From Acephala macrosclerotiorum (taxonomy: Eukaryota > Ascomycota > Leotiomycetes > Helotiales > Mollisiaceae): a DNA stretch of 64,000 bases. Positions 1-64,000 of this stretch are shown one piece after another. Position 1 is the first letter of the stretch, and each line of letters begins with the position of its first letter. A program made the position numbers and the translations under genes. Below the pieces are notes generated by a model, which was given only the letters and a program-made list of their open reading frames with translations, had not been told where the DNA came from and made no database searches. Location of the stretch: the NCBI GenBank assembly GCA_014904845.1, contig MU119286.1, positions 62,001-126,000 on the forward strand, given 5' to 3'.

Positions 1-1
1 T

Positions 2-172
2 GATTATGATAAGGCGGGTAGCATTTTACATGAGATGACGCATTTGTATGGGACGGATGATTATGCGTATGGACCGACTGCGGCGAAGCAGTTGAGTGCT
101 GCGCAGGCAGCGGCTAATGCGGATACGTATGAGATGTATGCGGGGAGTGTGAGGTTGGGTGGGTGTAATTAG
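2..172 (+). CDS. Deuterolysin-type metalloprotease (M35), C-terminal fragment
   Basis: Only the last 56 codons are inside the window; the gene enters from the left. They contain HEMTH followed shortly by GTDDYAYG, the aspzincin signature of fungal deuterolysins (family M35). There the two histidines and the aspartate of the GTxxD motif bind zinc and the glutamate of HExxH is catalytic. The protein ends in a cysteine and asparagine, as many M35 enzymes do near the C-terminus. Members are secreted neutral proteases made as preproproteins; that part lies outside the window, so secretion is inferred from the family. Frame 2 is open from the first base to the TAG at 170-172 with no sign of an intron. 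Confidence 0.88.
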   Translation, partial: DYDKAGSILHEMTHLYGTDDYAYGPTAAKQLSAAQAAANADTYEMYAGSVRLGGCN

Positions 173-1620
173 AGGGTCGAGAGTTAAAAAGTCAGGTTTG
201 AAGGGAGTTGTTGGCTTGAAGGAAGGCGGGCCTGTGTGATGTTGGGTGTGTTTCAATTCTATCTTCTTCAAATTTCGTGCTGATATTGACGTTCTCTTTT
301 TCTGTGCTCCCATATTAGCGTTTTTAGATTTGAAAGTATCCATGAAATGGCAACTCATGTAACTCCAAGCTTGCTTGTTGCCGTTCCTTACGCGAAGGGA
401 ATATTGAAAGCAATGGAAAGTAATCCGGTATGAAATGGTGCTGCAATCACATCATTGCCCTACTCCTTTTTCATTCATATGTTCTAAAGTTTGTACGAGT
501 GCCTAAGAGTTTTGTCGGCCAGATAGTCGAGCTCCCTAGGAAGCTGTATTGATCAAACTTTCACGCAATGTGAGAAACTTGGCCATCCACCCACGCAATA
601 GATCAATGGCCTCAGGACATTTTGACTGCCAAATGTTGCAAGTATGGCCCCAAAATCAGTGGGGCTGCTGACAGATTTCCGATCATGAGCGCAAAGAGCA
701 AGGAATGTTAAAGTTATTTATTGTCTTGCCCACCAAGGAGACAATCAAATACGGCGTGAGGAGGTAGCCTTTTGGTGGAAGATACCTTATTGAAAGAATG
801 AAATGGCAACTTCAACTTCGGAGAGATAAGTCGCTGCCTGGTGGCATACCGGCGAGGCCCCACCGTTTTGGAAGCGAAGCCCCTGAGATAACCGAGTTGC
901 TGGAGCCTAGCGAACCTTCTCCCCTGAAAGAAAGGTTTTGATCTCCCCACGAAGTAATACAACATAGCACCTTATCCCTCAAATGGGGTTCGATAGGGTC
1001 CAGCACCTTGCCTAAAGCTCGCAAATCGGCAGAATTTCTAAAATCATAACCCAGAGCTCGGAACTCAGATTCCTGCCGGATAGCTGAGCGAAAGAATAAG
1101 TATATGCATATTGAGGAAGTGAAGGGCAAAACAAAGGATAATAATACAAAAATGTTTAAAAGTAATCCAGATCTCTAGCAAAACATTTCCCTTTGATGGC
1201 AGAGAAAAAAGTTGCTTGAGATGCAACACGTGACAATGAGCTCATGTCAAAGATCATAGGTTGGCAGACAAATGAAGCCGTTTTTTGCAGGCAATAAGTA
1301 GGCAGCAGTATTTTAATAAAGATTCCTGGTCAACCTATACATCCAACCTATACAATATCAAACATTTCCTTTGCACTGCACAAGCCATGTCTCAGCCAGA
1401 AAGCTATTGCACGTTCAACACGTGACCAGGCTGTGATTAGGCAGCCGGTCTCGTCGACCTATTTAACCCAGCCCTCTTCCTCCAACTCACCACTCCTCTT
1501 CATCTTCTTCAACATTGAAATCAACAACCTCCACCTGTCACCACACAGCCAACCGAAGCACAGAACCCAGAACCATCGTAGATACCACACTTGCGCTAAT
1601 TGACAGCAAACGCCACCATC
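173..1620. other. Intergenic region and promoter of the VIT/vWA gene
   Basis: No convincing gene: the open frames here are short and have no recognisable motif. It should hold the 3' UTR of the protease and the promoter and 5' UTR of the next gene. Confidence 0.6.
1223..1428. promoter_or_regulatory. Two matching E-box elements (CACGTG) upstream of the VIT/vWA gene
   Basis: CAACACGTGACAA near 1224-1236 and CAACACGTGACCA near 1416-1428 share 11 of 13 bases or more and flank a direct repeat of CAACCTATACA (about 1331-1355). CACGTG is the core bound by bHLH factors. That these are functional sites is inference from duplication and position only. Confidence 0.35.
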
Positions 1621-4600
1621 ATGAGCTGTCTTTGCGGTTGCTACTATCATGTAGCTTCCACTGACTATTACGTTCGCTATCAAAGGCACTATCTCCCACT
1701 CCTCAATTCCGAAGTACACAGCACGATCCTCTCAACAACCTCTAGAACAGTCCTCAGGCAGACCTTTACCAACCCCTCTACCACCGACGCCATCAAGGAA
1801 TGCATATACACTTTCCCACTTTATGATGGTGTTTCAGTTGTCAGCTTCACTTGTCGCATCGGCAAAAAGGTTCTCACAGGTCTCGTGAAGGAGAAATTCA
1901 AGGCTAAGGAGATCTTCGACCAAGCCGTGTCAAGAGGAGAAACAGCTGGTCTTCTTGAACAGACACTAGAGGCATCTGATGTCTTCAGCACGAAGCTCGG
2001 CAATATACCAGCTGGTCAGAGTATCATCGTCGAGATCACCTACGTTGGAGAGTTGAAGCATCATGAGAATGAGAGTATCCGGCTCACCATCCCCACCAAG
2101 ATTGCGCCTCGATATGGGCCAGGTCCTAGCCATGGTTTCTCAGGTGGTGGACTTTTCACTACGGGTGGAGACAATGGTGAAATCAAGATTGTTGTAGACG
2201 TCAAGATGCCAGAAGGAGCTTTCATCAAGGGAGTTCAGTCACCTTCTCATCCTATTGCAGTATCAATGGGTACTGTCTCTACCGCCACCAATGCTGACCC
2301 GACAATGAGCAAAGCTTCTGCAACTTTGTCTCTGGGAAGTGCTGCTTTGGAGAAGGACTTCGTGCTCATTGTTCAGTCGAAGGATGTTGGTATTCCCAAG
2401 GCAATTCTTGAGACTCACCCTACTATCCCTAATCATCGAGCTCTGATGGCTACATTGGTGCCTAAATTCTCCCTTCCACCATCTAGATCCGAAATCGTGT
2501 TCGTCGCAGATCGAAGTGGCAGCATGCAGGGAAACATCGAGATGCTCGTCTCCGCCATGAAGGTCTTCTTGAAGTCCTTGCCACAAGGTGTCAAATTCAA
2601 CATCTGCTCCTTCGGTTCTAGTCACAGCTTTCTTTGGCCCAAGAGCCAAACTTTCAGTAGAGAGACGCTGGAACAGGCCACCAATCATTTGAAGACATTC
2701 GATGCAAACTTCGGTGGAACGGAGACATATGGGGCTATCAAGGGCACAGTCGAACGACGCCTGACCGATCTTCCTCTCGAAATAATCCTGTTGACCGACG
2801 GTGATATCCACCGACAGAATGATCTCTTCGCATACGTCAATCAGCAAGTGGAGCAGACGAAAGGCAAAATTCGCGTCTTCACTCTCGGCATAGGAAACGG
2901 TGTCTCGCATGCTCTCATCGAGGGTCTGGCGAGAGCTGGAAACGGATTTGCTCAAGCTGTTCAACAGGGAGAGAGATTAGACAATGCTGTTGTTCGTATG
3001 CTTCGTGGTGCATTGTCCCCACATATCACAGACTACACCCTTGAAGTCATATACGAAGAGGAAGGCGACGGTTTCGAGCTGATCGATCGTGTCACCGAAG
3101 GAATGAAAGTCTTGCTTACTGATGATGCAAAGTCCTTGAAGTCACCCATCACTTCGCCAAAGCGAATCATCTCGCTTTTCGACAACTCTGCCGAGCCAGA
3201 GAAGGACGCTTTTGAAGGCCTGCAAGCCTCAATCTTCTCCCTTCCCACGATCCCTCTCCCAAAGCTTCTTCAAGCACCCCACAAGATTCCCACCTTGTTC
3301 GCCTTTTCAAGAACAACAGTCTACCTCCTGATGTCACCCGAAACCATCCAACGCAAGCCGATTACAGTCACCTTACGAGGAACATCCGAACATGGTCCCC
3401 TCGCTCTCGAGATCCCCATCGAAACACTTGCCGCCCCAGCCGAGACGATCCATCAACTAGCTGCCAAGAAGGCAGTACAAGATTTGGAGGAAGGTAGAGG
3501 TTGGATCTATGATGCCAAGGATCAGCATGGTGTACTTGTCAAGGACAAGTATCCTAGCAGTTTCGATGACTTGGTTCAACGCGAAGCTGTCAGGCTTGGG
3601 GAGAAGTTCCAGATTGCGGGAAAGTGGTGCTCGTTTGTTGCTGTTAGTGCGAATGATCGGGAGATTGCGGAGAAGAAGCAGAAGGATGAAGAGTCCTATG
3701 TGGATATCATTGACGATGGCTTTGGTGAGTCTGCTTCCACGAAAGCTAGTGAAACGGCTACTGATAAATTTACAGATGATGAACTCGATTCAACCGATTG
3801 TGAGAGCCTCGACAGTCGTATGATAAGCTGTGGAGCAAGTTCATCTCAAGGCACTCCCTTCGGCAATAGCACTGCAAATTCCTCAAGTGCACTTCCTTCA
3901 CCCTTCGTACCTACGCCCCGTGGATCTAGGTTCGGAGGACCTAATAAACCCGCAAAAGCCGGTGGGCTATTCGCAAAAGCCAGTGGGTTGTTTGGTTCCC
4001 CACAGAAACAGCAACAACAACAACAACAACAACCTGGCACTACAGGAGGATTGTTCGGCTCCCCACAGAAACAACAACAGCCTGGTACTACAGGAGGACT
4101 GTTCGGTTCTTCCCCTCAAGCTCCTGGTGGATTCGGCATGTCCCAACCTTCTGCAAGCAGCGGAGGCCTATTCGGCTCATCCCCAGCAATTCCACCACCT
4201 CCCCAATACCACCTACTCCAAACTCAAGCCACAGGTTTCCACTTTAATCAAGCCCATCCTCATTCCCTAGCTCAAGCCACACCGATGTCAAGTACTGCAG
4301 GTCCCTTTGGTAGTACCAGTACAAATTACACACCGCCAAGTCCAGCTTTCGGCGCAGCGAGTCCTGCATTCAGTCCCACAAATCCCGTCATGCCCAGTGG
4401 AACAAACCCATTCCGCCAAGCAGCTCAATACGCAGCCGGTGCGAGAGGAGCACAATCATCTCCAGAGCGGTCGCGACCTTCTCGAAAGATGAAGCTTGGA
4501 AGTCCAAGCGGTGGTGCTTCCGCAATGAGTTCCTTCGGCTCAACTTGCTCTCCTCCCACCACTCTTCCACAACTAGGAACAAGTTCATCAAGACGTTTCG

Positions 4601-5166
4601 CAATGGCCGCCAGCGCTAATGTGAACCCAAGTCCAGCGGCTGAGTTAGCAGATATTTCTTCTGGACCAGGATTTGGATCAGCAGTATCGCCTCCTGCTGG
4701 TCCACGCATGCGTTTGTCATCAAGATCTGCGAGGATGTCGGCTTCTTCTCTTGATTTTATGGCCTGTTCTGCCGAAATGGTTATTCCAGAACCAAATATG
4801 GAGGTGGTTGATTGGAGCAGCAAGTCTGTTGTTGAGAAAGTCCTAGCTCTCATCGATCTCCAAGACTTCGATGGGTTTTGGCCTTCTTCCAACACTGCCA
4901 TTCCTAAGATCATTAACGTAGACCCCTCGGACAGTGAAGAAGGAAAGGGGAGTGAGCAAGAGAGGAACGTCTGGGTTACGATGTTGGTGATTAAGTTTTT
5001 GGAGATGAAGTGTGGTGATGAGGAGGGGACTTGGGAGTTGGTGGTTGAGAAGGCTAATAAATGGATTGTGGGGCTTGGGATGGAGGGTAGTATAGTTGAT
5101 TTGTTGGAGAAGAAGGCTGGAGTGGTGATTGAGAATTCGAAGAGTGGAGAGGGTGGTGGTTGGTGA
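1621..5166 (+). CDS. VIT domain and von Willebrand factor A domain protein with GLFG repeats
   Basis: Predicted 1181 aa. I start at the ATG at 1621, which follows a good ACCATC context; the frame is open upstream only through a TTG. Residues about 1-130 form a VIT domain. A vWA domain follows at about 290-460, with a metal-ion (MIDAS) motif DRSGS starting at Asp297 and a later LTDGD. Residues about 715-1060 are low complexity and rich in Ser, Pro, Gly and Gln, with a poly-Q run near 795-803 and four GLFG copies plus further FG pairs between about 779 and 855, recalling nucleoporin repeats. The C-terminal 100 residues (LIDLQDFDGFW motif) resemble the conserved tail of VIT/vWA proteins. Family members are cytosolic and of unclear function. 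A perfect 51-nt intron-like segment (3725-3775) lies in frame; if spliced the protein loses 17 residues. Confidence 0.88.
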   Translation: MSCLCGCYYHVASTDYYVRYQRHYLPLLNSEVHSTILSTTSRTVLRQTFTNPSTTDAIKECIYTFPLYDGVSVVSFTCRIGKKVLTGLVKEKFKAKEIFDQAVSRGETAGLLEQTLEASDVFSTKLGNIPAGQSIIVEITYVGELKHHENESIRLTIPTKIAPRYGPGPSHGFSGGGLFTTGGDNGEIKIVVDVKMPEGAFIKGVQSPSHPIAVSMGTVSTATNADPTMSKASATLSLGSAALEKDFVLIVQSKDVGIPKAILETHPTIPNHRALMATLVPKFSLPPSRSEIVFVADRSGSMQGNIEMLVSAMKVFLKSLPQGVKFNICSFGSSHSFLWPKSQTFSRETLEQATNHLKTFDANFGGTETYGAIKGTVERRLTDLPLEIILLTDGDIHRQNDLFAYVNQQVEQTKGKIRVFTLGIGNGVSHALIEGLARAGNGFAQAVQQGERLDNAVVRMLRGALSPHITDYTLEVIYEEEGDGFELIDRVTEGMKVLLTDDAKSLKSPITSPKRIISLFDNSAEPEKDAFEGLQASIFSLPTIPLPKLLQAPHKIPTLFAFSRTTVYLLMSPETIQRKPITVTLRGTSEHGPLALEIPIETLAAPAETIHQLAAKKAVQDLEEGRGWIYDAKDQHGVLVKDKYPSSFDDLVQREAVRLGEKFQIAGKWCSFVAVSANDREIAEKKQKDEESYVDIIDDGFGESASTKASETATDKFTDDELDSTDCESLDSRMISCGASSSQGTPFGNSTANSSSALPSPFVPTPRGSRFGGPNKPAKAGGLFAKASGLFGSPQKQQQQQQQQPGTTGGLFGSPQKQQQPGTTGGLFGSSPQAPGGFGMSQPSASSGGLFGSSPAIPPPPQYHLLQTQATGFHFNQAHPHSLAQATPMSSTAGPFGSTSTNYTPPSPAFGAASPAFSPTNPVMPSGTNPFRQAAQYAAGARGAQSSPERSRPSRKMKLGSPSGGASAMSSFGSTCSPPTTLPQLGTSSSRRFAMAASANVNPSPAAELADISSGPGFGSAVSPPAGPRMRLSSRSARMSASSLDFMACSAEMVIPEPNMEVVDWSSKSVVEKVLALIDLQDFDGFWPSSNTAIPKIINVDPSDSEEGKGSEQERNVWVTMLVIKFLEMKCGDEEGTWELVVEKANKWIVGLGMEGSIVDLLEKKAGVVIENSKSGEGGGW

Positions 5167-5614
5167 TGGTTTGATGAGCGGGTGGATTGATTGGGTGCTG
5201 GCTGGGTCTTTGGTTTGGGTATGGATATTGGTAGCTGGGAAAACGACAAAAAATTAGGTGGGTTTGGGAATGGAAAGGTGATTGGACTTGGATTTCTTGG
5301 GGAGCGCAGACTACGTTGGTCTTGCGACGATGCCGCTTGGCGTGAAAGCATGGAGGAATGCCATTTACATACCTCAAAGAACTCCCAATTTGTGATCGTG
5401 CTATCCATTCTTTCCGTTCTCCATAATGTAGTCAATCTTCAACAAAGGTATCCAGAACGGATAAAGCAACTATCCCACAAACGCCATGCATGCACCATAG
5501 CTCCCCCTTCTCCAAAACCACCTTTTCAAGTAAATGCAAGCAACAGCTACACTCTATATCCCTTCTGGGCACGTACATCTATCCCTGATATATCTTCCCA
5601 ACATCTAATTCAAT
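5167..5614. other. Short space between convergent genes
   Basis: About 450 bp of shared 3' flanking sequence between the VIT/vWA gene and the DUF2235 gene. I see no gene or repeat in it. Confidence 0.6.
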
Positions 5615-8146
5615 TCAAGCAACAGCACTCCAAACCACCTCCCCATCCGTCAAATTCTTCACCCTGTACCGACGTTCATGCATCCTACACTCCCAAGTCA
5701 GCATTCACAATACCCTCATACTATCGGACACTGAAAAAAGTAGATGGGAAAACTCACCTCATCTCAACCGTCCAATGCATCTTCGGCTCCTCCTCTTGAA
5801 TCGGCCTATGCCTACCAAGATTCATACCAATCCTCTTCTCCCATACTGTCTTAGTTTCTGCCCCTCCATTGCCTCCACAATACCCCTTCTCACCATCCTT
5901 ATGCTCTTTGCGGAATTTATGCTCCTTCTGAACAAGTATCTTCACCGGCCAAAATTCGAGGATCCACCACCCCTTCGCTAACACTAACTGATCATTAATC
6001 GGCGCTAAACTGTCGAAATGATCTTCTACTTGCTCAGGCAACATCTCAATCTCCCATTTTCCCTTCCCCTTCCCAATTTCTTTCTCATATTCATCAGTGC
6101 CGTTCCAGGTTTTTGCTTGCGAGACGAGAGTGGAAGGTGAGGAAGGTGAATCGAGCATGGCTTGGGTTCGTTGGTGGTGGCTGAACTCGTCGATTCCGAG
6201 CGCGGTAGATCGGCGCTGGAGGGGAGGAAGGGAGTTGGAGGAGTAGAGTTCTAGAGTTTTGGGGGAGGGGCCGCAGAGGGGTTTGTTGGGGCTGCGGTAC
6301 ACGGGCCAGAGTGTGGGGACCTTCGGGGTTGGTGTTAGCTTTTGATTGTGCGTGGTGCGTAGGGAGAATGAAGGATGTGAAGGGAGAGCAAACTGGGGGC
6401 GGGAAGGATATGGGGAACAGGGGTGGGAGGGCTTACATCGAGACCTGTTTCTGCGAGGGCAGATGTGGAGAAGAGGATTCCAGTGTTGCATTCGAAGCAT
6501 TGGCGGATCATCCAGCGGAGGGGAATGCGGGAGAGCATGTGGCGTTCTTCGTTTGCGACTCTGCATCATTACATCATGTTAGCCACGTATCTGTTGTGTT
6601 AGTCCTTGGGTAGATGAAGGAGAATGTCAGGAGTTGGAGTTTGAAAATGGTGAGAGGGAGGAAGCGAGTGAAATTTAAAGAGAAAGGGCAGACTTACGCT
6701 CCACCACCAACATCCGCATGCGCGCCCATGAACCAAACTTCCAATGCGTCCGTCTTGCAAGGTGTGATGACCGCTCTGTCATACTTGTCGAAGACGGCTT
6801 CAAGTCTTGCTTGCTCCTCCTTATCTTTTGTTTTCAACCGAGATGGAACTAGGGTATCAATAGAATGACTCGAGCCTCGTCTCTCCTTGTTTCCATTCTT
6901 ACCATTCCCATTGTTCCCATTCTTGCCATTTTCGTTCTTGGTACCATTGCCATGCTCATTATCAGTTACTTTCGAGAAAGGATGACAGATCTTGCGCAAG
7001 AAACTCTTACTATCAGCTTTCGGCGTATGATCAGTGGTTTTGTCGGAAGTGAGCTCAGAAGGAGCATCCCGTCCATGCTCTCCTGTACGCTGAGGCGTCC
7101 ATCGACAGACCTTGAACTTTGCTCGATGCTCATCGAGAGCCATAGCATGTCGAAAATACCCAATGGCGTTGGTGGGTGATCTGCTAAAAGGTAGCTTCCT
7201 AGGAATGAACCCCACAGCCGCAACACAATCCCAGACCCCCACAAAATAAACATTAACATTCGTACAAAACGTCCTCTTAAACTCAGCACTCATCTTCCAT
7301 CCTTCAGGAGAATCGTCTTTGTAGAATTTGTAAGCGAAAGTTATTTGGGCTCGGTTATTGGCCGGGAGCAGGCCGACTTTATGAAGCATGCCAGCGAGAC
7401 AGCGAACGGTGTAGGCCCCGCGACTGAAGCCGAGTAGGCAAATTCGGTCGCCTTCATGGTAGTTTTGCATGATGAACGCGTAGGCGTCGCGGACTATAGA
7501 TAGATCAGTATGAGATTTGAAAGATGATTTAGGAGTCGAGGAGATGAGGAGGCGAGAGCCCGGTTTTCGCGAACAGCTCGGCTCTGAACGTTCCCTCAGA
7601 TGAAGGGCAGAATGTCACGCACCATGGATTCCTAGGTCAGAGCCGATGGACATGTCGATTGCGGCGCTGAAACCGGATTTGAGGCCTTGACTGTCGTAGG
7701 TGCCGATTCCTGATTGGTAGCTGGAGGGGGGTTAGCATGGAGCTTTGGGAAGTGACAGGAGCTGGGTAGACGAGAGATGCCGTGGTGAGATGAAGGGGCT
7801 CGGGAAAGGAGCTTGTTCTGGGAGAGGAGGACAGAAGTCAAGAAACAGGGTTTCCTTGCTATGTAATCTGATTCGGATCATCCTTCTTGAGGCAAGCAAC
7901 AAAGTTGACCACATTTCTATTATCACTGTCGAAGCTATCACCAGTACCATCCAGACAGATAACCAGTGTGCGTCCCTGGTTGGCAGAGTGCGAGTCTTTG
8001 ACAGCGCGAATGGTTCTCGGAAGTTGAGGTGGCTTGGAGTTGGTTATCGAGAACCATCTTGGGGTCTTGTGGGGTTCGTTGTCTTGCCAGGTCTGAAGAG
8101 GGTATCCATTGTGTCGCCAATGGTGGTGATGAATGTGGTGAAACAT
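5615..8146 (-). CDS. DUF2235 (Tle1-like) alpha/beta-hydrolase protein
   Basis: Six exons by protein continuity: 8146-7860, 7720-7623, 7493-6698, 6560-6437, 6320-5758, 5684-5615; 645 aa. The N-terminal region has CLDGTGDSFD then NRNVVNF, the opening signature of DUF2235. The nucleophile elbow is GFSRG with Ser151; VGVWD (Asp near 216), FRHAMALDE and GAHADVGG (His386) follow. All are conserved in this family, which includes bacterial Tle1 phospholipases; the fungal substrate is unknown. Residues about 264-334 are an extra low-complexity insert rich in Asn, Gly and Lys. There is no signal peptide, so a cytosolic protein is likely. Intron 1 (7859-7721) needs a GC-AG border: the frame meets TAG exactly at the join, and splicing GCAAGG to a CAG acceptor restores the YYQSGIGTY motif. 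The other four introns are GT-AG. Confidence 0.87.
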
Positions 8147-9826
8147 GGTTGAGATCTAATCTGATCTGATGCCGTACTCAATTCCAGGAGAATGGTAAGA
8201 TATTCGAAGAAGGCTGTTGTGTAGGAAGTGTCGAAAAAATCGCGGCACCGTTCCTCGGCTCACTTGACAACGGACTGTACTTAAGTTTCGAGGGCGTGCA
8301 GGTGAAGTCAGAAAGATGAAGGATGACGGATCTGGTATCAGTTTGACAGAACAAAACCAAGGTGGTAGAACACGGTCAATTCTGGGTCAGATTAGGGGGG
8401 GAGGTCTAGCCGCAGGCGTTGCATGTGTTTATTCGCGTTTCTTGATGCCTTGGACGAAGAAATATCAATCAAGGCAGCAGAATATCAAAGAAGAGAGGCA
8501 ATATCATTGCTGAACTTGATCAACGAGAGTCGAAGCTCCCCTCATGATCGCCCTCGAGACTAGAAAATTTTGTATATCGAGTGCTCTCAATGACGCACAG
8601 CACCAAACATCACTCAAAGCTACAGATGCAGGTGCAGATGCAGAATCAGGGCTGGAAATGCAGCGCGAATAAACGAGACATTGACCGCCAGATCAAGACG
8701 AAAAGCAGCAAGTCATAATGTGCACTTCTCAGGACACAGAGACACAGAGACGGCAGGGCGCAGATCCCCGCGATGTATTGGTCCCCGCCAATGTTACGCT
8801 GCATCGTAGTTCTCGGGCAATTGGAAGCCCGCGATATGTTCGACTCGCAGTGACTCGAACAGATGTTTTGTCCTTCTAACCATTTGAAGGGTATCCAGGG
8901 TCAATCCAGAGTCGATCCAGAGTCAATGGGGAAGAGTGAGCGAGGAGAGAACCCGCAGACGGTTCATATAGTCCCTTGTAACCTCGTAAAGTAAGGTTAT
9001 GGTGGTAGCGCTGATCGGGACTTGATCTGCAGCAGGGATAACCTGGCAATATCCCCAACCTCCCTCCCTGCCTCCCCTGATCTGATATCGACGACGACCA
9101 CAACCACAACCACAACCAAACATCAAAGACTATCGTGACAGCTGAGCAGCAATATCCCGACGCCTGCAACAAACCACAGCGCATCGTGCATCTCCACTCC
9201 CCGACTCTTGCTGCGAGACCAGCTCTGCAATAGCAAGACGATCTGCAGCATGTGCAAATCGAGTCTCACTCTCACAAATCACAGTCGACTCTCCGCTCTC
9301 CATTATGCAGCTATTCTCAGCTCGGCGCACGAGTTCGCGCTTGATCAGGGCTACCGCTGCAGGGCGGTAGGAGGCGCGGGCCGCAGCCAGCTGAAGAGGA
9401 AGAGAGCAGCGAGCACGACCACCACTCACAGCGCGGGCTCTAGTCTCGCTACATCTTGTGCTACTGCGTGACTAGTCACTATGACGAATTGATGCTCTCC
9501 GCCAATTGATGGACATTAATTAAAGATGGTCGACCCCACCAAAGAGAGACATCGAGCTCAATTTGAGAGGGTGCATAGTGCATAGAGACGCACCTCGGAG
9601 CTGCATCCGGCGACCTCAATCACAGACAGACGGTGCCGTGACCTGCAAGACACTTGCCTCTGCCCAGTCAGCTTCACTCTTCTCATACTGAGCTTGACCC
9701 CTCTTTTTTCTTTTCTTCAAACTTCGAGTCTTCACTTAAAGCACCCTTTCCTCTCATCATCTCCATCTCCTCTCCCACCTCCGCTTTCTTCCCTCGGTCT
9801 CCCACCACCCCCACAACACCGACAAG
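8147..9826. other. Divergent intergenic region, 1.7 kb
   Basis: Lies between the start of the DUF2235 gene and the start of the Ppo-type oxygenase, so it serves as promoter for both. From about 9650 it is a pyrimidine-rich leader (CT-rich runs to 9825), typical just upstream of fungal start codons. No gene or repeat family recognised. Confidence 0.6.
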
Positions 9827-12800
9827 ATGGGATTCTCTCAATCAAAGCTATTGTTAACGCAAATCAAGAAGAAACCCGCCCAAGCTCCTGATGGCCAAAC
9901 CGACCAAGAAGCAGGCGTAGCAACCGTCAACAAAACCTCAATTGGCCACGATCTCACCCACCTCGGCCTCAAAAATGCCAGAACAGTCGTCCAAGCACTC
10001 ACCACTATCGCATCAGGTGAACCACTAGATGACAAGGAACTGCTCCTCGAACATGGCGTCTCAATGCTTCAATCGCTGCCACTGAACAGCGGGTTGAGCG
10101 CTTCAGCTTCCAATGACTTCATTGGTATGCTTTGGAATGATTTGCCTCATCCTTCGGTCACGAAAGCTGGTCCGACGGCAAGATACAGAGAACATGATGG
10201 GAGTTGCAACAATCCGTGGGTACCTGAGATGGGAAAAGCTGGTTCCCCATACTCGAGAAGTGTGCCTCCAATGAAACCCAAGGGACCCAATCTTCCAGAT
10301 CCAGAATTGGTCTTCGAGCAGCTGCTCAAGCGCAAAGAAGGAACATTCAACAAGCACCCTTCTGGTCTGAACAGGCTTTTCTTCTCATTCGCGACGGTCG
10401 TCATCCATGAGTGCTTTCAGACGAATCGAACAGATCCGTGGATCAACGAGACGAGCAGCTATGTTGACTTGAGTACGCTGTATGGAAATACAGGAAAGGA
10501 GCAGAAGCGTGTGAGGACGTATGAGAATGGTCTCGTCTACCCAGACAGCATTGCGAGCGAGAGGATCATGATGATGCCACCGGGTGTGGTTGCTGTCATG
10601 GTCATGTTCTCTAGGAATCATAACCAGATTGCTGAGAACTTGCTCAGCGTGAATGAAGCGGGGAAGTACAAGTCATGGGATAGTCTGACTGATGAGCAAA
10701 AGAAATGGTGAGTCTGCAGAAAGGAACGCCTTTGTTGACAATGGAAACTGATTCAAAGTGAAACAGGCAAGACGAAGACATCTTCCAACTGTCGCGCAAC
10801 ATCAACGTCGGATTCTTTGCGTCGGTTGTCCTGAAAGACTACGTCGCAGCCATCCTCAACACTCCCCGTGCGAACTCAACATGGTCACTCGATCTCGGTG
10901 CAGAAATCAAACAATTAGGAAAGCGCATTGAGCGAGGCACTGGAAATGTCGTCTCAGTCGAATTCGCCGTTCTATACCATTGGCATGCAGCACTTAGCGC
11001 CGCAGACGCTAAGTGGATGGAAGATTTGCTGCGGTGGTCTCTACCTGACCTCAAATCGGTGGATGACATGACAGTTGAGCTGTTCCAAAAAGTCGTCATG
11101 ACTGCTGGACATGATCTGATGAAGAAAGCTCCAAAGGATTGGACTTTTGGTGGGATTGAGCGAGGTGCTGATGGGAAGTTCAGCGATGTCGACCTAGCGG
11201 AGATCATTAAGGACTGTATCAATGAGCCAGCACATGCTTTTGGTGCACATGGCACGCCGGCAAGCTTGAAGGTTGTGGATATCATGGGTCAATTGCAAGC
11301 ACGAGATATGTTCAATGTCTGCACCATGAATGAGTGAGTTCCACTTCCATATCTCAGGACAGAGCTAATTCTTCACAGATTCCGAAAGTACCTCAACCTC
11401 AAACCCTACAAGAACTTCAACGAATGGAACGAAGATAAAGACACCGCCAGAGCAGCGGAGCTTCTATACGGCCACATCGACAACCTCGAACTCTACCCCG
11501 GCTTGATGGCAGAATGCACCAAACCCGCCATGCCCGGCAGCGGCGTCTGCCCAGGCCAAACCACCGGTCGCGGAATCCTCGACGACGCCGTTGCCCTCGT
11601 CCGAGGAGACCGTTTCCTCAGCTACGACTTCAACTCCAGCACTCTAACACACTGGGGCCATGCCAAACTCGGCACCGCCTCCGCCCCAGGAGCATACGGC
11701 GGCGTCCTCCCCACTCTCCTCTTCAACGGTCTCCCCGGAGCCTGGACAGGAACATCATCTTGGGCACTTCTCCCATTCTACACTCCGGACGCAGTAAAAG
11801 GTATCTTGAAAGGAAACAAAGTCCTCGACCAATACGATCTCGAACGTCCCAAATCCGATCAAGATGTAATCGGCATCTTCTCCCACTCGGCCTGTAAAAC
11901 CATCTTCGAAGACCGCGAGAACTTCCGCGTCATGTATCAAAAAGCCATCCGTCAATGTACCGATAACCACGATTTCATGATCGGCTGGGACGAAGCCAAA
12001 CGCCACGATACCCGTTCCGAAATCCTGCACAAAGCATTTATGGAAGACAACTTTGAAGCAAACGTCACGGCCTTCTTCTCCAAAAACGTCAGCAAGTTGA
12101 TCAAAGACCACAGTCTCAAATACCAAGGCACCCGCCGCTCAATCGACATCGTCCGCGACGTAACAAACGTAACTCCAATCCTCTGGCTCGCAGAACGATT
12201 CGCCATCCCTCTCAAAACGACAGAACATCCCCACGGACTATTGACAGTCCCCGAGGCATTCAGTATCTACCTCATCTTATTCATGTACCAATCCTTCAAC
12301 ATAGTCCCCGCCAACGAATGGCTCCTCCGCGAAGCAGCTACGAAAGCCGCCCCCGTCCTCCGCTCAATCCACGAAGCGCATCTCAAGACCCAACACGGCG
12401 CAACAGAACACGTCGTCGACTGGCTCGGCAAAGGCTCCTCATTCGAAGTCGGACCCGTCGCAGACCGTCTCTATCACGCTCTACTTGACTCTAAACTCCC
12501 CATCGGTGATTTGGTCGGAGATTGTATCGGCATGGGCGCCCCTGTAGCAGGGAACATCACCCAACAAGCTTCTCTCCTCATCGATCTCTTCCTCTCGCCC
12601 GGATACGAAACTTACAAGGATCGTATCATCGAACTCTCTCATCTCGATACTCCCGAAGCTGAAAGAGAGTTGCAAGGTTTTGTCTTTGAGGGAATGAGAC
12701 ATGCTGGCGTGGTGCCTGGTCTTCCGAGAGTTGCGGCGAATGATGTGACGATAACTGATGGCTCTCATGGCGAAGTCCATATCCCAGCTGGGAGAACAGT

Positions 12801-13125
12801 CCTCCTCGCTACGTCCGTTGCGGCTATGGATCCGGCGCAATTCCCAAACCCGGAAGTCCTGGATCCGCATCGTCCTTTCAAGGATTATATCCTCCTTGGT
12901 CATGGTCTTCATTACTGCTTTGGAGCTAGACTTGTTGGTGTTTCGCTTGCTGCGACGTTGAGGGAAGTTTTCAAACTGAAGAATATCAGGAGAGCGAGTG
13001 GGAGGAATGGATATTTCTCTGTTGTTGAGAAGCATTTCGCTGGAGTCAATATGAGGGTGTATCTTGATGCGAATGCTAAGGAGTCGCCTATCCCTACGAC
13101 GCTTACGCTTGAATATGATGAGTAA
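9827..13125 (+). CDS. Psi-factor-producing oxygenase family: fatty acid dioxygenase fused to cytochrome P450
   Basis: Exons 9827-10707, 10767-11333, 11379-13125; introns of 59 and 45 nt; 1064 aa, the usual size for Ppo/linoleate diol synthase proteins. The N-terminal heme peroxidase half has the distal histidine in VVIHECF (His194), then TSSYVDLSTLYG, and the catalytic tyrosine and proximal histidine in YHWH (364-367). The C-terminal half is a P450: an I-helix-like segment GAPVAGNITQQ, an ExxR-like FEGMR, and the heme-thiolate loop GHGLHYCFG with Cys996. Family enzymes first form a fatty acid hydroperoxide (8R or 10R) and then isomerise it in the P450 half, giving oxylipin signals that control sporulation. 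Because the thiolate cysteine is present, the P450 half may be active (PpoA/LDS-like); PpoC-type members lack it. Regiospecificity cannot be read from the sequence. Confidence 0.94.
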
Positions 13126-14141
13126 ATTTGTTCTGGGACGGACATTATGGGGACATGAATGCTGGAGTATGTTAGGAGTAGCGGTTTGCGGGTAGCGGGG
13201 TGGCGGAGTAAGCTTCAGGGTGAAGGATAGGTGGGTGCTTAAGGACAGACACTGGCGATTGAATGCTGAAGTGCTTGTGATGGATCGTACGAAGCGGGAA
13301 AATGCTTCATGTTGCAGTTTAGCGGGGGTTGATTTCCCATTGCATGTTCGAGATACCTATCTATCTCCCGATAACGAACCATTAATTGAGCTTCAAACGC
13401 ATTAAATGAATATCCCCTTCCCTTCCCCTCACCTCATTGAAATATCCAAATCTTCATCCCAAGGATTTTATTCCATGATTTGTACCAGGCATTGAACTGA
13501 AGCTTGCAAGCAAGAGAGCCAAACATCGATTCTTTCTTTAAAGAAACAATATGGGAGCAAGAGGGAGTGAGGCCAGTGTTCCTTCGATCGTGGCCATACG
13601 ATGATGAGTATCCTCTTCCAAAAAGAGGAGGGGTCCCTTACGCCCTAGGCGAGCAGCCCCTGAAAACTCAGCGTCATAGCCCCTAACTTCGAGCTGAACG
13701 CCCTGAAAGTTTAGCGAGTAAATCAAGCTACCTTATCAATGGTTTGAAGTATCTTCGAAGCAAGAGCTTCTCTCGTTTGGCTGGAGCTTCATTTGGTGCG
13801 AACAAAACGAGGAGATGAATTTTGTATTAATATTGACGATTAGTATCGAGGTCGAAGTGCTAAGGGATGAAAGTGAAGGCAAGTTTCTAATAAAGGTAGC
13901 AGACTATCGGAAGGCCACCAGTTTGCACAGTAGGTCATCAAGGAAGTAAGTGGTGAAGAAATCATCACGAGATTCGATTGCTCTCCTGTTCAATGATAAA
14001 ACGCTACTGAGTGAAAAACACTCTGACGAGTATGAAAAAACTAAAACAAGAATACTACGGAACGCATACAGTCCAAAAACGTCCTGTTGAAAGGCAATTG
14101 GGAATTGCAAAGTGGAAATAAGCAGCCAAGCTTTGCTAATT
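13126..14141. other. Intergenic region between convergent genes
   Basis: About 1 kb with no coding frame of convincing composition and no repeat recognised. Confidence 0.55.
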
Positions 14142-15669
14142 TCAGAGATCATCTTCGTCCGACAGCACCTCCCGATACTGCACATCCCATAAGTCTTTCA
14201 TGGCGACGTCCCCTTCACCATCCGTCTCCCTATCTTCAGTACCTTCCATCTTGATGTCTCCTTCGTGACCTGTATCTTCACTGTCTGGGATCCTGCGAGC
14301 TCGCCGATTATTATCCATATATGCGCGCCCGGAATGGACTTCCGGAAAGTTGGAAGACGATGCTCTTGTGTGAGATGCCCTTTCTCGTGGAGATATTGAA
14401 GGTGCTTGTGGAAAATTGGTTGACGATGCTCGGATGTGAAAGGTCTGTCCTCGTGAGGACATTGAAGACGCATCTGGCAGACTGACCGACACGGCTCTTC
14501 GATTGGTGGCCGAACCTCGCCAGTTGGACTGATTTTGAAATTCGAGACGTCGATTCAGTGGACGTACTTCATCCTTCGGAGCATTCAGAAGTGCTGGTGG
14601 ATACGACACGGTCTTTATGATCTCCTCAATCAAGTCTCCGCCCCAATCAATTATTGGAGCAAGGCGCCCCCCATGATCAGTAGCTGTCATGGAGTCAGCA
14701 TGCTTCTTTCAGAGGTTTAAGAGTGTCTCGTGAATCGAAGGGCATTCAAAGTGAGGCTTACCTCCAGCCCACTCCTTCAGTCCATCCCTTATCTTGGCTG
14801 CAGCGTCGAGTATGTTTGTCAGGTCGTATCCCCGCTTGTACTGTCTCTCGCGGAGCTCCACCCAAACGATTGAGTATCCTTCCTCTCTATAAAGGACGTA
14901 CTTGAGCTTCAGCGCTGGACCAAGTCTCCTATTTATCATTGGAAAGTAGCCTTGGCGGGGGTCGCGGGCCGATCCAAAGAAGGCAGTGTGGTGTTTCTGG
15001 GTGGAAATTGTGATTGAGAATGGCGGCAGCCCTGTATTAATGTCAATGGGGAAGCTAGGCATCCAGGAGCGTCCTAGGAGTTCTCGAACTCTGCGGAGGA
15101 AGTCCTCTGTAATTTGTCTAGCCTTGCCGGGTTTGATCAATGTACCGGCATGTTGTGGGTTTCCGTGAGGTTGACGGGACACGGGAGCTGCTCGTGGGCT
15201 GGAACCATTGTCCCTGCTGATTCGGGACATTTCGTCTGGAGTTAGGCCTACCCTAAGCTGGATACGTGCACCTAGAGTTCGAGCTTGTTGTAGAGGTTGT
15301 ATGGGGCCACGAATAGATGTAGAAGCTGGGCATACCGCCTCTGCAGGGAGGTGCGACGACACCTCAGGGCCAGGATTCGGAATATCCGCCTAGTAAGGTC
15401 TATCTTTACCCCCTAGCAGGCGTTAGCATTGGATCAAGAGGAGTAGAATGTCCTTCCTTACAAAGGGTTTTCTAGACTTCGAACTCGGCCCAACGATCCT
15501 GATGATCCGGGTTCTTGTCGGCATACTTTCTGGGAACAGTGAATCTGCGATGGCGAGCGAGCAGGGAGTCGAGTTGAGCGTCTGTCAGATTTGGCCATCG
15601 TCTCGACATGTGTCCGTTGCGGTGGTAGTCTGCTTTGAGAGCAGTCCACGTAGGGGAAGCGAAAGCCAT
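14142..15669 (-). CDS. Hypothetical protein with acidic C-terminus
   Basis: Three exons proposed: 15669-15478, 15389-14762, 14683-14142; 453 aa. No family recognised. Exon 1 encodes a compact basic and aromatic segment (PNLTDAQLDSLLARHRRF), reminiscent of short DNA-binding or fungal-type helices but not assignable. The centre (about 150-290) has alternating hydrophobic stretches and looks folded. The region about 330-400 holds two degenerate copies of a Ser-rich unit containing RASS(S/T)NFP, and the last 50 residues are acidic (SEDTGHEGD to SDEDDL). Intron 2 (14761-14684) is a normal GT-AG intron with a GCTGAC branch point. Intron 1 is weak: its donor would be GTCTAG, chosen because it keeps the frame across the join. 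If that join is wrong, exon 1 may be separate. Confidence 0.6.
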
Positions 15670-17752
15670 TATGGCCTAACGAGTGTCTGATGCGATGCTT
15701 GCAAGAAACTTGGTAACTTTGATATGGATAATTTCGGTGCTGGTATTGATGGATGTGTTGATGATGAAGTCTGGTTGAAGCCCGAGAAGGAAGTTCTGGT
15801 TTTGGGCATGCTGTCGACAGACAGAAGGAAGGAACGGCTTCCCTATGCTGAGAATTGACCATCTCTATCAATTTAGGAATCCGTGAGCCACGATCACAAC
15901 GATCAATCAATTCCCAGTGGTGGGTGTCCAGTTGATCTCAGAAAGTCTTCCGAAGAACGACTTTTCTCGGAGGTTCGAAGTCCCCGCCATATTCCCCTTT
16001 GACCTCGGTGTTGGCCTCGAAGCGTGGCGGTCCCGCGATGGCTCCAAGGCTCATCTTCAGATGCATTCGCTCTTGTGATATATCTGTATTGAACCTTTCA
16101 TAGTGGAGGAGGAAGTGAAAAGATACTTAGGATATTGTTCGAATTGGCTCGAGTCCAAAGAATCGGATAGTCGTTGAGTCAAGCAGGTCTATGGCTAAGG
16201 CTACAACAACAACTGCCGTGCTGGTAGTGATGAAGAAGTCATCAAGGCAAACTGCTTCCAGCCACAATGGTGCTTCAATCAATGATGCCACTTATTGAAT
16301 CTAGCGAAAGGTGGTGACACTCCCGCCGGGTATAGGACTTCTTGCTCCGTTTTCGGTATCGAGAAGAGCCCTGTGCGCTTTTCAGCGATACGCAATCTAA
16401 GTTCAAGAGGTCCGTGAGTTCCGCGGACTTGCGTAAGCTCGAGAGTGACAGATACAACTCAAAGATTGTCAACGGTTGGCCGTGGTATCTAGCGGCTATC
16501 CTCGCATCGAAAGTGGGTGATAGTCCAGGGTGCCACGAAGACCTTAAGAGAGACAGGCATTAGCCTTTATTGAAGTTACCCGAAACTTAGAGTTGCATCG
16601 AGCTTCGCTGGACGCATGAAACTAGAAAGTTAACTGGATTCAAAGTGGGAAGTGCTTAAAACTCTGGGAAACGTTAGTGCTGGTGCTGTTTGGGATCTGA
16701 AATGCAGAACCTACCAACTTGATGGTGTGCAAGGCGTTGGGGATCGGCTTGATACCTCATCGTCGGGACAATAAATCCGCAAACCTTTTAGCACTTTTAA
16801 TTTATTAAAGTCATATTTCACGAAATTTGAGAGTCTTATTAGATAGTTTCCCTTGTAATTAAAGAAATTTCTCGAAGGCTTAGCGGGTTTATTGCCCCGA
16901 CGATGGAGTACGTTGGCTTCTCAGTAGATATATTTCATTACCGGGGTAATAGTAACGCTAAGCCCTCGAGAGCTTCTTCAATTAAAGGGGAATTTGTCCA
17001 ACAAGATTCTCGAATTCCGTGGAGTATTACCTACATAAGTTAAGGGTCCTTGGTGAGATTTTGGAACTATTACCCTGGTGATGAAGCACGTAGCTGCCAC
17101 GAGAAAAACGCCTGGAAATTTAGGACAGTGATACAGATCCACTCTCATCCTCGAAAGCTGCGCAACGCCGAGAAAGTTTGATTCAGCTTGTTGCATCAAC
17201 ACAGCTAGCCTCCTCTGAGCATCTGCATTTTCAGCTCTCTTGGGGAATCATTCTCCTTCACATCGAATGTGAGTTACCGTGAATATCTCCACATCCATCC
17301 CACGTGCGACGCCGCGATATGCATCAGAGCGGCCGCGCAGGGACAAGGTTTGATGTTCACCCTGGCGCGAGTCAAATATTGGGGATGCATTCGGCAGGAT
17401 GCATGAGAAAACAGTGCACGGAAGCTCGCGCGGATACATAGGATTGTCCCGAGTCGGAAGGACCGCTGTCCCGGAAATTCTATCACAAAAGCGGAGTTGC
17501 TGAATAATTATGACCACTTGCAAAGTTTCTACTGACTCGAGAACGGCAAGGTAATGAACAGGAAAGCGCAGAGCAGAGAACCAGTTCCGGAAAACGTTCC
17601 AACCAACGCATCAGAAAAAGACATCTCTAGGTGAGAAAATAGACCAAAACAGCCCCGTCGCAACCCTGTCCACAACCCTCTCTCCAAACTCCCTCAATCT
17701 ACCAAGTATCAACACATTCACAACTCAAACCATACAATCAGAACAAAGACGC
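15670..17752. other. Intergenic region, 2.1 kb
   Basis: No gene supported. It contains a cluster of nested inverted repeats listed separately. The remaining sequence is of normal composition with only short frames. Confidence 0.55.
16758..17085. repeat. Nested inverted repeats (MITE-like relic)
   Basis: Three interleaved arm pairs. 16758-16780 pairs with 16883-16905 (23 nt, two transition differences). 16851-16883 pairs with 16958-16990 (about 33 nt, several differences and one indel). 16934-16953 pairs with 17066-17085 (20 nt, two transition differences). Each adjacent pair overlaps the next like a chain. The differences are largely C/T or G/A, as expected after RIP. I see no coding capacity, target duplication or named family, so this is called a non-autonomous element relic only on the basis of its symmetry. 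Confidence 0.55.
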
Positions 17753-19138
17753 TTACATATCCAATCCCCAAATTGAATCATTCCCTGGCTCCCCACCATA
17801 CCACACAAATTCCTTATTCCCAACTTCTTTCCTCTCCTCCTTAACCCTCTCCACAAAAATAACCCTCACGTCCCCTTCCCACCCATCTTTTCTTTCCGAT
17901 TTTTGAGTAGGGCTGTTGAAAGCGTTCTGAAGTTCAGAACAGAAAAGGAGTTTAGCATCACGAGAAACCTCTTCGTCTTCGATCTCTAGCTCGATCCAGC
18001 GGAGACTCCTCAATTTCAACAGGCCACTGACAACCCACTCCCTTTTCACGTCAAGGATGCAAGTCTTTCCCGCATTCTCCACAATCCTTTCCAATGCTTC
18101 TTCGCCTCGAATTCTCGGGTCATCAATCTCCTCCCTAACATCCGAAAACAGACTCCCCTTCAGCCCTAACCTCAAGCCCCAAACACCAACCCACAACCCA
18201 CAAAGTTCCCTCCACTCACCTACCCCCTTCCCCTCCTTCCTTCCCACACCACCCGTACTACTCCCCCCTCCCACTCCCCCGCCGAGCCTCTCCATCCCAT
18301 TCACCCAAAGATCCCTACTTAGAACCTCAACTCCCACATACCGCAATATATCAGACTGCCAACTCCTCAATCCTCTCGTGAACTGTCTTGCGGCGTAAAC
18401 ACCACTCCAAAACCAATTTACAAAAACAAAGGTATTTTCCTCCCATGGGATGCACCTCGCTTCTTCGAAGACTTGGCGACAGGAGACTAAGAGCGCAGTG
18501 GGGATTTTCCCTCGCACGCGGGATGGGAACGTCATCCTACTCGCCAACGACGTCGGCTTCGACACCGGAAATAAACTACTAATCAACTGCGGCTCCACTT
18601 CCCCATATTCCCTCTTCGTAAGTACAGTCCCGGTAGCGAGGTCTGGATGAAGGTGATTGTTGGTAATGGTGTCTGTTGGATGTGTGAGAACGTAGGATTT
18701 TGTGATAGGATCCCCGGATAGAGACGTACTAGGCAAAGATATGGCAGCGGGTTGAAATATAGTTGTGTGGAATTGTTCCGTGTTTAGTTTTGAGAAGTTT
18801 ACTGGTGCCGCTAGCGGTGCAAGATGTGCGTGGTGGATTGGATGGTCTTGGAGAACATATTTGTATATTTGGAGGCGGATTTCGAATGGGATTCTGAGGA
18901 AGGTGGATTCTTTGAGAGGATTCACTTGTTCGAGAGGTGTGAGAGGGGTTGTGATTTCGGGTAGTTGTTGAGGCCGAGGAGATGGGTCGCGAATGGGTGG
19001 ATGGAGCGGGAAGCCGAACATAGGTGGGGTCCGTGGTGTGGTCGCACGAGGCTGTCGTGACTCGGGTATAATTGAGGGGTATGGAGACGGGAATGAGAAG
19101 TTGGGAGGGCTTCTGCAACTCATCTGACTGATGCTCAT
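17753..19138 (-). CDS. DUF7730-type protein with F-box-like N-terminal motif
   Basis: Single exon, 461 aa from the first ATG at 19138; the frame is open 12 codons further upstream but only from a TTG. Residues 1-80 are Pro/Ser-rich. Then comes FLRIPFEIRLQIYKYVL, the 'LxLPxEIRxxIY' helix that opens DUF7730/2EXR-type fungal proteins and resembles an F-box. Later, PTALLVSCRQVFEEA and TFVFVNWFW match the second conserved part, where a list of ancestors is checked against local landscape genes. A Gly-rich linker lies near residue 300. These families are greatly expanded in filamentous ascomycetes; their function is unknown and an adaptor role is only inferred from the F-box resemblance. No membrane segment or signal peptide. 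Confidence 0.75.
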   Translation of the reverse strand: MSISQMSCRSPPNFSFPSPYPSIIPESRQPRATTPRTPPMFGFPLHPPIRDPSPRPQQLPEITTPLTPLEQVNPLKESTFLRIPFEIRLQIYKYVLQDHPIHHAHLAPLAAPVNFSKLNTEQFHTTIFQPAAISLPSTSLSGDPITKSYVLTHPTDTITNNHLHPDLATGTVLTKREYGEVEPQLISSLFPVSKPTSLASRMTFPSRVRGKIPTALLVSCRQVFEEARCIPWEENTFVFVNWFWSGVYAARQFTRGLRSWQSDILRYVGVEVLSRDLWVNGMERLGGGVGGGSSTGGVGRKEGKGVGEWRELCGLWVGVWGLRLGLKGSLFSDVREEIDDPRIRGEEALERIVENAGKTCILDVKREWVVSGLLKLRSLRWIELEIEDEEVSRDAKLLFCSELQNAFNSPTQKSERKDGWEGDVRVIFVERVKEERKEVGNKEFVWYGGEPGNDSIWGLDM

Positions 19139-19881
19139 CCTGATCGAATTGATGAGACAAGTAAAAATTGTCAAATTTGCTAAAAAAGGAAAAAAAAAGA
19201 AAAAAAAGTATACAAGACTGGAAGGTCGAGGAAGGTATTAATAATGGTGTGGGTCGGAACTTGGTATGGTCATCAACCTGCGGAAGAGATACTGGTCTTC
19301 AGACAATGATAAACGTAGAAATTGTTGCACTGCAAATTAATCAAAGCAAAAGCGAAAACACTCAAAGCGAAGAGACTCCAAGAAGTTCATATACTTGAAT
19401 GAGGTACTGGTGTTGCTTTTTGTGACCCAGCAAATCTAGCCGTCCTCAGCCGCACACCCAAATTCTCACTCAGCTCGTGGTGGAGTTCCAGTAGCTGATT
19501 ACCCCGCTGACTGTACAACGTCAGAAAGTTGGCTTGGCTGCCCAAACAGCCGTCTGATTGCTCGGTTTTCGTCCCGTTTTCGACCATTTCTCCAATCCAG
19601 TATCTTTGGCTGGCGGAAAATTCAGACCAGACGTGGCGAGACTTCAATCATCCATGCATTATATCAAAACTTGGGGATAGTTGTGGAGAGGAGGTTGCTT
19701 GGCGGTTTCGCTGTTGGCCGAAGGTTATTGAGCGTGGTCTGATTAGGCTATCGGAGTCGGACGGCTGTACATGATGTCTGACATGTGTATGGGGTCTGCA
19801 GGGCCCCCGGGTGTCCCGAAAAGGCTATGCGACCAAGGTCCCAACGGTTTGGAACACCGTGAAAGTGTGATAGCGAATCGG
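19139..19881. other. Intergenic region
   Basis: About 740 bp with an A-rich stretch near 19187-19208. No gene recognised; it should hold the promoter of the DUF7730 gene and the 3' end of MED8. Confidence 0.55.
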
Positions 19882-20656
19882 TCAACGACGTCCATTCGGG
19901 ACGTTTGCCATGACGTTGCCAGTAGTCGCGAACCTCAAGATATCTTCAAGACTCCTCGCCTTACCACCAGGGGCAACTCCAGCATCTGCCATGTCTTCGT
20001 CCTCATCGTCGCTGATATCGTCCGGCTTCAGACCCGTATTGACATGCTCGACTCCCTTTGCCATCTCATCCGCCGTGTACTCCTGTGGTTGCTCTTCTTC
20101 TCCCCATTTAACCATCCTCAACGTGAACCAATCCTTTGCTGAAGTCAAAAACTCTTCCTCCTCTTTCCCACCCGTCTCCTCGTTCTGCTGTGCTGTGCGC
20201 CCTTCCTCAACCCAGGTTTCGACCTGTGGCTCCAGCTTCTTCCGCAGCAGCTGTGTCAATAAACCCTCCTGTGTGCGCCCGGGGAAGTTTGTCGATGGAA
20301 AGACGACAGTTCGATTGAGGAGGTCGGCGTTCCGGTGTAGAAGTTCGGTGACGCTATTTACATTGTTTCCGAGGAGTTGCGATTGGGCTTGGATGGTCGT
20401 CCTGTACAATGATTGTCAGCGAGTGCGCAACGACCGCGGAGTATGACTAGCATCTCCGCGCAGGTTTAGACGTTGATGAGATCGAGGCGACAGATATGGA
20501 CGGAGAAGGAGAGCCAGCGGCGTACCATTCAGGCACCGTGCTGGTGCGCAGGAAGTCGACTTTGAGAGACTGGATGGTTTTCGCGAGCTGGGAGAGTCTC
20601 TGTCGCGTGGAATCGAGGGCCTTGAGATCCTCCTTTGTCAGATTTGCTTGCGCCAT
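19882..20656 (-). CDS. med8: Mediator complex subunit 8
   Basis: Exons 20656-20526 and 20401-19882 with a 124-nt intron (GTACGC donor, CTGAC branch point, TACAG acceptor); 216 aa. The N-terminal helix (LTKEDLKALDSTRQRL then SQLAKTIQSL) and the following QSQLLGNNVNSV and NFPGRTQEGLL match fungal Med8. An acidic stretch (ISDDEDEDMADAG) and a conserved C-terminal RSLEDILRFATTG end the protein. Med8 sits in the head module of Mediator, which links transcription activators to RNA polymerase II in the nucleus. The ATG at 20656 is the first in frame; the frame is open upstream without another ATG. Length is typical of filamentous fungi. Confidence 0.9.
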
Positions 20657-22653
20657 AGCTGATGTGATAGAATGACGCACTATCGTGTGCGTGCAGGTGC
20701 GATTCAGGACGGCGGTGGTGGGAGGCGGGAGGTTGTTTGCGCAAGTTGAGTTAGTGGGGGTTGACAACGTGAGCCGTAACCGTAATTTTTTTTAGAGCTT
20801 TCCAGGGCAGGGAACACGAACACGACCGCGACCGCGACCACGCGAAATTAATTTTGACCGGACTGTCAGACTCTCACCAGCCTGACTTTAACCTTAACCG
20901 TAACGACCCCTTCCTTGCCTCATGGGAACCAGAACCAGAGCCCCAACGTAAGGTAAGGTAAGATCAGGTCAGGTCAGGTCAGGTTACCACGTCGACGACG
21001 ACATCTCGTCTCGTCTCGTCTCGTCTCGTCTCCCTTTTATATTATATTATACTATTTTATTTTATCTTATTTTATTTTATTTTATTTTATCTTATCTTAT
21101 TTTACTTTCGTGTTACTTCTGCAGCGAGGCCCAGACGTGGTTCATACCACCCTCCGACTAAGGTTATGTATGCATGACGCTTCTTCAAGGGAGAGACTGA
21201 GTGTTCCGACAGAGTGTCATCCCTAGTGGGAACGTATTCCTAGTGGCTGCTGTCTAATCTGGGCTGCATATCAGGCGGATGCTATTGCATGGGCGGCACA
21301 GGAACTGCTTGATAACAGACGCCTCGTTTTGCTTCTGTGCCCACTCGTCGGGACATAACCTTACTTGTTCTCCATCGTCAACCTCAATTATTGCCCACGG
21401 CAGTTCTCCTTCTCCATTTACCCGCCAATGGCCCCGAGACGTTCGGGTCAGACGAGCATGCGATCCTCAGCCCGCGCTGCAGTTCAGCGCCTTCCCGAGT
21501 CTCGACACCTCCTCTCGGGGCACTCGGGTCCTCTTCCACGCCCGTTATTGCTGTCTCGGAAGCTCACGATGGTCCAGGTACGGGGCGTGAGGGCACCAGC
21601 GTCTATGTTAATTGAAGTATAGGAGACTTTGTGACGGTGAGCATCTGTGCATACAGTAGCTTTATCGACCTGCAGCAGACGCCGCTTCTGGGTAGACCGA
21701 TGGAACGGCGTGACGCCGATCCCAATTCCTGTTCGCGCCCATTCGAACACTCTGGTCGTGGAGACTATGCCCAATGCTACTTGTATCATTTCTCACGACC
21801 TGATATACCGGCTTAGCACACGCACGAAAGAACCAAACATCAGCGGGAGCGGGCCTACGCAGGGTCCCGAGCACTCTAAAGCAGGTCCTGCACTTCACCG
21901 CCGAGCATCCTCCTCTTCCTGTCCACCCACGATCGTACGATGGCTTCGAATCAATCCAATTGAAGAACACCCTTCTTCAGCACCCCTTCCTAGAGATAAT
22001 GACAGGTCTGGAGAGGCTGAAATTTAGACCAAGTGCCGGCGGGGAACAGCTCCTTGCGTTCCATGTTCCAACCCAACCGGGCGCACGTTCGAAACCCTCC
22101 TCACAGTCACCTCGGTCACACGAAAGTGAGGCTGCGTGCTTCTAAATCAAATCGTCATCAGAAAATCTCTAGTCCTGATGACTGAAAACGACTGCTTGCA
22201 TCCTATATATAGGTTTGTTGGAATTCTATTCGTCTGCCACGTGTCAGTCCAATCATGCTGCCCGCCGGAAGATTAGGCCTTACTTAATACATATAGTTAT
22301 TCTGGCGAGCTGATTCTTGCTTCGCCTTCCAACAATTTTTGTGTCCGATTTTGTCGTGTGTCACATTGCTGTAATTTGGGTTTTGCCTTTGCTTTCAGCG
22401 CCTCCACGTTCATCCCTTCCGTTTGAAGATGGTCCAAAGTAGTGACTACTCTTCTATCTTCGAGCAATTAATACTCGTTCAAAGTACTCGTGAATTAAGA
22501 TCAATGATTAGGATGCATTCGTCAATCTTCAGCTCGCCTCGCGCCTATCATTCTCCCACCATCACACGCCCGCCACTTCTTCGAATACGCGCAGCGTCGT
22601 ATCCCGCAACGTCCCATTACATCGAGACGAATCCATTTTTCCTCGCGGATACC
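20657..22653. other. Intergenic region, 2 kb, with microsatellites
   Basis: Divergent promoter region between MED8 and the DUF6914-like gene. Holds the pentanucleotide tracts listed separately; several overlapping open frames at 21280-22030 exist on both strands but none has a motif or credible composition. An ATG at 22429 opens the same frame as the downstream gene. Confidence 0.5.
20816..21104. repeat. Cluster of short tandem repeats, mostly 5-bp units
   Basis: In sequence: a CGACCG-type tract (about 20816-20844), AGGTA then AGGTC units (20948-20985), TCGTC units (21005-21032), and TTTAT/CTTAT units (21035-21104). Three different pentamers follow one another within 160 bp just upstream of MED8. 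Confidence 0.8.
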
Positions 22654-23443
22654 ATGGACCATGTCCTGGAACCCGAATCCGACTCCATTTCGACGACCTC
22701 AAATCCAGAAGCAGCAAAAATCCAACGAAACAGTCTGTATCTTACGTTCAACGCTCCGCAGGTTGATGAATATGTAAATTCTTTTTTTTTTTTTTTTTTT
22801 TTGACCTGTAACACCTTTGCTCCATCACAGATGTTTTCCTAGAGTATTTCTCGTCAAGAGCATTTTGTCATTGTCTAAAAATCGATTCCCTGACCCTCAG
22901 CTAACACCTCATCAGCACCGCGGAATCTTCCTCACCCATCCACCAGTCCCAACGGCTCCCGAACCACGTTACTCAGGAACTCTCTTCCACGCCTCCTATT
23001 CCTCCCCTTCCGATCCCAACTCCCCCGATGAGCCCCTCCCCGCATCGTGGCACCTCGAACAACGGACCGTGAAAGACGTCTCAACCTCGCACTCCCTCGT
23101 CTTACTTTATCGAATCGGCACTCTTGACTCGACAAAATCATCCATCGAGACACAATTCCAGTGCATCCGCCGCGTCCTCGAAGCCGTTCCGCTCGGAAGG
23201 GAGAAGCGGGAGCGGGAAATCGGACCGCTTGAAGAAGGGGAAGGAAACCAGGTCTTGGATGGCTACGATTGCGTTATCTGGACTAAGGATGCATTGAACG
23301 CACTCGCAAACGCCGGCCTGATCAATATCAACGGACAGCCCGTCGGTAAGTCTCTCTTCCACTTGCCATCCTCGTCTTTTTTTCTTCCTCCTTTTCCTGC
23401 CCCTCCGAAGTGTTCGGGTGAGGTAGTCCAGGTGGACCCATGA
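22654..23443 (+). CDS. DUF6914-like protein
   Basis: Exon 1 22654-22773, exon 2 from 22916; the 142-nt intron carries a poly-T run and ends after GCTAACACC. The join gives NAPQVDEY followed by HRGIFLTHPP. Together with WHLEQRTVKDV, VLLYRIGTL, the helix IETQFQCIRRVLEAVPL and YDCVIWTKDALNALANAGL this resembles fungal DUF6914 proteins (function unknown). I start at 22654, which has a strong ACCATGG context; an in-frame ATG at 22429 would add 75 residues that look like leader sequence. The 3' end is uncertain. A GTAAGT donor at 23346 can join to an acceptor at 23426, ending at 23443, or at 23431, ending at 23523; reading through also stops at 23443. Continuous coding from 22916 to about 23345 is the firm part. 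Confidence 0.6.
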
Positions 23444-25108
23444 ACCCAGGCACTAGGCTCGGCCCGTTCCGAGGCGAGACGGATCATGTTCCAGTTGGGT
23501 GCGGATGTATGTATGTATACTAAGCTGTTGGTCAGATCGTATCATGGCCTCGTCACGCGCGATGGCTGGGCCGAAGGATGCAAGGACGATGGTTGGTGTT
23601 GATTTTGGTGGGTTTAGGGTTTTCAACTGACTCGCGGCTCTCCTCGTCTTCTCATCCACCGCTTTTCTCACCGCCTCACCTTGCCTCACCGGAACCTCTT
23701 CTCCTCATCCGATACGATTACTCTCCCACGTCGGCACGGCGGCAAGTGCTGTATGGTGGACTCCTTTTGATCTCGATCTTTACCTCGACCTCGACCTCGA
23801 CCTTGACCTTACGTATTTATTATATGTTATCATATAGCGATATCGTCGAATTACTTTCTTTTTAGGGGGGTGGACATTATGTTATTATAGGCCCGGGCTC
23901 TGGCGTTCACCCTCGTTTTGATCTTTCCTTGGCAGGATATCATTGGGTAAGGGAAAGGAAAAAGAAATTTGCTCCTGCACAGCTTCATTGGATATTGAGC
24001 ATTTGGATGGTTATGCCAGGGTTAGATTGGGTTGGGTTGGATTGGATTGGATTGGATTACGAAAACTCTTGATGTACGAGGGTCTGATCTTTAACGGCCT
24101 GAGATGCGAGCATGCACTTATTTGTGCAGTGTTTTAGCGATGGCATTTACGTTACATCTACATCAGGAGGGAGGTTTTGGCATGGAATTTTGATTGGGAA
24201 ATTTGTATTTGAGGGAATAGATTAGCATGGACACGGAGGGACGTTCTTTGATTGGCAAACTGGCATAGCTTGCAGGAAACATGAAAGAAGCTTGGGCTCA
24301 GGCAAATGTGATTGGATATCACATCACACACGTTAAGTTCGTTAAGAACAATATATGTATACGTTTTTCGTTTCGTCAAAACAAGATTTCTGGTTGTTGT
24401 TCAAAAAGAGAGGGCGTTTGGTGGTAAGTGATGTTGAGAGAGTGCTGTTCCGGATCATCGGGCTGTCTAGGTGATGTGACGGTAGCACATAAGGTGCGGG
24501 GTAACGATGTAAGTGCGGGGTGGTCGTTTAGCGATTGGGACCCTGAAGCTTTAGCGCGCGACCCGTGGAACAGACGCCTGAGAAGCCGAATACGAATGCT
24601 GCAAGGATGCAAGTTGGAGCCTTAAGTCTATTTAGACCCTGAGTATTTAAACCTTTGATGGTGCGATGGAAATGCTGCCTGTGCTAAGCACTAAATTGAT
24701 GTCAGACGCTGACATGCTTACACCTGACCAGTTTTGATTTTGTGGAGAGGCTACTGGTAATACCGGGGCTGAAACCTGCATGGTCAGGAGCTAGATATAG
24801 TACTTCGGCTTTAGGGACTTGTTATAAAGTTTTGACAAAGTTTGAATGTTCTTTCTGGGGCTCAAAGCACTTGCACAAACATCTCGGTAGAGCGCAGTTC
24901 CCTGCAAAGTTCAGCAAGGGGTGTCCACGAGCCTGGGAATGTCTTGTACCTTCCATCTGTGAGAGGCGGTCTCAGGCATTGATGACATAGCGTATTTTTT
25001 CCATTTTCTTTAAGACATGATAGTGTCAATCTGTATTTTGCTAAAAAGTCATGGAATTGCAATTGCGATGTCTACTGTCAGTTCTCGCATGCTGAAATCC
25101 AGGCGCCA
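23444..25108. other. Intergenic region, 1.7 kb
   Basis: No gene supported on either strand. Contains pentamer repeats at 24021-24058. It borders the AT-rich compartment to the right. Confidence 0.5.
24021..24058. repeat. Tandem GGATT/GGGTT pentamers
   Basis: About seven imperfect 5-bp units, GGGTT changing to GGATT. A short microsatellite with no evident function; it is not at a sequence end, so a telomere is not suggested. Confidence 0.75.
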
Positions 25109-26029
25109 TCATTCCTTGCTGTTACTATGCTTACTCCACCATTTCTCAATTGGCACCCATTCCTCTTCCTCTTCTTCTTCAGCTTTATCCTTCTCGTCGC
25201 CCTCTGCCTTGTGCTTTGACTTGTCCTCCTCCCTATCTCGATCTTTATCTTTATTCCTTCCGGCTTACTGCTCAATCGCTCTCGACATTCTTGCATCGTC
25301 CAGTTTTGCCCATTTCCTTTGCTCTCGTCTATAATTCGATAGTTGAGCAAGTCCAGGGCATCTTGAATCCGAATTATCCTTCAGATAGATCTCTTCTGCT
25401 TTGGCGAATCTTCTCTTGCAATCAGTTAAGAAACTCTCAGTGATTTCAGGAATCCCGTCACCAATCAAGTACTCCATCGAATATAGATCTTCGCCGAGCT
25501 CCCCACCCCCCTCAGAGAATAGATGATTGGAGTTTTCCTAGAGCCCTGGTTGTTCCACACAGATCGGACAAGCAACATTGCCACCGAACGCTTCAGGTGC
25601 AAGACGATTCCCCAGAGATCAGAGTGAGCCAAGAGCACCCATTACGTGGTCGTCGAGACGGCTGTTTCGGAAGGTTTCAAGAACTTTGATTGCTTCATAA
25701 AGTGCCCTGAAGTCCGATCACTTGAATGGGTATTCTTGCCTGTCTGCCGGCGCTGAAATCCATACCTTGCTATCGGACGAATGTTGTAAAGGATCTTCTC
25801 CGTCGTTGGGTGCGGGTGAGGACTTCTACATGTCTGTCCCTGCTCCGGCGTTGCGGACGTATCATCATGAACATTTCACTCTTAATCTCATCCGCGACCG
25901 TTGGATTGGAGTTCTTGTTCTGGCGATAGAGATCAATTGTGAATGTGGCGTTGTACAGATCTCCCCCGAGCCTGCAACTGTTGTAGTTATCTTTTCTGGG
26001 GTCTATGGCCGTTGATGTTGTTATGGAAG
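25109..26029 (-). pseudogene. Decayed gene of unknown function with serial nonsense codons
   Basis: One minus-strand frame keeps protein-like composition for 750 nt, from about 25858 down to 25109. It is broken only by stops at 25826 (TAG), 25718 (TGA), 25619 (TGA), 25538 (TAG) and 25265 (TAA), and ends with TGA at 25109. Each stop is one C-to-T step from CAG, CGA or CAA. Between them lie a plausible helix (RALYEAIKVLETFRN), a CPIC pair, MEYLIGDGIPEITESFL and a long Lys/Glu-rich charged tail. Upstream, about 26029-25870, the same quality of coding continues in another frame (YNATFTIDLYRQN), so a frameshift or lost intron lies near 25870. I do not recognise the family. The proximity to the RIP-mutated retrotransposon suggests RIP leakage. 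Confidence 0.7.
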
Positions 26030-26170
26030 GCTGTCTCCATGCGATGTTAGCCTTTAAACTTTAAACAAGTATTGCCTGGAAGTAGTGTTTCTATGTTCTT
26101 AAAGCTGGTTCCCGTTCCTTCTGAGACAACAGATCTCGAAATTTTCCTCCTTTTAATCCTTGCCTATTTA

Positions 26171-26309
26171 TGTTAGACTTTCGAGTGGTTTTAGTGCTGA
26201 GTAAGCACTGCAATGGATATAATGTCCCCGCACCTAGCTAGATCTTTAAAACCTAAAAAATCAATCAACCAGACCATCAAGTCCATCGAATATATCACTC
26301 AAATTGACA
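26171..26309 (+). repeat. 5' LTR of the copia element
   Basis: 139 bp, begins TGTTAG and ends TTGACA. Preceded by the target duplication ATTTA. It differs from the 3' LTR at five positions only. Confidence 0.92.
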
Positions 26310-26321
26310 GGTTATGAGCCC
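26310..26321 (+). other. Primer-binding site for an internal initiator-tRNA-Met fragment
   Basis: GGTTATGAGCCC follows the 5' LTR directly. Its reverse complement, GGGCTCATAACC, is the anticodon arm of initiator tRNA-Met. Priming by the 5' half of that tRNA rather than its 3' end is known for Drosophila copia and some fungal copia elements. Confidence 0.85.
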
Positions 26322-29300
26322 GGAAGGTGCTCATTGAAACCGTCGTATCTTTTTACTCTAAAATATCAACCCTATTCGCTATGGCGACTCCAGCAGCTCC
26401 AATCGATGCTACAGCACTTACTTTTACAGCATCTCACTACGTCTGCAAGTGAAGTAGGATTGAAATTCTCACAAGGGATAACTATTCTCGATTCAAGAAC
26501 TTTTGTTTAGTCGCCTTTGCTAATATCTATGCTATAAAACTAGTTAATAGTGAAGAATCGAAACCGGTTTTTTTTGCGTCAATTGATCGGATTACGGCCT
26601 GGGAAAAGAAAGCTGCTAAAGTTATTCAAATCATCTCAAATAGCGTGGACGATAGATTATAAGACAAGATTTTTCTATTAGTTTTTTCCGAAGATATCAA
26701 GGGAATTTGAAACGAACTCAAGAAATACGATAAGATCGTTGATTTTATTTAAGTGTTTATTTAACGAACGAATTTTGGATAAAAGAAGTTCAAGACTTTT
26801 AAAAAAATCAGGGAATTCGTAGATCGTTTCAAATTCTACAAATTTCAGTTTGCAACGATCGAGAGACTAATTACCGATGATAAGATTTTAAATCGAATTA
26901 TAGTAACTATCTCTAAAAACAGTAATTACGAGAGTACGAAATATTATATTTTTTGTTTGTTAAAGGTCGAGTGTACACTCGATAAAACGATTACTATACT
27001 ACAAGTTTATGATAAGAGAGAGACTTTAGTAATTGCAAACTATACTCGTGGAAAAGGATAATAGCGTGGTCGTGGGCAATCTCGTGGTGATAGACAAATT
27101 AGAAACAAAAAACGAAAAACTAATCGCGGTAATCGCAATAATAATAATAATAGATACTGTAGAAAAAAAAAGAAGTAATCGTGAAAAATTTGGATTATCA
27201 ATATCTCGTTTTGTAAGATCTAAAGATCGTTGAGACGATAATAGCAATAACGAGAAATCTATTAATTATAATGAGTTTGATTCAAATCAATGTAGTTAGT
27301 ATATGCGCTATAAGCATTATGAGATTAAGTGTAAAACAAAACGGAAAAATAAAAAGACTAATAAAAAACAAGATTAGAAGAACTCTAAGTAAACAAAAAT
27401 TGTAACAATTGAATTTACTACTAGAGTAAGTATAGTGATTATAAACAAAATACAATAAAATCTTTTTTTTTTTATTTATTTTATCGTATCCATAGTACTT
27501 TTACTAGTAATAATAGTATTTACTCGATTGTTATTTAAGAATAAAACTGAGAAATATATCGAGTGTTTACATATAAACTCTGTTTATTACTCTCGATAAA
27601 TAAAAGTCTACACTAGTAAAAAACAATTTTTATTTTTACTATTCTTATCAACTCGAGTACTAATCGAACGAGTTTAAACTCTATTACTTGCTTTAGACTC
27701 TAATACCTCGAAATACTTCAATAGTGTGTAATTTGATTTCATACACTTAAAACGCTAGTAAATACCAAATAAAATTGTCACGACAAACGATACTATCGTA
27801 AACGCGATTAAATATTAAAATTAAGTTTAAATAATTTCTCAAAAAGAGTTGAAACTCAAAAAAGTCTAATATATATTAAGTTTTGAAATAGTGAGATTAA
27901 TTTCTATTTTACAATTTATAGAAAATAGAATATCAATCATATTTAAAAAAAGACGAGCAATTAGTATTACAAATGATAGAAATAAAAAAATAATATTTAC
28001 AGTTTTTAAGAATTTTAAAAATAATCTCTTTATATTGAATCAATATCAAAATGTCAATAATACTATTATATATTCGATAAACATTGTTTCGAATGTACCG
28101 ACGAGAATTCGATTATCAATAGAACTCTTCGAAGTAATAGATTTTAAGAAAATTCTGTGAAAATTTATATATCGACGTTTTAATTACATTAATTATAATA
28201 TACTTCGAAAACTGGTCGATGTTATAGACATAAAAATATCGAGATTCAAATTATATATTGAGTATAAAATATATAAAATTTGTACAACGAGTAAAATCAA
28301 AAAAACTTTTAAAAAAAAGACAAACAATAGAATTACTAGAAAAAAGAAAAAACTATATAGTAATATTTCTAGTAAATTGTTCAAGTTTTATAAAAAGAAT
28401 TAATATTTCTTTTTAATTACAAACGACGCAATACAATACTTTTGAATTAAACTTTTAAAAAATAAAAATGCGAGAGAAATCCAATTTTACATTCGTGAAA
28501 TCTGTAGAATTATTAAAAGAAATATAAGAGAGAATGTTATTTACTTTAGATGTAATAATAGATTGAGCGAGTTCGAAAAAGATTTCCAAAAATAGTTCAA
28601 AATATTGCTCAATTCTTTTAAATATGAGCTTTGTTTACTATATAAATACTTATTGAATAATGTTATTAAACGAGCAATACAAACAATAAATAATACTATC
28701 AAGTTTATGATCTACGAGATCAAGTTTCTATTGATTTTTTGAGATTATATTATAAAGTATACAATTTGAATCAAGAATAGAGTACCAATGAACGTATTTC
28801 TATGATTAATCTTGAAACTTAAATTAAAAAACCAAAAAATATATATTTTATTTGAAGTTTATATTAGAAAGAAATTAAATTTTCTAGTATTGTAAAAAAC
28901 TTTGATTACTTTTAAATACCAAATCAATATTAAAAAACTCAAAAACTAATCAAATAAATAAACTTTTAAAATCAAAGAAAAATATATTTTTATAGACATT
29001 ATTAAAAATAGTATTTACAAATTATTAAATTGTAGAATATTAAAAAAGACTTTTTCAATTAATATTAAATTTTATAAATACAAGTTTTTAGAACTCTTTA
29101 TTTCTTAAGAGTTTAAATATATTGTAATAAATTTACTTATTATTAATAATACAGTTTATAATCATATTATTATTAATATACTAATTAATTACTTTTTTAG
29201 TAATGAGATGATTAATAGTATTAAAACACGTGTTGATAAAAATAATAGTATTGAAATAAATACTTGTAAAAATAGAATTGAAATAAGTCTAAAATTAGTA

Positions 29301-29834
29301 ATCAAACAAAACTTTAGTGTCTAAAACTCTGATCAAACTTAAAAGTAACATTTATCTCAAATATCAAAAATCAATAATCGAATAATCAAAAGGACCAAGA
29401 ATCCTTATAATTCTTTTGTTAAAACGAAAAAAATAGTAAACAACGAATTGAACAATAAAAAAATACTTTTTTCTCAAACGATAAAATAACTAATAAAAGC
29501 TTTAAACGCTATTTATTTGAACGAAAAAAAATCATTTTCTCTAAATATACTTAGCGTTTTATTCGAATTTTTGACTATTAATAAAATCTTAAAAAAAAAC
29601 GTTTTTAATTGGATGAAAATAATCGTTATTAAACTCGAAATTTTTCAAAAAACAAATACTTATAAAATTATTACAAAAAAACTATCAAATAATAAAATGA
29701 TTATTTTAAACAAATAAATACTAAAAAAAAAATTCAATACTCGTAATAAACTAATTCGACGTAAAATTAAAATTGTTATTAGAAGATTCGAATAAATTTA
29801 TAATATTAATTACTTTAAAACGTTTATTTCTATT

Positions 29835-30179
29835 ATGAAATATACAACTCTACAAATACTTTTAATACTTACTATAAAATATAATCTAGAGATAAATTAT
29901 ATTGATATAAATTTAGCGTTTTTAAATCCTCTTTTTAAAAAGGAAATTTATATAAAAATCTTTAAATTTTTTTATAAATTTTACTTTGAACTCAAAAATA
30001 GAAATATTTACTTTCTATTCAAAAAATTACTCTATAAACTCAAATAAACTTTTCGAGTGTAATTCGATAAAATCAAATAATACTTCGAAAAATTGAAATT
30101 TATTGTATTTAAAACTGATTTTAATTTTTTTATAAAAAAAAAAATTTACATTTTCTTATTTGTCGACGATATACTAATC
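29835..30179 (+). pseudogene. Reverse transcriptase fossil of the copia element
   Basis: A 70-codon open stretch carries the copia RT block in which TTLQILL, NYIDINLAFLNP and KKEIYIKIF match the usual TLRxLLA, xxDVxxAFLxG and EEIYMxxP positions. After stops and frame changes the FVDDILI catalytic motif appears at 30159-30179. The replacement of usual Val, Ala, Gly and Arg by Ile, Asn and Lys is what a GC-to-AT drift produces. Confidence 0.8.
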
Positions 30180-31521
30180 ATTAGAAACAAAATAAATACG
30201 AACACTATTAAAACTAAGATCAAAAAGCGTTAAAAAAGTAAAAATCTCAGTTTTATTATCGTTTTCATAAAATTCTAAATCGAAAAAAATCGCGAGAATT
30301 ATATTCTTACAATCTATTAAAAAATGTATACAAATAAATTGTTACTACGACTCGATCTCGAATACTCGAATCAAACGAATCTATTATTCTCGCAAAATAC
30401 AATTCTATAAGAAAAAGAAAAAAAAAACTGATTAAACGAAAACGATCTTTATTTCTACAAACAAATCATTAGTACTACGATCTATTTAACTAATTGCACG
30501 AAACCAAATATCAATTATTACGTTAATCAGTTTATTAAATTTATATTCAACGCGTGTTTCGAATATTTACGTTTTGCGAAATAATTCTTTCGATATTTTA
30601 ATAAAACGAAAACGAGAGAAATTATTTACAAAAAAACGTCGATCAAAAGTTACAATATATTTTTCGATTCTACGTAAAAAATTGAAAACGATCGCAAATC
30701 GTTTTTAAAATAAATAGTAATACTAAAAAATAAAGTAATTTTATAGACAATATAAAAACAACGAAATACAATACAAAGCTCAATAAAAGTAGAGATTATA
30801 ATAGCAAATAAAATCGCAAAAAAAGCAATTTGATTAAAAAAACTATAATCGAAAATTATTAAAGAATTTCTTAAAAAACTTTTTACTTTATATTGCAATA
30901 ATTTTTTTGCAATCGATTTTAGTACGAATACGAAGTTCTCAAACAAATTTAAATATATTAAAATTCGATACTTCTATATAAAAAACGATATAATTACTAA
31001 AAACAAATTGAGAGTAAAATTAATTCTAAAGAACGATCAAATTGTAAACATTTTTACGAAATAATTATTTTACGATCAATTTACGATTTACAAAACTACA
31101 ATGAGTTTGAATGAAAATTGGTTTGATACAAAGAAAGTTGTAGTACTATTCACAAATTTCAAGGATTAGAATAACAGTAATAAAAAGACGAGTTGAGACA
31201 AAACGAAAACCCTTTTAAGCAGATCTGGAGCACTTTTTGACTGTGGAATAGGAGTTGGAAATGCTCTATTTAAAATCGAACTTCTATAAAAAGAATAGAT
31301 CCTTTTTAGTTTTCTATAAGCTTTTCTACGAAACAATTAAAACTAGCGCCACAAAGTTTAATGAGACTTTTTACGACGATTCGACGTTACAATTAATAAA
31401 AAATAAAAGACGATAAATCACAATAATAATTAGTGCAATAATCACGTGAAAACATTGATTATTTACATCACTTTGGACATTAAAATGGATATATCTCTAT
31501 AGTGCTTTTTAGCAGGGAGCG

Positions 31522-31660
31522 TATTAGACTTTCGAGTGGTTTTAGTACTAAGTAAGCACTGCAATGGATATAATGTCCCCGCACCTAGCTAGATCTTTAA
31601 AACCTAAAAAATCAATCAACCAGACTATTAAGTCCATCGAATATATCACTCAAATTGACA
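31522..31660 (+). repeat. 3' LTR of the copia element
   Basis: 139 bp, begins TATTAG and ends TTGACA, followed by ATTTA. Relative to the 5' LTR it has three G-to-A and two C-to-T changes and no change in the other direction, so the TG terminus has become TA. The purine tract AGCAGGGAGCG lies immediately before it. Confidence 0.92.
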
Positions 31661-32175
31661 ATTTAAACGAGTTTCGATGACTCCCGCTTTTTCTCAGCAT
31701 TCTTTACAACCGTAACACTTTTCTTCATGCATTGCAAACGAAGAATTGTTGAGATGGGTGGGTTTTCAGGGCAATTTTGAGAAAGAGTCTAGTTAAATAG
31801 CAGTCTTGAGACCGCGCCACCTAATATCATAAATTTTACTTTGCCCTATGTACCATGCCACGATCCACGAACCAATATCTTTATAAATTCGTGAATCATT
31901 GTAAAGTACATGACTCGAATGGAGGACATCGGATTGCTTGCTGTGACTGTGATTGGAATTTGTTTTACTATAGATGTATCATTTAGATCTCGGAAGGTAC
32001 AGGATTTTCCAATACCTCTAAAATATCACAGCAACTCGGCCACCGCCTTACTTTGTCAAGATCAATCTTCGTACACAGCTCTACTTCAAGACTAGTGCAG
32101 CTTGTACTCCAGACCGACGTCAACGTGCAGGACAGCATCTCTCAACCATCAACAACCTGGTCCAATAGGAAAACC
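31661..32175. other. Flank of the retrotransposon and promoter of the secreted protein gene
   Basis: Returns to normal base composition. No separate gene; the frame of the next gene is open from 32053 but lacks a convincing leader before the ATG at 32176. Confidence 0.5.
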
Positions 32176-32730
32176 ATGCAGCTCCAGAAATTCAACATGT
32201 TTCTCTCGATCATCTCCCTATTCATCTCGATTATGGTCGCAAGCCCCATCAATAAGACCCTATCCACGACTCAAGCACTGTCGAAATCACTCAACCACAC
32301 CGGTATTAGCCCCATCAAGCGTGAAGATTTCAGCGCAGTCGTCGTCGGCGACATGTGCACCTACCCAACATTCGGAAGTAGCATTCACCAAGGCAATCCC
32401 GACTGGTGTCTGTTCGCCTCTCTAACCACCTACCCCTACAAAGGCGGCAACCAAAACAAATACGACATCCACGTCTTCTACCTTTTTAGAAACAACTGCG
32501 AACTTATCGGATATGTTACTGGGGTATCGCAAGATGATGGCCAAAGATATCCGTTTGATTCAGAATTACCGATGGTTGTCGATGTGGAGACGAGTCAGTC
32601 GGCAGCGGGAGGAATTCATCCCCATATCTTTTATGGAAGTGGAGGAAATAATTTGCCGGAGTGTTGGATTCCTGTTAATGGAATAGTCCCGAATCAATTG
32701 GCTTGTAAGTTGTGGTTCCAGTGCAATTGA
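32176..32730 (+). CDS. Small secreted cysteine-containing protein, effector candidate
   Basis: Single exon, 184 aa. The ATG at 32176 has an AAACC context and opens a clear signal peptide (hydrophobic FLSIISLFISIMVA, cleavage near residue 22). A short pro-region ends in a dibasic KR at 48-49, a likely Kex2 site. The mature part would be about 135 residues with six cysteines (61, 78, 108, 163, 177, 183), enough for three disulfides, and is rich in Tyr, Gly and Asn. No known domain is recognised. It is bounded by the copia element on the left (its LTR ends 516 bp away) and an AT-rich island on the right, a setting in which fungal effector genes are often found. Its role is inferred from these general features only. 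Confidence 0.75.
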   Translation: MQLQKFNMFLSIISLFISIMVASPINKTLSTTQALSKSLNHTGISPIKREDFSAVVVGDMCTYPTFGSSIHQGNPDWCLFASLTTYPYKGGNQNKYDIHVFYLFRNNCELIGYVTGVSQDDGQRYPFDSELPMVVDVETSQSAAGGIHPHIFYGSGGNNLPECWIPVNGIVPNQLACKLWFQCN

Positions 32731-34852
32731 GTCATAAATGCTCGTGGAGAAGGGAGGAGGCTCATGCCGCGGTATGCGTATGACAGGACTTTAACATTTG
32801 AGTCCAAGAGCAAGGATGATGCTGTAGAAAGGTTGTCTTAAGCGTTCTATTAGAGGTTCTCAATGACCTTCTACCACTTCTATATGCAGCCTGATATTCT
32901 TCATTGTATTCTTCTCTCCTCTCGTTCATCTGCCAGGTCGGTGAAGTATTCTAGGCAAACTCCTCGTGCCATGACTCGAAATAGAATGAAAGAAATGAAA
33001 CTTTCAAAACGTTAACCATTGAATACAAAGTGAAATCAAGAATCGCAAACACGATTCCGGAAATTCCAGTTTAGTAGCGCGTGCAAACTTTGGAAAGTTT
33101 ATAAGTTGCTTTTAATTTGATATTTCTTGGTTTTTAATAAGTTTACGAATAAGTCTTTACCTTTGATCTTTGACTACTTTTTATACTTAAAATACCAATT
33201 TTTAATTTTTATTATAAATATTTAATTTTAAACATTTGGATTTTTTTATATAAAAATTAAAAAATAAATTTCAAATATATATATTAATTAAACTTTTTAA
33301 AAAATATATATATACTAATTTTTAATTTATTAAATAAAAAGTCAAATTATAAAATTTTATAAAAAAAATTTAATTATTTCGATTTTTGTTAAATATAAAT
33401 AAAAATTAATTAAATAATTTAAAAAGTTTTAAATAAAAAAAATTTGTCAATTTTATTTTAGTTTTAAAATGTATTATTTGTTAAATACTTTTTAATTTTA
33501 TTAATTATTCGTAAAAATAAAAAAAACTAAAAAAAAAAAACTAATATTTTTAATATAAAAAATGGTTCAAAGTAGAAAATGGTTTAAAGTCAAAGAATTC
33601 AATTTATATTGCCTTTCTATATAACGAAAAAATGCTACTTGCCGAACGGAGATTAAATAAGAATTATTCCACACTAATACAAGTCCAGTCCTCAAATTAA
33701 CTTGACATTCCACTCATTTTAATAACCTTATAAACAATATAAAGACAATTCATTATGGCATCCCACTCAACACAAAGGCCTCTACCACCCAGAAGCTGAT
33801 CTATGCACAATTGGGAGCTCTATTCATCTATGATCCCCATCTCAGCTCCCTGCGAAAAAGCATGAATCATCCGCGGGTTTCCTGGGACTGGGATAGCAAC
33901 AAGAATGGCCGTCCCTCCAAATAAATTCTTTCGAGCAGCATGTACTTTGCGGCAAGCTCTTCTATTGTTGTGTCCCAAAAGACAACAGGGTTGTAGGTGG
34001 TGGCGTCGCTTGAGGCTGACACTCGGGACCATGGAGATGAACTACTTTCCTACCCGAGCTCCTCTCTCTTTCTCCTCCTCCCCCCCCATTCTCTACTCGA
34101 TTCCTAGCGGACCTGAGGCTGTACCCAAACTATAATATCGAAGAAACATTGATTATAGTCATTTATAAACTTTTAGGGTTGATATTTGATAAATGAGCTT
34201 CGAAAGCAAGTCAAAAGCATAGCTCACCACTGCCCCGAGCTTCCTGAAGCGACTACCAACCCTTAGAGGAAGTGTCTCACACAAACCTGTGTGAATTAAA
34301 AGTGTCTTACAAGGGCTGAGCCCCTGTGATGATTCTCCGGCGGCTTCCGACGCCATCCCTTGGTTGAGACAGCTATTCTTCCAGGCTGTTGATAGTGCGT
34401 AGTGTGGTGGGGCTATATGCTTTCTCTTCAAAAATCCTTGTAAATAGCTAGTTTCGAGGGCAGTGCTGGTCACGTGTCTTCTAGTACATAAGGAGCTTTC
34501 GCTCACCATAGACTAATCAACAACCCTTTCTACTTCTACTCTGACTGATTGATTGATTGATTTACGGATTGCGGATTACTTCGAATGAGTCTAGCCCACT
34601 GGCTAAGACGAACTGACCTACGGTTGGGCCTTTTTGCTTTGTGCTCCATTGCCCTTCTACAGTAGTTAGAGGGCCTTTAGTTACACCCCGATAACTTTAC
34701 CGGAGGATCCCCGATAGCTGCTTCTGTAGGGCGTGACAGTAGAGCGGTACTAGGTATATGAATACAAATTTGCAATAAAAGATCTCAAGGACAGACTTAG
34801 ATGCCCTACCTGCGGTGGAGCACCTTACAACCATCGTAATCGATACCATATC
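32731..34852. other. Intergenic, AT-rich island and unassigned sequence
   Basis: Holds the AT island listed separately. At 33820-34510 there are minus-strand frames (for example one containing FGGTAILVAIPVPGNPRM) that look partly protein-like but that I cannot assign; they may be gene fragments. A TGAT microsatellite lies at about 34543-34562. Confidence 0.4.
33060..33620. repeat. AT-rich island, probably a RIP-degraded transposon relic
   Basis: Almost pure A/T for over 450 bp with stops in all frames. The two ends are roughly inverted copies: a segment near 33150-33195 with CTTTGACTACTTTTTATA resembles the reverse complement of about 33555-33600. This suggests a terminal-inverted-repeat element, but alignment is loose. 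Confidence 0.45.
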
Positions 34853-35149
34853 ATGTCGCCACGTTTTGAAGAGGTCTACAAAGACTTCCGCGACATGAGT
34901 ATCGCGGTCGGCCGAGCCATCGAGGATGGTAATCTGGAGGAGAAATATGTGACAGAAGTTCGGAGACGGTTCAATACTTCTCCGAAATGGTATTTGTGGG
35001 AAATCGGAATGAGTTCAGGCGATTGCGATGGGATGTGGACTAAAGATCGCAATGTCGCACGGAGTATGAGTGATGTGGATGCTTGGGTCGAGTTCAGAGT
35101 CTGGTTTGAATTCTCAGACCCGGAGATTGAAGAAGAAGGATATGAGTAG
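34853..35149 (+). CDS. Fragment or short gene, acidic protein
   Basis: 98 codons from the ATG at 34853; the same frame is open back to 34754, directly after a TACTAG that could be a splice acceptor. The extended form reads through CPTCGGAP, a CxxC pair, before the ATG. The coding-like stretch is rich in Trp and acidic residues (WYLWEIGMSSGDCDGMW, EFSDPEIEEEGYE) and has no known domain. Upstream sequence shows no first exon, so this may be the last exon of a truncated gene. Composition and lack of stops support it only moderately. Confidence 0.4.
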   Translation: MSPRFEEVYKDFRDMSIAVGRAIEDGNLEEKYVTEVRRRFNTSPKWYLWEIGMSSGDCDGMWTKDRNVARSMSDVDAWVEFRVWFEFSDPEIEEEGYE

Positions 35150-35315
35150 GAGGCAAATAATCAGAAGACATCCCTAGGATGGATAGAACTAAAATCGGTC
35201 TGGTAGCTCATCAAGCAGCCAAGGCGCAAGTCGAAAGAACATTGGCGTAAAGTGACTCTTTTCCACGCACTCCGCCCCACGCTCACTGGAATGAAAGCCC
35301 TCAAACTCATATCGT

Positions 35316-35921
35316 TCACCGACTCACATCCATCTCAAAAATATCCTCCAACCCTCTCCTCTCATGTACCTCTCTCCCCACCAACTCCATCCCAACACTC
35401 TTCACCACTCGTCTAGAAGGCTCATTCGCTGGTGCAACACTCGCCTTAAACACCTTCACCCCCTCAACCCCTCTCGCAATCTCAACCATAATCCCCACCG
35501 CCGCTTTCGCATGCCCCTTCTTCCTATGCTCGGGTGAGATCTCATACCCTACTTCCACCATGCCTCTTTCGTCCGGCTTTCCGTGGAAGCCTATCCTGCC
35601 AACTAGCACGCCCACTTTTCCTCCCTCTTTACCTTCCTCTATAGAATGGACGTCTTCGTAGACGATAAGTCGTGAGACCCAACCAAACTGCACCGGATCC
35701 CCATCCACCAAGTCAAGACGTCTCCGCCAAATCCCACGGTTTGCACCGCTAATCAAAAAGTCCGGTAGTGGTGGAAGAGAAGCTGCTTGAGCCAGCGAAG
35801 AAGCCAGAGAGAGGTTCCCGGCTTCCAGTGCTTCTAGGACGGGAAGTGGTGTGGGATGGATACTGTAGCCTGGAAACGAGGCTGAAGTCCAGGGACCGGG
35901 AGGCGGGGCTGATGTTGCCAT
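35316..35921 (-). CDS. GNAT-family N-acetyltransferase
   Basis: Single exon, 201 aa, start ATG at 35921. Residues about 80-190 show the GNAT fold order: a strand with RLIVYEDVHS, a strand GVLVGRIGFHG, MVEVGYEISPEHRKKGHAKAA (the acetyl-CoA pyrophosphate loop, here RKKGHA for the usual Q/RxxGxG/A), and the later VAPANEPSRRVVKSVGMELVG, the common 'NxxSxxVxxKxGF' segment of RimJ-like enzymes. Such enzymes transfer acetyl groups from acetyl-CoA to amines of small molecules or protein N-termini. The substrate cannot be predicted. No signal peptide, so probably cytosolic. A neighbour relation is not evident. Confidence 0.85.
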   Translation of the reverse strand: MATSAPPPGPWTSASFPGYSIHPTPLPVLEALEAGNLSLASSLAQAASLPPLPDFLISGANRGIWRRRLDLVDGDPVQFGWVSRLIVYEDVHSIEEGKEGGKVGVLVGRIGFHGKPDERGMVEVGYEISPEHRKKGHAKAAVGIMVEIARGVEGVKVFKASVAPANEPSRRVVKSVGMELVGREVHERRGLEDIFEMDVSR

Positions 35922-36269
35922 TGCAGGGTAGGATAGGTTATATTAGTAGTGCGGGGGAGTGATGATGGGGAAGTATGAAGATGAAGAGCAAGAATGTGAG
36001 TCGAAGAGAGAAGTGACAACAAATAGCATAATACTCGGAGCGCCGGGCTCCAGCACTCGCTGCTGCACATAAGCTCGGCGTAAAACGGAATAGAGCCGAC
36101 AAAACCCGATATAATCAATGAGCACAGAAGCAGGTAACAAGATATTCAATTCGACGATTCGCTTGGTGCCTTGAGATATTCTCGTGTGGGCAATTGCTCG
36201 ATCTACTACTTCATGGAAGGCAGCCTCGTACACCGTTCTCAACAACCGAGCGAAGTTGGAACATTAACT

Positions 36270-36633
36270 TAACCGTAGTCCGGAACGCAGCTTCGTATAC
36301 CGCTCCCGGAGAGAGCGGCATACTCCGTATCCGCCCAATCCGCCCAGTACGCCCGCTCCACGTCCTCGTACATTTCATAAACCTCCTTCGGTTCCTGGAT
36401 ATTTTCCGGGTTCAATTCCGCTAGAATCTTCTGTAGCTCGATCCACAGATCTGAAGCTTTCCTTGAAAAGCCGTGCTTCGTATGGCGTAAAGAATTTCCG
36501 ATCCGAGGTACCTGCTCGCTTCAAGTGGATTCCACTCATTCCCACTCCTCACTACGACGGCGCCTGCGCTCTGTGTGCGGGTCGATGGTTGATCTGTGAT
36601 GGCATCCTCCGGGTTTGGGGTGTGGTCAGCCAT
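36270..36633 (-). pseudogene. Frameshifted relic of an unknown gene
   Basis: Protein-like segments run in three successive minus-strand frames. ATG at 36633 opens MADHTPNPEDAITD to NEWNPLEASRY; then a second frame gives RKFFTPYEARLFKESF; a third gives WIELQKILAELNPENIQ, KEVYEMYEDVERAYWADWAD and a stop at 36270-36272. The segments adjoin without the GT/AG borders needed for introns, so two small indels are the simplest reading. The acidic, tryptophan-bearing helix suggests a real gene once existed. I do not recognise the family. Confidence 0.45.
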
Positions 36634-37379
36634 TGTACCTGTGTCCTAGGGACTTTCGGAACGGTGCGAGTCTTAGGAGAGCGGAGAGTGTAAAAGCCGT
36701 GTATCGATGTTCAGGTTATGATATGCTACTGGATGGATGTAGCTGTTTTTGTCTTGTCCTTATTGTATTGTACAAAAAGGATAGCCCGAGGCTAGCTAAG
36801 GAAATAACAACAAGGGAAAAGACAACAGGGAGAAGGCGCAAAAGAAGGAAGGGATGACTAGACGACTAAAAACAGAAGCAGACATTGAGTGAAACTCTTT
36901 TACAGAGACAAATTCATCTTGACTCTCTTCTTGGTCCGCAAATAGTGCAGCATCCTGCAGCGTTCTCAACCTTCCAACCTCTAATCGAGCTTCTCGGCCG
37001 GCCTTGTCTATACAACGACGGCAGTTGGCGAAGGTTACGACGCTTTATACCTTGATCTCAGCCTAGCCGAGCCTCCTCGATCCTCCTATTCGGACTGTAA
37101 GCTTGAATATGTAGCGGTGTTGTCCATTTCACCGCTTCTCGTGATAAATATATCTGGGGAAGTTTCAAGTAGTTCAGGAGCAAGAGACAGACTGGGGTTG
37201 CACAGTACTGATATGCTTTTGAGAGTTACGATCGCGAGTGCTTCACGTCTAGGATCCAGAAAAGATGAAAGGAGTGATGTCGATGTTCTAGGACTTACTT
37301 AGCACGGGAGTGGATGCAGCCTAGCTTCTTTTGGCCAAGCGTCCTTCGAATGCTAAGTGCATTTTGATATCTGCTTCAA
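36634..37379. other. Intergenic region
   Basis: About 750 bp, no gene or repeat recognised. Confidence 0.55.
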
Positions 37380-38408
37380 ATGAACTCAATGATGTCTATC
37401 CTCAGTAGGATTTTATTTGCCAATATACTTACGATGGAGCCCTCTCCTAGCGAAATGACACAGTCCATCCTTCCCTCCGCTTTCGAGTCTCTCCCTTTCG
37501 AAATCCGCGAGCAGATCTGGCTCGAAACTCTCGTTCCTAGACTGATATACCTCCACCCCCACCCCCACCGACGCCTCGCCCCTCATGACTATGACCCCGA
37601 ATGCGACGAGATACTCGATAGCCCGCGACCGACAGTCTCTGTACGGTTCAATTACTCCCTTCATAACTCATCTGCCACGCCAGCACGAGCTTTCGCAGAC
37701 TATGCTTCCTTCGCAGTTCCCAATCCTCCGAAGAACAACAGAATGAATGGGGAATCTCTCAAATACGATTATATCTTAGCCAAACACCCTCTGGCCTACA
37801 AGAGTGCCGATCCTCCAGCAGCTCTGTACGTGTGTAGGGAAAGTAGAGCCATTGCGACAAGGAGAGGATACGTTCTTGCATTTAAGGGAGTGGATCGACA
37901 GCTGGAAGAAGACAAGCTATACTGGCAGAAGAACGATCTCAGCCACAAAGGAGTCTGGGTCGGTTTGGAACAAGACCTGATAATGCTCGATGCCTTGTAT
38001 CGGCCTTGGATGTACTCCAAATGCGCACCTCTCGAACCTCTGGTCCTGCTGAACAAGTTTTTCCCATATGATGTAAAAAGAATTAAGCGATTGGCGTTGG
38101 GCGGGGATCCCGGCGGGATCTTGAGAGCGCTGAGAGGGAATTGTGTACCGGTATCGCACGGCCAACGGTGGAGAACAGTATGGCAGTGGTAGATTGGTAT
38201 GGGGTTCGATAACCTCGAAAAGATTTGGATTGATGACGAGTTCGAGGATGAAAGAAACGAGCAGTGGGATGGCTGGCAATCCCAGAAGGATGCTGAAGCA
38301 CAATATTTGAATGCTCTGGTTATGAGGAAGTCGAAGCTTCCGAATTGCGCCTCGGCGGTACCTCAAGTGAAGGTTGTCCTTGGCGAGGAGTGGCATATGC
38401 ATTTCTAG
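37380..38408 (+). CDS. 2EXR-domain protein, with an in-frame TAG or a 48-nt intron
   Basis: The frame from 37380 runs 270 codons to a TAG at 38190-38192 and then continues open in the same frame to 38408. The N-terminal part has FESLPFEIREQIWLETL followed by a His/Pro-rich loop, and later ALYVCRESRAIATRRGY, the two halves of the fungal 2EXR domain; the segment after the TAG (GFDNLEKIWIDDEFED) matches its usual C-terminal strand. Either TAG is a nonsense mutation, or 38145-38192 is a 48-nt, phase-0 intron (GTACCG donor, GTAG acceptor) that removes the stop and joins RALRGNC to IGMGFDNL. Other ATGs at 37434 and 37458 could be the true start. Family function is unknown. Confidence 0.65.
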
Positions 38409-39062
38409 TATGGCACAGGTGCCCGCTGGACCGGTTCCTTCCATTACTTGTGTTTTCTCCCAGCTATTCAATTCACCCATCTTGTGCTTCAGAATAGGCT
38501 GTAGGACGAAAGCTTAGTCTTTTTTTATCCCGTACTTCTCTGCGAGACGTCTCCCTCTTGCTGTCGCATTCTCGCGTCTCTGTCAAATGTCGTGCTGTTT
38601 ATACGTTCTATGGGTCATAAAGCTGCATATATCGTCAATTTCATCTTTTTGCTTCGTCTCGACTTGTACAAACTGATGAATTCCTAACACGGATGCACAT
38701 TGACTTTCATGATACCAGAGCTGGTTTAAGCTCAAGCTTGTTAGACTTGTTGAATTTTGGATACCTATATGTACTGTCCTGTCAACGAATAAAATTCAAA
38801 CATCTGTCAGAGGGTCGTGGAACTTGTGTTCACTAGGTGAAGTGCGCTCAGGTAGGGAGTCAATGCTCATCACAGTTTTCTTCAAATCTCGGTGCGTCAT
38901 TTCATTAATTAATATTACTTCGTAATGATTTGATGAACCACAGCCAACCTACGGGTGAAGTGCCCATTCAGGAAAAGATCTAGGGAAACCACGAAGGGCG
39001 AAAACCGGAATCCACAACTACGTTTTTCCTTCCTCCTTCACCAACCTCGTCACATTCTCATT
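38409..39062. other. Intergenic region between convergent genes
   Basis: About 650 bp with no gene or repeat recognised. Confidence 0.55.
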
Positions 39063-39841
39063 TCACAACTCTGAGTTACCAGACGACGCAGGAACCAAAT
39101 TCCAGTTCTGGTTCTCCCCAACATCAGGATGACACTGGTAGCAAATGACAGGCGTCCCGTTATCCACACTCGAGTCTTGGACGTCCAGGCAGAGATCGGG
39201 GTCTTCGACGTTTTGGAATTGGACGCTTTTGTCGGGGTTGGATATCAGGGTGAACTTGGGATTGTCAGCTTAGTTCAAGAGAAGTGAGGAGGGCGAGTGA
39301 GATGAAATGAGGCGGAGGGGGGGTAGTGAGAGGGAGACTTGCGAGTGCATTCCCATCAATAGCAACTTCTCCCCCAGTCAGCTGCAAGTACCCATTCTCA
39401 TTCGCCTCGGTGGGGCATGATGCGATGGCTCCAGTGGCAGAGTTGATGATCAGAACTTGTTTGTTAGCATCTGCAGCGACGATGTGCCAGATCTGATGCT
39501 GGTTGTCAATCGTGGGTGCACTTTTTTTTTTCATTTCAGCTTCTCTTCTGGTGACTTGAAATGGTGACTCACTAGGCATTGATGGCAGTACCAGGACCAG
39601 GGCTCCCTAGATAGAGATCCAGCGCGGTGCCGGTAGCCACGTTTTCAATCAAATATTGGCCAGGTCCGAAGTATGCGTTGGATGGTTTCTTGTCTTTTCG
39701 CGAGTGGTGGGATCCCGACTTGGGCTTGGGGTGGTGGCGGGATGTTCTTGGGTGCCTGTTGGTTTCTCGGAATCGGTTGGTTGTGGAGAGGACGCCGGTG
39801 GCGAGTGGGAGGATGAGGAGGGCTAGTCTGAGGATGAGCAT
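39063..39841 (-). CDS. Secreted ricin-B-type (beta-trefoil) lectin-domain protein
   Basis: Exons 39841-39573, 39520-39343 and 39254-39063; 212 aa. The first 19 residues are a signal peptide (LILRLALLILPLATG). A basic linker, then QYLIENVATGTALDLYLGSPGPGTAIN, NQHQIWHI, and in exon 3 LCLDVQDSSVDNG with NQNWNLV: two QxW-type repeats of a ricin-B carbohydrate-binding fold. There is no enzymatic domain, so a secreted sugar-binding protein is the likely role. Intron 1 (39572-39521) is GT-AG. Intron 2 (39342-39255) is best read as GC-AG: donor GCAAGT, branch CTGAC, acceptor CCCAAG, phase 0. An alternative GTCTCC donor with a nearby CTAAG acceptor also keeps the frame and adds six residues. Confidence 0.8.
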
Positions 39842-41739
39842 CTTTACGAAGATTAGAGGAGCTAGACAGAAGGTCGATTAGTGGGGAAGAGACTGACAAA
39901 TCCAAAATAGTGGGGCAGAAGTCTTTCTTATATCAAATCATGACTGCAAGCCTTGTGTTCACGGATTTCAAACTTCACGTTACGCATTTGATAGTTTTTC
40001 ATGCCAATTTCCAGCCGAGACAGTGTAATGAGTTGAACCCAGTCCTTATGCAACTTTGCATACGTGGATCGTCATGCTAGGGAAGACTTTGAACGACGAC
40101 ATGGCTAGTCGCAAATAAAACATGTGACCGAAATGGCTCTCGGAACGAGGACATGCTCCAAAATCCGAGCAATTCGTGAGCTCAGACCGAGTCGTAAGAT
40201 TACTTTGCAACGCCACAAGTCCATAATCATGTATGATGATGACAGTTTGTAATCGCATTTCCCGTGTCGTGCTTCCAAGTTCAAGTGTTTGGTGGCTTGG
40301 TACACAAGTCAAGCGAGATCAACTTTGAACATCCGTGACACTGTTGAACGTCGCAGAGTACTGTCCAAAGTAGCTCAGGTGTCGCTGGATCTGTCGCGCA
40401 TTGATTGTTGGGCCAGCATCAGAGCTCGAAGTCTTCGAGGGGAATCACTCACGCGACTGATGATTTCTGAATTGTTCTCGATTTCAACAGCTATTCAGAA
40501 AGAGAGAAACTGTCTGCGAGAAAATCTCGAAGAATACGAAAGCGGTCCGACTTGAATGCACAAAACTGGCAACAAACCAATCCATTACATCACATTATTG
40601 TTTTGTATATAGAATCACCGAAATCCACATTCAAATCAGTCTAGGCGACGTCTCAATCGCACAGTCCCATTCCAACTCTCGATACAAACCAAAACTTTTC
40701 CGCGGCTTGAATTCTTGATTGACCTTTTCACCTCTGAGTCCTTCATCTCGCCAGCAGACTTAAGCTACTTCTCAGTCTCCTCGTCGTGAACCTGCGCTAC
40801 AGCTGACTACGCGTTACCAAGCAAACTGTTCTCTCTAAAAGCAAAGAGTAGCGTGCTAAGGAAGACAAGCATCAAGTGAACGCTAACAACAAGGAGTACT
40901 GCAATGAAAAATCTCCATCCAATTAGCTTCAACACTGAAATATCTAGGACTATCTGCGCCGGTGCTGATATCTGGAATTGAAAGAGATGGTCATAATATG
41001 CCTGCGGAAAAACTGTGGTATAATAGGGCTTGGATCGCCAAAGCCGGGTTCCCAGTCTCCTTCAGGATGTCACCAAATATCGCGGAATTCGTTCGACTTG
41101 TCTTGATCTTTCCACCAAGCCGACAGTACCCAAAAACTCTATGCAAATTTTTCCTCGTGCCGGTTCCTTTTTAATCTATGGACATGAGTAGCGACCACTT
41201 TTACCTGAGTTGAGGATGAGCAAGCTTGAGTAGAGCCTGAGCACGCCTTGAGTCAGTCTGCCTACTATAATGCGGGTCTAATTTTGGCGCCTTGTCCGCC
41301 GCGGCTTTAGTTTCTCAGCCGAGTTTGCTAGGGCAAACCGGTCTGCTCCTTAACAAGGTTCCTGCCAGAGCCGACTTGAGATCTTTAATGGGACTACCTC
41401 ACATAATTAATGCACAAAGAACGTAACAACATCGCAGAGAAACATGTTGCAGCAACTTTTCTCATCTTGAGATGCATATTCTTTATATCATAACAGCGAA
41501 CGAAAGATTATTCTCTTCAAGAGTCTACGTAAGCTGTCAATAAAAAAAACGCAACGATTTTCAATAGCGACGTTGTCAGCGGTCACGATTCCAGACCTAC
41601 ATATCTCACAATTTCTAGGAATCCTTGAGGACGATGCTCAAGCTCTACAAGGGGCCATACTCGTCGTGGATTCAGTTATGAAACTCCATCAAGATACTCT
41701 ACAGCTTACTCCACAGCTTCCCCTGTCAGCCTGCTCCAC
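39842..41739. other. Intergenic region, 1.9 kb
   Basis: No intact gene. The right end (from about 41620) carries protein-like scraps in several frames that probably belong to the kinase-like relic that follows. Confidence 0.5.
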
Positions 41740-42341
41740 ATGATCAGCCACTACAAGGACTGGGAGCCACCTTTGGGGGAGAAGTTCAAATTAGCCTCCA
41801 CACTCGCAATATCTCTCGAATTACTTCACAGTTCAGAATTGCTTCATAATATTTCCGTAGCGACAATATCCTGTTGTTCCAGCACCGTACGACTCCCTCG
41901 TCCAGGGCCTCACCGTCTTCAATTCTAGAACCATCGGTCACGGGCTTCAAATACATGCGTCTCGCCACCTCGGCGTCTATTGGCTATCGTCCTGATAGCA
42001 CGAAGGACCTTGACTACTACTATCACCGTGATGTAGTAAAAGGCTTCACCAAAGCACAAGACTTATACAGTCTTGGCGTGGTCCTTCTTGAGATCGTGAT
42101 GTGGCGACCATGGAGTACGAAGGTTCCTTCGGAGAGAAAGAAGGGTTGGAAGACAATCAGGGACGTATTTTGGGAGCATGTTGAGAAGAAGCTGCCTTCT
42201 GAGATGGGAAGCGTGTATGCAGGTGTTGTAATGCTTTGCTTGGATATGAGCTTGGAGGGGTTGAACGACATGAAGCTTGCGGGTGAGATTTCGAACAATA
42301 TCATTGCTAAGCTGCAGTACTGTAGGGCGGGAAGTTATTAA
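41740..42341 (+). pseudogene. Relic of a kinase-like (prion-inhibition/HET-associated) protein
   Basis: Two frames each carry half of a degenerate kinase domain. The first, from 41740, has HYKDW and EKFKLASTLAISLELLHSSELLH. One missing base near 41850 shifts the reading to the second, with RSDNILLF, GFKYMRLAT, and AQDLYSLGVVLLEIVMWRP, ending at the stop at 42339. These blocks match the C-terminal pseudokinase of fungal proteins that pair a HET-s/LopB-type or HeLo N-terminal domain with a kinase-like domain; DLYSLGVVLLEI is the F-helix region. The usual HRD is absent (family trait). No N-terminal domain is found upstream in an intact frame. Classified as broken because there is no intron border at the frame change. 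Confidence 0.65.
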
Positions 42342-42562
42342 CGTTGGCATATTAGGAGAAATTTTGCTGGATCCAGTCAATATTGCCTACTAATTCAAAT
42401 GTTCCCCCCCTCCTTAATGATATCAACACAACCTCACTTCTATTCATTTTGAGGCTCGAAGGGAAGCATAATGAGGAAGGACGCAAAATACATCTCAGTA
42501 AATTTATATCATCCAAACGATTTTCTAGTTATTGCCTATCGAGTAGTAAAATCAAAGTTCTA

Positions 42563-43050
42563 CTAAAGACGGTTCGTTCGAAATTCGGCCTGGTTTCCTC
42601 TTTTCGTCTGTGTGTTGTCCCCCATCTCGGCACAGCCGGCGTCCGGGTTCTTCTCAAACTAATCTTTGGCAGTGGCTGGATTTTCTACAGAGACCAGCTC
42701 AGGTTCCCTCTGATGTTTTGTTTCCTCGTCTGATATAGCTTCTATTTCGTTACCAGGGCGTTTGTCTACAGCAGTACTAGCGTTGGAGTGTCTGCCGTTC
42801 GTCTTAGCTTGCTCATGGCCAGTACATTTCTTAGTAGGTTGGACCTTGGCTGCCTTCACGTCTCTATCGACTCGCGGCAATTTGGTTCTTACTACAAACC
42901 CACCCAAGTTCACGAATAAGGTAGGGGTCCAGGTCCAGGGGACTCCATCTACCTCAGCTAGACGACGAGTTTCGAATGACTCAGTCTTGCATTTGCAATA
43001 CCAGCTAGACCCTGGGCTATTAAGAATTTCCGGGGCAATAATTGTGATTA
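42563..43050 (-). pseudogene. Relic gene, unknown family, one C-to-T nonsense codon
   Basis: One minus-strand frame reads without a break from about 43050 to a TAG at 42659-42661 and then on to a TAG at 42563. The upper part is well folded in appearance: APEILNSPGSSWYCKCKTE, RRLAEVDGVPWTWTPTLFVNLGGFVV. The rest is hydrophilic (HEQAKTNGRHSNAS, SDEETKHQREPEL). The first TAG replaces what would be CAG. No start codon or upstream exon is clear and an AT-rich island begins 160 bp upstream, so the 5' end seems lost. I have seen the 'WTPTLFVNLGGFV' type of motif only as an uncharacterised fungal sequence. Confidence 0.55.
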
Positions 43051-43209
43051 ATATCTATTTTACGCTTTTCCATGTATCTTTCAAAGACTATTTCAAATCC
43101 TCTAGCCAGCAGGGGCCGGGCCTTCTCGCTGCTTCGGGACTTTGAAATGTTGCGCTGTCAAGGTATAAGCAATAATTGCAAACATAGAACTCCAAAGAAT
43201 ATCCATTGA

Positions 43210-43790
43210 ATAAAAAGTAAATAGTTTTAAATGTAAGCTCGACCGAAAAAACTTGCAATTATAATAAATGTAAAAGTGCAAAGGACATAAATTATTATTA
43301 ATAATAATTAATTTATTGGAATAAATTTTAAAACAAATAAATTTAAAAATTAATATAAAAAATAAAAAAATAAAATTAAATAAATAAATTTATTTTTCAT
43401 TATTTTTACGAAATATTAAATATATAATATAAATTTAAATATATTATTAAAAATAATATATATATATATATATATAAATTAAAATTTTTAATTTTAATAA
43501 TATATTATTTAAAAAAAATTATTTAAATTATTAATTTTTTATTCGATTTTATTATTATTATTTTAATAAAATAATATTATTAATTCAAATTCAAACTAGT
43601 TCGACACGTAATTAGTTATAAATATATTAAAAAATTTAACATTTTATAATTGTAATTTTTTAAATTGTTTTTTATATAATTTATAAATATATAAAATAAA
43701 TTTCAATTTATTTTTTATTATTTTATAATTTTACGAACGATTAATTTAATTTATTAATTAAACGAAATAACTAACAATTGGGCGCCTTTT
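43210..43790. repeat. AT-rich island
   Basis: Nearly all A/T from about 43220 to 43760, including a TA run near 43459-43477, stops in all frames. Probably a fully RIP-degraded repeat; no structure left that identifies the family. It separates the relic gene from the P450 gene. Confidence 0.5.
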
Positions 43791-43916
43791 TTCACGAGAA
43801 TTATAATAGTCTGAAGGTGTGATATATTAAGGATAATGATCCAAAGAGCGGTGAGAATGAGGATATATACAGCATATCACGTGCACTCTAACAAGAACCA
43901 TTGCCCTTCTACAATA

Positions 43917-46094
43917 TCAATCCCATTGCTTTAGAAACTCTTCAGCCACCTTAGCCTCTTTTCTAATAACATCGATATGCTTCTGGCTCCTGGGCTTGAT
44001 ATTGATATTGAACGGCAGCGGTGAATGCAGAAGCCCAACACTATATGCTTCGGTATCCAACGGAATCTTCTTGCCTGTCTTTGGATCTGTTACCTCAGAG
44101 AATTCGAAGGCCCACAGTAGCTTCGCCACAATGCGCCATTGATTGCGCTCCGCAAGGTGGATTCCAGGGCACATTCGCCGCCCCGTACTGTAGCCGTAGT
44201 GATGTGCAAAGATCGTCAGCTGAAAGTTCAACGAAAGGAAGGGGGAAGGGAAGTCTCATCTCGCGCATTGTAGTCCGGCGAACCGGCGTAGTCATTGGCT
44301 AGTCTGGGGAATTCTATGAATCGGTCGGGATTGTAAGTCTCGGGGTCTTTATAGCCATTGAATTCTGAGTTATTAAGAGCCCTATGACACTCAATTAGAA
44401 AAGCTGATCTCCTTTTCTTTTCCTCATTACTACACACCAGATGGGAATAAAGATTGTTGAGTCTTTCGGGATGAGCATTCCTTCGTAGTAGTCATCTTGT
44501 TTAACCTATTTTGCATTAGTAATTACAGAACTTGAGAGGCGATTTGAGTTAGATTGCCTTATGGGGTAGCCCACTTGAGATCACTGGGCTAGGTATGGAT
44601 CAGTAACCATCCTGACATTGTATAAGTAGAGGCATCTTTACCGCCAACGCATGCCCTCCTTTACGATAGCGTTCACATAAGGAATATCATTGAAATCGGA
44701 CCAAGTAGGAGACCTTGAAAATCTTGTTAACAACTTCCAATGTCTGTTTGTGTAAGAGCGACTTGCCTTTCAGTTCCACAAACAGCGTCTATTTGATTTC
44801 TGGCCTTTACTTGGACCTCGGGGTATTTCGTGATGGCCAATATCATTGACAGCATAGACGAGGATGTGGTCTCCGCTCCCCCTTCACACATCTCACCCAG
44901 AAGCATGAAGAAAGCATGGCGAGTAAACGGCATCCCTTTCTCTTTGTATTCGTCAAGAAGTCGATCCGTGATGCAGGCTCGAGTGTCGCCAGCGGCACGC
45001 CTCTTTTCCACGCGTTCCAGGGCAGAACTCCATATCTTGTCCATTGCCTTTCCACTCTTAACAGCGCGACGTTTCCATGCAGCCATGGTTGTTGGGATAT
45101 ATTTCAAGAATCCGAACTCATCGACTGGAGGATTAGCTCCAGGCTCGAGAGCTTCCCCAAACTAATACGTGTTAGGATCAACTAGTCGGCATCTAAAATG
45201 AGAGAAGATCGATACTGACACGATCAAGCGCCTCATATACACACTGGAACAGATTAGCTCCGCATACAATTAGAGAGTAATTCATCTTACAGATCCCCAG
45301 AAAGAGTCGTAAGTGGCTCCTCGCTGTCCGAAAATCAAGATATTTGCTATTGATGCCGTAACGCGTCGGACGTGAGTGTAGAAGCTCTCAGGTGTTTCGA
45401 GAAAGTCGTTCATCAACATGACAATTCTGATACCGAATCAGTCAAAGGGCAACTTCTGGGGATGGAGTGTCTAATGAACTTACTCGGCTTCCTGAATATG
45501 AGCAGCCCTTTCCTCTATCATCTTAGGCTGCAATGGCTATTTTAGCCAACATTCATAGCGCAAAAAGGGAGAACTTACAGAAAAGTTGTGTGTCAAAACC
45601 TTACGTTTCTCTCTGGTAATGGCGTCGAGGGATGAGATGACCATGTGGTCACCTTGGGTCATCAAATTGCCAACGTAAGTGTGCGGGCGGTCTGAATAGA
45701 GAAGTCCTTTCTTATCCACTAATTCGTGGACGGCTTTCCGTGAACAAAGAACTATGACGTTCTTGGGACCAAATTTCAGAGAATATACACCCCCATACTC
45801 ATTTGCCCATTCGCGAAACCTTCAGTCGGGATTAGCAATTGTGGTGGCTTGTATGGACAGATACTTACTGTTTGTGGATACCTGTGAGGGGAATTTGCAA
45901 CAGATTGCCGAGAATGGGAATAGTAGGAGGACCCTTTGGCATCCGATGGTCGCGACTAATATTATTCAGTGAGAAAGTTGAAATGCGTGACCTTTTGTGG
46001 CGGTCTAAACTTACCTCCCGACTTTCAAAAGCCTATATATGGCCCATATGACCAATAAGCCAGCAATGGAGAGAGAAAACGTTGCCTTCTCCAT
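43917..46094 (-). CDS. Cytochrome P450 monooxygenase with twelve exons and non-canonical introns
   Basis: Exons: 46094-46015, 45955-45869, 45819-45579, 45527-45484, 45426-45291, 45243-45220, 45161-44767, 44713-44642, 44588-44558, 44505-44438, 44381-44260, 44203-43917; 528 aa, a normal P450 length. Residues 4-20 are a hydrophobic anchor, so the enzyme should face the cytosol on the ER. Then PKGPPTIPILGNLLQ (proline-rich hinge), I-helix GGAETT (298-303), ExxR (355-358, KEGMR), PETYNPDRF and the heme loop YSTGRRMCPG with Cys445. The family looks like OrdA-type fungal P450s, which oxidise secondary metabolites. Introns 7 and 9 need GC-AG borders; intron 11 needs AT-AC. It shares a divergent promoter with the SnoaL-like gene. 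If intron 11 is not spliced, the protein would be cut before the heme loop. Confidence 0.88.
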
Positions 46095-46672
46095 GACGTC
46101 CTTGGCGACGAAAATTCTTCGACAACTCCAGGCGCGGACTGATCACTGATTGTTGACAAACTTAAGTTCTGGAAATTTGGAATTTGCAACAAGTCCGTCG
46201 TCTGCCTGCTACAATTGTAGTCTCAATCTCACCAGCCAATTTATCATTTCTGACGACAGCAGCGTTGAATACAGTACGAGCATACGAAAGGCAAATTTCT
46301 GTCTTCCTTCCGAGGCTGAGTACAACAAGCCGAAGTTGCTCCGCAGGTGTATCGATGTCATTGGCTACTGGGGGGCGGATGAACTGCTCGCACATATTGG
46401 AAAATCCGATTGAGCGTATCGGACCAACAACGGATCAAAAGGTGCCGAGGTAGAGCTTTCGCGCGAGGCGGATCATCTATAGCATTGCGAGGCAGGAAAT
46501 CATGTTAAGCATGTGCACCACTGAAGAGCTTCGGATAGGCATAGCCATACATATAAGATGAGACATAGCGATGTCTGCAGCTGCATCTTGTAACTAAGTT
46601 TTCGAGGCGATCCAGCTCAAGTCAAAACCACCATCAAAAACGAGCAACTAAGAACATACTAGGACCACAAGA
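46095..46672. promoter_or_regulatory. Divergent promoter between the P450 and SnoaL-like genes
   Basis: 578 bp separate the two start codons. An everted CCG-N11-CGG element (CCG at 46406-46408, CGG at 46420-46422) is of the kind bound by Zn2Cys6 dimers. Two further CGGATC motifs follow at about 46431 and 46479. No gene is seen inside. Confidence 0.5.
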
Positions 46673-47391
46673 ATGGCTTACTTCAACGAGGTAATACGAA
46701 GCTGTGATCTGACTGTGAATGCTCACTAACGAAGCATAGAAAACATTGACTACAGTTCAAGACTTGTGGAAGAATTTGAGCATGCCAGTGAATGATGTGA
46801 GTTCAGAACAGCGATACAAGCCAGAAATCGTTCAGTTGACCACAACCTTTAGCTTCACAAACCTGAATTACTCAAGGAAGAAGAAGAAATCCTCGAATTC
46901 TACATTGGGTGGGCCAAGTGCATCAACACCGACTTCCGCGCAGGAGACGTTGATGCGGCCAAGAAGTTTTATGACATGCCGCAAGTCATTACCTGCAAGT
47001 AGACCTGTTAATTGGTATGTATTAGAAAACAGGCTAAACAAATCTGTGTGTAGTTGATCTTTTCGGCATGACACCGCGCGGCCCCAAGACTTTCGAAGAA
47101 CATTTGGAGCAGACGTTCCCATACTTTGCCAATGCCGAAATCGATTTCAAAGATCTCGAAGTCACAGCCACATCACCGACGTCAGGATTTTCGACCATGA
47201 TACAAAGACTGCGTGGAAAGTCAGCTGACGATAAACCTTTCGAAATGGTATATCGAATTTCAGCCAACTTGACCAAGAAAGACGGTGCTTGGAAGTGGGT
47301 GCACGAGCATGTATCATTCCCTGTGAATATGGCTACTAAGGAAGCCGATTTCACTTCGTCTATCGATCCTAAGAAGAGCTTTTCATTTTGA
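46673..47391 (+). CDS. SnoaL-like (NTF2-fold) protein
   Basis: Exons 46673-46690, 46740-46796, 46877-46994 and 47054-47391; 176 aa. After the short first exon the protein reads EEEEILEFYIGWAKCINTDFRAGD, then MPQVITFDLFGMTPRGPKTFEEHLEQTFPYFANAEIDFKDLEV and finally WKWVHEHVSFPV: the cone-shaped NTF2/SnoaL fold with helices first and the curved sheet last. SnoaL-like proteins in fungal clusters act as cyclases, isomerases, dehydratases or hydrolases on polyketide-like substrates. Introns 1 and 2 are GT-AG with CTAAC-type or CTGAA branch points. Intron 3 (46995-47053) has GCAAGT...TGTAG borders: reading on meets a TAG at once, while the GC-AG join restores the TFDLFGMTPRG block. Next to the P450 and facing away from it. 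Confidence 0.8.
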
Positions 47392-47928
47392 TAGGACATC
47401 TGGACATTTCCGCACAGGTATAGCTGCGTATCTGGGTCGTTATGAAGTCGAGGCAATCGCTGGGGCTTTGATGGCATTAGTATCAATATTACTCGCGGCC
47501 GTTAGCTCAAGGGTCTGGGTCTGTTAAGAATGCATGAAAAAGAATCCACGAGAGTAATTCGCAAATGAGAGTGACCCCGGAACTAAACCTAATGCAGAGA
47601 GCGCTAGTGTCTTGTCCAGCTCCCGTGATCTAGATACGGGTAGAGATATGCGGTGTTGGAGGTGTTTCTGTACACGTTGCAATGAGGCAAGCTAATGAGA
47701 AATTGATCTGGGTTAGGCTTTGGAGAGTTTAATCTGCTAGATTAAAGAATATACACAGGATGCTGTGGAGTTACAAGTTTGGAAAATCGCATCCAATGAT
47801 CACGTGTAGGACTTCACACGTTTCACTGAATCTGGGAAGTCTTCGGGCGGACCATTTTTCACACCTGCGGGCTTATTTCGGGGAATTAAGTACATTGCAA
47901 AGCTGTGCAAGACACTCCCCACCTGTGC
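47392..47928. other. Space between convergent cluster genes
   Basis: About 540 bp of 3' flanking sequence. No gene recognised. A single ACCCCGG lies near 47575. Confidence 0.5.
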
Positions 47929-48710
47929 TCAAACAGAACCCCGCAGCAGCTCCAACCCCACAATATGCCACGGGACAACAAACTCGGCATAATAATTGAA
48001 AAGAGCATCGATACATGCCTTGAACTCTGGCTTCTTCTCGAACTTCTCGTGATGAGCCTATCAGCCATGTTAATCACCAGAAGCCTTTCTGAACACCGAG
48101 GGGGTGGATTTACCCCAACAGATTTCCAATTGATTAAGAGAAGTTGATCCTGGGGGTTCTCAATCTGAGAACTGATAAAATATCCGTCACAGCCAGGGTC
48201 CTTATTCAAAATCGGAGCCACCACTTTCTCAAACTGCTCATAATATCCAGCAACTCCACCTTCCACAACTTTTGTCAAGGCGACTTCAATAGCTGGAGAT
48301 GATAGAATGCTTTTCAACCGTGACATGTCATCGAAGATAGCTAAGGATCCAACGTGTGCATGTTGTGCCCACTTTATCTTGCGGCCATTTAGGGCTGGCT
48401 GGATCTTGGTGTTGAAGTCTTTGTATGCCGCGCTGGTGAAAAATGCATGACTTGATTCGAGGTTATCCCAAAGCACGAGGTAGACTAAAGTGTATCTATC
48501 TTCGAACTTGCGACCCCGCCAGGCAGCTTTGAGACCGTTTGCACTAGACGTGAAACCTTCGATTCAGCTACAATTCATAAAATTATTTAAGGATCGAACC
48601 TACCTGAGCAGTATTTCAACCGAAGCCGCCAAGTCTCCGTATATCTCCTCACCCGTAAGAGTTGGCCTATGTGGAACGAAAATGAGTTGAATCGTTTGGG
48701 TGGAAGGCAT
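47929..48710 (-). CDS. Tandem dimeric alpha/beta-barrel (ABM-like) protein
   Basis: Exons 48710-48604, 48543-48114, 48057-47929; introns of 60 and 56 nt (GTAGGT and GTAAAT donors); 221 aa. Two similar halves can be seen: the first with TIQLIFVPH, KAAWRGRKFEDRYTLVYLVLWDNLESSHAFFTSAAYKDF, the second with VAPILNKDPGCDGYFISSQIENPQDQLLLINWKSVGAHHEKFEKKPEFKAC. In each a 'W-x-S/N-x-x-x-x-H-x-x-F' stretch precedes a helix, the hallmark of antibiotic-biosynthesis-monooxygenase/EthD-type barrels. A single chain with two halves can form the barrel alone. Such proteins act as cofactor-free oxygenases, decarboxylases or cyclases in aromatic polyketide pathways; the exact reaction is not readable. Start-to-start with the SDR gene across 239 bp. 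Confidence 0.78.
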
Positions 48711-48949
48711 GACTGTCAAAATGCGATGAAGAAATTGAAAGTGGCTCTCATAGATAATCGGGGTTCATCTTATGATATTTTCCACTTTTATTATACATCG
48801 ACTTGGCCGTGAATCAGATTCCGGTCTGTTGGTGGGTACATAATGCCGAAATTCGTCCGGAAAGAGAAATCCTAACTTGGTAAGGTTCATCTACAGATAA
48901 CCCGAGGAGTTTCTATAAAGATTCAATTGAAACGTACATTTTCGCCTAC
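48711..48949. promoter_or_regulatory. Short divergent promoter between the ABM-like and SDR genes
   Basis: Only 239 bp between start codons. TATAAA at 48914-48919 lies 36 bp before the SDR start. An everted CCG-N9-CGG element (48846-48848 and 48858-48860) and a CGGGGT (reverse of ACCCCG) near 48764 could bind the neighbouring Zn2Cys6 regulator. Confidence 0.5.
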
Positions 48950-49890
48950 ATGTTTGTTTTGGAGGAGATCATGATGTCAACATCAACATATAAAAATGAT
49001 GGAACAGGTCGATTGCACGGGAGAGTGGCGATCGTTACTGGCTCATCATCGGGAATGGGTAGAGCGATTGCCCTAACTCTAGCACGCGAAGGAGCCTACG
49101 TCGTGTGCTCAGATTTGAAGCCCGAAGCCGCTCAGGGTGGATTCGAAGTAGACAAGCATATTCCGACTCACGAAGTTATCACCAACAACGGAGGCGTTTC
49201 AGCCTTTCAAAATTGTGACATGGGAAAAACGGAGGAAGTGTGGAAATTGATTGACTTTGCTGTCGCGGTGAATATGTTCCTTCCTCCCTTCCTTCCTTCC
49301 TTTCTAGCTTTTGTAAATGCCAAAGACTGACTAAGGACCAGCAATTCTCGAAACTAGACATATTGATAAACAATGCTGGTCTCTGGTTTCCTCTCCGAGA
49401 CTTCGTAGAAGAAACAGACGAGATGTGGGATTCCATGATGGGAATCAACGGCAAAGGCTGTGCGACTTCAATGCGTCAGGCTATCAAGCAATTTCTCAAA
49501 CAGCCAGCGGACCCAAAGTCGGGCTCTCGTGGGCGAATCGTCAATATATCCTCTTCTGCTGGTATTGTGGCAATTCGACGGGAGGCTACCTATGCGGCAA
49601 GCAAGGCAGCTGTTTCGATGTTGACGCGAAATGTGGCTTTGGATCATGCAAAGGATGCGATAAATATCAATGCAGTGTGTCCGGGAGTCGTGAGGACGGC
49701 GATGTCACAAACCAATTTTCGGGACCCGAAGATCATTGGTGAGATGAAGAAGGGAACACCGTGGCCAAGGCTGGGAGAGCCGCAAGATGTTGCAAATATG
49801 GTACTTTTCCTTGTCTCTGACGAGGCGCAGTGGGTAACTGGACAGAATATAGCTGTAGACGGAGGATTCACTGTTGGGATACCATTGTGA
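48950..49890 (+). CDS. Short-chain dehydrogenase/reductase (SDR)
   Basis: Exons 48950-49267 and 49342-49890 with a 74-nt intron (CTGAC branch point); 288 aa. Shows the classical SDR features in order: cofactor motif TGSSSGMG (30-37), NNAG (116-119), catalytic serine in NISSSAG (about 177), YAASK with Tyr190 and Lys194, then PGVVRTAMS and a C-terminal VTGQNIAVDGGF. An aspartate after the second strand (CSDLK) favours NAD(H), by family rule. Likely oxidises or reduces a hydroxyl/keto group of the cluster product. I use the first ATG; ATGs at 48971 and 48974 are equally possible starts and would remove seven or eight residues. Confidence 0.92.
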
Positions 49891-50462
49891 TCAATGCATG
49901 TCCAATGCTGCTCCGATGTTGCTCTAAACTCTAGATATATGAGTTGCACATTAACCCAACCCACCACCCATGTGATAATTGTTAGGCTTTAGTCCAGTCG
50001 TGACAGCGGAAGCCGAAAGCGACTGAACAGTCATTGAAAACCAAATGGGAAGCACGCGGCCACTACCAGTCGATAGCACTGCGTCGGAAAATCATTCTTC
50101 CCGCTCGGTCGGATTATCCTGACTCGCACATCGCGTCCGTTAAATCTGTCCGGTGTTGCTCCGCTGCGGCACTTGGGGAACCCCGCAAATGACCCCGCAA
50201 ACAACCCCGCGGTTAACCCCGCAGGAGATCACGTGTATTGAATCTAGCGCAAAAATCGACTGGGGAAAGTGGAGAAATCCCGACCAGCTTTTGAAAGGAG
50301 CGCAAAGCAATATTTTCATCCTCCAAGACTTCCTCTCACTACCAATCTTTCCCTCTGTATCGCGATAGTTGCGCTAATGAACAAGCTCTCCCTCTTCTCG
50401 AAACATTGAAATTCCACTCGCCGTTGGCTTTTGTTATATGAGGCCGGACACACGCATTCATC
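49891..50462. other. Intergenic region and promoter of the regulator gene
   Basis: Contains the phased ACCCCGC array described separately and an E-box CACGTG at 50231-50236. No gene recognised. Confidence 0.55.
50180..50222 (+). promoter_or_regulatory. Four ACCCCGC boxes at exact 12-bp spacing
   Basis: ACCCCGC starts at 50180, 50192, 50204 and 50216; the five bases between copies vary (AAATG, AAACA, GGTTA, AGGAG), so the box and not the spacer is conserved. A short palindrome GGGGAACCCC overlaps the first box. It lies 241 bp upstream of the Zn2Cys6 start codon. A binding site for the regulator itself or for a C2H2 stress factor (CCCCT-like) is possible; this is inference. Confidence 0.55.
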
Positions 50463-53116
50463 ATGACTTCCGACATAGACACATCCTCCTTGACACAGGT
50501 CGAAAAAGAAGTTAGCAGCTCACGATCTCTTCTCGCCTGCGAATCATGCCGAAGGTTCGTCTTCCCCTTACAGTCGTATCTACTCCTCTGACAACCTGCC
50601 ATCGATATTAGGCGCAAGATCAAGTGGTAAGTGCCAACCTTTTGAGTATTTGGCGAGTCAGATAAGCAAGCACACCATCTAATCGCCGCTTGAACTAGCG
50701 ATCGGGAATTACCTCGCTGCTCCATATGTATTAAATCAGACCAAATTTGTACATACCGTGATGGACCTATGAAGCCTGGACCTAAGATAGGTGCGTTACC
50801 TCGCGATAGGCAAGAACGGAAACGGTCCTGAAGACTATTAGGTGTCTCCCAGCGCAGTCGAAAGCGACAGCGAACAGATGGAACTCAGACCAAGAGTAGT
50901 GCTGGCGTGGCTTATCAATATTTGAGGCCGGAGGAGCATGGTGTTCTGAGCTCAGCCGCTGCAGTTCCAGACGAAGCTGCAGGCGCTGTCGGAAATGACC
51001 GCGATGGAAGCATTGGAGAAGACGATACCCTGACCTTACCAAACCAATTACCGCCAATTGCGGACTTTGGAGGTGTCCCTGACTATGCCCCGCTCTCTCC
51101 AGAAACAACAGTTTCGGCCCATACGCCAAGGTCCGGCATCAGCATTCACAACCTCTCTTTTATCATGCACCCCTCGCATGAGGCGACTTCGGATACCCAA
51201 AGGATAGAGGATCGCGAGCATCCTTCCGAGAGAGCCACAGACACTTCATCTGATAGCGAGCCAGTCTTAATTGCACGCGCATGCTATGCGCTGAATATTT
51301 CGCCAGATACATTGTATAAATTGTAAGTTTTTCCACATTTAATGACCTGCTACCCCTGACATTCTCAAGGATCGACCTATATTTCGATAAGATGACCTCC
51401 TTTTCGCTATTCCGCCAACCGTACTTTCGAGCCAAGATCCGAGCAATATCTTCATCTAAACAGCTCAATGCACTTCTAGCTGCAATGTTGTCGTTTTCTT
51501 CGCGTTTCGACACAGAGGATGAATACCAGAGCAAACAATCGATTCCGCCCGGCTCACCCCTGTCCATCACGCCATCTGACCATTTCCTCGATCTTGCACT
51601 GCAATTCATTGATAAAGCGATCCAGGAGTGTGGAGATGAAGCACCATCCTTGTGCCTCTTGCAAGCCATGACGCTTGCGACATTTCAGCAATTGATCAAA
51701 GGAGTATACGGGAGAGCTTGGAGGTCACTGGGAACTTGTGTTCGAGTGGCTCATGAGCTTTATCTTCATGTCATCGATTCGGAAAATATCGATGAAAGTA
51801 CGCCAATTGACACTAACAAATGGTGTTTTGACGAGGAGAAACGTCGAGTGTGGTGGGCTATTTGGGAGATGGATACTTTTGCAAGCACTATTCGACGTTG
51901 CTCTACCGCTATAGATTGGTCGCAAACTGAGACGAATCTTCCCGTAGATGATGAGTATTGGTTCCGAGGCGAATTCCAGCGTAGTTGTTTCCTGACCCCA
52001 ACAATAATGGAAAGGTGGAAGACAATACAGTGTAGCGGAAATCAGTCGCCAAAAGCATGGTTCATTGTTGTCAACTCTTTGATGAGAGAAGCTCAGCTCC
52101 TTTCCAGCCCCCGAGGCGTCTTCCGATCATCCGCTGAGAGATCAAAGTCTTGGGCCAACAAGGCTTCCTACAAAATGAAATGTAAAGAGACCTCTCAGAA
52201 CCTAGCTGTCATCGAAAACGCTCTGCGCTGTTTCCAACTTGCTCTCCCCGCCAGTTTGAAATACAATTCCGAATATCTGAATTTCGCTTCAAACAATGCG
52301 ACTTTTGGCGAAATACAACGAGACAGCTCGGTTTACAGCATTCACGTCATGATCCAGCTCACGAAATTCATGATATACCACCATGGAGTCTTCGGCGGTG
52401 GTCGACGCAAGCACTGCCATTCAGAGTCGGCTGACGATATCACTCCACCGAATGGACCTCAGTCATTAGGAATCTATCCTTCATTCCTTACAGTCACTCC
52501 GGACAGTGAAGCCTTGAATCGGTACTCTGATGCGGCTGATAAAGTCCTTCTGGTTGTGAACAACTGTGCAGAAGATCATATCCAATATACCAACCCGTTT
52601 ATCGCGAGTACCATCTGGCTTGCGGCGGCTGTTCAGCTTGTCTACAAGGTCTTTTGCCCGACAGGAACGAAGAGAATTCTGGTAGACTCGAACTTCGAGG
52701 TTTTGCGCCTGAACCACAAACGGTACGTGGAATACTGGAAGATGTCCACGTCGCTCCAACAGAATCTCGACTACCTAGCAGAGCAACTAAAGCGTCTTTG
52801 CTCAGAGCGGGTGAATAGTCAAGGTCCCGGGCTTGATGACCTTGAGATCAGGGCCGACTTGGGGTCCGTCTTGTGTAGTCAAGTTGGGTCCGCGAACAAC
52901 ACATGGCCGCTTGACAACCAGGATTTAGGTTTTTATGACAACTCTGTTTGCGCCACACAAGCTTACGACAACTCTCTTTTCAATGGATCGGTGATACCAA
53001 CGGGAAATGGAGACCTGGGAGGCGATGGGAACAGTCTACCTAGTGATCCTTTAGAATTTCTCGAAACCCTCGCATTTGGGCTGAATTTTAGAATGGACGA
53101 CTTTTCAGGGTGTTGA
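50463..53116 (+). CDS. Zn2Cys6 transcription factor with fungal-specific domain
   Basis: Exons 50463-50554, 50612-50626, 50699-50790, 50842-51322, 51370-53116; 808 aa. Exon 2 is only 15 nt and sits inside the zinc cluster. The joined motif is C-x2-C-x6-C-x6-C-x2-C-x6-C with cysteines 26, 29, 36, 43, 46 and 53, followed by a basic stretch RSRKRQR. The Fungal_trans region (about 230-520) includes LLAAMLSFSSRF, AMTLATFQQLIKGVYGRAWRSLGTCVRVAHELYLH and KRRVWWAIWEMDTFAS, the typical central motif. The C-terminus is acidic and Asn/Gly-rich, likely the activation region. Such factors often control the cluster in which they lie, here the P450, SnoaL-like, ABM-like and SDR genes; that link is inferred from position. 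Confidence 0.92.
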
Positions 53117-55231
53117 ACCGGACTCCTTTCTTGATAAAACGGAGAAAGGTCATGTGCCAAAGGGTCGTCACGTTATGTATACTTACCTCTTCTTACATAT
53201 TTATCCCTTATAGAGATGGATTACCTCGCAAGGGGCGATCCGAATTGCGCTGAATCGACGTGACCTAACGTCAATCCAGTATTCTAATCCTCTCTGAGTT
53301 CTTTCCATACAGTCGCCCCCATGCACCAAACGCCACGGACACAATTACGCCAGTATATCCAGGGAATATAGGAGGTCAGTTGGTACAAAGCTTGAACCGC
53401 ACGCCCAGAGCTCCAGGAAATGTAACGCCTGAAGAGTTCACCACCCCGGGAAATGGTCCGGCTGATATACCTTACGCATGCTAAGACCTAAGTGACTTCT
53501 ATCACATACTATCTTCCCGCCTTGGTCAAACAGGCCTCAGGAACCTTAGGCCTCTCTGGTGGAAGGTTCAGTAAAGGTTCATAAGCGTGGATTGTGTGGA
53601 TTCGCAACATTGATGCAACGAGACAAGCATTTTGGACTGGACTCGAAAGTCTCGGCTTCAGCCGACTGTGGGCAGTGAACGATGGTCCCAAAGATTAAAC
53701 TCGGCTAAGCAGCTAAAATTAAGCATTTCAGCATGATACCCGGCTTTGTGAATCATCCCCTTTAAATAAGGATCCTGCGTGAACTTTCGGACCCCTGGCT
53801 CATATTCACCTACCTAGGAGCCAGCATCCTGGGTTTTCGGTGCTGATACAAAATAAATAACCTCGCACGTTTCAGACGGAACAAATCCGAGAAAGAGGCG
53901 GCAAGGAGGAATTGTGTGGTCCTCTTCAAGTGCGGAAGTGGAAGGGACGACTAGAAATTTCTTTACCTGATGGTGTGACTCACACGCAGATTGTCTCCAT
54001 AAATCAACTGCATCCCCACAAAAAGAGGTGGTATTGATTTCGATGGTCAGGATTAGTAAGGGTTGTTTCTATTAAAAACTCTACTAAGCGGCTCAAAACG
54101 CGTAATTACAAAGCATGTAAAAAAGCGCTTGAAAAAAACGCGATTTATAATAAAAAATATTTTATATATAATTATTTCGAATTAAATATTAAAATAAAAT
54201 TTAATAAATTATATTAATTAATCCGTTTAATATAAAAAATATATAAAATCGAATATTATTAATTAAATAAATTAATAAAATATAATATTAATTTTTATTA
54301 AATTGCGCGTTTATATCGTAATACGAATTATTTTTAAAATATATAATTTTTATTATTAATTAAATAAAAAAATAAAATTATAAAATTATAATTTGTTTTT
54401 TTATTTATAATTTAATTTATAAAATATTATTTTTAAATTGAAAAAAAGTTTTTATTTATATTATTTAATTTTTTTGTTAAAATATTATAATTTCTTTATA
54501 ATTATAATAAATTATTTATAAAATTTAAAATTAATTTATTAAAAAGTTTTTAAAAAAATAAAAATCTAAAATACGAAGGTTATAAAAGCGGTATATTAAA
54601 AGAAGTAGCCCAAAGTAAAGGGTTTCGCTTTAACCTTTCTTTGTATATAACTAAGGCTAGTTTGTAAAAATGAGTCCGCGGCCAGACGTTCGGCATAATT
54701 TGGTTAGTAGCGAGTCCATGCAGGGTACACAATAACGCATACCAGATTCGCGGACAATTGAATGGACCAACTTCGGTACACTACTACTTCCGCCAATCTA
54801 CACGTGGGGTGGTCACATATTACTCGTTAGGTATTTGGCCAACAGGCTTTCCGTGTTGTCCCGCTACCTTAATCGGCAAGGTAATCGAAGCCCCACCTCC
54901 CCCCAGCAACGAAGTTCATGAATGCGGGGTCAAGCGGGCTAATATGCCGCCTTACAAGATTTCGAGCCCGTTATACGGAAAAGACTAAAGTTTCGTAATC
55001 CGGACGAGCTTTGCTACGGGATAATTAATTGACCATGCACAAAGTTTCTCCGAGAATCTATCTTAACTTTATTCCTAACATAAATCTTGCTGCCGATAAC
55101 ATGCCTCGTAGTTTTAGCGATCTAGCTCTGTCATCGTCTTTGAGCAAACCAAAGCTTGATTATCTCACATCTTTTGCGTGTCTTCCTCAATCTTGCTGTT
55201 CCAATACATTTGCACTACGTCAGACGTCATC
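53117..55231. other. Intergenic region, 2.1 kb, with an AT island
   Basis: Apart from the AT island at 54070-54650 there are only short frames without motifs. Splits the cluster between the regulator and the second SDR. Confidence 0.5.
54070..54650. repeat. AT-rich island, likely RIP-degraded repeat
   Basis: About 500 bp of nearly pure A/T with a few CG pairs at the left end. The right edge (GAAGTAGCCCAAAGTAAAGGG near 54600) loosely resembles the right edge of the island at 33060-33620, so both may derive from one family. Alignment by eye is weak. Confidence 0.4.
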
Positions 55232-56534
55232 ATGGGGCTCAATCTACCAGGGTAGGTGTTTCACCTGATTTATACTGCGTTGGTAGTGGGCAAGATACTA
55301 ACTTGTCTTATCAACGATAGCGTTGCTTTTGTAACTGGCGCAGGTGGCAGCATTGGTCGGGCCGTCGTCCTTCAATTCGCCCGTGATGGGTGTTCTAAAA
55401 TAATTGGTCTCGACATCTCACAAGCCAGCCTGAGCGAGACAACATCCGCCCTCCATACTCTTTTCCCACAAGTCGAATTCTTAGAAATCATCGCCAACAT
55501 GGCTGATGAGGAGCAAGTCAAATCCGCTTTCGAAAGGGCCGTGACAAAGTTTGGGCGTATTGATTATGCCGTAAACAATGCTGCTGTTTCGTCTCCTTTC
55601 ACGGGCACGGCAGATTCAGACTTGGCACAGCTGAGGAGGAGTGTTTCAATTAATTTAGAGGGGACGTGGCTTTGTGAGCGTGAGGAGCTAAGATTAATGA
55701 TGAAACAAGAGCTGTTGTCAACACCAGAGGCTCTGTAGGTGTCGACTCGCTCATATTCTGTCCTAAGTTTTCGGAGCCAGGGGATTCTAATCGATCCTCA
55801 AGATGGAGACTAACGGCACTCTAGGGCTGGTCGAGGGAAATCTAGGGGATCAATTATCAATATCGATTCTATTCTAGGCCTCTTAGCGATGCCCGGCAAC
55901 GGCATCTATACGATCACAAAGCACGGTTCGTATATGAGCGTGCAAGTCTAATGTAAACTGTAACTGATACTGCAGTGGAATAATAGCTCTTCTGGGAATG
56001 GTCAAGACAGATGCATTGGATTATGCAAAGCAAGGGATCCGAGTAAATGCAATTTGTCCCGGGTAAGCGTTCATACACGACTTCCGTATAGATTTCTATT
56101 CTTATGAAGTACATTACCTTTGTACAAAACAAATTCAGTGCAATTGCTCACTATTTGTCTGCTAGGTTCGTCGACACGCCTCTGGTCACTGCAGAAATCA
56201 GAAATCTCGTAAGCTCTTTCAGTTTTAACCCATCAAATACGCAGATCGACACAGCTTTATATCGCTATCTCAAGCCCTGCTTTATTCCTTGCAGAGTAGC
56301 CTTTGCTGACTGAACGGCGCAGCTGAGGCCAAGTATTGATAAGACTCCAATGGGCCGCCTCGCCAATGCTCAGGAGATTGCAGACTCTGTGGTCTTTCTG
56401 GCAAGTGATCGTGCGAGTTACATCACGGGCAGTTCTTTGGTGGTGAGCCGCACCCCTTTTTCTCAATAAGAAGTGATATGATTGTTACTAACAATATGAT
56501 TTACAAGATTGATGGTGGATACACCGCACAATAA
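55232..56534 (+). CDS. Second short-chain dehydrogenase/reductase, seven exons
   Basis: Exons 55232-55251, 55321-55734, 55825-55929, 55976-56062, 56166-56208, 56323-56442, 56508-56534; all introns GT-AG, 46-114 nt; 271 aa. TGAGGSIG (cofactor loop, from Thr12), LDIS at the end of strand 2, NNAAVSS, catalytic Ser160 in NIDSILG, Tyr173 and Lys177 in YTITK, then ICPGFVDTPLV and ITGSSLVIDGGYTAQ at the C-terminus. The Asp in GLDIS suggests NAD(H) preference. All key residues are present, and every exon join restores a conserved SDR block, so the gene looks functional despite its setting between AT islands. It may belong to the cluster but lies 2.1 kb from the regulator. Confidence 0.87.
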
Positions 56535-57937
56535 AAGTATTTCTGTGAATTGAACCTGGGCAGATTTCCATTTATAAATAATTAAAAATACGGAAATATA
56601 TATTTATTTCGCAGTTTAATAAAAAGTATTTATTTAATATTTTTAATAAAAATTATAATAATTTAAAAATTTCGAAGAATTCTAAGAATTGAAAATACTA
56701 TTGCATTATAAAATGAGGCTTGGAAACTAGTCAAAAGTATAATAGCAATTATTGAAGTGCTAATTGCGGCCTATTATAACTTGAGCCGTAACAGCAGTTC
56801 GAAGGAGCAAAGTCGTGATTGTAATTGACCGAGTAACCTATCCTAAGAGGATAATCGAATACCAAACGCGGTTTTGGAGTGTGCCATTTTAAAGAAAATA
56901 TAAAAATGCGATACAAGCTAGGATCAACACCGTGCCGCAGACAAGGCTACGATAGCATACTACACAAGACTTCTCTGAAGTGTGATATTCCGCATCATTT
57001 TATTGAGAGTGTTAATCACCTGAGCTTGTACCAAAGATGCTACGAGCCAAGAGACCGGAAAACGTTTCGTAGAGACAGACAGGAGCCTCCATATGTACTC
57101 AAGCCTTGCAGATAACTACCATTGAGGCTTGGGTCATCCGACTAAACCTTGATGCAATTCAAAACCATCAAACGGCACGTAATTAAGTGGATTGAAGAGG
57201 CTGAAATAGGAGTTCCTGAGGCAATCTTGGCAGACTCGATTCGGATGGAGGGGTAGCAATGGCGTTCCTCATTTCAGCTTGAATATGGCACCAAGCCATT
57301 CAGGATCCAAGAGCAGGACTTGGTACGTTCAAAACAGAAGCCAAGTATCCCAAACTCTGAACATGGAAACGTCCAGCTCTTCGCCTTTCAGCGTAGCGTG
57401 TAGTCACGTGATATCAAGTCAACAGGATCGTAGCATGAGCTTTAACAAGTACTGAAGCAGTACTCAAAATGAATTGAATCATCCCACATTTGATCCTGGA
57501 AGCAAGAGACGTCTGGAATAATAAGGGTTTTTATTGTAGATTTCCCCATCCCCAAACTCAGATTAACTCACAAGAACCTTCTCGGCTGAAGCGCGATGCA
57601 TGTCTCTTGCTCACTTGAGCGCGTGTTTCGAAGTCCTCTCCTTAAATTTGCCGTGGCTGGTTTCCAATTCCTGAGGCTGTGAATATACAGTGTAGAAAGA
57701 TGATGATGGAAGGAGGAGGAAGAGGTCGCCTTCCTGCACGTGCATTGGTCCCACTTTCGCTTCATCGACGCCAATGACTCGTGTATCTCAAAACTTTTCC
57801 AGAACTTCCGCCTTGTTTCAAAAAAAACTCTCGACTGCGCATCACAATCAGACAAGAGATCTCAACAAGGACAATTAAATTTTTCTTCAGCCCACATTGC
57901 ATTTGCTCTTGCCAAACGGGCACTCAGAGACCTCGAA
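56535..57937. other. Intergenic region, 1.4 kb
   Basis: A short AT-rich patch at about 56560-56710, then unremarkable sequence. CACGTG occurs near 57406 and 57737. No gene supported. Confidence 0.5.
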
Positions 57938-59707
57938 ATGGACTCCGCATGGAAATACACGCAATACAGCCCCTCGTCAGCCTGCGAAATCTCACCCCCA
58001 CTCCGCCTGGACCCCGATGTTTGTACCTCTGGGGGACGCAAACGCTAGCTCACATTCCCCCTTTCCAGCCTCGCTAATCATCAAATCTAGCGATTCACAA
58101 GCGAAAGTCAGGAAGTAATCGATTTCACCCAGCTTCTGACCACTCTTCCGTACGATCCAGAAACATGGCTCAATCGTGGCAATTGTCTAAGACTCCTTGG
58201 GTACCCAGAGCTTGCGCTTGGAGATGCGTATAAAGCTCGCCTCTTGGTTGAAGCCGGCCTTGAGGAGTTGACCACTCCGACGGAATTAGGAAAGGAAGTA
58301 AGGAAAGCCTGCAGAAAAAAGACCTACGAGCAACATACTACCGACCCCGCATGGATGAAATGGGCCTCCACCGTCTCAACCCCGGAATTGCTCACCCAAA
58401 GAGCTACAGACATGTTGAAGCGTCTCGAACTCCAAATCTGGACAGAGTTGATGGAAGGACTAATGGCAGCGAATTGCTGTGGTGATTATGTCCGGATGAG
58501 TAGAGAAGCGGTGGACAAGTTTCCTAATGATGAGTTCTTCCCGAGTGAAGTCAAGAATGCGGATGCGTGGTTCGGGCAACGGGAAAAGATCTTAGAAGGC
58601 GTTCTGGAGAGGGGAGAGATGAATCAGGATCAGACGGAGACTACGTTGGTAAATGGCGGGGTGTATCCTACTGCGTATCCATTTATGGGTGACGAGTTCT
58701 TGGTCAGGGATGAGAAGGTATTCGAGGGGATCGAAGCAGACTTCAAGAGAGTGAGCACGAATTGCACAGTCATCAGATCTACTATTCGCAACACTCCAGG
58801 CGCAGAAGGCGTCGCAGCAACAACAGAAGATGATTGCATTGGCGCCATTGCGACGAGAGATATCATTGCGGGCGAGATACTCTTAATCGACGGCATGTCT
58901 TCTGGTACTGTCGGCGTCGATGCGGATCCCAGCGGGTGTCCCACCTGTTGCGCCAGACCTGTCAAGAACTTCTTCAACAGCTGCTGCTCGGTCCTCTACT
59001 GCTCGCAAGTCTGCGCTGACACCGCCTTCACAACATTCCACGCCCCCATCTGCGGAAAAGATTTCGAGTACCTATACACCGCTGCAAGAAATGCAACCAT
59101 GACAACAGACCTCTCCCTCGACGCCCTCCTCTTGATGCGTGTCCTAGCCCTCAGCATCGAAGAAGACGCTCCTCATCCTCTTCAAAGCAAGGTCCTCGTT
59201 CGACTCACCCCCGCATATGGATTCAAACACCCCAACCTCATCATCTTCAATTTCCTCGACCACATCATAACTCCCATCACCATCCTGCAGACCCTCGGCA
59301 TCAACATCTTCACTTCCCCTCTCTACGACACCTGGGTCCTCCACACCATCAAATGCCGTCTCCAAAACAACAAACACGGACAAACCCTTGGGGATTGGCC
59401 CGGTACTAGTATCAGTGGATTGTACAGTATGTTGAATCATAGCTGTGCGCCGAATGTGGATTGGAGGCATGATGGAGCGAGTAGTGAGGTTACGATGTTT
59501 GCTACGAGGGATTGTGTGAAAGGAGAGGAACTTTGCATTAGTTACATTGGGGCCAATGGGAACGAAATGAGTGTTGTGGAGAGAAGAAGGAAATTGATGG
59601 GATGGTTTGGGATGAATTGTAGGTGTGGGAAGTGTGTTGAGGAGTCTGCGAAGAAGATGGGTGCGAGTCTTCCTCTGATAGCGAACTTGAGTACCGCCCC
59701 TAACTGA
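57938..59707 (+). CDS. SET-domain protein with MYND-like zinc finger (SMYD-type)
   Basis: Exon 1 57938-58018, exon 2 58091-59707, intron 72 nt (GTTTGT donor, CTAAT branch point, CTAG acceptor); 565 aa. Residues about 30-75 form a TPR-like helix pair (LPYDPETWLNRGNCLRLLGYPELALGDAYKARLL). A split SET domain begins near 265-285, is interrupted by a Cys-rich finger from Cys310 (CPTCC, CC, YCSQVC, HxxxC) and resumes with NHSCAPN (476-482), GEELCISYIG and a post-SET-like CRCGKC (537-542). This arrangement is typical of SMYD-type lysine methyltransferases; fungal members can act on histones or other proteins. NHSC and the terminal tyrosine (SYIG) are intact, so activity is plausible. The first exon is the least certain part. 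Confidence 0.85.
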
Positions 59708-60154
59708 GGTAGTCACTCACTCATGACAAACTTTCTCTAATCACATAGATAATTTAAATATATCTTAAGCGTAAATCTTCACAAAAGACGCTCCTCGCTG
59801 CTTAAAGAAGATCTGTGCCAGCGCTCATACCTCCCGTCCTACCAGTAAATGATGTGAGATTTTAGGAGCGTTTGAGATATCGCTTGCGCCAAAGCCCTAT
59901 CCCTGGCATCCGCTCGTAAAGGGCTACCTTTCGAACCCTGTACACCCACCTGCTTGATGGTAAAGTGATTCTGTGCCACAATTGGGCGTTCCGATTACTA
60001 ACACCGCCGCCGCTAATCGACTCGAGCAGTCGTCCACCAGATCCTTAAAACATCTTCCCCTTCCCATCAACAACGTCAACGCACCATGCGTTTACGCGAT
60101 TGCAAGAGAAACTTCAACATTTCGAGTTTTAAGTAGACTTGTTTAGGGCTCAGA
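59708..60154. other. Intergenic region
   Basis: About 450 bp between two same-strand genes; no gene or repeat recognised. Confidence 0.55.
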
Positions 60155-61939
60155 ATGCGGCAGCAGACGGTCGCCGTTATTGGCGCAGGTGAGGTTCCAG
60201 ATCGCTGCGGCGGAGATTCTTGATGCTGACACCACATGACCAGGCTCCAGCGGGCTGTCCATGCTAAAGACCCTTCGCGAAGATGGTTTCAGGACCACAT
60301 GTTACGAGCGAAGGAGTCAAGTCGGTGGCTTGTGGGCATATACAGATGATAAATCGATGACCACCGCGCTTCCTAGTGAGCATACCCGTTGCGCACGAGA
60401 TTCGTGGTTCTGGTTAACGAGAGTTAGGTACCACAGCAAACATCAGCAAATATACCTGCGGCATGTCGGACTTTCCAATGCCAGACAGTACAGCCCCTCA
60501 AATCTCACTTTGGAGTCCACTTTACTTACGAAGATCTAGAGTATCCTCATTACTTGTCTCAAGAACAATTTTGGGAGTATATCGAGTCGTACGCGAAGCA
60601 TTTTGATATGCACAAGGACATTGTGTTCAATGCATCTGTGAAGGCGGTGTCTAGAAATAAAGACGACAGCAAGTGGCGGCTACACGCTATCATAGATGGA
60701 GAGTCTCGAGTTGAAGAGTACGACAAGGTAGCATTCTGCCACGGATACCAAACGAAAGCGAACATGCCAGTCTTTGAAGGCGTCGAGAAATTTGAGGGGT
60801 CAATTATCCATACTCAAGAGTTCAGAATGTGAGTGATTGCGAACCAAAACAGCCAGTTCCGTACTCATCACTTCAGGTCGGACGAATTTAAAGGGAGGAA
60901 AGTCGTCGTGGTCGGTGTATCGAGCACCGCTTCCGATGTCATTGCTGCGCTTCTACCGGTCGCATCAAAGCTCTATATGTCTCACCGACGAGGAGCACTT
61001 ATTCTCCCCAAATGGCGGAAAGGCTTCCCTCCAGATTTGTTGTCCAGCTGGCGTCGGCGCCAGATCGCCGCTTTCCTACAACGGACCTTTCCGAATTTCT
61101 CAAGATGGCTATTGGATCGGCTCGTGGGAATCATGATGAAGCAACTATATGGAGAAGTTGATCCAGCCTGGGGACTACTACCACCTCCATCTCTCAGCCT
61201 GTCGCCCCGTGCGTTGTCTGATCACGTTATTCCGGCACTGAAAGATGGGTCCTTGACCTCATTACCAGGAATTAAGTGCTTTACAGGGCCTAAATCGATC
61301 GAGTTCACAGACGGAACCGTCGTCGACAACATTGACGTTGTCATATGCGCGACAGGATACCGGGCCGACTTCAGTGCTGCTCCATTCTTAGAGAAGAGTC
61401 GACCAGCAAACTATGGTGGTCCAGATTTCGTTAGGCTGTGGATGAATCTCTTCCCGCCCAAATATGCTGACTCGATAGTCATGCTTTGCTATTCTGCGTT
61501 CGGGAAGAACAATGGCTTCTCTTTCTCCGACGTGACTTCAATGGCAGTGAGTAACGTGTGGCGTGGTGTCCACCCCACGCCAACGATGGAGGAAATGGAA
61601 AAGCACGTCGACAGTCACCAAGAATGGGTTGCGGCAAGATGGCGCTTGGACCACGATATAGACACATCGATGGTGAAGACTTGGGAATATCAGTCTTTCC
61701 TACATAAAGCTGCTGGTACAGGTATGGAGATTCTCGGTTGGGGTTGGAAGGGCTGGAAGTTCTGGTTCCAGGACCCGAAGATGTCGTACATGATGAATAA
61801 TGGAGTGGAAACCGCGCATGCGTTTCGGTATTTTGAGACGGGAAAGAGGAAGGCCTGGCCAGGAGCAAGAGATGCTATAATACACATGAATGAGTTGGTC
61901 AAGATGTTTCCCATCAAAGAGGAGAAGAAGGCACAATAA
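60155..61939 (+). CDS. Flavin-containing monooxygenase (FMO-like)
   Basis: Exons 60155-60188, 60244-60375, 60428-60487, 60534-60828, 60877-61939; introns of 46-55 nt, all GT-AG; 527 aa. FAD site GAGSSG at residues 10-15, then YERRSQVGGLWAY, MSDFPMPD, and the FMO signature FEGSIIHTQEF (F-x-G-x3-H-x3-F). The second dinucleotide motif reads VVVVGVSSTASD, where a serine replaces the second glycine of GxGxSA; NADPH binding may be altered. VDVVICATGY follows, the usual ATG motif before the last domain. Such enzymes use NADPH and O2 to oxygenate N- or S-atoms or ketones. The cluster TF is 7 kb away; membership is unproven. Confidence 0.88.
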
Positions 61940-62301
61940 GGTTTAGGGTCAGGGAATAATTTTAATTGACCATGGGCAAAAACTTTCTTACACGTGACTA
62001 CTCAGCCCGCAGGTATTCTGCTCTAGGAAAGAGTAGTCCCAGCGACCTTACATAGACCTTCCTGTCTTCTGATGGATTGAGTTCAGAAATAGGCTTGTCA
62101 AATTATTCATCTTGTATATCTGATGAGATGTTCAGTACATTCGTTTTACTTTTGAACTAGGTTTGCATTCGATAGGCAAATCGCAGGCCGTTCTTAGAAA
62201 AGTGGCTGGCTGATGCATCGCCATCTAATGTTACACAGCCTTAGATGACTTCTCGGACCTCACTCTTGCGATGATCTGGGCTGAACATCGGCAAGCGCAG
62301 A
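61940..62301. other. Intergenic region
   Basis: About 360 bp, no gene or repeat recognised. Confidence 0.55.
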
Positions 62302-64000
62302 ATGTCGGACCTTGAAGGCCAAACCTTCAACGTTGAGTCTTGTCGCAAATGCTCCTTCCGTTATGATTTCCTACTCTCAGATAGCAAGATAGTTACCGTC
62401 CTCTGCGGCCAGCCTTCCGAAGTGGCATACAAGGCCGTATCCTATCTCTGGGAGAACACGGAGCCTCTCAAATTGCTGTGCCGGAAATGCTCAGCTTTCA
62501 AAACAATACCAATGCGGGACGTAGGGAAGCTTTGGAACATCCTGGGATTCGTTCGTAGAGGAAGCAAGATCTGGCTTGACGCCCTGTCAATCGACCAAGA
62601 CGATCCCTCCAATTTGGAGGTGCAACTGGCAGTAATGGGAAACATTTATCGCGATGCAAAGGTTGTCTCTGTGATGCTGCCTGCGGAAGATAAGGAGGCT
62701 TATGAGCTACTGAAAATGTTGGGAATTACATCAAACGAAATTGTAAAAAGGAGAGAGGAATTCGGCATGGTACTTGCCGTTCTTCCTAGGACTAGATCGG
62801 AAACTGAATCTCGATTGACACCAGAGGAGCTTGCGCATGAGTACTAACGAATTTTATCTCTGTGGGAATCGAAGATAAGCAAATGGAGTTATTGGAGCAG
62901 AGCATGGACCTTCCAGGAATGGACGATGGCTGCTGAGATCGACATGGCCTGGGAAGGAATCCCAAATCATGGTGGATTCAGAACATCAAGAATGTGATCG
63001 TATCTGCATCTTCTATCATCGGGCACTGGAAAATGCAACATGGAGAAAGACCGTGTCACGAAACGATCCTTCCCGAGCAGTTGAACAGAATGGCGGACGC
63101 CTCGACAAGTCTAAATCTTGTTCGAATGCATTTCCCTTTCCAGAATTTTCTGATTGCAGATGAAGTTGAAGACCCAATGGAACTCAGAAGGCAAACAGCC
63201 TTGTCACAAATTCATTCCATCAGCAGCGGTACAAGCGTCGAAATCTTCAAGGGTGATCGAGAGGCATCTAAACTACGTCGATTGCTCGACCTAGCACTCA
63301 CCTCTGTCGGCATTACCAAACGTAAAGCGAGGTACGAAGCAGATTTAATACACTGTTAGGCTTCAATACGTAATACTAAGTACAGGTACGACAAGAACGA
63401 CAGTATTCATATTGCATTGCAGAAAGTCATAGCAGCTCTCCGACAGGCCGGTATCCAAATCTTCAACTTCCATGCAAATTCTTGTGGAGAAACCGATCTT
63501 AACTTTATGGAGTATGCTGCTGCTCTGAAGCATAGCAACCTTGTTAGTAGAGCGTTTATGTTTGGGGCAGCCGCGTTCGTTGGTCGAGTCGATACCATCA
63601 CCCATATTCGATACTGCCTCGAGCAAGCCGAGAGACCAACCAAACTACCATGCACTGTCGAAGTCCTTCTGTAGAAAGTTGAGGAAGTGGTCCTTTCAAC
63701 CCCAGTCCCTTGCATGAACAAGGGATCGATTCTTCTGGCATTTGGAGATGTCATCGCTGGAACAACCGACGGTGAAGAAGTTCAGGACGTGACTGGTGAG
63801 CTGGAACGATTACTCGAGAATCTCTCTAGAATCTCTTTCTTGAAGCTCCCGACCGTCTTGGGAGTCACTTACTAGACCCATCTCGATCTCTTGTCAAGAT
63901 TCTAGAGTCACATGGGACTTCCCTGCCTGGACGATCATCTCTTCTCGTGCCAATAATTCAAAGCTCTTCATTGCTCGCGAAAGCCTCAATGGTACGCTTG
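62302..64000 (+). pseudogene. HET-domain (heterokaryon incompatibility) gene, broken
   Basis: Starts at ATG 62302 and carries the HET domain: YKAVSYLWEN, IWLDALSIDQDD, VQLAVMGNIYRDAKVVSVMLP. The first frame hits TAA at 62845-62847, but the same frame continues with LSLWES and YWSRAWTFQEW, the last HET block, so TAA stands where CAA is expected. One base is then missing near 62970: the coding moves to another frame with IIGHWKMQHGERP and on to 63331. An intron (GTACGA donor near 63332, ACAG acceptor at 63386) leads to a third exon with TAG at 63672-63674 and again at 63873-63875, both in otherwise good coding. Functional HET proteins trigger cell death on fusion of unlike strains; this copy cannot be complete. 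The gene leaves the window on the right. Confidence 0.75.

Follow-up and report, generated by a model that had tools for sequence, protein, structure and literature searches.

A putative U2-type AT-AC intron at the heme-binding region of an Acephala macrosclerotiorum P450 gene and its signature in homologues from several ascomycete classes

A cytochrome P450 gene in the 64,000-nucleotide stretch of Acephala macrosclerotiorum DNA analyzed here (the window), which belongs to a genome assembly of 69.7 Mb in 778 contigs, very probably contains a real U2-type spliceosomal intron at 44259 to 44204 that begins with A and ends with C (A1/C(-1)) and that, judging from sequence comparison, is old and conserved in Ascomycota.

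Structure of the P450 gene and borders of intron 11

The gene was modeled with 11 introns of 47 to 59 nt each (eight GT-AG, two GC-AG, and one AT-AC). The features of the gene, all on the reverse strand, are as follows.

43917..46094, reverse strand, cytochrome P450 gene: 12 exons, 528 amino acids without an internal stop, Pfam PF00067 (E value, 2.7e-65)
45243-45220, reverse strand, exon 6, a 24-nt exon; residues nearby are absent from as many as 15 of 120 homologue models
44714..44766, reverse strand, intron 7, GC-AG (GCAAGT...CAAG)
44506..44557, reverse strand, intron 9, GC-AG (GCAATC...ATAG)
44260..44381, reverse strand, exon 11, with ...DYNARD at its end and only the first base of that Asp codon
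44204..44259, reverse strand, intron 11, putative AT-AC ends, 56 nt, phase 1, within the Asp codon of ARD/HYGY
44254..44259, reverse strand, putative 5' splice site ATGAGA; TGAG fits TRAG at positions 2 to 5 of a U2-type donor
44215..44219, reverse strand, branch-site-like CTGAC (GCTGAC), whose A lies 12 nt ahead of the final base of the intron
44204..44207, reverse strand, putative 3' splice site GCAC, read from the sequence
43917..44203, reverse strand, exon 12, running to the stop codon: two bases that complete the Asp codon, followed by HYGYSTGRRMCPG (heme loop, including the Cys ligand)

Three of the 11 introns are not GT-AG. The top-scoring homologue among the matches listed (P0001 from Claussenomyces, Leotiomycetes) was 70% identical to the gene product, and a partial protein (P0028) reached 79% identity across 74% of the query.

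Across intron 11 the letters run GCG CGA G, then ATGAGACTT at the start of the intron and CTGACGATCTTTGCAC at its end, then AT CAC TAC GGC TAC. Excision of 44259 to 44204 gives exactly ARDHYGYSTGRRMCPG, also written ARDHYGYSTGRR, with the frame open over 528 amino acids, and reading through the segment leads to a frameshift and a stop ahead of the heme Cys. The borders, the ATGAGA, GCAC, and CTGAC motifs, and the exact restoration of the product were thus as described in the original prediction, in an open 528-amino-acid frame matching PF00067. The eleven other joins that it had counted are ten in the 11-intron model, and two of these (introns 7 and 9) are GC-AG.

End pairs were tried with donors from 44330 to 44226, introns of ≥30 nt, and acceptors down to about 44152. 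This yielded 3,009 open-frame pairs of any type at the junction, including 13 AT-AC and 5 GC-AG pairs, and none of the 3,009 was GT-AG. The earlier claim that no in-frame GT or GC donor and AG acceptor exist therefore stood for GT-AG and had to be narrowed for GC-AG, of which all five pairs keep the frame and destroy the conserved block or lose conserved residues, none with a GCAAG-like donor. ARDHYGY was restored by 44259 to 44204 only, an excision that can be written in three registers (AT-AC, TG-CA, and GA-AT) with identical mRNA; to our knowledge, the TG-CA and GA-AT registers are members of no class of intron. Given the exact product, AT-AC in one of three registers is expected in about 1% of random sequences (an estimate, 3/256), and the comparison with homologues described below is stronger than this chance figure. 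A nested intron (stwintron) was dropped as a candidate, since 56 nt is too short.

The use of other ends in this fungus, such as the GC-AG pair 44266 to 44220 with the product DYNLTIFAHHYGY, is extremely unlikely. That pair keeps the frame, and two other GC-AG introns lie in the same gene, but its donor (GCGCGA) is unlike GCAAGT, and its use would remove the conserved Arg-Asp and add LTIFA, a translation of the branch site, whereas 99 of the 176 listed homologues have the plain join. It is also highly improbable that the true ends are GT-AG and obscured by an assembly error, or that a dying gene is no longer spliced here. The sequence comes from a single assembly, and the gene adjoins a very AT-rich segment at 43200 to 43800 (GC content, 4 to 14%); against this, 528 codons are open, and the same odd signature occurs at the same codon in homologues of many other species. 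A pseudogene reading was likewise dropped, the frame being intact.

Islands of AT-rich DNA occur beside ordinary genes in the window (26001 to 34000, GC content of 18 to 36%; 43200 to 43800, 4 to 14%; 54001 to 56000, 37%), and these may be a product of ascomycete repeat-induced mutation, which they resemble. The window also holds a second P450 match (frame 11503 to 13122, forward strand; PF00067, 5.8e-12) and a small gene opposite the P450 gene (about 46670 to 47400, forward strand; frame pieces include MAYFNE and EILEFYIGWAKCINTDFRAGDVDAAKKFYDMPQVIT). Further matches are as follows.

47886-48476, reverse strand, ABM monooxygenase match (weak, 2.6e-05)
51392-53116, forward strand, fungal transcription factor match
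60833-61939, forward strand, flavin monooxygenase match

Together, the P450s and the ABM monooxygenase, transcription factor, and flavin monooxygenase frames may form a secondary-metabolite cluster.

Splice signals and spliceosome type

The sequence context of intron 11 is U2-type and not U12-type. AT and AC ends, a TRAG donor context, and a branch site at the usual distance are those of a U2-type AT-AC intron, and the other ten introns of the gene contain branch candidates with the A 10 to 16 nt before the end under a looser motif. These signals, with TGAG in the donor and the A of CTGAC at 12 nt, agree with the U2-type A1/C(-1) reading that had originally been proposed. In that reading, the major spliceosome would recognize intron 11 by its donor context (TRAG), its branch site (CTRAC), and the distance from branch to end, and in the second step of splicing the A1/C(-1) pair would stand in for the usual G1/G(-1). 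Compensation between A1 and C(-1) is known from work in yeast and mammals.

That intron 11 is instead a U12-type AT-AC intron removed by the minor spliceosome has very little probability, even though AT-AC ends are chiefly associated with the U12 class. The donor matched the U12 donor ATATCCTT (RTATCCTT) at 3 of 8 positions, and the best match to the U12 branch motif TTCCTTAAC in the last 40 nt of the intron was 6 of 9, so neither qualifies as a U12 signal. Genes for U6 and U2 RNAs were found in the genome (four each), and genes for U12, U6atac, U4atac, and U11 RNAs were not found in a search that was weak, control genomes being likewise silent. A survey of over 3,000 genomes (PMC10639083) reports, in the part of its text drawn on here, that convincing minor introns were not found in Ascomycota. 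Because the donor and branch site depart from the U12 motifs, the minor snRNAs were not found in this weak search, and that part of the survey points the same way, removal by the U2 route is the best reading.

Signature of the intron in homologous protein models

Three protein searches (best 120 of 362, of 1,315, and of 743 matches) gave 176 different proteins. No relative was found in one scan of viral contigs and one of bacterial and archaeal genome contigs. At the RD/HYGY junction, 99 of the 176 listed homologues had the plain join, 54 went astray directly after Arg-Asp, and 23 were without the stretch, so that 77 of 176 were mis-modeled at the site of intron 11. Among the best 120 of the first search, 40 insertions of ≥3 amino acids were found over the whole protein, with 14 at the intron 11 junction and 0 to 4 at each of the other ten intron sites; deletion depth was 14/120 at the junction, 15/120 at exon 6, and 0 to 8 near other intron sites. 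The 24-nt exon 6 is likely a second annotation trap. All of this evidence consists of protein models, with splice-site letters read back from mis-modeled proteins rather than from DNA, and the homologues are related to one another, so the counts are not independent. A plain join in a protein fits a lost intron, a GT-AG intron, and a correctly modeled AT-AC intron alike.

Among proteins known solely from lgn/jgi assemblies, 15 of 15 had the plain join (chance of 1e-4 given 99/176), an indirect sign that the intron may be spliced with these borders. Thirteen of these lie on contigs of <3.4 kb with an intron-free reading frame, as expected of transcripts, and these short contigs are probably transcripts.

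The donor can be read from the residue that follows Arg-Asp in the altered models. When a phase-1 G/GTAAGT is read through, Gly follows Arg, whereas G/ATAAGT gives Asp-Lys and G/ATGAGT gives Asp-Glu; a gene finder that takes the GT inside ATAAGT as the donor leaves AA plus one base (Lys or Asn) or GA plus one base (Asp or Glu). In the 54 altered models, the residue was Lys in 43, Asn in 6, Glu in 4, and Asp in 1, so that 54 of 54 codons begin with AA or GA; these four residues together make up 21.6% of all residues in the homologue set. The Gly expected from a GT donor after Arg was found in 0 of the 54. From the proteins, the first base of the homologue donor is fixed as A, the second as T or C, the third as R, and the fourth as A; the T in second place is visible in the window alone. 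RAGT was allowed by eight of the nine homologue donors tested, the exception being P0044, which does not allow ATRAGT.

At the other end, in-frame reading of an intron that ends in AC before AT-CAC produces x-His-His-Tyr, where the codon for x ends in A, and an extra His thus implies a final C in the intron. Thirty-two altered models rejoin ahead of the heme loop, and 30 of them contain the extra His (His being 3.2% of residues in the homologue set); the residue preceding this His is in every case one whose codon can end in A, namely, E, L, P, A, I, S, K, or V (background, 73%). Two of the 32 do not fit an AC end (P0124, with Asp in place of His, and P0137, with Asn). Three frameshifted read-throughs (P0157, P0167, and P0171), read manually, carry CAY, CAY, and TAY, respectively, directly ahead of the first bases of the loop, which fixes an A before the last base and a C or T as the last base.

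Seven homologue models apparently read the whole intron in frame (48 to 72 nt). In three of them the branch site is visible as Leu-Thr, in LTFAEH-HYAYG (P0020), LTTPAH-HYGYG (P0051), and LTSILH-HYGYG (P0061), and intron 11 of the window would read LTIFAH-HYGY, which matches this pattern. CTRAC with its A 12 to 14 nt before the end was allowed in 7 of 10 read-through pieces versus 6.7% of 20,000 control windows (binomial P = 6e-7, a guide figure only, because the pieces are related) and was ruled out in the other three (P0021, P0044, and P0171).

An AT-AC intron that is private to the window, with homologues mis-modeled from other causes (a short last join or cryptic sites near a GT-AG intron), is very unlikely. 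Gene models are indeed prone to mistakes where exons and introns are small, as the deletion depth at exon 6 (15/120) illustrates, and P0124 and P0137 are unfit for an AC end. This explanation nevertheless predicts the Gly after Arg that appeared in 0 of 54 models, and the acceptor (30/32) and branch-site (7/10) readings agree with AT-AC ends.

Distribution, origin, and significance of the AT-AC intron

Judged by organism name, the 54 altered models belong to Eurotiomycetes (26), Sordariomycetes (16), Dothideomycetes (7), Leotiomycetes (4), and Lipomycetes (1, Myxozyma); classes were looked up for Claussenomyces, Myxozyma, Pseudovirgaria, Exophiala, and Clonostachys, and the other organisms were placed as they are generally assigned. 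The AT-AC signature is thus present in four Pezizomycotina classes and one Lipomycete; the Lipomycete case, which is one model, may represent transfer. A tree was built with FastTree alone from 171 rows (170 of the 176 proteins, 6 under 400 amino acids being omitted, plus the window gene), with the junction columns and the own-genome paralogues left out and the root not known. The signature label occurred on both sides of the tree midpoint (13 of 53 and 42 of 118 rows, window gene counted). The label versus all other rows required at least 33 changes, of which 26 were forced by starred branches, or 25 with the 23 "lost" rows set aside. The original prediction had implied a change private to this gene, an implication that did not survive once this codon was found to carry the signature in homologues from four Pezizomycotina classes and a Lipomycete, and on both sides of the tree.

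Fourteen paralogous stretches were found in the genome itself, six of them with a readable heme motif, and all six run through the site with no intron, so that precise loss or original absence of the intron does exist. In one stretch, read in part (L036), an intron lies elsewhere in the heme region, and in the other seven a single match spans the site, which suggests that there is no intron there. A second copy of the junction was sought in the genome with a strict pattern (AC plus heme loop), which matched the P450 gene alone. A relaxed pattern added one place, on contig C40 (letters HFYFRQGR), which was rejected as not a heme loop.

It is difficult to believe that such unusual ends were acquired many times independently at one and the same base. 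A single ancient origin followed by losses, with correctly modeled or intron-free genes among the plain rows, would be simpler, and a matched change, if GT-AG was the starting state, most likely took place a single time in the distant past. On this reading, the intron would already have had AT-AC ends in an ancestor of the P450 subfamily that predates the divergence of the main Pezizomycotina classes, and would since have been kept or lost and seldom rebuilt as GT-AG. Rebuilding would be rare because a change at one end alone is expected to block splicing, and read-through shifts the frame and runs into a stop codon ahead of the heme Cys. A stronger version is possible though unlikely: a single origin before the parting of Pezizomycotina and Lipomycetes, with AT-AC ends maintained by selection and not simply because reversion is difficult, and slow or condition-dependent splicing acting as an on/off switch for the heme loop throughout the subfamily.

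Intron 11 joins a known kind, the U2-type AT-AC introns, and is remarkable for its depth in fungi and its effect on public gene models. Introns of this kind occur, for example, in vertebrate sodium channel genes. Intron 11 resembles them in its AT-AC ends, its ordinary U2-type donor context and branch site, and a presumed working A1/C(-1) pair; unlike the sodium channel case, it lies in an ascomycete enzyme gene, has 56 nt, and is traced over several fungal classes. With U12-type AT-AC introns it shares the terminal dinucleotides but not the long RTATCCTT donor or the TTCCTTAAC branch motif.

The U2-type AT-AC class appears in the literature as AT-AC class II in part of the text of PMC7072748, which also gives AT-AC ends as 0.019% of annotated fungal introns. 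In Trichoderma longibrachiatum, 69 of 14,305 junctions from RNA sequencing were AT-AC, according to a section of PMC4324775. These sources, as far as the portions used here extend, likewise record AT-AC junctions in fungi, but as genome-wide counts; the main text of PMC4324775 does not contain the word P450, and those portions of PMC7072748 trace no single intron across species. For the fungal P450 gene atE, an excerpt of PMC5794859 gives introns based on cDNA, the fourth and last at 1191 to 1243, which was rejected as an equivalent of intron 11 because, by arithmetic, it lies too early in the gene. At the level of titles and abstract openings, no literature was found that describes an AT-AC intron as conserved in a P450 gene of fungi.

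Gene finders often misread the AT-AC intron and could allow ATRAGT...AC at this P450 site. With 77 of 176 listed models altered at the heme loop or immediately ahead of it, enzymes of this family may be scored as truncated or nonfunctional through a fault of annotation. Ascomycetes appear to use the major spliceosome alone, and an intron with A1/C(-1) ends maintained over the depth of Pezizomycotina would offer a natural experiment on how the first and last bases of an intron pair, as well as on how a splice-site pair stays off the GT-AG peak.
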